From IMG/VR virus record IMGVR_UViG_3300042328_002602, positions 1 to 34,155 of that record: a stretch of 34,155 nt of DNA; one strand, 5' to 3'. Made by a program: the position numbers and the translations under genes. Positions 1 through 34,155 of this stretch are shown in pieces. A model generated the notes under the pieces. It did no database searches. It saw only the letters and a program-made list of their open reading frames with translations, and was not told where the DNA came from. The first letter of the stretch is position 1; each line of letters begins with the position of its first letter. Origin of the DNA: a virus.

Positions 1-1026
1 TCTAGTAACTAAATATTTTAGATTATCATAAGCAGTTTTAGTATTCATATGTTTTTTAACATTATCAGATAGTTCCTGATTAAATGTTTCAATGCCAAAT
101 CTCATACCAACACAACCAGAATCCACCATTTTATCATATAGCTCTGGTTTACTCGTATCTATTCTACCCATCATTGTCCACGGCAGACCTATTTCTTTTA
201 GACCATCACATATTTTTGATATTCTACCTGGGCCCAGATTCCATGTATCATCATCAAAAAAAATACTTCTAAGATTTTCTTTTAAAATATATTGCATTTG
301 TTTGATTTCATCTATTACCATAACTGCTGATCTAGCTCTATATTGTCCATTATTAATAACATTTGGCCATTGACAATAAGTACATTTAAAAGGACATCCT
401 CTAGAAGCGCTGATGGTTAATTGTATGGGCTGTGTGGACATGCTTGGATCGTAGTAATTTTGTATATATTCTAATGGTCTATATGGAACAAAATTTTGTC
501 CATTAGGTAAAGTGTCTATATTTTTTAGATGTTCAAATCTAAAGATTTGTTGTTCAATATTTGGATTTTGACAAATTTTAAGTGCTGGGATATCATACTC
601 TCCAATTATACAATAATCTACATGATCCAATAACATACAGTCATTTGCATAAGTTTTCATATGTGGACCACAGTATACATTTACGCAATTTAATTGATCC
701 TTCAATTCTTTAGCTACTCCATCAACTATAGTAAAAGTAGGAGTTGCGACATCATAAAAAATAATATCTGGTTTAAGTGATATAATTTCTTGTTTAGTTA
801 TTTCTAAATTATTATGTTTAAGAGCTACTCCATCATAAAAATATACTTCAAAATCATGGCTTTCTACATATTTAGCTGCCCAGCCAAGCCAAAATGGAAA
901 TGGAGCATATCCATGGAAATGTCCTCCCGCATTAGTCCATGGCCATCTAGATCCAGCATTCGGTCCAGTATGTATTTGTCCATCAATATATTTTATGTTG
1001 GGTATATTAGCAAATAAAATTTTCAT
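1..1026 (-). CDS. B12-binding radical SAM protein, 3' end beyond window
   Basis: The minus strand is open for 342 codons from the ATG at 1026 to the left edge, with no stop, so the C-terminus is missing. The N-terminal part (about 1-145) looks like a cobalamin-binding Rossmann domain, with a GPH tripeptide at 120-122 and IIGEYD near 140-145. The radical SAM core follows: ASRGCPFKCTYC places the 4Fe-4S cluster cysteines at 211, 215 and 218. Later stretches FDDDTW and GMRFGIET fit the TIM-barrel strands of this superfamily. Such enzymes carry out methylation, ring or sulfur chemistry, and are common in sugar and lipid loci. The start overlaps the stop of the upstream gene by four bases (ATGA), so it belongs to the glycan operon. 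Substrate is not predictable. It is easy to miss because it has no stop in the window. Confidence 0.9.
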   Translation of the reverse strand, partial: MKILFANIPNIKYIDGQIHTGPNAGSRWPWTNAGGHFHGYAPFPFWLGWAAKYVESHDFEVYFYDGVALKHNNLEITKQEIISLKPDIIFYDVATPTFTIVDGVAKELKDQLNCVNVYCGPHMKTYANDCMLLDHVDYCIIGEYDIPALKICQNPNIEQQIFRFEHLKNIDTLPNGQNFVPYRPLEYIQNYYDPSMSTQPIQLTISASRGCPFKCTYCQWPNVINNGQYRARSAVMVIDEIKQMQYILKENLRSIFFDDDTWNLGPGRISKICDGLKEIGLPWTMMGRIDTSKPELYDKMVDSGCVGMRFGIETFNQELSDNVKKHMNTKTAYDNLKYLVTR

Positions 1027-1922
1027 ATTAGTCTTTCTAGCCAGTCGATGATTGATGTTGTTCTATGTTTAAATGTATGATATTTTAAAACATGCATATA
1101 ACCATTTTCTCTAAAAGGAAGTGTTTCATCTGGATTATTTAGGTAAAAAGATATTTTTTCTCTCAAATCATAAAAACCTTCAGTAAATACTATAGAATTA
1201 GAAAATTCATGATTCAAAAAAATAGATGAATCTGATATTATGAAACCCTTACATGCTAAAATATTAAAAATTCTAAAGTTGAATGATCCGTAATTTAAAT
1301 GTTCAGTAAGATGAGCATTGAGGCAGATTTTTGCAGAAGAGTAGAGTGTGGCTTCATCTTCGATACTTATTTTACCGTGGCATAAATTTGAATTCCATCC
1401 TTGTGGATTACCATAAATAACTAAGCCCATATCAGCTACACATAATAAATATTTATTTAAACTAACAGCATCTCGAATATTATTGCCAACAAAACAAAGA
1501 TTGTGGCGTAAATTATCAGCTGGCTGTTTTGGGTAAAATATCTCTTCATCTACAGCAAATTGACATACAAGACCGTCACTGTGGCATTCATTTTTTAAAC
1601 CATCGGACGGAAAGATGAAATTATTATAGTTGTTGGTAACAGAATGGAATATACCTACTGTTCCGGGCCAATGCGGTTTTGGAAAAACGTTTTGTAAATA
1701 TAATACTTTGTATCCACTAGTACATTCAACCAATGGACTAAAAGCAATACTAACATCATATGATATGTCTGTTGATCCATTTAAGTAGATCTCAGATACT
1801 CTGCTATCTCTGGACATATACTTGTGCCATGCCCTGGCAACCATTTCGTCGCCCTGTACATTAGCCCCATTGTTAGAGGTATTTAGGGACGATGTTGATG
1901 TTGATATAATATTAATACGCAT
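1023..1922 (-). CDS. CgeB/YkvP-like glycosyltransferase
   Basis: A 299-residue protein resembling the CgeB/YkvP-like GT-B glycosyltransferases. The recognisable part is the C-terminal donor-binding half: CFVGNNIRDAVSLNKYL, then VIYGNPQGW, then SAKICLNAHLTEHLN, FNFRIFNILACKGFIISD and a final loop with FREN and HTFKHR. In this family that half ends with exactly such a peptide about bleaching out old names, the RxFE-like segment being FRIFN here. The N-terminal half is weakly conserved. It starts within the 3' end of the RmlD-like gene (11-base overlap) and ends in an ATGA overlap with the radical SAM gene, so it is co-translated with both. It likely transfers a sugar to a surface glycan. Donor and acceptor are unknown. 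Confidence 0.75.
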   Translation of the reverse strand: MRINIISTSTSSLNTSNNGANVQGDEMVARAWHKYMSRDSRVSEIYLNGSTDISYDVSIAFSPLVECTSGYKVLYLQNVFPKPHWPGTVGIFHSVTNNYNNFIFPSDGLKNECHSDGLVCQFAVDEEIFYPKQPADNLRHNLCFVGNNIRDAVSLNKYLLCVADMGLVIYGNPQGWNSNLCHGKISIEDEATLYSSAKICLNAHLTEHLNYGSFNFRIFNILACKGFIISDSSIFLNHEFSNSIVFTEGFYDLREKISFYLNNPDETLPFRENGYMHVLKYHTFKHRTTSIIDWLERLI

Positions 1923-2733
1923 AATTAGATTTTAGTCTTGATAGACCTGTGCGTATATCATCTGGCGAACGATTAAATAATGTAGCATATTTCTTATTAC
2001 ATAATGATAAGTTATTGGGAAATCTATTATTAGTTGACTGTCCACCATATAGAATACTAGTGTCTCTACCAAATATAGTAGCGACTGTTGTGTATAAATC
2101 AAGTCTATTAACCACACTTGAACCAGCCAAATGAATTGTTCCTGTAAAATCTTCATTAATAAGATTTTTAATCATTTCTGCTAAATTCATAGCATAAGTT
2201 GGCGTGTTGTAAATATTTGTATAACACTCAATTTTTTGAGAACTGTCAAGTGATGATAGTAGTTTACTAAGCCACATACAACCATTTCCATAAACACCAG
2301 AGGTTCTAATAACAATATAATTATCGTGTTGACGACTTATTAATTCTCCTTTTAATTTTGAACATCCATAGATCGTGGTTGGTTTAGTTTCTGAATCTTC
2401 TTTATAATTTCCACTAATTCCATCAAATACATAATCTGTTGATATATAAATAAATTTAGTTTGTGCATTAATTAAAGAAAATATATTAGAAATATAATTA
2501 GCATTAATATCAAATGCTATATCTGGCTGCTTTTCGCAATATGGAACATCTTTTATTCCAATAGTATATATAATAGTATTAAATTGTGACCATGGCACAT
2601 TATTATATGTTTCAGAACGTGTTATATCGAAAGTATGTCTATTGGTTACGATAGTATTATCATATTGAGAAAAATATGAGTATAAATTTGAGCCAATAAA
2701 ACCATTGCCGAGAATTAAAATATTATTAGACAT
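1912..2733 (-). CDS. RmlD-like NAD(P)-dependent sugar reductase/epimerase
   Basis: A 273-residue short-chain dehydrogenase of the extended type. The glycine-rich cofactor motif is GNGFIGSN at 10-16, shifted from the usual GxxGxxG by one substitution but clearly the Rossmann loop. STDYVFDG at 98-105 is the classic RmlD-type strand, and the catalytic pair is Y122 and K126 in YGCSK. RmlD reduces dTDP-4-keto-rhamnose to dTDP-L-rhamnose; the family also includes other nucleotide-sugar reductases, so the exact product is not certain. The length is slightly below the usual 285-300. It sits between two glycosyltransferase genes, with an 8-base overlap upstream and an 11-base overlap downstream, which supports a role in making an activated sugar for this locus. 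Confidence 0.85.
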   Translation of the reverse strand: MSNNILILGNGFIGSNLYSYFSQYDNTIVTNRHTFDITRSETYNNVPWSQFNTIIYTIGIKDVPYCEKQPDIAFDINANYISNIFSLINAQTKFIYISTDYVFDGISGNYKEDSETKPTTIYGCSKLKGELISRQHDNYIVIRTSGVYGNGCMWLSKLLSSLDSSQKIECYTNIYNTPTYAMNLAEMIKNLINEDFTGTIHLAGSSVVNRLDLYTTVATIFGRDTSILYGGQSTNNRFPNNLSLCNKKYATLFNRSPDDIRTGLSRLKSNYAY

Positions 2734-3514
2734 TATTTTGGATCCTATCTATCCAATAGTTAATAGATAATAAATTTAAATTATATTTAGTATTTATAAT
2801 TTTAAGATATTCTTGATTTATTAGATCATAATTTAGTATATCATCAATAGTATTTAAAATAATAATAGGCAATTGTTTATATAACTTATATATTGCATAA
2901 TTATTAATATTAATAGTTACAGGTATTCTATTGCTGTATAGTACTTCCCATAATCTATGAGTATCAATACCATTACCAGCTGGACAAAGAACCATTTTAT
3001 GATCTTGTATTTTTTGAAACATATCATGTAGAGTTAATGTTGGGTTATCTAGAGTGATATATTTTGATTGTTTGGTCATATCGTATATTTTTTGTCTGTA
3101 TGCCGGATTTGTTGTAATATTAAAATTACAATATAAGAATTGAGTTGGTATATGGTTTTTGTCTAGATTTTGTAGTATAGATTCTTTTAGACCAGCCCTG
3201 TCTGGATATCCTATTCCATGACCATCTCTTATTGAAAAATATTGATTTTCTAACCCAAGAGGAATGGGCTCTACCATATTGTTATAGGTAAGAGCATTAA
3301 CAGCATACCATTTTTTAATATTTTTTGGAGCTAAAGATACTATTTGGTCCGTTATGGGATAATCAGAGTTACCTGTGATCAAAACAACTTCATTATCTAA
3401 TTTAGTAATAGTTTCAAAATCTTGTAAAAGATAATCTGTTTTACAAAAAAATACAGTTTTTCCATCATGTAAACTGGAAAGTTTATTATGTTCTAAAAAA
3501 TCAGTACGGTTCAT
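2726..3514 (-). CDS. Exostosin-like glycosyltransferase
   Basis: A 262-residue protein with the signature of exostosin-like transferases toward its C-terminus: MVLCPAGNGIDTHRLWEVLY followed by SNRIPV. In that family the Arg/Trp-Glu segment contacts the nucleotide-sugar. A repeated preceding pattern, KKWYAVNAL and EPIPLGLEN, fits the part of the fold that surveys acceptor or donor. No signal peptide or membrane segment is seen, so it acts in the cytoplasm on intermediates. It overlaps the DUF6165 gene by 14 bases and the RmlD-like gene by 8, within one operon. The sugar transferred is unknown. A more remote GT-B assignment is possible, but a transferase is well supported by motif and context. 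Confidence 0.7.
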   Translation of the reverse strand: MNRTDFLEHNKLSSLHDGKTVFFCKTDYLLQDFETITKLDNEVVLITGNSDYPITDQIVSLAPKNIKKWYAVNALTYNNMVEPIPLGLENQYFSIRDGHGIGYPDRAGLKESILQNLDKNHIPTQFLYCNFNITTNPAYRQKIYDMTKQSKYITLDNPTLTLHDMFQKIQDHKMVLCPAGNGIDTHRLWEVLYSNRIPVTININNYAIYKLYKQLPIIILNTIDDILNYDLINQEYLKIINTKYNLNLLSINYWIDRIQNNV

Positions 3515-3884
3515 ATATTTTTTCTTCTATTAAGATAGATTTTGTTAATAAATTTATTTCTTTTTTATATTCTGCTCTTTTATCATTCAGCTTATATACA
3601 TTACGAGCTAAACTAATAAATTCTTCATCAAAAATATTTTGTTGTTCTTTTTTTCTTAACTTATCTTCTACTGCCCATAATTCATTATTAACATTTTTAA
3701 GTTTTTGATATATATTTTTAATATTTTGTTTATTACATATGATATTTATATATGGTAGAAGTTCATTTATTTCTTTTTGTATGTTTTGGGTCTGTAGAAT
3801 ATTTTGGCTTTTAAATACTTTAATTTCTAATATAGAAAATTTGTCAATAATTTCTCCATTTGAGACAAGTATTTTATAACTCAT
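3501..3884 (-). CDS. DUF6165 family protein
   Basis: A 127-residue all-alpha protein. The recognisable pattern is EIIDKFSILEIK near residue 10, NNELWAVEDKLRKKEQ in the middle, then FISLARNVYKLNDKRAEYKKEIN and a C-terminal EEKIY. These are the conserved blocks I associate with DUF6165, a small family found in polysaccharide and tetratricopeptide/glycosyltransferase loci of bacteria and phages. No catalytic residues are obvious, and heptad-like spacing suggests helical pairing with another protein. The gene overlaps the exostosin-like gene by 14 bases and the methyltransferase by 4. Function is unknown; an accessory role to the neighbouring transferases is only an inference from gene order. Confidence 0.7.
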   Translation of the reverse strand: MSYKILVSNGEIIDKFSILEIKVFKSQNILQTQNIQKEINELLPYINIICNKQNIKNIYQKLKNVNNELWAVEDKLRKKEQQNIFDEEFISLARNVYKLNDKRAEYKKEINLLTKSILIEEKIYEPY

Positions 3885-4417
3885 ATATTAATTATTCCAA
3901 AAGTTGGACAACCGTCTTGTGTAAGAGCAAAAATATTAAGATTATACTTAGAACAAAACTCATTAACTGCTCGAACTACTCCTGGAAATTTATTATTATC
4001 ATAATCATGTCCTGATATTATTCCATTTATTTTAGTTTTTTTCTTACATATTTCTAAGTCATTCTTAACACTATCATAGGTATGGTCTGCATCTATATAC
4101 ATAAAATCAAAATAATGATCAGAAAATTTTTGAAGTATATGTTGACCATATCCTTTATGAATACGTACATAATCATAATTTGAATATAAATTTTTTAAAT
4201 ATTGATAAGAAATTTCTAAATTGGCATATTGCATATTTAAACCATCTTTATCTCCTGACCAAAAACTACCTATAAAAGGATCAATTAGATGTAATTCCTT
4301 TGGAGATGTATTGAAAAGTATCTGTGAAAAATCACCTTTGAACACCCCTATCTCACACATAATAAGATTTTGATCGAAAGTGCTGATGAAATCATTTCTT
4401 GTTTTATATATATTCAT
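3881..4417 (-). CDS. Class I SAM-dependent methyltransferase (Methyltransf_24 type)
   Basis: A 178-residue Rossmann-type methyltransferase. MCEIGVFKGDFS near residues 20-31 is motif I that binds S-adenosylmethionine. LHLIDPF provides the acidic loop after strand 2, and FMYIDADHTYDSVKNDLE is the conserved motif of the Methyltransf_24 group, where the aspartates bind metal or the acceptor hydroxyl. GIISGHDYDN is the next family block. Relatives O-methylate sugars or small molecules in surface-glycan clusters. It is shorter than most relatives (200-250) but contains the core. Four-base overlaps on both sides place it in the operon. The methylated sugar is not known. Confidence 0.85.
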   Translation of the reverse strand: MNIYKTRNDFISTFDQNLIMCEIGVFKGDFSQILFNTSPKELHLIDPFIGSFWSGDKDGLNMQYANLEISYQYLKNLYSNYDYVRIHKGYGQHILQKFSDHYFDFMYIDADHTYDSVKNDLEICKKKTKINGIISGHDYDNNKFPGVVRAVNEFCSKYNLNIFALTQDGCPTFGIINI

Positions 4418-5045
4418 GATATTATTAATTGATTATAAAATTTATTGTAATGACTAATAATTAAGTCTGTTCTGTGTCCCTCAGACATAACTTTCCAGGT
4501 ATAGTGTATGTTATAGTTTGTATTTTTTTCATCAACTGGAAAACCATCATACATCATATTTAGTTTTGTATCTATATTTGATACTGTTATTTTATTATCA
4601 AAAATTGAATCATTTACATGATATTGTTCATATGATGGATAATTAGAATTTTTAGCTTTGGAATAAATACTTTCTAGCCACTGTTGATTCTTTTTAGGAA
4701 TACCGAATAATCCACAATTATATTTGAATTTACCATTAAAAGTAAAGTTTTCTCTTACATAAGATTGATCGTATGCTAAATTGATATTGTCTGTATCTAA
4801 CATATTTTTTATATTATATAATTTTGTTGGAATTAAATCTAGATCCCAACATATGATAAAATCATCTTCAACTAAAGAATGACAAAATAGTTTAAGCCAC
4901 GATGGATGCGCATCATAGATATTTTGAGATATATTTTTATCCAAAACAAACAGATTAATATTATTATATTTACATAATGATTCAATTAAAGGTAGGGAAT
5001 ATTTTGAATACTTTATATCTCCTATATTTATGCAAAAATGGTCAT
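4414..5045 (-). CDS. GT-A type glycosyltransferase with apparent frameshift near its start
   Basis: The uninterrupted frame with any recognised start runs only from a TTG at 4944, but reading further upstream gives convincing protein (CINIGDIKYSKYSLPLIESL and onward) up to about 5041, with no start codon. The ATG at 5045, in the usual ATGA overlap with the gene before it, is one frame away. One extra base in the five-A run at 5034-5038 (plus strand) would join them as MTIFCINIGDIK. The body holds a DLDLIP motif (a DxD-type metal and nucleotide-sugar site) within FIICWDLDLIP, then KYNCGLFGIPK and a C-terminal EGHRTDLIISHYNK. Either the base is missing from the assembly, or the gene is damaged, or it uses slippage. 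Confidence 0.65.
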
Positions 5046-5701
5046 ACTACTATCCAATCTTTTTTCAAAATAAAGTCACTATGATTTTTATACATAAAAT
5101 TTTTATGATATACTAGTTTAGTGTTTTCGGGTGTTTCTATTCTATCTATTAGATGTATATAAGAAGAATTAATACAGTGTATTTCTGTTGCGTTCTGTAT
5201 AAGATCTATATTGTCAAAAAAATTACCATTATTACTATAAACCTTTTGTAAAGAATGGTCTATTTTTGTATAATCAAGCCGATCTATACCGTCTGAACCT
5301 TGATTGCACAGAAAACTGTAGGGTTTGCTAGGCACTGGATTTTGTGATATTGGTTTATTATATTTGAAAGATATCCAAGAATGATCGAAGTCTACATTCA
5401 TTTGATAATAAAAAACTTTATCCCACTGAGTCTCCATATCCCTTGGATAGTTATGGTTTAATCCAACGCCTAGTCTAATATAATTCTGACTACCATTTGC
5501 TATTCGTTCAGCCTCAAAATCATTATATATTCCGATAACATTAATTTCTTTATTATCACTATACATTAATTTAATATTATTTAAATTTTGATCTTTACAA
5601 AATAAATCTATTTTAGTATTTATTGATAAAAATCTTACTAGTCCATTACAAATAATATGATCGCCCAATCCAAGATGATGATGAAGTAGAATTTTATTCA
5701 T
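5042..5701 (-). CDS. GT9/heptosyltransferase-like protein
   Basis: A 219-residue protein whose start, KILLHHHLGLGDHIICNGLV, matches the N-terminal strand and glycine-aspartate loop of GT-B heptosyltransferase-like and GT41-like transferases that recognise a sugar acceptor. The C-terminal part has DNIDLIQNATEIHCINSSYIHLID, which resembles the donor-side loop where family members place a serine next to the nucleotide phosphates (the NSSY segment). The protein is about two-thirds of a full GT9 enzyme, so it may be a compact phage version. It overlaps its upstream neighbour by 8 bases and the frameshifted GT by 4. Likely cytoplasmic transferase; donor unknown. Confidence 0.6.
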   Translation of the reverse strand: MNKILLHHHLGLGDHIICNGLVRFLSINTKIDLFCKDQNLNNIKLMYSDNKEINVIGIYNDFEAERIANGSQNYIRLGVGLNHNYPRDMETQWDKVFYYQMNVDFDHSWISFKYNKPISQNPVPSKPYSFLCNQGSDGIDRLDYTKIDHSLQKVYSNNGNFFDNIDLIQNATEIHCINSSYIHLIDRIETPENTKLVYHKNFMYKNHSDFILKKDWIVV

Positions 5702-6497
5702 TATTTTTAGTTTTTTCTTTGATTGTGGATAGCATATCCGATGCTAGTGATTGATTTTTACATCCATGTAAAGCATAAAATTTTACTGGACAATTAAATT
5801 TTGTATATGTGTCATATAGCTCTTGATCTGTATCGATTTTATTATTAATATAAGCATTATACAAAGTACTATTTGGAAAAAAAATATATCCTAGATCATA
5901 GGATATTTTATATTTACTTAATAAACAGTTTAGTATTCCCTCGTCTTCTATGTATGGTATAGCATTATGACTATGAAAATAGTCAATAGTATCAACAATC
6001 TCTTTAACAAATTTTATATGATGCTTACCAATAACGCCGCAAGCATAAACATATGGCATACTTGGTTCGTTAGTCGTAAATATAGACATCATATTTTTTA
6101 AATTTTGAGCATGAACAGGATTTGTGAAAGGATTATGAGGATGTTTTGCAAATAATGGAAAATTGAGGGTGCTTAAATAAGCAGAATGGTCATAAAATAG
6201 ATTATCTATACCTGGTAAAACTATCATATCTCCATCTAGCATTACCGTTGTGTCGTATGGAGTATCTAATAAACTAGACCATTTATATCTATAAATATGA
6301 CTATAACTTCTTATGTTAGAATCATATATTGATACAGAATTAACTAGATCGTTATTGAAATCGTATTTGAAATTGATACAATTAACAGTTATTGGGTGTT
6401 TACTAAAAGAGGATATAGAATCTATTAAAATTTTAATTAATGGTAGCCACTGCTCGGTGCAGAAAGTATTAAAACCGAAAGAGGTTCGAGGATTCAT
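5694..6497 (-). CDS. GT8-like GT-A glycosyltransferase
   Basis: A 267-residue GT-A fold protein. The N-terminal block FCTEQWLPLIKILIDSISSF is the usual first helix after a nucleotide-binding strand. TTVMLDGDMIVLPGIDNLF holds the DxD motif (DGD) that coordinates the divalent metal and nucleotide-sugar, in the arrangement seen in GT8 enzymes. YVYACGVIGKHHIKFV and IEDEGILNCLL are later core elements, and FYALHGCKNQS provides the C-terminal histidine that commonly completes the metal site. It is part of the chain of overlapping genes (4 bases upstream, 8 downstream). It probably adds a hexose to a glycan. The specific family within GT-A is tentative. Confidence 0.75.
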   Translation of the reverse strand: MNPRTSFGFNTFCTEQWLPLIKILIDSISSFSKHPITVNCINFKYDFNNDLVNSVSIYDSNIRSYSHIYRYKWSSLLDTPYDTTVMLDGDMIVLPGIDNLFYDHSAYLSTLNFPLFAKHPHNPFTNPVHAQNLKNMMSIFTTNEPSMPYVYACGVIGKHHIKFVKEIVDTIDYFHSHNAIPYIEDEGILNCLLSKYKISYDLGYIFFPNSTLYNAYINNKIDTDQELYDTYTKFNCPVKFYALHGCKNQSLASDMLSTIKEKTKNNE

Positions 6498-7135
6498 ATG
6501 TATTTTTGATATTCTGGATGTCGTAAATTATTTTCATCAAATACATCTCCAACAAATTCTGTTCCTTGTCTAAGACATGGAAATGGCTTCTTATCAAAAA
6601 ATTCATCATGTACTAATTTATCGTTTCCGATTAACGGATAAAGTTCTTCAGCAAAAAATCTATAGTCTGTGCCATAGGTATTTGTTTTATTAAAAGATTC
6701 TAATAATATTTGCATAGGATATTTATTATTATTTTTATATCCCCACATTCCACCAAGTATAGGAAACTTATGATATGGATGATCCCTCATAATATGAAAA
6801 GTCTTATCACTATTTATCCATTCATCAACAGCTATTTTTTCTCTATTAGAAAGTCTACTATCTGTATCTCTAAAAACAACTATTTTGGCATTTTTGTCGT
6901 ATGATGACTCAAATCTCCAAAACATACTGGTCCAATTACCAGATATATTCTTATTTATTACTTCTGTATTAGATAAGGACTGTAATTGGCTTATTATTTC
7001 ATTTGGAACAGTATTGTCTAAATAAAATCTACAAATCCAATTAGGGTATATCTTTTGAGCTAATTCAGCATTTTTTATAGCGCCAATAGTGTATTTTGGA
7101 TTATTTCCCCAAAGACTAAAACTAATTATATTCAT
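6494..7135 (-). CDS. Putative glycosyltransferase with RDTDSR motif
   Basis: A 213-residue protein starting IISFSLWGNNPKYTIGAIKN, which is typical for small GT-A-like transferases in phage and polysaccharide loci. KIVVFRDTDSRLSNRE holds a DxD (DTD) next to an arginine, where metal and nucleotide-sugar would bind. FHIMRDHPYHKFPILGGMWG is a second conserved block, the GGMWG loop probably shaping the acceptor site; a terminal FVGDVFDEN segment closes it. No signal peptide is seen. It overlaps both neighbours by four bases. I recognise the pattern but not a named family, so transferase activity is inferred from the DxD block and context. Confidence 0.65.
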   Translation of the reverse strand: MNIISFSLWGNNPKYTIGAIKNAELAQKIYPNWICRFYLDNTVPNEIISQLQSLSNTEVINKNISGNWTSMFWRFESSYDKNAKIVVFRDTDSRLSNREKIAVDEWINSDKTFHIMRDHPYHKFPILGGMWGYKNNNKYPMQILLESFNKTNTYGTDYRFFAEELYPLIGNDKLVHDEFFDKKPFPCLRQGTEFVGDVFDENNLRHPEYQKYI

Positions 7136-7692
7136 GATTTCAATGGGTTATATACCGTAACAAAAAATTTACCCCATATATCATTTATTAATTCGCTAAT
7201 AAAGTTCCAATTACCACCAGCTAGTCCACTACCGAATTTTGGACAATGTATCTCTATTTTTTCGTTTTTATTCAAGAATCCTGTGTTCATATGGATAAAT
7301 TGAGATACTTTATACATACTTTGTCCCAATGCAAAGTAATTCAATGGTCTTTGATTAGTAAAATTTCTTACTCCATTTTGCGCAATCATATTAACAAAAA
7401 ATAATTTATGACGATATTGCGGTTCTTCATATACTTTAATAATTTGAGAATATCCTAAATTTACTGCTAGAAAGTTCCTACCAAGTAAATGATAATCTGT
7501 TTTTACTATAGGATATTTTTCTCCAACCTGTGCAGCAAATCCAGCATCAAAAAAATCTACATTATTACAAACATGAGGAACAAATACTGTTGCTCCATTT
7601 TCTTTACTCTTTACTCTTTGAAGTATAATATCAAATATATTTTTACTAGATATAACATATGGTTCTTTTTTTATTGTTTTTTGATTTGGCAT
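7132..7692 (-). CDS. Macrodomain protein (ADP-ribose binding or hydrolysing)
   Basis: A 186-residue protein with macrodomain hallmarks. VFVPHVCNNVDFFDAGFA carries the asparagine pair and the small-residue loop that contact ADP-ribose; KYPIVKTDYHLL follows. FFVNMIAQNGVRNFTNQRPLNYFAL resembles the strand and helix found in phage and bacterial macro proteins, and IHCPKFGSGLAGGNW is the glycine-rich phosphate-binding loop. Such proteins bind or remove ADP-ribose from proteins, RNA or DNA, or process Appr-1''-phosphate. It is the third gene of the minus operon, 1 base after a small gene and overlapping a transferase gene by 4. A ribosome-binding AAGG lies 7-8 bases before the ATG. In phage, a counter-defence role against host ADP-ribosylation is plausible but unproven. 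Confidence 0.85.
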   Translation of the reverse strand: MPNQKTIKKEPYVISSKNIFDIILQRVKSKENGATVFVPHVCNNVDFFDAGFAAQVGEKYPIVKTDYHLLGRNFLAVNLGYSQIIKVYEEPQYRHKLFFVNMIAQNGVRNFTNQRPLNYFALGQSMYKVSQFIHMNTGFLNKNEKIEIHCPKFGSGLAGGNWNFISELINDIWGKFFVTVYNPLKS

Positions 7693-7693
7693 T

Positions 7694-7921
7694 TTAGTTA
7701 TCCTTTTTTCTTTCTTTTATTGCGATAACATTACTGTCTTTATCTAAGGTAAAAATATCGATGATTTCTACCATATCTATTGGGCTGATCCATTTACCGT
7801 ATCCTGTTTTTAAATCGATACAAAGTTTCTTGCCATCTTTTTTAAAGTCACTAGTTATTATAAAATGACTAGAATTTAATTGAAAACAATCCCCTATCTG
7901 AAGTTCCTCTATGTATTTCAT
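7694..7921 (-). CDS. Small protein of unknown function (beta-rich)
   Basis: A 75-residue protein I do not recognise. Its start, YIEELQIGDCFQLNSSHFIITSD, followed by KKDGKKLCIDLKTGYGKWI, reads as a short series of beta strands such as a small barrel (SH3-like) that could bind nucleic acid or a partner. The remainder is charged (EIIDIFTLDKDSN, ending KERKKDN). It lies 6 bases after the lysine-rich small gene and 1 base before the macrodomain gene, so all are on one transcript from the divergent promoter. No clear ribosome-binding site is seen before the ATG. Coding status is supported by operon spacing and the absence of overlap. Confidence 0.6.
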   Translation of the reverse strand: MKYIEELQIGDCFQLNSSHFIITSDFKKDGKKLCIDLKTGYGKWISPIDMVEIIDIFTLDKDSNVIAIKERKKDN

Positions 7922-7927
7922 TTTATA

Positions 7928-8137
7928 TCAATGATTATAATATCTGTCCCAATCTTCCCATTCTTCTTCTTCGTAACTTTCTTTTATTTTCTTTAGTTCT
8001 TTTTTAGAAATATTTTTTCTTCTTAAATCATCATCATCTTTTAATTGATGAAAATGATCTTTTTTCTTTTTAAACTGTTCTCTTCTTTTTTCTTTATCGT
8101 TTGAAAAATCGTTATCGAAATTTGGCATTGTTTTCAT
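7928..8137 (-). CDS. Small highly charged protein
   Basis: I take the ATG at 8137 (MKTMPNF); the ATG at 8128 is also possible. A longer frame back to a TTG at 8188 is rejected because that TTG is the -35 box of the promoter below. The product of 69 residues is dominated by lysine and glutamate: EKRREQFKKKKDHFHQLKDD in the middle, then KKELKKIKESYEEEEWEDWD. It is predicted to be helical, perhaps disordered, and could bind RNA, DNA or an acidic surface. It is the first gene of the minus operon, 6 bases ahead of the next gene. No family recognised. Confidence 0.6.
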   Translation of the reverse strand: MKTMPNFDNDFSNDKEKRREQFKKKKDHFHQLKDDDDLRRKNISKKELKKIKESYEEEEWEDWDRYYNH

Positions 8138-8160
8138 AATACTCGTCGTGTAACAATCGT

Positions 8161-8188
8161 ATAATACACCAAAAAAGTATCGTGTCAA
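8161..8188 (-). promoter_or_regulatory. Sigma70-type promoter for the minus glycan operon
   Basis: On the minus strand TTGACA (8188-8183) is followed after 16 bases by TATTAT (8166-8161). It is a consensus -35 with a one-mismatch -10 box. Transcription would start near 8153, about 15 bases upstream of the first ATG at 8137. It explains the expression of the operon down to position 1. Confidence 0.75.
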
Positions 8189-8212
8189 CCACCATTTAGC
8201 TTTTTTTGGACA

Positions 8213-8240
8213 TTGACAAAATGAAGATTCTACTTATTAT
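8213..8240 (+). promoter_or_regulatory. Sigma70-type promoter for the plus glycan operon
   Basis: On the plus strand TTGACA (8213-8218) is followed after 16 bases by TATTAT (8235-8240), the same boxes and spacing as the divergent minus promoter. The start point would be near 8247, leaving a leader of about 35 bases before the ATG at 8283. The two -35 boxes lie 24 bases apart, so a single regulator could control both arms. Confidence 0.55.
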
Positions 8241-8282
8241 TGGTGCAGACGGGGTGGATATAATCTCTTGAGTCTGATAATA

Positions 8283-9941
8283 ATGATAAACTCTACTATA
8301 GTAACAGGGATATGGGATCTTAGTAGAGATTCTCTAGGTGATGGCTGGGGAAGATCTTTCGATCATTATATAGATAATTTCACTAATCTGCTTAAAAATT
8401 TACCAAGCGATGTTCCTTTGATAGTTTTTATAGATAAAAATCATGAAAACTTAGTTTATCAATATAGGAATAAGGAAAATACCAGAGTTTATTATCATTC
8501 AAAAGAAGAATTTAAAGGTAATTTTTTTCCATTTTTTGATAAAATTCAACAAATAAGACAAAAAGAAGACTGGCTAAATCAAGTTGGGTGGTTAAGGGAT
8601 AGTACTCAGGCTAGATTAGAGTATTATAATCCTATGGTAATGAGCAAGTTATTTCTGCTTCATAATGCAAAGATATTTAATCCGTTCAATACCGAGTATA
8701 TTTTTTGGCTTGATGGAGGAATAACAAATACTGTTCATGCCGGATATTTTAGCCATGATAAGGTGCTTCATAAATTAGAAAATGTTGTTAAAAAATTCTT
8801 ATTTATTTGTTTTCCATATGAAACCACAACAGAAATACATGGATTTAATATTCATCATATGAATAAAATTTGCGATAACAATGTTAATAGGGTTGCTAGG
8901 GGCGGTTTTTTTGGAGGCCATATAGATTATATATCATCAGCTAATAATCTATACTATTCATTACTTAATGATACTTTATCACAAGATCTTATGGGAACAG
9001 AAGAAAGTATTTTTACTATAATGACATATAAAGATCCCGATATATATCATCATGAAATGATAGAGAGTAATGGTTTAATAAATACTTTTTTTGAAAAATT
9101 AAAAAATGATAATACCAATATACAAATAGAAGAGAAAACAAAAAATCGTAAACAACATAGTAATCAAAACATAAAACTATACATCAATGCTTTTAATTCT
9201 CCAGAACAACTGGAAATGGTTTTACAAAGTTTTAAAGACTATGATAATGATTTTATATATAAAACAGATAAGGTATTATTAAATAATTCTACAAAATCTG
9301 AATTATTTTCTAAATATGATGAGATATGCTCTAAATACAACTTTTCAGAACATCTAAAATACGGCAATAAAGGTGTTTGTGGATCTAGACAGTTTGCTGC
9401 TGAACATTTTTCTGATTCTGGTTCTAAGTATATGATTTTTTTCGAAGACGATATGCTTTTGGATTTGAATAATAATTGTAGTTTTGGATTTAATAAAAAT
9501 ATAAGTAACTTATTTAATCGTGTTATTAAGATAATGAAAATAGAAGAATATGATTTTCTTAAATTTAGTTTTAGTGAATTTTATGGCCATAATGGAGATC
9601 AGTGGAGTTGGCATAATGTGCCAAGCGAATTAAAGTTAAAGTATTTTGGTCGAATACAAAAAAAACCACTAACTAAATTTACTCATATCAAAAGTATCGA
9701 TGGACTACCTTATGCTGAAGGAGAGATTTACTACAGCAATTGGCCACATATTATAGATCAGGAAGGTAATCAAAAATGCTTTCTTGACGTTAAGTGGGAT
9801 CATCCTTTTGAGCAAACATGGATGAGTCATATATATACATTAACAGTAGAAAATAAAATCAAACCAGCTATTTTATTGGCAAGTCCTATAACACATAACA
9901 GAGTTCATTTTTATAATCATAATGAAAGAAGAGAAAATTAA
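8283..9941 (+). CDS. Two-domain glycosyltransferase: HtrL/YibB-like plus GT-A domain
   Basis: A 552-residue protein from the ATG at 8283 (an in-frame TTG at 8268 is less likely). The first half, about 1-270, follows the HtrL/YibB (WlaTC-like) pattern: IVTGIWDLSRDSLGDGWGRS, VFIDKN, then YNPMVMSKLFLLHNA and YIFWLDGGITN with the acidic metal motif, and ARGGFFGGH. The second half starts near 300 with IKLYINAFNSPEQLEMVL, has KGVCGSRQFAAEHF, and the acidic cluster MIFFEDDMLLD as DxD equivalent. HtrL relatives act in lipooligosaccharide assembly. Two catalytic sites in one chain suggest successive sugar additions. It heads the plus operon, overlapping the next start by one base (TAATG). Confidence 0.75.
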   Translation: MINSTIVTGIWDLSRDSLGDGWGRSFDHYIDNFTNLLKNLPSDVPLIVFIDKNHENLVYQYRNKENTRVYYHSKEEFKGNFFPFFDKIQQIRQKEDWLNQVGWLRDSTQARLEYYNPMVMSKLFLLHNAKIFNPFNTEYIFWLDGGITNTVHAGYFSHDKVLHKLENVVKKFLFICFPYETTTEIHGFNIHHMNKICDNNVNRVARGGFFGGHIDYISSANNLYYSLLNDTLSQDLMGTEESIFTIMTYKDPDIYHHEMIESNGLINTFFEKLKNDNTNIQIEEKTKNRKQHSNQNIKLYINAFNSPEQLEMVLQSFKDYDNDFIYKTDKVLLNNSTKSELFSKYDEICSKYNFSEHLKYGNKGVCGSRQFAAEHFSDSGSKYMIFFEDDMLLDLNNNCSFGFNKNISNLFNRVIKIMKIEEYDFLKFSFSEFYGHNGDQWSWHNVPSELKLKYFGRIQKKPLTKFTHIKSIDGLPYAEGEIYYSNWPHIIDQEGNQKCFLDVKWDHPFEQTWMSHIYTLTVENKIKPAILLASPITHNRVHFYNHNERREN

Positions 9942-10588
9942 TGTATGACCAAGAACTAGCTGATAGATTTATTAAAAATAATTCTGTTGTGCATTTTGAT
10001 AAAAAATCTTCAGACAATGATCTTTATCCGTATCTAGACTATTGTTTATCCAATTCATCAAAATCTCAAGACTATTTATTTATGGAGCTTGGGGTTTTTA
10101 CAGGAAATACCTTTAATTGTATACGCTCTTCGCTACCAAATAATATTAAGTTATATGGATTTGATACATTTACTGGATTACCGGAAGACTGGATGATTAA
10201 TGATAGAGATATATTATATGCAAAAGGAACATTTTCTTTAGATTATGTACCAAATAATACATATAATACAGAATTTATAGTTGGAAATATAGAAGATACA
10301 ATAGAACAATTTCTCAAAACTAATAATAAAAAAATTTCTTTTGTGCATTTTGATATGGATTTATACAGACCGACATTTTTTGCTTTGAAACAAATGCACA
10401 GTTATTTTTTAAATGGGGCTGTTTTAGTATTCGACGATTTTTACAATTTACCTGGATGGGAAAATTATTCATTTAAAGCTCTTTTAGATTATGTAAATTT
10501 ATACAATATTGAGTTTGAACCATTATCAACAGTAGGCTGGCGCGATGGATGGGCTTCTGCTGCTATTAAAATAATAAACAGGATATAA
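9941..10588 (+). CDS. TylF/macrocin O-methyltransferase-like protein
   Basis: A 215-residue SAM-dependent methyltransferase. YLFMELGVFTGNTF is motif I for S-adenosylmethionine, LYGFDTFTGLPEDW is the very characteristic block of the TylF/macrocin O-methyltransferase group, and VHFDMDLYRPTFFAL with VLVFDDFYNLPGW supply the aspartates that bind a divalent metal near the acceptor hydroxyl. TylF methylates a deoxysugar on a macrolide; relatives in surface-glycan loci methylate sugar hydroxyls. It overlaps the first plus gene by one base and ends 4 bases before the next ATG. Substrate unknown, family assignment firm. Confidence 0.85.
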   Translation: MYDQELADRFIKNNSVVHFDKKSSDNDLYPYLDYCLSNSSKSQDYLFMELGVFTGNTFNCIRSSLPNNIKLYGFDTFTGLPEDWMINDRDILYAKGTFSLDYVPNNTYNTEFIVGNIEDTIEQFLKTNNKKISFVHFDMDLYRPTFFALKQMHSYFLNGAVLVFDDFYNLPGWENYSFKALLDYVNLYNIEFEPLSTVGWRDGWASAAIKIINRI

Positions 10589-10592
10589 AATA

Positions 10593-11867
10593 ATGAAAAA
10601 TAAAAAATCAAAAAATAATACTATATTTATACAGATAGCTTCTTATAGAGATCCTCAGTTATTGCCTACACTAAAAGATATGCTTAACAAAGCAAAATAT
10701 CCAGAAAATCTAAGAGTAGGAATCTGTTGGCAACATGCGGAACAAGATTCTTGGGATAAATTAGACGATTATATAAATGATCCAAGATTTAAAATATTAA
10801 ATATTCCATATAATGAGAGTCAAGGAGTTTGTTGGGCAAGAAATATGGTTCAATCTCTGTATGATGGAGAAAAATATACACTACAACTTGATAGCCATCA
10901 TAGATTTGTAGAAAATTGGGATAGTGAATTAATTGATATGTTAAAAGATTTACAAAAAGAAGGACATAAAAAACCATTAATTACATCATATATTCCTAGT
11001 TTTGATCCGGATAATGATCCTGGCGCCCGTATTCAAGAGCCTTGGAAAATGAATTTTGACAGATTTATACCAGAAGGGGCCGTATTCTTTTTGCCTGCAT
11101 CATTTGATATTTGGGACGATAAGACTAAACCATTACCTGGTAGATTTTATAGTGCTCATTTTGCATTTACTGTTGGAGAATTTTGCAAAGAGGTTCCTCA
11201 TGATCCTAATTATTATTTTCATGGTGAAGAAATAAATATTGCAGTTAGAGCTTTTACTCATGGTTATGATATATTTCATCCACACAAGGTCTTGGTTTGG
11301 CATGAATATACAAGAAAAGGACGCACAAAACAATGGGATGATGATAAAGTTTGGGGCGATAGAAACTCTAAGAGCCATCTTAGAAATAGAAAATTATTTG
11401 GTATGGACGGCGAAATAAATGATATAGATTTTGGACCATATGGTTTTGGTAAAATTAGATCTCTTGAAGACTATGAACTATATTCTGGATTATGTTTTAG
11501 TAAAAGAGGTATCACGCAGAGGGTACAAGATCATAAGCCACCGCCTGATCCAGAATTATCTAATTTATCTCATAAAGAATTTCAAACTCATTTAATGAGT
11601 ATATTTAAACACTGTATTGATATTCAATATGGTCAAGTTCCAGAAAGTGATTATGATTTTTGGGCAGTTGCTTTTAAAGATAATCAAGGTGAAGATATTT
11701 TCAGAAAAGATGCAGATAAAGATGAAATTCTAAGAGTAAAAAATGATCCTGATGGATACTGTAAAATATGGAGAGAATTTCAAACAAGTGTCAAACCGAC
11801 TAGTTGGATAGTTTGGCCTCATAGTATTAGTAAAGGATGGGCGGAACCCATAATTGGATATTTATGA
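10593..11867 (+). CDS. GlcNAc-transferase-like protein (GT60, PF11397 type)
   Basis: A 424-residue protein matching the GlcNAc family (PF11397), whose best-studied member is the Skp1 hydroxyproline GlcNAc-transferase. The start IFIQIASYRDPQLLPTLKDM is the family's most recognisable block. QGVCWARNMVQSLYDGEKYT and LQLDSHHRFVENWD follow, with the DSHHRF acidic/histidine site corresponding to DxD. Later FFLPASF, HFAFTVGEFCKEVPHDPNYY, FHGEEINIAVRAFTHGYD and HPHKVLVWHEY fit the family core. The final 130 residues are less conserved and may form a separate domain. A GGATAT-type weak ribosome site precedes ATG. Its stop overlaps the next ATG (ATGA). Likely a cytoplasmic transferase that adds N-acetylglucosamine to a protein or glycan. 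Confidence 0.85.
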   Translation: MKNKKSKNNTIFIQIASYRDPQLLPTLKDMLNKAKYPENLRVGICWQHAEQDSWDKLDDYINDPRFKILNIPYNESQGVCWARNMVQSLYDGEKYTLQLDSHHRFVENWDSELIDMLKDLQKEGHKKPLITSYIPSFDPDNDPGARIQEPWKMNFDRFIPEGAVFFLPASFDIWDDKTKPLPGRFYSAHFAFTVGEFCKEVPHDPNYYFHGEEINIAVRAFTHGYDIFHPHKVLVWHEYTRKGRTKQWDDDKVWGDRNSKSHLRNRKLFGMDGEINDIDFGPYGFGKIRSLEDYELYSGLCFSKRGITQRVQDHKPPPDPELSNLSHKEFQTHLMSIFKHCIDIQYGQVPESDYDFWAVAFKDNQGEDIFRKDADKDEILRVKNDPDGYCKIWREFQTSVKPTSWIVWPHSISKGWAEPIIGYL

Positions 11868-12694
11868 AAAAAATAAAATTTATAGATGAAAATCTAATAG
11901 GTCAAAATAATTTATCTAGATATATTAACTACGAAACTGGATGGTCTAGAGATTGCAATGACTATGATATTGCCATCTATACAGATAGATTATGTTTTTT
12001 AGATAATATAGATTCTACAAAAGAAAATTACGCATGGATTATTGAGCCGCCTATAGTCAATGGCGATAATTATATAAAAATTACTAAACCAGAATTTTTT
12101 AATAAATTCAAATTAGTTTTTTCATATAATAAATGGTTGGACGAAAGAATTCCAAATTTTCAATTTGTGCCTCACGGAGGAACTTGGCTAAGAGAACAAG
12201 ATATTGATATATATCTAAAAAATAAAATGTGTAGTATGATTTTTTCTGATAAACAGTGGAATGCTGGACATAGATTAAGATCAGTAGTATACGAAAATTT
12301 AAAAAATAAATCTTTTATTGATTTCTTTGGATCTGGCGTTAATAATCCTATAGAGTTTAAGGTTGATGCTCTAAAAGATTATATGTTTTCTATTACTATG
12401 GAAAATGAAGGTCCACAACATCTATTTTCTCCAGATACTGATTATTTTAGTGAAAAACTACTAGATTGTTTTTTAACTGGAACCATACCAATTTATTATG
12501 GAAATAAATCAATAATAAATTATTTTGATATAAATGGAATAATACTATTTGAAGATTCATCGTCTATAGACTCTATAATAAATAATCTATCGAAAGAATT
12601 ATATTTATCAAAAATACAGTCAATAAAAAATAATTTTGCAATAGCTCACACATATATGCACCCAGAAAAAATTATAAACATCTATGCACAATAA
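11864..12694 (+). CDS. GT10 fucosyltransferase-like protein
   Basis: I start at the ATG at 11864, which overlaps the upstream stop (ATGA), instead of an earlier in-frame ATG at 11837. The product of 276 residues contains the GT10 C-terminal signature: SITMENEGPQHLFSPD, then DYFSEKLLDCFLTGTIPIYY and G with the trailing NK. In alpha-1,3/4-fucosyltransferases this region binds GDP-fucose, with the asparagine, glutamate and lysine conserved. The first part (residues 1-120, including FVPHGGTWL) is unlike eukaryotic stems, as in bacterial and phage members. It overlaps the next gene by 11 bases. It probably transfers a deoxysugar such as fucose, but donor specificity is inferred. Confidence 0.75.
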   Translation: MKKIKFIDENLIGQNNLSRYINYETGWSRDCNDYDIAIYTDRLCFLDNIDSTKENYAWIIEPPIVNGDNYIKITKPEFFNKFKLVFSYNKWLDERIPNFQFVPHGGTWLREQDIDIYLKNKMCSMIFSDKQWNAGHRLRSVVYENLKNKSFIDFFGSGVNNPIEFKVDALKDYMFSITMENEGPQHLFSPDTDYFSEKLLDCFLTGTIPIYYGNKSIINYFDINGIILFEDSSSIDSIINNLSKELYLSKIQSIKNNFAIAHTYMHPEKIINIYAQ

Positions 12695-13469
12695 TATTAT
12701 TATAACAGGAGCTAATAGTCCATATTTTATATCGCTTCTTACTCTTATAAATAGCATACATAAATATAGTTATAATATAATAGATGCTATTATTGTATAT
12801 GATTTTGGTCTCGATTCATCAGAGATACAAAGATTAAGATCTTATAAAAAAGTAGTAGTAAAAAATATTTCTGAAAATTTTGATATCTATGAGTCTATAT
12901 CTACAGTTAAAACAAAATGTCATTTTTTAAAAATGTTTACTCTTTTTGATTCGATAGCATCGGCTAAAAAAGTTTTATGGTTGGACGCCGGAGCCTGTGC
13001 CTTAGATTCTATACAATCAATTTTTGATATTATTGATAAAGAAGACATATTTTTAGTTGGAGATGTTCATTTAAATAAAAACTATACTCATCAAAAATGT
13101 ATAGATATTATGAAAGCCACAGAAGATGAACTAAATGATAAGCAGTTGTGGTCTGGGCTTGTTGGGTTTAAAACAGATGGTGTCTATACACCTTTAATTA
13201 AAGAAGCATGGGGCTATTCTCAAGTGGAAGGGTGTATTGATGGGTATGAAAGCAACCATAGACACGATCAAAGCGTCCTGTCTATTCTAGCATCAAGATA
13301 TAAATGTAAAAGATACGATATAGATAGATATGGATATTGGACAGATATTAATAGAAATTTAGAAAAAGCTTTAGAAAATAATAGTATAATTTTTGCGCAT
13401 AGAAAAGGATATACCAATCATAATGATTTAATTATTGATTATGTGTGTAAAAAATATGAAAACTATTAA
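12684..13469 (+). CDS. DUF1647-like GT-A glycosyltransferase
   Basis: A 261-residue GT-A-type protein. IIITGANSPYFISLLTLINS is the opening strand and helix, and IIDAIIVYDFGLDSSEIQRL is the block I associate with DUF1647-like transferases. VLWLDAGACALDS holds a single acidic residue in place of a full DxD, as in related transferases with WLDAG. LWSGLVGFKTD, then NHRHDQSVLSILA are core elements, the final HDQS matching the donor loop of this group. It starts inside the end of the GT10-like gene (11-base overlap) and runs 14 bases into the next one. Likely a sugar transferase of unknown donor. Confidence 0.7.
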   Translation: MHNNIIITGANSPYFISLLTLINSIHKYSYNIIDAIIVYDFGLDSSEIQRLRSYKKVVVKNISENFDIYESISTVKTKCHFLKMFTLFDSIASAKKVLWLDAGACALDSIQSIFDIIDKEDIFLVGDVHLNKNYTHQKCIDIMKATEDELNDKQLWSGLVGFKTDGVYTPLIKEAWGYSQVEGCIDGYESNHRHDQSVLSILASRYKCKRYDIDRYGYWTDINRNLEKALENNSIIFAHRKGYTNHNDLIIDYVCKKYENY

Positions 13470-14184
13470 AGATATTCCAAAATTTGTTATTAATTTAGAT
13501 CGTAGACAAGATAGATTACATTCTTTTGATAAAGAAATGAGATATATTGGTTGGAAATATCATAGGTTCTCTGGTATTGATACCAATAGCTATATTGGAT
13601 GTGCGCAATCCCATCAAAAATTATCCTCAATAATTCTTGAAGAAAATTATGATTATGCAATGGTAATGGAAGACGACATTAGTTTCATGCCATATGCTAA
13701 AGAATTACTAGATAATATTGATAATGAATTATTTAATACTAATTTAGATTGGGATATTTTTCACCTTGCGCCTTCTATACATAGGCCATTAAATCAATAT
13801 AATAAATATCTTCTTGATTTAACTAATGTTCCTGAAAAAGATCCTACAAAACATAGAGGAATATTTGGTACTAGTGGATTTATTTTAACAAAAAAAGCAT
13901 GTGAATATATAATTGAATGGGATACTAATAAATTTGTACATAATTCTCATCAACAAATGGCTATTGATGAATATTTTGATAAAATAATATATCCCAATAC
14001 TAAAAGCTTTTGTGGAATATTACCTATAGTAGTACAAAGACCAGATTTTTCAGATATCAATAAAACATATGACACTAATCATTATCTTATGACATATAAC
14101 TGGAATGTATACTGTCCTATAAAACTAGAATCACGAATGCTTGATTACGATCTATGTCAATCTCTTAAAAACTATGAAAACTAA
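13456..14184 (+). CDS. GT25-like glycosyltransferase
   Basis: The start is taken at the ATG at 13456 (MKTIKDIPK), as the residues before it are not family-like; it overlaps the end of the previous gene by 14 bases. The 242-residue product begins PKFVINLDRRQDRLHSF, the hallmark strand and arginine-rich loop of GT25 (LPS galactosyltransferase-like). Then FSGIDTNSYIGCAQSHQKLS and YAMVMEDDISFMPYAKELL give the EDD acidic motif that binds Mn and UDP-sugar. GIFGTSGFILTKKACEYII is the conserved glycine loop, and QQMAIDEYFD the catalytic helix. These enzymes add galactose or glucose to LPS or collagen. The gene overlaps the next by 11 bases. Confidence 0.8.
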   Translation: MKTIKDIPKFVINLDRRQDRLHSFDKEMRYIGWKYHRFSGIDTNSYIGCAQSHQKLSSIILEENYDYAMVMEDDISFMPYAKELLDNIDNELFNTNLDWDIFHLAPSIHRPLNQYNKYLLDLTNVPEKDPTKHRGIFGTSGFILTKKACEYIIEWDTNKFVHNSHQQMAIDEYFDKIIYPNTKSFCGILPIVVQRPDFSDINKTYDTNHYLMTYNWNVYCPIKLESRMLDYDLCQSLKNYEN

Positions 14185-15058
14185 GATAGTATCTGCAATA
14201 TATTTTGATCTTTATGGAACATCTCTTGGTGGTCGTCCAGGACGTAATGATCATTATTTATATAGCTTAAATAGCATCATGAATATTAGTAATGCAGAAT
14301 TTATAGTATATACTAATGATAAAAATAAAATTGATACTTTTTATCAAGAGTTTTATCCAGATAAAGTTGATAGATTATCTACTATAGAATACGATTTATA
14401 TAATACGGAATATTCTAGTAAAATAAATAAAATTAAAGATATAGAATCAACTAAACAGTCAGTAAGATGCATTGAATTACAATATTCAAAATTATCTTGG
14501 ATTAAATTAAATGCTCATGATTGCGATTATATATACTGGATTGATGCTGGGTTATGCTATAGCGGATTAATTCCAGATAAATATTTAAATATTCATACTG
14601 GTAAATATTTTGATAGTTATTATGGATCTAATATATTTACAAATGAACTATTAAATAATTTAAATAACTATACAAATAATCAAGTTTTTGTATGCGCAAA
14701 AGAAAATAGAGATTTTTATTGGGATTCCTCTATTCCTTGCAAATATTTTATTGATGATTGTCAATCATGCTATCATATTATTGGTGGTTTATTTGGAGGA
14801 TATCTATCATCTATAAATTATATATGTGATAAATTTAGTATTTTAACTAATACTTTATTAGATAATGAGCCTGTTTTATATAGCGAAGAACAAATACTGA
14901 GTTGTTTATTTTTTAGTTATCCAAATTATTTTAAAAATAAAATGTTTCATATATGGTGGCATGAAAATAATATATCAGGAGCGATGCCAAAAGAGGATGG
15001 GTTAGAATTACTTAAAAGAATTAGAAGTTTCTATAAAATTATAGAAGAATTCATATAG
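14174..15058 (+). CDS. HtrL/YibB-like glycosyltransferase
   Basis: I use the ATG at 14174 (MKTKIVSAIYF), preceded by an upstream stop that it overlaps. The 294-residue product has the HtrL/YibB-like pattern: IVSAIYFDLYGTSLGGRPGR, EFIVYTND, then YSKLSWIKLNAHDCDYIYWI with DAGLCYSG as acidic metal site, and HIIGGLFGGYLSSI, SEEQILSCLFF. It is a paralogue in type of the N-terminal domain of the first plus gene. The window's plus operon ends here, tail to tail with a minus-strand protease gene that it overlaps by 8 bases. Likely transfers a sugar in surface-glycan assembly. Confidence 0.75.
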   Translation: MKTKIVSAIYFDLYGTSLGGRPGRNDHYLYSLNSIMNISNAEFIVYTNDKNKIDTFYQEFYPDKVDRLSTIEYDLYNTEYSSKINKIKDIESTKQSVRCIELQYSKLSWIKLNAHDCDYIYWIDAGLCYSGLIPDKYLNIHTGKYFDSYYGSNIFTNELLNNLNNYTNNQVFVCAKENRDFYWDSSIPCKYFIDDCQSCYHIIGGLFGGYLSSINYICDKFSILTNTLLDNEPVLYSEEQILSCLFFSYPNYFKNKMFHIWWHENNISGAMPKEDGLELLKRIRSFYKIIEEFI

Positions 15059-15983
15059 TAGGATACATAATCCCGTAACCTTGATATTGTTTAATATCAC
15101 TATAATTTGGATCATTCAATGGCTTGCATGATCTCTTAAAAACTTCAATATAGTCGTTATAACTAGATAATCTATATTTTTTACTTCTATTATTATAACT
15201 TAATAAGAGAGATGCTAGTCCTACAGCAAATGGATTACTCATGCTGGTTCCGCTCATTTTCGCATATTGTTTATTTGGCGCACACCCCATAATATTATGA
15301 CCAGGAGCTAGAAAATCTAAACTATCTCCACTACACGAAAATGGCGTTCTGCGTAAATTTTCATCTATTGCTCCTATAGCCATAGTATTTTCACATTTAG
15401 CAGGATACATTATATCTGAATTTGGTCCACTATTACCAGCGGCACAAAATATTATCTTTCCTTTATTAACAGCATAATTAATAGCTTTTTCTATATCTGA
15501 ATTTGGTCCACTTGAACCTAGACTCATTGTCATAAAATTAACAATAGATTGATCAGCACTCCAATATATGCCATCTACAATTGAATTAATAGATCCACTA
15601 CCTCTATCATTAAGAACCTTTACTGGTATAATTTTTGTTTGAGGAGCAACACCAACCATGCCATATCCATTATTACAAGCTGCTATTGTAGATGACACAT
15701 GGGTACCATGACCATTTTTATCTATTGGTTTTTCAGATATATTAACAAAATTTTTTCCATCTAATAAATTACTTTGTATGTCTGGATGATCTAAATCGCA
15801 TCCTGTATCTAATACAGCACATACAACACCATCTCCCTGACTATGTGTCCAAAAACTAGGAATATCGAATTTATTAAGTTCCCATCCTAATTCTTGAGGA
15901 TCACTTGGAGACAAGCCATACAGCGGCTCTGTTACATATGGAAGTAATCCTATTTTTGTTTTATTAAACCATTTTTTAAACAT
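15051..15983 (-). CDS. Intracellular-subtilisin-like serine protease (S8)
   Basis: A 310-residue S8 protease with a complete catalytic triad: D59 in VLDTGCDLDHPD, H92 in NGHGTHV and S247 in SGTSMSNP; the oxyanion asparagine is N184 in AAGNSGPNSD. No signal peptide is present. The short N-terminal extension contains LLPYVTEP at 13-20, which resembles the LIPY/F pro-segment of Bacillus intracellular subtilisins that blocks the active site until it is cut. Such enzymes are made as inactive cytoplasmic dimers and activated in starving cells. Here the enzyme could process host or virion proteins. It overlaps the plus-strand gene by 8 bases and has a 1-base gap to the secreted protease gene upstream, suggesting joint translation. 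Family call is very secure. Confidence 0.93.
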   Translation of the reverse strand: MFKKWFNKTKIGLLPYVTEPLYGLSPSDPQELGWELNKFDIPSFWTHSQGDGVVCAVLDTGCDLDHPDIQSNLLDGKNFVNISEKPIDKNGHGTHVSSTIAACNNGYGMVGVAPQTKIIPVKVLNDRGSGSINSIVDGIYWSADQSIVNFMTMSLGSSGPNSDIEKAINYAVNKGKIIFCAAGNSGPNSDIMYPAKCENTMAIGAIDENLRRTPFSCSGDSLDFLAPGHNIMGCAPNKQYAKMSGTSMSNPFAVGLASLLLSYNNRSKKYRLSSYNDYIEVFKRSCKPLNDPNYSDIKQYQGYGIMYPTI

Positions 15984-15984
15984 A

Positions 15985-16746
15985 TTATTTTTCTTTCAAT
16001 AATTCTTGTGTTGTATTTTCTATCCAATCTTTATATACACTAACTCTTGTATGAGCACTGACTGCCCCATACTTTGATTTACCTTTATTAATTTTGTCTT
16101 CTATAACACCAGAATGGATACCAGCAAGATCATTTTCTATAAATAGTCCACCCCCGCTATCTCCGGGAGCAATGATAAACTCCAATTCTGTTTTACCTGT
16201 TTTTACTGATGGAGAACAGAATAATAAATATTCATTAACAGCGTCAATAAAATTAGATCCTGCTCTTTTTTTACTTTCTTTGCTTGGCAATATACCTGTG
16301 ATAAATGTTCCAGTAGAACCATATCCAGCCAAAGAACAAATAGAGCCATTTTCTTGATTATTTTTATATATATCTGGATACCAATCTAATCCTATATCTC
16401 CCGAGACCAAACATACTGCTATATCGTGTCTTCCAAATTTTTCGTAGTCATAATTTTTATGAATTACTATTTTTTTAACTGGTAATAATTTTGTACTAAA
16501 AATTACAACAGCGGTTTTATTATTATGAAATATATGAGCAGCTGTTATAATAATATTATTTTTGTATGCTACTACAGATCCAGAATATGAAGTATCGTCC
16601 TGTTTTCTTCCTATTATTTGACCAATATATGGAAATTTTAAACCATAATTTATGTATTTTTCATCTGGAGTATTAGGATCTATTGTTCCAGAAAAAGATA
16701 AAGTTCCATATATTATTACTAATAGTACCAAAAATATTTTTATCAT
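15985..16746 (-). CDS. Secreted trypsin-like serine protease (S1)
   Basis: A 253-residue protein that starts with a clear signal peptide (lysine at 3, hydrophobic residues 4-18, small residues up to 20). The mature part has the trypsin-like triad: H71 in TAAHIF, D108 in RHDIAV and S197 in GDSGGG. The middle GYGSTGTF and the late LAGIHSGV loop fit the S1 fold. Secreted phage-encoded trypsins are uncommon. It follows the HNH gene, whose coding end covers the first 74 bases of this gene in another frame, and precedes the intracellular subtilisin. The mature protein would act in the periplasm or outside the cell, or be a virion component. Its segment after the signal, GTIDPNTPDEKYINYG, is reminiscent of planctomycete secreted proteases. 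Confidence 0.88.
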   Translation of the reverse strand: MIKIFLVLLVIIYGTLSFSGTIDPNTPDEKYINYGLKFPYIGQIIGRKQDDTSYSGSVVAYKNNIIITAAHIFHNNKTAVVIFSTKLLPVKKIVIHKNYDYEKFGRHDIAVCLVSGDIGLDWYPDIYKNNQENGSICSLAGYGSTGTFITGILPSKESKKRAGSNFIDAVNEYLLFCSPSVKTGKTELEFIIAPGDSGGGLFIENDLAGIHSGVIEDKINKGKSKYGAVSAHTRVSVYKDWIENTTQELLKEK

Positions 16747-17050
16747 AAAACTGAGCCTTTATTTTGTAGGGCTTGTTGATTACTTTATTATAATACACCC
16801 TACAATCTTTTATCACATCCTCATTCCAACTGTTCCAATCCATGAGATGCCCAAAAACAAAATGGCACGTTTTACATAAAGTGATTAAATTTTTTGGATC
16901 TAATTCTTTTGATTGATCCACATTTACAGGGACTATATGATGAACTTGAAGATTCTTAATAGATGCGCATGATTGACAAAATGATTCTTTTTTTAGATGA
17001 TCAAGTCTAGTTTTTTTCCACTTATATGACCTGGATAGTATAGAAAACAT
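16673..17050 (-). CDS. HNH endonuclease
   Basis: The start is set at the ATG at 17050, which overlaps the preceding stop (TGATG). The product of 125 residues contains a zinc-ribbon type HNH motif: CQSC near residues 25-28, LQVHHIVPV with the two histidines at 37-38, the asparagine in PKNLITL, and CKTCH near 59-63. This is the typical HNH nuclease with two zinc-binding cysteine pairs that cleaves DNA; free-standing copies in phages are homing endonucleases or act in packaging. Its 3' end runs 74 bases into the secreted-protease gene in a different frame, which suggests insertion next to, or read-through over, an older junction. Tail residues after 90 are not part of the HNH domain and are rich in aromatic residues. 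Confidence 0.85.
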   Translation of the reverse strand: MFSILSRSYKWKKTRLDHLKKESFCQSCASIKNLQVHHIVPVNVDQSKELDPKNLITLCKTCHFVFGHLMDWNSWNEDVIKDCRVYYNKVINKPYKIKAQFYDKNIFGTISNNIWNFIFFWNNRS

Positions 17051-17610
17051 CAAATTTTATACTCATGATTAGGATCATATGTTAAAAATGATGCTATTGT
17101 ATATCTAACTCCTTTTGTTATTTTTGTTACGCCATGTAAACAATCTAATCCGCCTGTGTGTATAGCATTATAACCTACTTTTGGCAGTACTTGCAGATTA
17201 TCTTTATTAGGATAATATAAAATTCCACCTTCAAAATCTTCATTCAAAAAAGTAACAGTTCCAAAATCTCTCCAAGGAAATGGATGTTGACTACCATTTG
17301 GCTCAACAGCATCAGCATGAGGATGCAACTCGTATCCTTCTGTCCATCTTACTATGTGTAGACTATCTATATATAAAGGTTTTTCTATATTAGATTGTTT
17401 AATAAACTCAGATATCATATAATCTTTACCACTCTTAATTATATTTATAATTTCTTCATCTTTAATTTGGTTAATATATATTTGTCTACCTTGCCAATAA
17501 TTAGATCCTAATTCACCAAAATCGGATTGATGACTATTGATATAATCTATAATCTTAGTTGTATTTGGTTTAATGATTTTATTTTCAAAGATAATTGGTT
17601 TGTCATTCAC
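17050..17610 (-). CDS. 2OG-Fe(II) oxygenase (prolyl-hydroxylase-like)
   Basis: I take a GTG start at 17610 because a strong GAAGAGG ribosome site lies about 6 bases ahead of it; an ATG at 17625 is a second option. The product of 186 residues has the jelly-roll iron site: H and D in ELHPHADAV, the distal histidine in CLHGVTKI and the 2-oxoglutarate arginine in GVRYTIASFL. PFPWRDFGTVTFLNEDFEGG and LYYPNK are the P4H-like strands. Such enzymes hydroxylate proteins, lipids or sugars using iron, oxygen and 2-oxoglutarate. It overlaps the GDPD-like gene by 8 bases (start inside its end) and the HNH gene by one. Substrate unknown, possibly a phage structural protein. Confidence 0.85.
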   Translation of the reverse strand: MNDKPIIFENKIIKPNTTKIIDYINSHQSDFGELGSNYWQGRQIYINQIKDEEIINIIKSGKDYMISEFIKQSNIEKPLYIDSLHIVRWTEGYELHPHADAVEPNGSQHPFPWRDFGTVTFLNEDFEGGILYYPNKDNLQVLPKVGYNAIHTGGLDCLHGVTKITKGVRYTIASFLTYDPNHEYKI

Positions 17611-18064
17611 GTAACACCTCTTCATAAAAAAATATATTATCAGTACATATTCCACGACTACGTTTCAGTATATCTATATGATAATCAAATAGTTCTGGTA
17701 AAACACAAATTGTATTATTATCCAATTCGCTACCTGGATATGCCCAAATGATTTGTTTAGACGTTAATGTATATTTATCATTTTCGTGGAAAAAATAATT
17801 TAATATACCATATAGATTATTGCATCGACTAAACGCTTGTAAATTTTTGCAATGAATCCATAGCTTATTGGAATATTTTATTAGCCAATCGGTTTTAATT
17901 ATGTATTGCGGAGCATCATGTCCAAGATACCAATTGTTATCAATATATCTAATATCTATTTCAACGTCATAACCAAGAGATATGACATTTTTAATAGTGT
18001 CTGGATGATTTTCTTTGTCTTCTATCTTTTCTTTTACATTACCTCTATGAGAAATTAGTATCAT
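17603..18064 (-). CDS. GDPD-like phosphodiesterase
   Basis: A 153-residue protein beginning MILISHRGNV, followed by HPDTIKNVISLGYDVEIDIR and YLGHDAPQY. These match the catalytic HR, ExD and HD elements of glycerophosphodiester phosphodiesterase TIM barrels. It is shorter than full GDPD enzymes (about 240 or more), so strands late in the barrel are missing or compressed. Short versions are found in glycan loci next to nucleotidyltransferase/HAD genes, as here. It overlaps the HAD-nucleotidyltransferase fusion gene by 20 bases. It may hydrolyse a phosphodiester in a surface glycan or its precursor, but enzymatic competence is uncertain. No signal peptide. Confidence 0.75.
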   Translation of the reverse strand: MILISHRGNVKEKIEDKENHPDTIKNVISLGYDVEIDIRYIDNNWYLGHDAPQYIIKTDWLIKYSNKLWIHCKNLQAFSRCNNLYGILNYFFHENDKYTLTSKQIIWAYPGSELDNNTICVLPELFDYHIDILKRSRGICTDNIFFYEEVLRE

Positions 18065-19421
18065 GATTTTGTAAAAAATATTGTAGATCTTCTGGAGTTC
18101 CTAATCCCCACATGCCTTCGATATTAAATATTGCTATTTTTTTCCCATCCTCTATAGCCTCATTAAATACTGGGCAAACATAAAATTCATTATTATGTCT
18201 TTTATTTTTTCGTATCATTTGCTCTGCATATTTTACATAATCAGAACCCTTTTTCCAATAGTATATCCCAACTGTTGCTATGTCAGATATTGGATTTTTT
18301 TCTGCAACTTCCGTTACAAATCCTTTATCGTCCACTTTAACAAAAGACCATTTTGGATGAGTAGATTTAAAGGTTAATATGCCAGCATCTACATCTTGTT
18401 CTTGCATTTTGTACATAAACTCACTGCTGTTCCAATCAACATATTGATCAGAGTTGGCAATAATCAAAGGATTATCATTATTTATTAATTCTTTAGCCAA
18501 CAGAGTTGTACAAGCAGCGCCATCTGTTACTGAATCTACAGTGATAATATTAGTATTATTAGCTTTAACAATTAAAGGCAATAGACTATTTAAATTATAT
18601 TTCTCAGAATGTAATTTTTGTACTATAAAAGTATGGGGACTATCAAATGACAGATTTTCAACTATCATTTGTATCATCGGCTTTCCACGAACATCAATAA
18701 GAGGTTTAGGAAATGTATATCCGGCTTTTTCAAAACGACTACCAGCCCCGGCCATGGGTATCAAAACATTTAATTTAGAATCTTGCCACATGATCTGATC
18801 GTTACTTCTTGTGTTGTACGAATCTATAATCTGAAATAGATTACTATTACTGAGGTCATTTGAATTTTTTACTCTATATATATTAGATCCGGATCTTTTA
18901 GCTGCAAGTAGACCGTGGGGAGAATCTTCAATTATTAATGTCTCTTTAGGCAAAACGCCAAAAGAGATCATTGCTTTCCAATACATTTCAGGATATGGTT
19001 TTGATTTCTCCACATCTTCATTACTAATAATTAAATCAATATATTTTATGATTTGTAGTTTACATACAGCTCCATATATTGTTTTTCTAATAGAATTAGA
19101 ACAAATAGCAATCTTATAATTAGCTTTTGATAATTGTGTAATCTGATCTAATAGTTTAGTATTAGGTACTAAGTTAGATAATTTTTCATGAGTTATGTTT
19201 TGTTTTTTAGTCCAAATTTCATTATGTAAATGTTCTGGCAAATCTTTCTCTTTACTTAAAAGATTTAATTTTTCTTTTGTTTTTAGCCCATCATATTTAC
19301 TAATATGCTCGTCCCACGTTATTTTATAGCTATCAGCTAAAACTTCATTCAAAGCATCATAATGTATCTGTTTTGCGTCCAACAGAACACCATCTAAATC
19401 AAATATAATAAGTTTAATCAT
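18045..19421 (-). CDS. HAD phosphatase fused to nucleotidyltransferase
   Basis: A 458-residue two-domain protein. Residues 1-200 form a HAD domain of beta-phosphoglucomutase type: D8 and D10 in IIFDLDGVL, S108 in AICSNS, K141 in EKSKPYPEMY, and E165/D166 in IIEDSPHG. A linker around 200-215 leads to a nucleotidyltransferase domain: LIPMAGAGSRFEKAGYTFPK with the GxGxRF nucleotide loop, then GKPMIQMIV, NSDQYVDW (metal aspartate) and GTPEDL near the C-terminus. Together they fit making an NDP-activated sugar or polyol phosphate, with the phosphatase removing a phosphate earlier in the path. It overlaps the GDPD-like gene by 20 bases and the next gene by 4. Which nucleotide and sugar are used cannot be read here. 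Confidence 0.85.
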   Translation of the reverse strand: MIKLIIFDLDGVLLDAKQIHYDALNEVLADSYKITWDEHISKYDGLKTKEKLNLLSKEKDLPEHLHNEIWTKKQNITHEKLSNLVPNTKLLDQITQLSKANYKIAICSNSIRKTIYGAVCKLQIIKYIDLIISNEDVEKSKPYPEMYWKAMISFGVLPKETLIIEDSPHGLLAAKRSGSNIYRVKNSNDLSNSNLFQIIDSYNTRSNDQIMWQDSKLNVLIPMAGAGSRFEKAGYTFPKPLIDVRGKPMIQMIVENLSFDSPHTFIVQKLHSEKYNLNSLLPLIVKANNTNIITVDSVTDGAACTTLLAKELINNDNPLIIANSDQYVDWNSSEFMYKMQEQDVDAGILTFKSTHPKWSFVKVDDKGFVTEVAEKNPISDIATVGIYYWKKGSDYVKYAEQMIRKNKRHNNEFYVCPVFNEAIEDGKKIAIFNIEGMWGLGTPEDLQYFLQNHDTNFS

Positions 19422-20164
19422 TTTGATATAATTTTCATACGAATACTATTATTAATAGTTGGGATATAGTTACTATTCCATAAATACTCAGATATTAGCC
19501 CTTCTGGATGCTGAGGAAATATATTTTGATTTAATAAATACGATTCATATATATTACTATAATAATCCATTGCCTCAGAAGTTCCGTGGGCGAATTGATC
19601 ATTTGGCATATATTTAGGGCCGATAGTATCCAAAATATTTTTCATATTATTATTAAATGGCTTGTCTATATTTTCATTTGGAGCTAAATACAAAGGATAA
19701 TCTGTCAAAAGTTTTAAATGCTCAAAGAACAAATCAAATCTGCATCGTATAACTACATCATATTTAAAATCGTAATTAATTTCATATTGTTTTTTTAGAT
19801 TATTACTTTGATAAATACTATAATACATCATAATAGCATTAAAAAATTTAACATTATTATTAGATGACAATTTATTGATAAAAAAATCTTTATCTGGATA
19901 TTCTACTAAAATTTTTTTTGGACTATATAATGAAAATAATTTTGAATTTATAAGATAATTATCATTTAAATACTTATCATAATTAGAGATATTATATTCT
20001 TTACAATAATGTAAATTGTCTGGAGTTTTTGGATATAGCCCATTATATAGCCATGTATGTATAAAAATATCGCAATTATATGGTTTAATTATATTAATAT
20101 ACTGGCTATCGAAACATTTTTCGTATGCTCTAGTCTGACCAGATAGACATAAAGCTATTCTCAT
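19418..20164 (-). CDS. Putative glycan-locus protein with SGQTR motif
   Basis: A 248-residue protein. IALCLSGQTRAYEKCF at the start, CDIFIHTWLYNGLY a little later and YDVVIRCRFDLFFEHL in the middle form a pattern I have seen in uncharacterised transferase-like proteins of surface-glycan and giant-virus loci; the CRFD could play the role of an acidic donor-site motif. GPKYMPNDQFAHGTSEAMD and QHPEGLISEYLW are further conserved-looking blocks. There is no signal peptide. It overlaps the DUF6065 gene and the HAD fusion gene by 4 bases each. Glycosyltransferase activity is an inference only. Confidence 0.55.
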   Translation of the reverse strand: MRIALCLSGQTRAYEKCFDSQYINIIKPYNCDIFIHTWLYNGLYPKTPDNLHYCKEYNISNYDKYLNDNYLINSKLFSLYSPKKILVEYPDKDFFINKLSSNNNVKFFNAIMMYYSIYQSNNLKKQYEINYDFKYDVVIRCRFDLFFEHLKLLTDYPLYLAPNENIDKPFNNNMKNILDTIGPKYMPNDQFAHGTSEAMDYYSNIYESYLLNQNIFPQHPEGLISEYLWNSNYIPTINNSIRMKIISK

Positions 20165-20913
20165 TTATCTAATCCTGTTTGATGATCAGAAAATTTATTG
20201 TCATAAATATCTACTCCCCTCCAATATCTTTTTCCATTTCTATGTTTTTTTTGTTGATCAATAGTTGATCTTTCAACACCAAAAGCTTTAGCGCATTCTC
20301 TTTCTTTTTGTATGCTTTCATTATCGAATACTTTTGTTGCATCTACAATGCTATATTTATCTATAAAATGTCTTGGATATGGTATAATACAACCAATATA
20401 ATCTTCTTTATTTATTTTTATAGTATGATTAGGTCTTGTAATTCTTAGATTATATGTAAAATCTCTTCGCAAATTATCGGTTTCGACAACGCCTGTCATA
20501 TGATATATACCATCTATAATATAATTTGGTGGATTTATTGTCATCAAATTAATTCCTGGAGATGTTCTTAATTGATATGGCATTTGTATTGTAAAAGTAC
20601 CCATTCCGAAATGAGCTTTTATAGATTGTAGATTATGTGTTTTTTTATATTCTTCTTCTGGAGTTAATATATTGACTTTGACTGACTCAACAGCATTTCC
20701 TCCATCCCAAATTACTTCAAAATCATATAAAGATTTTACTACAAATCCATATTGATTACCAATAACTAATGGTAAACAATGATAAGCATGATCAATAAAC
20801 CAGCTTCTTTTTGAAGAACCCTTTAGAGACTGAAATACACTATCTATATAGTCTTGAGTTTGCCATTGTGGCTCGTAAGAAATAGCCACAATATTAGTTT
20901 CTGGAATTATCAT
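20161..20913 (-). CDS. DUF6065-like protein
   Basis: A 250-residue protein starting at ATG 20913 behind a clear AAGGAG ribosome site. The block WFIDHAYHCLPLVIGNQYGF with FEVIWDGG is what I associate with DUF6065, a family scattered over bacteria and phages with unknown function. TFTIQMPYQLRTSPGINLMT and DYIGCIIPYPRHFID follow, a beta-rich arrangement. The C-terminus, RECAKAFGVERSTIDQQKKH with KRYWRGVD, is charged. It overlaps the SGQTR gene by 4 bases. Known family members occur near oxygenases and sugar genes, which agrees with this context, but no reaction can be assigned. Confidence 0.6.
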   Translation of the reverse strand: MIIPETNIVAISYEPQWQTQDYIDSVFQSLKGSSKRSWFIDHAYHCLPLVIGNQYGFVVKSLYDFEVIWDGGNAVESVKVNILTPEEEYKKTHNLQSIKAHFGMGTFTIQMPYQLRTSPGINLMTINPPNYIIDGIYHMTGVVETDNLRRDFTYNLRITRPNHTIKINKEDYIGCIIPYPRHFIDKYSIVDATKVFDNESIQKERECAKAFGVERSTIDQQKKHRNGKRYWRGVDIYDNKFSDHQTGLDK

Positions 20914-20915
20914 CT

Positions 20916-20937
20916 AATACTCCTTATAGAGAGTATT
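20916..20937 (-). promoter_or_regulatory. Hairpin overlapping stop and ribosome-binding site
   Basis: AATACTC (20916-20922) and GAGTATT (20931-20937) are perfect 7-base arms around an 8-base loop. The hairpin covers the stop codon of the actin-like gene and the AAGGAG ribosome site of the DUF6065 gene, whose GAG is paired in the stem. Ribosomes finishing the actin-like gene would melt it and couple translation of the second gene. This is inference from the sequence. Confidence 0.45.
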
Positions 20938-21937
20938 ATAGTACTTGAGATGCTATTAAGCAACCTTTCGCTACAGCATGAAGAGGATCGTTGGCATGAA
21001 CAACTTCTTTAATTGGTACAGGAAAATTATTATCTATTAATTTTTGATGAAATGTTTCAACGTATCCTTTTGCTAATGATGTGCCGCCAGCGATAACAAC
21101 TTTTAGAGGTTCTTTAAATTTTGGTAAAGATTTATGGTTTACTAATGTTATACTCAAATGTTTAGTGGTATAATCTATTAATCTTTCATAATACGAACAG
21201 ACCGCTTGAAGCACAGGACTATCACTAGCCTCACCTATTCTGTAAGAACCATGTTCTTTTTCTGCTTGGACTACACTATCTGGTTCGCCTATAGCAACAG
21301 CCACCATTCGATCAATCCAGTCTCCAGATTTGGTTGTACTAAAAGTTACTGTTGGTTCACCATTTAACATAACACAAACATTAGTCATACCAGCCCCACA
21401 ACTGACTCCAATCCCAGTATAATCATTTTCTTCTAATCCAGCATAGCATAGAGCTTCTGCTTCATTAATCGCTCTAGCATCATAACCCTGCTCTGCTAAT
21501 ATTGTTTTTACAACATCTTCATGATATCCAACATCAAAATCATCATCTTCTTGATCAACTGGCTGCGCCGGTTTACAAAATATTAATTTTTCGCCTGACT
21601 CTGAAGCCTTCCCGACTACTTCTTTCAGAATAAAAGCTAGTACTTTTTTTGCTTCTTTCTCTTTTGACGACACAACACCTTTATACATAGGTCTTTTTGC
21701 GCTATCGTTTCTTTCTATGGCTTTTTCTATAGCATCTTTTCCTAAGAGAATAAAAGAATTGTCACTATCTTTAATAAATACTTTACCGTTTAATCCTTTT
21801 TCTATCATCTTAGTAGCAACAGGAGTTGTCGGTTTTATAATGTAAAAAGCATCTCTAAAATCGGTATACTTAATACCTTCATCGTTCTGCTCTGCTAAAA
21901 CAATAAAACTTGTACCCACGTCTAAGCCTTTAGCCAT
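20936..21937 (-). CDS. Actin-like ATPase (MreB/ParM/Hsp70 fold)
   Basis: A 333-residue actin-fold protein. Phosphate-1 motif is GLDVGTSFIVLAE at 4-16; connect-1 is AINEAEALCYAGL around 157-168; phosphate-2 is IGVSCGAGMTNVCVML near 176-191, and the adenosine motif is VVIAGGTSLAKGYVETF near 285. TTKSGDWIDRMVA resembles the MreB and Hsp70 strand before subdomain IIA. The protein could be a filament former in the style of ParM or MreB, or a chaperone-like relative. A GGAGAAG ribosome site lies before the ATG. It is followed by a gene for a small membrane-anchored protein upstream on the same transcript. Filament formation in phage segregation is only an inference. Confidence 0.85.
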   Translation of the reverse strand: MAKGLDVGTSFIVLAEQNDEGIKYTDFRDAFYIIKPTTPVATKMIEKGLNGKVFIKDSDNSFILLGKDAIEKAIERNDSAKRPMYKGVVSSKEKEAKKVLAFILKEVVGKASESGEKLIFCKPAQPVDQEDDDFDVGYHEDVVKTILAEQGYDARAINEAEALCYAGLEENDYTGIGVSCGAGMTNVCVMLNGEPTVTFSTTKSGDWIDRMVAVAIGEPDSVVQAEKEHGSYRIGEASDSPVLQAVCSYYERLIDYTTKHLSITLVNHKSLPKFKEPLKVVIAGGTSLAKGYVETFHQKLIDNNFPVPIKEVVHANDPLHAVAKGCLIASQVL

Positions 21938-21950
21938 GTTTCTTCTCCAG

Positions 21951-22256
21951 TCATTTTTTTAGATTTTTTAGCTTATTTATAGAATCAGTAATATTTTCCG
22001 TAGATTGTTTTGATGTTGCTAGTTTATCGTATTTTTTTTCTAAATTATCAGTAATAATTTTTGGAATAAATTTTGTTTCATCAATATCGACCATAGACAT
22101 TCCTTCTTTTTTCTTTAAATTCTGATTATTGGATAAGTATCTATCTGTAATATTTATTGTATTAATAGAAGATATTTTGCCTAAAATATATCCGATAAAT
22201 AAACTTATAATATTTAAAATTAGTAATATTAATATAATTATATTGCTATTATTCAT
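21951..22256 (-). CDS. Small membrane-anchored protein
   Basis: A 101-residue protein with one N-terminal transmembrane segment: IIILILLILNIISLFIGYIL runs from about 5 to 24 and is followed by a lysine and a polar cytoplasmic or periplasmic tail. The tail has a conserved-looking IDETKFIPKIITDNLEKKYD and a lysine-rich end. I do not recognise a family. It ends 13 bases before the start of the actin-like gene, so the two are probably made together. A membrane anchor for the actin-like protein is one possible role. No clear ribosome site is visible, which lowers confidence somewhat. Confidence 0.6.
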   Translation of the reverse strand: MNNSNIIILILLILNIISLFIGYILGKISSINTINITDRYLSNNQNLKKKEGMSMVDIDETKFIPKIITDNLEKKYDKLATSKQSTENITDSINKLKNLKK

Positions 22257-22279
22257 AATTGTCTTTTAATATACACCAT

Positions 22280-23785
22280 TTATATGAAGACGCCAAAATG
22301 ATCTTTTATAGAAAAATTAAAGTACTTATTGTACTCTGGGTCATTTTCTATCGACCAGTATTTTATTTTATCATCTGGTAAAGGCCATCTTTCTATTAGG
22401 TTTGGATTTTTTCTAAAATATTTCCATTGTCTATTAACAGAATATGCTGGGCCAGAATGAAACCAATTAACAAGACATGATCTATCATAATCACATCCTA
22501 TAAATGCATGATATGAATTATGAGTAATTTCAAATATAAATAATCTATTATTAATAGGCTCTATAGTTTTTATCAGTCCTCCATTATAGCTAGAGTATAT
22601 TCCTGTTCCACCGCCATCGTATGAACTATTATCGTTATTAAAATAATATATCATAGCTATTGTTCGCATAACTTTGATTGTGTCAGGATTAGTTTCGGTA
22701 TCGTCAGTATAATTAGTTCCTCCAGTACATACAAATTTATTATTGCTATTTATAAATGAAACTATATTCATATCTCTATGAATAAAACCGCTTTTAGATG
22801 GACTTTTATGAAAATGAACAGATGGTGCAACGTGTTTTGTTGTTACAATATTAAAAGTTTTTTCAACAAAATTTTTTAATTCTTCTGATGCAAAAAAATC
22901 ATAGCCATCCACTAGTTCTTTTGTAGACAAACCATAAATATATGCATCATAATTACTAGTTGCGTTTTTTTGATTTTTATATGGAACTGTTTTAGATATA
23001 AATATTGAAAATTTATTACATAATGATGCATAGATATTATCATTAAATAAATTATCTATAATAATATGATTAAATGGTTCATTAAATTTTTGTATTGTTA
23101 ATAGTTTTGATTCGTAATGATGTATCTTACATTCATATCTATATTTTACAACACTTAAACCCTCTCTATTCACAGATATAATTTTTTCATAGCTATCTTT
23201 TTGTATATAATTATATAATAATACAGTTAATTTTCTAACTGATATAAGATTTGTATTTGCTAAAACTTTTGAATTATCATGTGTCCAATATATAGTCCCA
23301 TCTTTTTCATAAAATCTTCCTGTATAATCATTTGATCCATATACTATTGGTGGTCTTACAACACACACATTATCAAAATTTATAGCATAATTTTCTAACT
23401 CTTCTTTATTTTTACAATATTCAAATATATTATTATTTTCAAAATTTTCTTTTGATTGTTTATCAGTCCCATCAGCACATGTTGTTGATATCAAAATATA
23501 TTTTTTACAATTTATATTGGGATGTATTTTTTTAAAATCGCCAAGATTATAGCAAGAAAAATCTACTACTAAATCGAATGATGAGTCGTGTAGATTCTCG
23601 CATTCTCCATTATATCTATCTATATAGATATGTTTAATTTTATCCTTAAATAAATCTGGATTTGTAATCCCTCTATTTGCAAGATATATATCAGATTTAG
23701 AATTTTGTAATAATAAATATTCTACAAAATCCCTACCTAACATTTGTGTACCGCCAATAATTAGAATTTTTTTATAGTTTATCAT
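22280..23785 (-). CDS. SDR (epimerase) domain fused to 2OG-Fe(II) oxygenase domain
   Basis: A 501-residue fusion. Residues 1-215 are an extended SDR: GGTQMLGRDF at 11-20 as NAD(P) loop, STTCADG near 100 as active strand and YCKNK at 123-127 as the tyrosine/lysine pair; the sequence ending near 215 is shorter than a typical epimerase. Residues about 230-460 show an oxygenase: FNHIIIDNLFND as opening, H336 and D338 in GFIHRDMN for iron, GGGTGIYS in the middle, RLFIFEITHNSYHAFIG with H426 as third iron ligand. One chain may join sugar oxidation/epimerisation to hydroxylation. It overlaps the DUF1501 gene by 4 bases. I know of no common named fusion like this, so it is worth attention. Confidence 0.75.
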   Translation of the reverse strand: MINYKKILIIGGTQMLGRDFVEYLLLQNSKSDIYLANRGITNPDLFKDKIKHIYIDRYNGECENLHDSSFDLVVDFSCYNLGDFKKIHPNINCKKYILISTTCADGTDKQSKENFENNNIFEYCKNKEELENYAINFDNVCVVRPPIVYGSNDYTGRFYEKDGTIYWTHDNSKVLANTNLISVRKLTVLLYNYIQKDSYEKIISVNREGLSVVKYRYECKIHHYESKLLTIQKFNEPFNHIIIDNLFNDNIYASLCNKFSIFISKTVPYKNQKNATSNYDAYIYGLSTKELVDGYDFFASEELKNFVEKTFNIVTTKHVAPSVHFHKSPSKSGFIHRDMNIVSFINSNNKFVCTGGTNYTDDTETNPDTIKVMRTIAMIYYFNNDNSSYDGGGTGIYSSYNGGLIKTIEPINNRLFIFEITHNSYHAFIGCDYDRSCLVNWFHSGPAYSVNRQWKYFRKNPNLIERWPLPDDKIKYWSIENDPEYNKYFNFSIKDHFGVFI

Positions 23786-25053
23786 ATTAGATCTGATAAA
23801 ATTTTACCGTTATCAATAATTTTAACTGGCCTATTACCTGGAGCTATTAGATGTTTATTATGATCAATGCCTAGTAAATTATATAGTGTGGCTCCCCAGT
23901 CCTCTACACTCACCGGATCGTCCTGTGGTTCGCTTGCTGTGTCGTTGCTGGAGCCGTATACCAGCCCTTTTTTAATTCCGCCCCCTGCCATGACTATAGA
24001 AAAAACACGCGGCCAATGATCGCGTCCAGCGGTTGGATTTATTTTTGGAGTACGACCAAATTCTGTGGCAACACAAACCAGTGTTGAATCTAATAGACCT
24101 TTTTCATCTAGGTCATTTATTAATGCAGAAAAAGCTTTGTCAAAAGATGGCAACTGACTACCTATATTTAGCGCTATATTATCGTGATGATCCCATCCGC
24201 CATAAGTTACATTCACGAATCTTACCCCCGCCTCCACCAATCTTCTGCTTAGTAGTAATCTCATTCCAGCAGCAGTTTTACCATAAATTTCTTTGGTCTT
24301 ATCGTCTTCTTTGTTAATATCGAATGCTTGTATAGCCTGAGACGAATTCATAATATCATAAGCATTTTGATAAAAAGAATTCATAGAATCCAAAGAGTCT
24401 GACTTTTGCCTAACATTGAACTCTTTGTTGACTATTTCTAGCATCGCTTTTCTTTTATCAAATCTATTTACAGATATTCCATCTGGTAATGTTAAATCTC
24501 TAACTTTAAAGTTTGGATCTTCTGGATTTCCACCAAGACTAAATGATGAATAACTATGACTAAGATATCCAGCACCAGCAAATTCATTAGGTACATTTGG
24601 TACTGTTATATATGGAGGTAAATTATTCCTGACTCCTAATTGTTGACTGACTACTGATCCTAAACTCGGATACTGAATGGCTGGACTAGGACGATATCCA
24701 GTAAACATATTATTAGTTCCACGCTCATGTGCTGTTTCGCTATGAGTCATGGATCTGATAATGCTAATTTTGTTCGCTATTTTTGCAGTTTCTGTTAAGT
24801 ATTGACTAAAAAATATTCCAGGAATACTAGTTGATATACTATTTAAAGGACCCCTATAATCAACCGGACTATTGGGTTTTGGGTCAAATGTTTCTTGATG
24901 AGCATATCCACCCGGTAGATAAATATAAATCACTGACTGTGCTTTTGCTTCCTTCACAGAAGGTTCTTCTGCTCTTAATTTTAGGTAGTCTCCAAGATTT
25001 AGTCCTAGATATCCTAAAACGCCCGTGTCGATAAAGCCTCTTCTGTTAAACAT
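23782..25053 (-). CDS. DUF1501 family protein (twin-arginine start)
   Basis: I start at the ATG at 25053 (MFNRRGFIDTG), preceded by an AAGG ribosome site; an ATA-derived or earlier start near 25083 is unlikely. The 423-residue protein fits DUF1501 along its length: NRRGFIDTGVLGYLGLNL as twin-arginine start, VIYIYLPGGYAHQETFDPKP, SMTHSETAHERGTNNMFTGY, YGGWDHHDN and ATEFGRTPKIN with GRDHWP. The fold belongs to the alkaline phosphatase/sulfatase superfamily; the histidine and aspartate of the later motifs would bind metal. DUF1501 genes abound in planctomycetes, usually beside cytochrome-linked DUF1549/DUF1553 genes, absent here. Export by Tat is likely if the host recognises the weak hydrophobic part. 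Probably acquired from the host. Confidence 0.9.
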   Translation of the reverse strand: MFNRRGFIDTGVLGYLGLNLGDYLKLRAEEPSVKEAKAQSVIYIYLPGGYAHQETFDPKPNSPVDYRGPLNSISTSIPGIFFSQYLTETAKIANKISIIRSMTHSETAHERGTNNMFTGYRPSPAIQYPSLGSVVSQQLGVRNNLPPYITVPNVPNEFAGAGYLSHSYSSFSLGGNPEDPNFKVRDLTLPDGISVNRFDKRKAMLEIVNKEFNVRQKSDSLDSMNSFYQNAYDIMNSSQAIQAFDINKEDDKTKEIYGKTAAGMRLLLSRRLVEAGVRFVNVTYGGWDHHDNIALNIGSQLPSFDKAFSALINDLDEKGLLDSTLVCVATEFGRTPKINPTAGRDHWPRVFSIVMAGGGIKKGLVYGSSNDTASEPQDDPVSVEDWGATLYNLLGIDHNKHLIAPGNRPVKIIDNGKILSDLI

Positions 25054-25095
25054 AAAACATCCTTTTCTGGTTATATTATACACTATTATAGCAAA

Positions 25096-25118
25096 ATAGG
25101 TGGGACAAGCCCACCTAT
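25096..25118 (-). terminator. Hairpin terminator after ruvB-like gene
   Basis: ATAGGTGGG and CCCACCTAT form a perfect 9-base stem with a 5-base loop. On the minus strand the stem is followed by TTTTGC. It lies 38 bases past the end of the RuvB-like gene and before a TATAAT box (25090-25085) that could start transcription of the DUF1501 gene. The U-run is short, so efficiency may be moderate. Confidence 0.65.
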
Positions 25119-25155
25119 CTTGATTTAAATTGATTATCTAATTTAGATACTATTA

Positions 25156-26055
25156 TTAGTTAGTATAGTTTCCTATCACTCTGCCCTTTTGGGTTCGTGA
25201 TATAAACTTTTTTCTAACCAAATATGGCTCTATGCTATTTTCAATAGTTTCTACAGCAATACCAGTAAGAGAAGATATTGCTTTTAAGCCTAATGGATTA
25301 CCTTTATTGCTTAGTAGTAGATTCAAATACATTCTATCATAAGCATCCAATCCGTCTTTATCAATACCTTGAATACTAAAAATCTCATCTATAGATTCTG
25401 TAGAATTTGGATGACAGGTCTTGTAATTTTTATACCATTGTAATCTAGAGTTTAGAATTCTAGGAGTTCCTTTACTTCTTTTAGCGATCTCAACAAGATC
25501 AGTCTCATCAATAGAAATAGAGAGTTTATCACAGTTCGATCTTGCTAGTTTAGCTAAATCAGTATCGTTATAAAAACTAAGATGTTCTTTGATGCTGAAT
25601 CTATCATAAAATGGTTGACTTAAACTACCACCACTAGTTGTTGCTCCTACCAAAGTAAAAGCTGGAAGATCAATAGTTTCTGGTTTTTTCTCTAGAGTGA
25701 TTGTTAATACAAAATCTTCCATAACAGGATACAAAAATTCTTCAACAAGTTTTGGTAGCCTGTGAATTTCATCAATAAATAGGACTGATCGTGGTGCAAT
25801 TCCCATAAGATACGGAATAATATTTTTAACACTTCTGAGATTTGCCGCGTTGGTTGTGTACAGATTTACGTTCAATTCGTTGGCGATAGCACTCGCTATG
25901 GTAGTTTTACCAAGGCCCGGTGGCCCATCTATTAAAGTGTGTGGCATCACGGTTGATGTTTTTAAACAGCCCGTCACGCTGACCTTTAGCCTATTAATCA
26001 CATCATCTTGCCCAAGAATTTCGCTAAATTTAGTTGGCCTTATACCTTTAGACAT
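25156..26055 (-). CDS. ruvB: RuvB-like Holliday junction branch-migration ATPase
   Basis: A 299-residue AAA+ ATPase with all landmarks of RuvB: an N-terminal IRPTKFSEILGQ, Walker A GPPGLGKTT at 44-52, Walker B VLFIDEIHRL at 92-100, sensor-1 VGATTSG at 136-142, and FYDRFSIKEHLSFY with the arginine of the hexamer interface. The C-terminal winged helix near 250-299 reads LGLKAISSLTGIAVETIENS and EPYLVRKKFISRTQKGR, as in cellular RuvB. It is a little shorter than the 330-350 of bacterial RuvB. The gene overlaps its upstream neighbour, a zinc-ribbon protein with a RuvA-like C-terminus, by 8 bases. It should drive branch migration of recombination intermediates of replicating phage DNA. Confidence 0.95.
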   Translation of the reverse strand: MSKGIRPTKFSEILGQDDVINRLKVSVTGCLKTSTVMPHTLIDGPPGLGKTTIASAIANELNVNLYTTNAANLRSVKNIIPYLMGIAPRSVLFIDEIHRLPKLVEEFLYPVMEDFVLTITLEKKPETIDLPAFTLVGATTSGGSLSQPFYDRFSIKEHLSFYNDTDLAKLARSNCDKLSISIDETDLVEIAKRSKGTPRILNSRLQWYKNYKTCHPNSTESIDEIFSIQGIDKDGLDAYDRMYLNLLLSNKGNPLGLKAISSLTGIAVETIENSIEPYLVRKKFISRTQKGRVIGNYTN

Positions 26056-26470
26056 TTTTTATCTCCAATGATTTTAATGATAACTCAATAAGTTGTACGG
26101 CATTATCGGTTTGATTAATTAGATACGTTTTAGTTAGTATGTCTTTAGCCTCTTGGTTTTCAAAGCCATACTGAACCAGTATTTTAACACATTTGTTTAA
26201 CAAGTCAACCGGAATTCTTAATTCAGATTTATTGTGTTCTATTGCATCCTTGTTTGCGTTAGGCTTTTGCTTTACTTTAGATTTATCACTATATTTGATT
26301 TTTATGTTGTCGATTGTTTTTGGCCTAAACACTGTTCCACAATCGCAAACAATCTTGAAATTTTTGGTCTTGACTTCTCGTAAAAACAACCAATGATTAG
26401 CACCACAATTTTCAGATGGACATCTATATAGAAAAGAAGCATCAACCTCAATCGGTTTCAGGTGTTTCAT
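26048..26470 (-). CDS. Zinc-ribbon protein with RuvA domain III-like C-terminus
   Basis: A 140-residue protein. The N-terminal part has a zinc ribbon: CPSENC at 17-22 and CDCG near 42-45. A basic linker (KIKYSDKSKVKQKPNANKD) follows. The last 50 residues, IPVDLLNKCVKILVQYGFEN then QEAKDILTK and QLIELSLKSL, resemble RuvA domain III (the piece that binds RuvB), where the pattern is an aliphatic helix, LxxLGY, EA and a final helix. Canonical RuvA domains I and II are missing. Since it lies directly upstream of ruvB with an 8-base overlap, it may load or regulate RuvB. This is an inference from resemblance and gene order. Confidence 0.6.
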   Translation of the reverse strand: MKHLKPIEVDASFLYRCPSENCGANHWLFLREVKTKNFKIVCDCGTVFRPKTIDNIKIKYSDKSKVKQKPNANKDAIEHNKSELRIPVDLLNKCVKILVQYGFENQEAKDILTKTYLINQTDNAVQLIELSLKSLEIKNV

Positions 26471-26864
26471 CGTCTTTTATCCAGAAAACAAAATCATTGA
26501 TTTGTTCATCGTAAGCGGACTCTATCATACCCTTACTTGCTAATGATGATAGCATATTACTAACTAGTCGTCCATTCATTTCTTCTATAATTTGTGAAAA
26601 TATTTTTTCATCAATTAAATATCTTGACTCATTTGTGATTTTATGTTTTTGTTCTTTAGCCAGACTCTTAACTATAACCAGAGATTCTTGCTGAGTTAAA
26701 ATTTGATCCATCTCCTCCAAATCATCTTGACTAATTTCTGTAATAAGTTTTGTAAACTCGTCAGGATCATCTCCTATGCTTTTATCGAAACCATTGAATA
26801 CAAGTTTTCTGGCCGACCTTGTAAACTCTTCTAAATCATCTATAATATAGTTTTGTTTACCCAT
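26448..26864 (-). CDS. Conserved-looking hypothetical protein
   Basis: A 138-residue acidic protein behind a strong GGAGAAAG ribosome site before its ATG. I do not recognise a family. It appears alpha-helical, with FTRSARKLVFNGFD near the start, then two helix-like stretches (DDLEEMDQILTQQESLVIVK, SRYLIDEKIFSQIIEEMNGR). LVSNMLSSLASKGMIESAYD followed by FVFWIKDDETPE is reminiscent of a small winged-helix or replication-accessory C-terminus: a helix, short turn and a final beta hairpin. It overlaps the zinc-ribbon gene by 23 bases, so it belongs with the RuvB group. Function unknown. Confidence 0.65.
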   Translation of the reverse strand: MGKQNYIIDDLEEFTRSARKLVFNGFDKSIGDDPDEFTKLITEISQDDLEEMDQILTQQESLVIVKSLAKEQKHKITNESRYLIDEKIFSQIIEEMNGRLVSNMLSSLASKGMIESAYDEQINDFVFWIKDDETPETD

Positions 26865-26878
26865 GTCTTTCTCCGTAT

Positions 26879-27064
26879 TTATTTAAGTTCAAGCGTAACT
26901 GAAAAAATTGGCTTGTATATTTTTGTAGTAAAATTTGATTCCTCTACAACTTTGATACAAATATCTTCTAGAAAATTCAGCCTAGTTTCTATCTCTTTAA
27001 TAGCATCTGTTCTAGAAAATCTGACTACTCTATCTGAGGATTGAAAATATAAGATATATTTCAT
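26879..27064 (-). CDS. Small protein of unknown function
   Basis: A 61-residue protein starting YILYFQSSDRVVRFSR, then TDAIKEIETRLNFLEDICIK and VVEESNFTTKIYKPIFSVTL. It looks like a beta-alpha-beta unit, perhaps a small ferredoxin-like fold. One base separates its start from the stop of the previous gene, and the next gene begins 15 bases after its end with its own ribosome site. A plus-strand open frame covers the same place but has no supporting spacing. No family recognised. Confidence 0.55.
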   Translation of the reverse strand: MKYILYFQSSDRVVRFSRTDAIKEIETRLNFLEDICIKVVEESNFTTKIYKPIFSVTLELK

Positions 27065-27065
27065 A

Positions 27066-27461
27066 TTAATTTAGGATATCAAATAATCCTTTGTAGTAAT
27101 GTGGTTGTAATACAAAATGAACAGCATGACTTTGAATATGATTCAAGTACTCTCTGGCTAATCCAGCGTTAACAAAGTACTCTTTTTTCCATATGGGTTG
27201 TTTCTGATAGTTAATCCCCAAATACTGGAAGTTTTTAGACTTCTCAGTATTGGAGAAATAACTATTCACAGGAAACGACTTTTTGGGAAAATTAACATAC
27301 CACACATTTGATGATCCTTCGACTATATCATTTAGAGCATTATATAGCATTTTACCCCAAGCATCCCAAGCAGCGGGATCAAACTTAAAATAGTGCTTAT
27401 ATTTGTCTTGAGCATCATCATAATCATACTCATCATTATAGTTATCATCTTCTTGGTCCAT
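27066..27461 (-). CDS. Hypothetical protein with acidic N-terminus
   Basis: A 131-residue protein with a very acidic, tyrosine-rich first 20 residues (DQEDDNYNDEYDYDDAQD), followed by FDPAAWDAWGKMLYNALNDI and then VNFPKKSFPVN and QPHYYKGLFDIL. The core is not recognised. It starts 30 bases past a tRNA-like element and behind an AAAGGT ribosome site. The acidic leader is like those of the rIIB-like and coiled-coil proteins nearby, so it may mimic DNA or bind basic partners, a speculation. One base separates it from the following small gene. Confidence 0.6.
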   Translation of the reverse strand: MDQEDDNYNDEYDYDDAQDKYKHYFKFDPAAWDAWGKMLYNALNDIVEGSSNVWYVNFPKKSFPVNSYFSNTEKSKNFQYLGINYQKQPIWKKEYFVNAGLAREYLNHIQSHAVHFVLQPHYYKGLFDILN

Positions 27462-27491
27462 TGTATTTTACCTTTATCATAATCAACAAAA

Positions 27492-27535
27492 GAGTGTTGG
27501 CGGGATCGAACCGCCATAGCCCAAATTGCTCACTC
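27492..27535 (-). ncRNA. tRNA-like mini element (T arm plus short acceptor)
   Basis: On the minus strand GAGTG (27535-27531) pairs with CACTC (27496-27492). Between them lie a 3-base AGC/GCT stem with a 7-base loop and a perfect T-arm: GGCGG, TTCGATC, CCGCC. T-arm and half acceptor are typical of tRNA 3' ends, but D arm and normal anticodon arm are missing and it is only 44 bases. It lies between the rIIB-like gene and the next gene. It may be a decayed tRNA, a processing signal, or an att-type tRNA 3' copy. Confidence 0.5.
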
Positions 27536-27543
27536 CATTTTTA

Positions 27544-28401
27544 TCAAATATAATCCTGATCGGGATCATAATCTTCATCTTCATCTTCATCTTCGTACTG
27601 ATTCCAGTAATCATCATCATACTCATCATACAACTGTTCTTCATCCTCATCATAAGAATCTTCACTAAACTCAGCCTTGTAAAGAGGCTTTAGTAGTTCA
27701 CCTTGATATTCACCAACAACTTCATATCTACAAGTACGAAGTTTCTCATGATTACAATCACTAGGAACGCTGACCACATCCTTTGGATTGATCTTAACAA
27801 TCATAATATGATCGCCACTATCAGCACTACCATAATTAGCCACATAGTTTAAAGCACCAGCATGAAGTCCCTGAGAGCAACCAACACTACGATTATCGTC
27901 AACCTTAGCCCTATTCATTTGGCAAACTTTGCCAACATGATTGTCAAATGTGCCAGCATACTTATCCATATAGTCACTACGAACAGCCTTGTATGCTAGG
28001 AAATGACCATCCTCAGTAATTGGCAGATGCTCATGCTCCAAGAAATCATATAGTTCCTTTTGACTTTGCATACTAGGATTTTCCATAAGATTATTCAAGA
28101 AGTTTACAAGAGGCTGAAACGGTAATCCCTTGCTCATAAACTCCAGAATACGCTTACTAATACTACCATGAACTTCTTCACCATCAAAAAGCACCTTGCC
28201 ATTCTTGACTTCAACCAGACCATCGCTAAATGATGATACTGCCTTTTCAATATCTACCAGATCTAGCAACTCATCATTAGTTGCTGTTGGTAGAGCCTCA
28301 AGAATCAACTTGTAATTAATATGATCGGGAATAACTTGATAAGCCTTATTATTCAAGATCAACGTCAAATTACCATCAACCCACATAAACGGAACGCTCA
28401 T
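27544..28401 (-). CDS. rIIB-like protein
   Basis: A 285-residue protein with the pattern of T4 rIIB relatives: SKGLPFQPLVNFLNNLMENP, then LYDFLEHEHLPITEDGHFLA and YKAVRSDYMDKYAGTFDNHV with VGCSQGLHAGALNYVANYG. T4 rIIB (312 residues) is membrane-linked and, with rIIA, affects lysis and exclusion by prophages; the molecular role is still unclear. The last 40 residues are almost all acidic and aspartate/tyrosine-rich, an unusual tail encoded by a run of GAT/GAA-type codons. An AGGAG ribosome site lies 7 bases before the ATG. It follows the rIIA-like gene by 26 bases, the same adjacency as in T4. Confidence 0.8.
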   Translation of the reverse strand: MSVPFMWVDGNLTLILNNKAYQVIPDHINYKLILEALPTATNDELLDLVDIEKAVSSFSDGLVEVKNGKVLFDGEEVHGSISKRILEFMSKGLPFQPLVNFLNNLMENPSMQSQKELYDFLEHEHLPITEDGHFLAYKAVRSDYMDKYAGTFDNHVGKVCQMNRAKVDDNRSVGCSQGLHAGALNYVANYGSADSGDHIMIVKINPKDVVSVPSDCNHEKLRTCRYEVVGEYQGELLKPLYKAEFSEDSYDEDEEQLYDEYDDDYWNQYEDEDEDEDYDPDQDYI

Positions 28402-28427
28402 TTTAATTCTCCTCTTTTCCTGTGAAA

Positions 28428-31082
28428 TTATTTGATCAAAACACTTAGACTATTTCTTAACTGTTCAATACCGTTTTCATCAATAGTTACAAACCATGCT
28501 GGCGGAGTATAGTAGCGATTATGATTTACTCTAAGCGGATTAGAGGAACCTATTCCGTTCAATCCCCCATCAGCACTAGTCCCATCCAACGTACTACTCA
28601 CAATATACTTGAGCATCGGCACCTTGTCAACCTCCGCTTTAAAGTTTTTTCTAAGATCACTACTTTTCGTTATCGACTCACAAAAATCTTTGGATTCTTG
28701 AGAAATTGATACTATCTTAGATGTATAATCTTCACTATACATAGTATTGATCTCACTCTTTAAGATATTAAACTCTTGAGTTTGTTTACGAATCTTCTCA
28801 GGATCAATACCATTCATATTATGTTTTGCTAATATTTTTGTCATAACAGCAAAGTATTCTGACTTCTTACAAAACTTCATATCAAAACTATTATGAATAA
28901 CATGAGCAAAAAAGTAATGAATCATCCATTGATCGACCAGATTACAAAGTTCCGATCCACCAATATACTTATGATAATCAATACCAAAAATGCTTAGAAT
29001 AGTAACCGCTATATGCCTATCTGCACGAATTCTATAGTAACCATAAGTCTCATTCTTCTCGTCTGCATTATACTGTTCAGTACAGTAGTCCACAATATTC
29101 TTATATGATCCAACTTCTCCGCAGAGTTTACTCATCATGCTCTTTAATTGAGGCTTGATCCAAGCATTGAAATCAACAAGATTCAAATCTTTGATCTTAC
29201 TAACAGCACTCTGCTTGATAGCAAGAATATTCTTGTCTTTCAATAGATTGTGAAGAGTATGATTTTTATCTTTAATGATTTTGTTAAGATAAGCGATAGA
29301 TGGAAATCCTTCTACCGAAGCATACCTAATAATAGGAATATAAATTGTCTCGTCTTGATCTTCAATAGTTTCATAGATATCTTCGTCTACTTCTCTTAGA
29401 AGATCAGAATCATTTATTCCATTACCAGATAGTACTAGTTTATCATTAGCGTCTGGACAACCACCAATAATAAAAACCTCACCAGCACTAATCTGACCAA
29501 AAGAAACGCTACTCTTGCGTGGTCCCTTGCTAAGTAGACTACGATAATCAGAAACATTAACTACATTAGTTTCTCCGCCGATATCACTCATGATATCATC
29601 AAAACCTTCTGTAGAATCTTCTGGATGACTACTATCCACCATAAGATAAGCAAAGCAATCATTTTGATTACAATACTTTGTCACAATCTTTTTGGCAGTT
29701 TCTTCACCCTTAATATCACAGCGGAAAAAGATCATTTTACCACTCTTTTTGGTTCCGCTCCAATAGTATTGAGGAACCCCCTTGAGTGTTTCATTATGGA
29801 TTTTATCTGTTAGATAAACCATACGACGAGAGCGATAACCAGATGTTCTAAAATTAAAAACATACAACTGCTTATTTTTCTTGAACTTATATTCAAGATC
29901 TTTACCACTAGTTAATTCGTGGGTCTTGCCAGACTGGTCGGTCCATGATGCACCAGCGGTCCATCCACCAGCAAGATCGCTCAGATTATAATAAGTCTGA
30001 TAAGCATCTACCAGATTAGTACACTGAGTAATCTTTTGAGTCATATCTTCTTTGAGTTGAAGATAAATATCTTGAGTTCTTTCACGCAAAACTTTAATAA
30101 CATTTTTTGTATACTGTAAGCCTTCACGACTCACATCCATTTCCAATTCACCAATATTAAAATTGATTTCAAGATATAGGCCGGACCCTAGAACCTCCTT
30201 GACTAGATTCTTCCAGTTATCAACATCTACCTTTTTAAAGGTACGATTCCATTTCTGGATAGCGTCATTGGAAGATTCTTTTTCTGCTTCTCCAATAATT
30301 TTTGAACTATCAACAGGATAGGCAATATTACCCATGATAGCAACAATACCACTATCAGCATTGTTATACGCTGAAGGATATTGATCATTATTATTTGCTA
30401 GTCTACCAATTCTCCAACCCTTACCATCAATAACAAAGTTAGTATAAGAATACGAATGATCTGACAGATTCTCCCCAAAACCACCCTCAATAATGGGCTT
30501 CATCTTGAAGTAATGGAAAATTCTTTTTGCTTTGGTAGTAAACTCGCCAAAGTCACACTGTTTAACAGCAAAACTAATTTCAAGACCGTTAGGCTCTTTA
30601 GTTGGACTAATATCGAACAGATTAAGACTAGGAACACCGTTCTCGTCCATAGCCGCAATATAAGAATACTTAGTTCCGTTATAATAAGATACTGTGCTAA
30701 AACTCTTGGTATAAGCAAACGGACTCTTACTACCTAATCCAAGACAACCAACAAAATCATTACTATCGTTCTTGTTGCTTGCCCCATAAGTGGTATATAG
30801 TTCCTCCATATCCTGCTGACTAAGACCCGTACCATAATCACGCACGGTAAAAGATGGAACCGCTTGTGTTGGCAGAATAATCTTAAAAGGATTCTTATTA
30901 CCAGCAGCAACGTGAGCATCATAAGCATTTGTGCTTAGTTCACGAATAACTGCCATAACCTTATCGGAATACAGAGAGTCCGACAGGATTTTAAACATTT
31001 TGCTCGTTTGAGCAATAGTAAATTGATTACTGCTTTCCAAACCCCTACTATGAATTTCAACCGTTCGATCTGCAAGTTTCAT
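28428..31082 (-). CDS. rIIA-like GHKL ATPase
   Basis: An 884-residue protein whose first 200 residues are a GHKL ATPase: E48 and N52 in RELSTNAYDAH (N-box), RDYGTGLSQQDM at 81-92 (G1) and GCLGLGSKSPFAY at 112-124 (G2 lid). T4 rIIA (725 residues) has the same domain. The rest is long, without named domains, and mixes helices and beta-rich segments. The gene ends 26 bases before the rIIB-like gene. A consensus promoter lies just upstream and GGAGACT acts as ribosome site. Third codon positions carry more C than in the glycan genes. rIIA acts in membrane and DNA processes during infection, in T4 with rIIB. Confidence 0.85.
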   Translation of the reverse strand: MKLADRTVEIHSRGLESSNQFTIAQTSKMFKILSDSLYSDKVMAVIRELSTNAYDAHVAAGNKNPFKIILPTQAVPSFTVRDYGTGLSQQDMEELYTTYGASNKNDSNDFVGCLGLGSKSPFAYTKSFSTVSYYNGTKYSYIAAMDENGVPSLNLFDISPTKEPNGLEISFAVKQCDFGEFTTKAKRIFHYFKMKPIIEGGFGENLSDHSYSYTNFVIDGKGWRIGRLANNNDQYPSAYNNADSGIVAIMGNIAYPVDSSKIIGEAEKESSNDAIQKWNRTFKKVDVDNWKNLVKEVLGSGLYLEINFNIGELEMDVSREGLQYTKNVIKVLRERTQDIYLQLKEDMTQKITQCTNLVDAYQTYYNLSDLAGGWTAGASWTDQSGKTHELTSGKDLEYKFKKNKQLYVFNFRTSGYRSRRMVYLTDKIHNETLKGVPQYYWSGTKKSGKMIFFRCDIKGEETAKKIVTKYCNQNDCFAYLMVDSSHPEDSTEGFDDIMSDIGGETNVVNVSDYRSLLSKGPRKSSVSFGQISAGEVFIIGGCPDANDKLVLSGNGINDSDLLREVDEDIYETIEDQDETIYIPIIRYASVEGFPSIAYLNKIIKDKNHTLHNLLKDKNILAIKQSAVSKIKDLNLVDFNAWIKPQLKSMMSKLCGEVGSYKNIVDYCTEQYNADEKNETYGYYRIRADRHIAVTILSIFGIDYHKYIGGSELCNLVDQWMIHYFFAHVIHNSFDMKFCKKSEYFAVMTKILAKHNMNGIDPEKIRKQTQEFNILKSEINTMYSEDYTSKIVSISQESKDFCESITKSSDLRKNFKAEVDKVPMLKYIVSSTLDGTSADGGLNGIGSSNPLRVNHNRYYTPPAWFVTIDENGIEQLRNSLSVLIK

Positions 31083-31117
31083 CGTTTAAGTCTCCAAGTT
31101 TCCTGTGTGATACGCCA

Positions 31118-31146
31118 AGTATATCATCGACAATCGTGGTTGTCAA
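31118..31146 (-). promoter_or_regulatory. Consensus sigma70 promoter upstream of rIIA-like gene
   Basis: On the minus strand TTGACA (31146-31141) and TATACT (31123-31118) are separated by 17 bases. The start would fall near 31110, about 28 bases before the rIIA ATG. It is one of the cleanest promoters in the window and lies in the 70-base gap after the coiled-coil gene. Confidence 0.8.
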
Positions 31147-31153
31147 GCGTTAA

Positions 31154-31459
31154 TTAAAAAGTTTCGTCGTTGTCGTTATTTTCTTCTCCATAAGACTCGT
31201 AATCCTCTGAGATATAATTATTTTCGTCATATGGCATCCACTCATCAGTATCGTCATATTCTATTTCTTCATCGTCTGGTTCATCCAAAATAATTTCAAA
31301 TTCTTTTACCTTTTCTGCTATCTCATCCAATCTTCTATTAATAAATTTAACAATCTTTTTTAGTTCCGATAAGTCTCTGCTATTAGTTTCTTCTATTTTT
31401 AGAATTTGTTTATCTAGTTGTAGGATTTCTTTTAGCATTCTTTCTATATCTTTTGACAT
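31154..31459 (-). CDS. Coiled-coil protein with acidic tail
   Basis: A 101-residue protein. Residues about 1-55 have a clear heptad pattern (IERMLKEILQLDKQILKIEE, LKKIVKFINRRLDEIAEKVK), so a dimeric coiled coil is likely. From residue 56 the chain is strongly acidic (EPDDEEIEYDDTDEW to the end NDNDETF). The ATG has an AGGAAAAG ribosome site and lies just downstream of a palindrome. No family recognised. The acidic tail resembles that of rIIB-like, perhaps for DNA mimicry or interaction with basic proteins. Confidence 0.65.
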   Translation of the reverse strand: MSKDIERMLKEILQLDKQILKIEETNSRDLSELKKIVKFINRRLDEIAEKVKEFEIILDEPDDEEIEYDDTDEWMPYDENNYISEDYESYGEENNDNDETF

Positions 31460-31470
31460 AATCTTTTCCT

Positions 31471-31493
31471 ATTAGATAGTTGCAATATCTAAT
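31471..31493 (-). repeat. Perfect inverted repeat before a ribosome-binding site
   Basis: ATTAGATA and TATCTAAT are perfect 8-base arms around gttgcaa, whose core TTGCAA is itself palindromic. On the minus strand it stands about 11 bases before the ATG of the coiled-coil gene and just before its AGGA site. It could be an operator or an RNA hairpin controlling translation. No U-run follows, so it is not a classic terminator. Confidence 0.5.
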
Positions 31494-31508
31494 ACACCAT
31501 TCTGATTA

Positions 31509-31838
31509 TCAATAATATCTTTTATTAATGTTAGAATACTCTTTTATGTCGCCATATTCCCTAATTTTTGTATCCTCATAAGGAGCGGCTATTCTTCTGT
31601 AGAATTCTTGCTTTATATTCTCTAGAACACCAGTGATCATTGCTATTTTTGCATATGATTCTCTGCCCATCAAAGATGTGATGATTCTGGAAAATGAATA
31701 ATTAATATCTCCAAGTATAGATGAAAAATCTTCATTAGTCATATTTCCATTTGTAGATTTTGGAATACCCAAACAAGTAATCATTTTATCTATACAAATA
31801 TCTAACTCTTTTCTAATATCTTCTTTAATGTATGGCAT
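31509..31838 (-). CDS. DUF6899-like phage protein
   Basis: I start at the ATG at 31838 (MPYIKEDIRKELD), overlapping the stop of the previous gene by 14 bases; a longer frame starting inside that gene is rejected because MPYI is the family start. The product of 109 residues shows ILGDINYSFSRIIT, then RESYAKIAMITGVLENIKQE and FYRRIAAPYEDTKIREYGDI. This matches DUF6899, small proteins common in phages and phage-like islands, with unknown function. The FYRR and PYED pieces are the most conserved. The protein appears all alpha. Confidence 0.75.
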   Translation of the reverse strand: MPYIKEDIRKELDICIDKMITCLGIPKSTNGNMTNEDFSSILGDINYSFSRIITSLMGRESYAKIAMITGVLENIKQEFYRRIAAPYEDTKIREYGDIKEYSNINKRYY

Positions 31839-32358
31839 CTGGTTCCTCACATTTACAAAAATACTCGTAACAATAATAACACTGTGGACCCGGTTTTCCC
31901 AATCCCCAAGCATCACTAGAAGGATCAAAACTTTCTAGTCCAGTATCAATACAAACTAATTTATCATTAATCAATCCAATATTATATTGATGACAATCCC
32001 AAAAGTCTAAATTAGTATGATGCTTGATGTTGTCAACTAAGTCTTGTATTTTTTCTAGAAAATGAGTATATTTTTTACTCCATCTTGTAATTGGCTCTGT
32101 AATCATATATCCAGCAATTTCTGTTACAAAACCATATGAACTATATAAGGATAAATCTTTGATTGGTAATTTAACTACATCAGTATATGCTATTGGAGAT
32201 AATCCATGCTTACTAAGTAATTGTTGAAAAAACAATGCGGCCTTAGCATCTTTTTCGGATTTAAATTCTTTGAATCCCTTATTGGTTTCGTCAACCAAAG
32301 GATAAAAGTTGCAATATCCTCCCTCATCAAACCATTCAATATCAATAGTGTAATTCAT
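31825..32358 (-). CDS. Small kinase-fold-like protein with cysteine-rich tail
   Basis: A 177-residue protein. NLDFWDCHQYNIGLINDKLV then CIDTGLESF is like the catalytic loop (H/D-x-x-x-x-N) and the metal-binding aspartate of protein-kinase-like folds; KGFKEFKSEKDAKAA earlier could hold the ATP lysine. FVTEIAGYMITEPITRWSKK looks like the hinge region. It is far shorter than a canonical kinase, so activity is in doubt. The end, PQCYYCYEYFCKCEEPD, carries four cysteines that could bind zinc. It overlaps the DUF6899 gene by 14 bases and starts 1 base after the preceding gene. Confidence 0.55.
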   Translation of the reverse strand: MNYTIDIEWFDEGGYCNFYPLVDETNKGFKEFKSEKDAKAALFFQQLLSKHGLSPIAYTDVVKLPIKDLSLYSSYGFVTEIAGYMITEPITRWSKKYTHFLEKIQDLVDNIKHHTNLDFWDCHQYNIGLINDKLVCIDTGLESFDPSSDAWGLGKPGPQCYYCYEYFCKCEEPDAIH

Positions 32359-32359
32359 T

Positions 32360-32676
32360 TTAGTAAGAAATTACTATGGGATATTCTCCAGTAATATTAT
32401 ATAAAAAATCTTTTGCTTTTTTAAGATCAAAAAACTCCGCAATAAATACTAGAGAAGGACTAGGATTATTTTCTCTTTTTTCACCATATATTCTATAAAA
32501 TGGATCATCAATAGCCTTATACGAATTATCCACAAAATCATTAATATTTTTTATTTCATCAATATATGTGCCACCATCATAATCATTATATTCTCGCACT
32601 GTCATTAAAATAAAATGACTAATTGGAGATTTTGGATTATAGTTAGGAACTCTTGCGCTACATAATGTGTTCATAA
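32360..32676 (-). CDS. Small protein of unknown function
   Basis: I start at the ATG at 32676 (MNTLCSARVPN), just after the tRNA-Leu end; a further start at MTVREYND near 32607 is possible, and reading back into the tRNA is rejected. The last 85 residues, TVREYNDYDGGTYIDEIKNI, then AIDDPFYRIYGEKREN and SLVFIAEFFDLKKAKDFLYN, look like a compact alpha-beta domain. No ribosome site is obvious before either start. One base separates it from the kinase-like gene. No family recognised. Confidence 0.5.
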
Positions 32677-32678
32677 TG

Positions 32679-32759
32679 GGACTGGTGGGAGTCGAACCCA
32701 CACTCCTAATAGGAAATGGATTTTGAGTCCATCGCGTATGCCAATTCCGCCACAATCCC
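32679..32759 (-). tRNA. tRNA-Leu (CAA anticodon)
   Basis: The minus strand folds as a class II tRNA of 81 bases. Acceptor strands GGGATTG and CAGTCCC pair with one G-T; the D arm is GCGGAATTGGCATACGC. The anticodon stem ATGGA/TCCAT closes the loop CTCAAAA, whose middle CAA reads TTG leucine codons. A long variable arm (TCCT, AGGA) and a T arm GTGGG, TTCGACT, CCCAC follow. CCA is not encoded. It adds decoding of a leucine codon for phage genes. Confidence 0.93.
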
Positions 32760-32761
32760 GT

Positions 32762-32793
32762 TCCAACAAAATAGGGTTATATATCTTGTTGGA
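32762..32793 (-). repeat. Inverted repeat upstream of tRNA-Leu
   Basis: TCCAACAA (32762-32769) and TTGTTGGA (32786-32793) are perfect 8-base arms with a 16-base A/T-rich loop, in the gap between the HTH-like gene and the tRNA. No U-run follows on the minus strand, so a processing or weak termination role is more likely than a strong terminator. Confidence 0.4.
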
Positions 32794-32801
32794 TTTAAAC
32801 A

Positions 32802-33083
32802 TCACGAATTATGAGCAGCCTTGAGCCTCTGAAATGTCTCGACCATAGCCTCAACATTATCAACCTTGCGAACAGGCTTAGACCTTTCCATCTCAGGAAG
32901 AATCTGTCCTCTTTCGGCAAGGGTTTTCTTGGTACGGGCATATCGACTCATAGTACTGTTCAACTTTTGACCAGTCTTAGCAGCAATTTCGGCATATGTC
33001 TTGCTCGAAAAAACTGCCTCAAGAAACATCTCGTCACTGCAACGAACGCGAGTCTGCTTAACGGAAGTAGTAACCTCTGCCAT
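32802..33083 (-). CDS. Small helix-turn-helix-like protein
   Basis: A 93-residue protein behind an optimal GGAGG ribosome site (8 bases before the ATG). DEMFLEAVFSSKTYAEIAAK with TGQKLNSTMSRYARTKK reads as a helix-turn-helix: a short helix, TYAEIAAKTGQK turn and a recognition-like helix rich in Ser/Arg/Lys. It ends with VEAMVETFQRLKAAH. It could be a small DNA-binding regulator made early, since a consensus promoter with a 70-80-base leader serves it. Codon use is richer in C and G than neighbours, so it may be highly expressed or more host-adapted. A plus-strand frame over the same place is a shadow. Confidence 0.65.
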   Translation of the reverse strand: MAEVTTSVKQTRVRCSDEMFLEAVFSSKTYAEIAAKTGQKLNSTMSRYARTKKTLAERGQILPEMERSKPVRKVDNVEAMVETFQRLKAAHNS

Positions 33084-33166
33084 AATTATCCTCCAAATAT
33101 TCTTTAGTAACTCAAACGAACTTGGGCTTAGTCACCTGACCAATACAACCCTTGCTCGTTCCTATC

Positions 33167-33195
33167 ATTGTACTCTCTAGTATCGGCTATGTCAA
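33167..33195 (-). promoter_or_regulatory. Consensus sigma70 promoter of the HTH-like gene
   Basis: On the minus strand TTGACA (33195-33190) and TACAAT (33172-33167) are 17 bases apart. The start would be near 33159, giving a leader of about 75 bases before the ATG at 33083. It also can drive the tRNA and the genes beyond it. The rest of the 157-base gap 33084-33240 shows no other feature that I can support. Confidence 0.8.
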
Positions 33196-33240
33196 TGGCT
33201 CGACTTGAAAAATTCTTTTTTACGAGACATCGCCGTAATC

Positions 33241-34119
33241 CTATTTATCGATAAAAATATTATCGAATTCTTCCTTCAAAAACGCTCTTATTTTTGCTGC
33301 GTTTGGGCTACTTTTTAGATTTTCATATAGTTTTTCTTGACTAGAATTTCTAAAATTTTCTATCTCCATTCCTTCACCGAAAGTCTTTTCCGCTTCTATC
33401 AAAAGAAATTTAATAGTATTTTTAAATTGAGGATATGTTTGCCAATATTCATTATCATGTTCCTTAACAGCCATAGCAAAACAAATAGCATAGATACTAA
33501 AATCTAAACACCCGCTAACAGCATCAACTCTTTCATTTAGAATACCATTATTATAATCTTCAACTGCACTTTTGCTTCCTAATATATAAGAATTCCATTC
33601 ATCAATAATATATGATGGCATATCATTCCAATCCACAATATTTTTAACAAAGTAGAGATTATATCTGTATGATCTTAAGTCTGGTGGAATATATTTAGTA
33701 ACTAAATGCATACTAATATTAGATTCTTCCAATACTATACAGCGAGAATTTAAAACATAAAAAACATTTAATTTTTTACTCAATGCTTTACTATATAAAT
33801 TTCTAAGATGAGATGTTATACCATGAGAAGTTTCATGCACATTGATTCTTCTACTATCTTGATCACCGTATGGTTTTTCAAAACTATGTGTTAATACATC
33901 TCCGTATATTGTATTTTCTTCAATTTTACGATACTTATCAACCTCCGTAAATACTAATCCGCTTTTTTCTTTTGGTTTTGGTTTATTTTCTGGAATAGTT
34001 TTAGGTTTATCATCCGGCATAATAACCACAATAGTATTGTCTGGTTGATTATTTTCATAGTAGTAATAACCCAGTGCCGAACTTATAACTATTAGGGATA
34101 ATATTTGTTTAGTTGTCAT
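33241..34119 (-). CDS. Membrane-anchored or secreted HETSH-motif metallopeptidase candidate
   Basis: I start at the ATG at 34119 (MTTKQILSLIVISS), because a signal or anchor segment (residues 4-19) follows at once; an ATG at 34155 at the very edge is in frame but would put 12 polar residues before it. The 292-residue product has a proline/lysine-rich linker (PENKPKPKEK) at about 43-52, then NVHETSHGITSHLRNLY with the zinc-peptidase pattern H95, E96, H99. No other family mark is seen, and a third ligand is not obvious. It would act outside the membrane. Mature parts IIDEWNSYILGSKSAVEDYN and DAVSGCLDFSIYAICFAMAV are helical. Fold and function are uncertain. Confidence 0.6.
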   Translation of the reverse strand: MTTKQILSLIVISSALGYYYYENNQPDNTIVVIMPDDKPKTIPENKPKPKEKSGLVFTEVDKYRKIEENTIYGDVLTHSFEKPYGDQDSRRINVHETSHGITSHLRNLYSKALSKKLNVFYVLNSRCIVLEESNISMHLVTKYIPPDLRSYRYNLYFVKNIVDWNDMPSYIIDEWNSYILGSKSAVEDYNNGILNERVDAVSGCLDFSIYAICFAMAVKEHDNEYWQTYPQFKNTIKFLLIEAEKTFGEGMEIENFRNSSQEKLYENLKSSPNAAKIRAFLKEEFDNIFIDK

Positions 34120-34155
34120 GATTAATAGATTGTAGCCAATCCATGTAGTTATCAT
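34109..34155 (-). CDS. C-terminal end of a gene entering from the right edge
   Basis: In the frame one base off the HETSH gene the minus strand reads DNYMDWLQSINHDN and then a TAA at 34111. It overlaps the start of the HETSH gene by 11 bases, like other junctions here. The 14 visible residues are too few to assign a family; the call rests on this overlap habit. Confidence 0.4.
   Translation of the reverse strand, partial: DNYMDWLQSINHDN

Follow-up and report, generated by a model that had tools for sequence, protein, structure and literature searches.

A phage gene pair encoding a predicted intracellular-subtilisin-type protease and a predicted exported S1 protease

The role of free proteases encoded by phages is seldom explained. 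The question is raised here by a virus record of 34,155 bases (30% GC), analysed over its whole length and called the window below, in which the gene for an S8 subtilase without a signal peptide lies beside that of an S1 protease with a predicted one. Do the two enzymes form a unit working on both sides of the host membrane, as an earlier note on this sequence had suggested, or are they neighbours without a common purpose?

Results

Organization of the protease locus

Both genes are read leftward (Table 1), and the Pfam scores of their products, for Peptidase_S8 and Trypsin respectively, exceed the cut-off. S1 lies directly upstream of S8, a single base (15984) separating the stop codon of the former from the start of the latter, as described in the earlier note. 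The S8 gene closes the leftward gene run, its 3' end sharing 8 bases with the end of a gene that runs towards it. In relatives, the S1-S8 junctions consist of gaps of 0-7 bases or, mostly, overlaps of 4-20 bases, which agrees with the single-transcript layout proposed before; two larger overlaps, of 58 and 119 bases, probably reflect upstream alternative starts. The idea of a two-gene unit held for the S1-S8 pair itself but not for the extent of the unit, which is larger and takes in HNH, volactin-like actin, small membrane protein and RuvB genes upstream. Judging from gene order, the block appears to be an operon in which these four genes usually accompany the pair. A search for promoters and terminators gave 33 matches versus 28 +/- 4.5 in shuffled sequences, that is, no excess in this AT-rich DNA. 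Dense arrays of glycosyltransferase, epimerase and nucleotidyltransferase genes flank the block (window positions 5042-14184 and 18045-20913), and their content varies between close relatives.

Table 1. Features of the protease locus (window coordinates)
Feature	Position	Strand	Remarks
S8 subtilase, ISP-type, without signal peptide	15051-15983	-	310 aa; Pfam PF00082 1.6e-48
LLPY codons, S8 residues 13-16, putative inhibitory pro-segment motif	15936-15947	-	aligns with LIPF/LIPY
S8 catalytic Asp59	15807-15809	-	invariant
S8 catalytic His92	15708-15710	-	invariant
S8 catalytic Ser247	15243-15245	-	invariant
S1 (chymotrypsin-fold) protease with predicted signal peptide	15985-16746	-	253 aa; Pfam PF00089 5.8e-15
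S1 predicted signal peptide, residues 1-19 (SFS/GTIDP)	16690-16746	-	hydrophobic leader, -3,-1 rule
S1 catalytic His71	16534-16536	-	invariant
S1 catalytic Asp108	16423-16425	-	invariant
S1 catalytic Ser197 (GDSGGG)	16156-16158	-	invariant
HNH endonuclease gene	16673-17053	-	Pfam HNH 3.2e-9; overlaps S1 start by 74 nt
Volactin-family actin-like protein	20936-21937	-	PF25216 6.6e-61
Small membrane protein	21951-22256	-	hydrophobic N-terminus
RuvB-like ATPase	25156-26055	-	NCBIfam PRK00080.1 8.7e-91, above cut-off

Relatives were collected by scanning viral contigs. The S8 alignment scan returned 241 relatives, the best 80 of which were used, and the S1 scan returned 38; after reduction at 90% identity, 59 S8s (all from the best 80 of 241) and 59 S1s were available. 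Counts across these relatives are not independent, since all the sequences come from related phages.

The S8 enzyme carries an ISP-like pro-segment

The S8 product has the Asp-His-Ser triad and the subtilisin fold of peptidase family S8 (subtilases). Residues D59, H92 and S247, together with the oxyanion residue N184, are invariant in 59/59 relatives (from the best 80 of 241), and the AF2 model of the protein has a pLDDT of 94.7. Like intracellular subtilisins (ISPs), the enzyme has neither a signal peptide nor a large chaperone-type propeptide: Peptidase_S8 is its sole Pfam domain and 58 residues precede the catalytic Asp. Absence of a hydrophobic leader, already claimed for this protein, extends to the family, the maximal 11-residue Kyte-Doolittle value having a median of 0.56 in the same 59 S8s. 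These proteins contain 6.9 Cys on average, three of them invariant, a content that would fit a reducing cytosol. Some of the same phages harbour a second, longer S8, with open frames of 418-557 aa (L127 2283-3650 (+), G004, G007, G009, G013, G030); an N-terminal LExRxLLS-like motif in the L127 protein, without a Pfam match, presumably recalls planctomycete surface proteins.

The LLPY tetrapeptide had been read as a match to the inhibitory LIPY/F pro-segment of ISPs. Several observations uphold this reading. Among the 59 S8s (from the best 80 of 241), pairwise identity reaches 83% at residues 13-16, while amounting to 26% at residues 1-9, 24% at residues 10-12 and 38% at residues 17-29. The motif takes the forms LLPY (31 sequences), LLPH (18), LLPF (6), LFPY (3) and LLPS (1); thus, the segment recurs in related viral S8s, where the earlier note had proposed to look for it, with L13 and P15 invariant in 59/59. 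A chance origin of LLPY is ruled out by the conservation of LLP far above its flanks. The N-terminal motif is of the LIPY/F type, its variant fourth residue being a real difference. When the PDB was searched with a profile of the S8 family, the top two hits were the intracellular serine proteases 7xr8 and 7y6m, whose LIPF/LIPY aligns register-for-register with LLP[Y/H/F]. In ISPs, a strand made of propeptide residues Phe4-Leu6 spans the active site, with Pro8 pushing the scissile bond out of position; mutating Leu6/Ile7 of LIPY/F lifts the inhibition (PMC6220982). The AF2 model of the phage S8 has a strand exactly at I11-L13, in the register of the B. clausii propeptide strand Phe4-Leu6, and short strands at 129-130 and 155-157, at the position of the substrate-binding segments. 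The model suggests that the pro-segment occupies the active-site cleft, and at this segment the phage enzyme probably works like an ISP.

The phage S8 as an ISP variant

ISPs (B. clausii 2wv7/2x8j, Planococcus 6f9m, the B. velezensis homologue L219) share with the phage S8 the S8 fold and triad, the DTGC and CAAGN motifs, the lack of a signal peptide and, at the N-terminus, a short pro-segment whose L-x-P-aromatic motif stands in the matching register. In the phage S8, however, the linker following the motif is 4-6 residues longer, the fourth motif position is often His (18/59, from the best 80 of 241), and 44-46 residues lie between motif and catalytic Asp, versus 42-44 in ISP-clade proteins. 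The ISP calcium-binding loop near the S1 pocket corresponds to residues 186-193 of the B. clausii enzyme (PMC6220982). An ISP-type loop is missing from the phage family: the calcium-site loop has 8 residues in 59/59 phage S8s (from the best 80 of 241) as opposed to 12 in 5/5 ISP-clade comparators. A Foldseek search with S8 ranked B. clausii ISP precursors 2nd, 3rd, 5th and 6th; fold alone does not discriminate an ISP from an ordinary subtilisin, because ordinary subtilisins score nearly as well. In the phylogenetic tree, the phage S8 family is a separate clade (100/100) that groups beside the ISPs with 92/86 support. Small S8s of Planctomycetota (L234-L238) resemble the phage enzyme in size (313-357 aa) and in having no obvious signal peptide, and score 291-313 bits against the profile, but they lack LLPY; a topology uniting them with the phage S8s scores below the best tree without being rejected (p-AU 0.32). 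The S8s of Bacillus phages SP-15 and Goe3 are phage proteases of the ISP clade (100/98). That of SP-15 lacks LIPY, that of Goe3 has VIPH, and no S1 is annotated beside either. Nothing on phage ISPs was found in the open-access papers searched.

Because of the shortened calcium loop, the separate clade and the planctomycete grouping that is not rejected, the phage S8 is best described, on these comparisons, as an apparent ISP variant, not a standard ISP. The ISP mode of regulation cannot be transferred unchanged to the phage enzyme, given the shortening of the loop that carries the calcium switch; for the same reason the trigger of the phage S8 probably differs from that switch, and the idea of a simple calcium trigger at lysis is weakened.

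The S1 enzyme has a predicted signal peptide and a non-tryptic pocket

The S1 product displays the His-Asp-Ser triad, with TAAH and GDSGG motifs, and the fold of peptidase family S1, with H71, D108 and S197 invariant in 59/59 relatives. Its AF2 model (pLDDT 89.7) matches kallikrein, chymase and elastase in the PDB. With the chymotrypsin-family proteases elastase and chymase it shares the fold (TM about 0.65) and the triad; identity is nonetheless 15-22%, the phage enzyme has a non-tryptic pocket residue and, unlike them, a strongly conserved mature N-terminus, GTIDPNTPDEKYIEYG. The epithet "trypsin-like" used in the earlier note is therefore accurate for the chymotrypsin fold and not for the specificity: Asp189 of trypsin was sought in the S1 alignment and I/L was found instead, six residues before Ser197, making trypsin specificity unlikely. 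Such specificity defines a sub-type and is not required for membership in family S1.

Residues 2-19 are hydrophobic in 59/59 S1s with 21% identity, and residues 20-35 are 67% identical. The maximal 11-residue Kyte-Doolittle value has a median of 2.90 in the 59 S1s, and the -3,-1 rule is obeyed directly before the conserved GTIDP in 58/59. The AF2 model has a helix at 2-14, after which residues 15-20 form a junction modelled with low confidence. By these rules, S1 has the n-h-c signal peptide and the signal-peptidase site of a Sec-exported protein; its N-terminus looks like that of a protein whose signal peptide is cleaved, as predicted earlier. The leaders of S8 and S1 thus place the two proteases in opposite predicted compartments, one on each side of the membrane, again in line with the earlier note. 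A second, shorter S1 paralogue is found downstream of the S1-S8 pair in two loci (L036 6247-6915 (+), L031 6266-6931 (+)).

Linkage of the two genes in related phages

Adjacency also holds in relatives, where the earlier note had suggested checking it: S1 immediately precedes S8 in 44/59 loci, lies 1-1.6 kb upstream in 3 and just downstream in 2 (loci from the best 80 of 241 S8 relatives). The pair is kept across dozens of related viruses. An S1 match was present in 23/25 contigs chosen for S8, one of them disrupted; at least one S8 contig lacks S1, and in three of the 25, distances of about 7, 19 and 20 kb separate the genes. In G017 (C1:136934-137676), S1 is broken by stops and frame changes beside an intact S8. 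Among 15 contigs chosen for S1, 11 (large) have no S8 match and one has the longer S8 type only. Neither gene strictly needs its partner, since each occurs without the other. The block order RuvB - small membrane protein - volactin - HNH - S1 - S8 recurs across relatives: within the flanks examined, volactin lies upstream of S8 in 38/58 loci, the small membrane protein in 37/58, and HNH is present in 39/58 (loci from the best 80 of 241). Among GenBank phages, relatives of the volactin (PF25216) were seen only in two uncultured huge phages, LR745208 and LR756511.

Phage lineage and probable host

TerL of a 178-kb relative (G002) reaches no more than 25% identity with Bacillus phage Stahl-type terminases; the putative capsid protein of this relative shares 21% identity with gp27 of phage G. 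No S1 match was found in 50,697 phage records at E 0.01. These large phages belong to a poorly known lineage essentially absent from those 50,697 records. A DUF1501 protein of the window (23782-25083, minus strand) aligns along almost its entire length with proteins of many Planctomycetota genomes at 55-58% identity, this identity comparison having covered Planctomycetota and DUF1501 being present in only 7/32 phage records. DUF1501 matches numbered 16 in one planctomycete genome; three genomes from other groups had 1, 0 and 0. The identity and abundance of DUF1501 in planctomycete genomes make Planctomycetota the probable hosts. Another relative (G001) has three DUF1501 genes.

Discussion

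The sequences show two intact enzymes, a homologue of the ISP pro-segment, opposite targeting signals and conserved linkage. On this basis, we give about even chances to the view that S1 and S8 are a co-expressed phage proteolysis unit acting in two compartments; our preferred reading is that host proteins are digested inside and outside the membrane while the pro-segment keeps S8 latent. The scheme that we infer for S8 latency, activation trigger, substrates, timing and joint purpose is as follows. S8 would be a subtilase synthesized in latent form in the cytoplasm of the host. Strand I11-L13 and LLP[Y/H/F] would lie across the active site, and the proline would keep the neighbouring peptide bond too far away to be cut, as it does in ISPs. 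Once the pro-segment is displaced or clipped, the enzyme would degrade cytoplasmic proteins. S1 would be exported via the Sec pathway, lose its leader before GTIDP and cleave envelope or periplasmic proteins with non-tryptic specificity. Acting together, they might break down host protein for reuse, make the cell weaker ahead of release, or both. A more elaborate version, in which a latent ISP variant devoid of the calcium loop and a secreted S1 form a dedicated two-compartment module, expressed with a volactin-type actin and jointly released to dismantle a Planctomycetota host, is put forward tentatively.

The two genes could also be neighbours without a joint function, S8 belonging to the RuvB-membrane protein-volactin operon and S1 travelling with a mobile or homing HNH gene, so that shared ancestry and HNH-driven insertion would account for their proximity. 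We regard this as possible but somewhat doubtful. HNH is directly upstream of S1 in 34/57 non-redundant S1 loci, adjoins S8 where S1 is missing (L062, L076, L081, L086, L094) and accompanies S1 in the S1-only phages L113 and L121; the 7-20 kb separating S1 from S8 in three contigs also fits. As some phages have S1 but no S8, some S8 genes have no S1 next to them, and HNH accompanies either gene, adjoining one or the other in most arrangements, gene order passed down by descent may explain part of the adjacency. However, S1 is permuted around S8 inside the block (L046, L047, L049, L112), in three cases without HNH (L046, L047, L049), and 23/25 S8-chosen contigs have S1. With at least three different placements of S1 around S8, the linkage survives rearrangement, which argues for more than passive gene order; given the relatedness of all these phages, it falls short of proof that the two enzymes work together.

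A maturation role, also raised in the earlier note, would make S8 or the pair a protease of head or structural proteins. The presence of giant structural proteins and the rarity of known prohead proteases leave room for one: S77 is absent from 36/38 contigs, the two with it lacking one or both of our enzymes, and S78 from 27/27. Neither S8 nor S1 matches PF03420 or PF04586 (S77 and S78), which rejects that identity for the pair and bears on S77/S78 only. In the 178-kb relative, however, the pair (162-164 kb, minus strand) is about 60 kb from the structural module (about 6-100 kb, plus strand), and in a 205-kb relative it is likewise far from the portal and capsid genes, on the other strand. 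An exported enzyme cannot act in the cytoplasm, so that S1 would have no role in prohead assembly. Moreover, a 517-aa protein of no known family (L193 10391-11944 (+)) lies between the portal and cement/capsid genes of the 178-kb relative, the usual place for such a protease, and is by position a candidate scaffold or head protease. The distance from the structural module and the export of S1 make head maturation less likely, and we consider it improbable. Equally improbable, in our view, is a function against host defence or competitors, with S8 destroying immune effectors and S1 removing surface receptors (superinfection exclusion), although the compartments fit and the pair is near rIIA/rIIB-type genes; expression of rIIA/rIIB in T4 precedes that of late genes.

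Under the favoured reading of proteolysis in two compartments, the safety-catch pro-segment of Bacillus-type ISPs has been kept, beside an exported protease, in a large-phage lineage almost absent from GenBank. Such a design predicts an autoinhibited enzyme inside the cell and an active one outside, and could show how phages restrain a destructive protease until it is needed.
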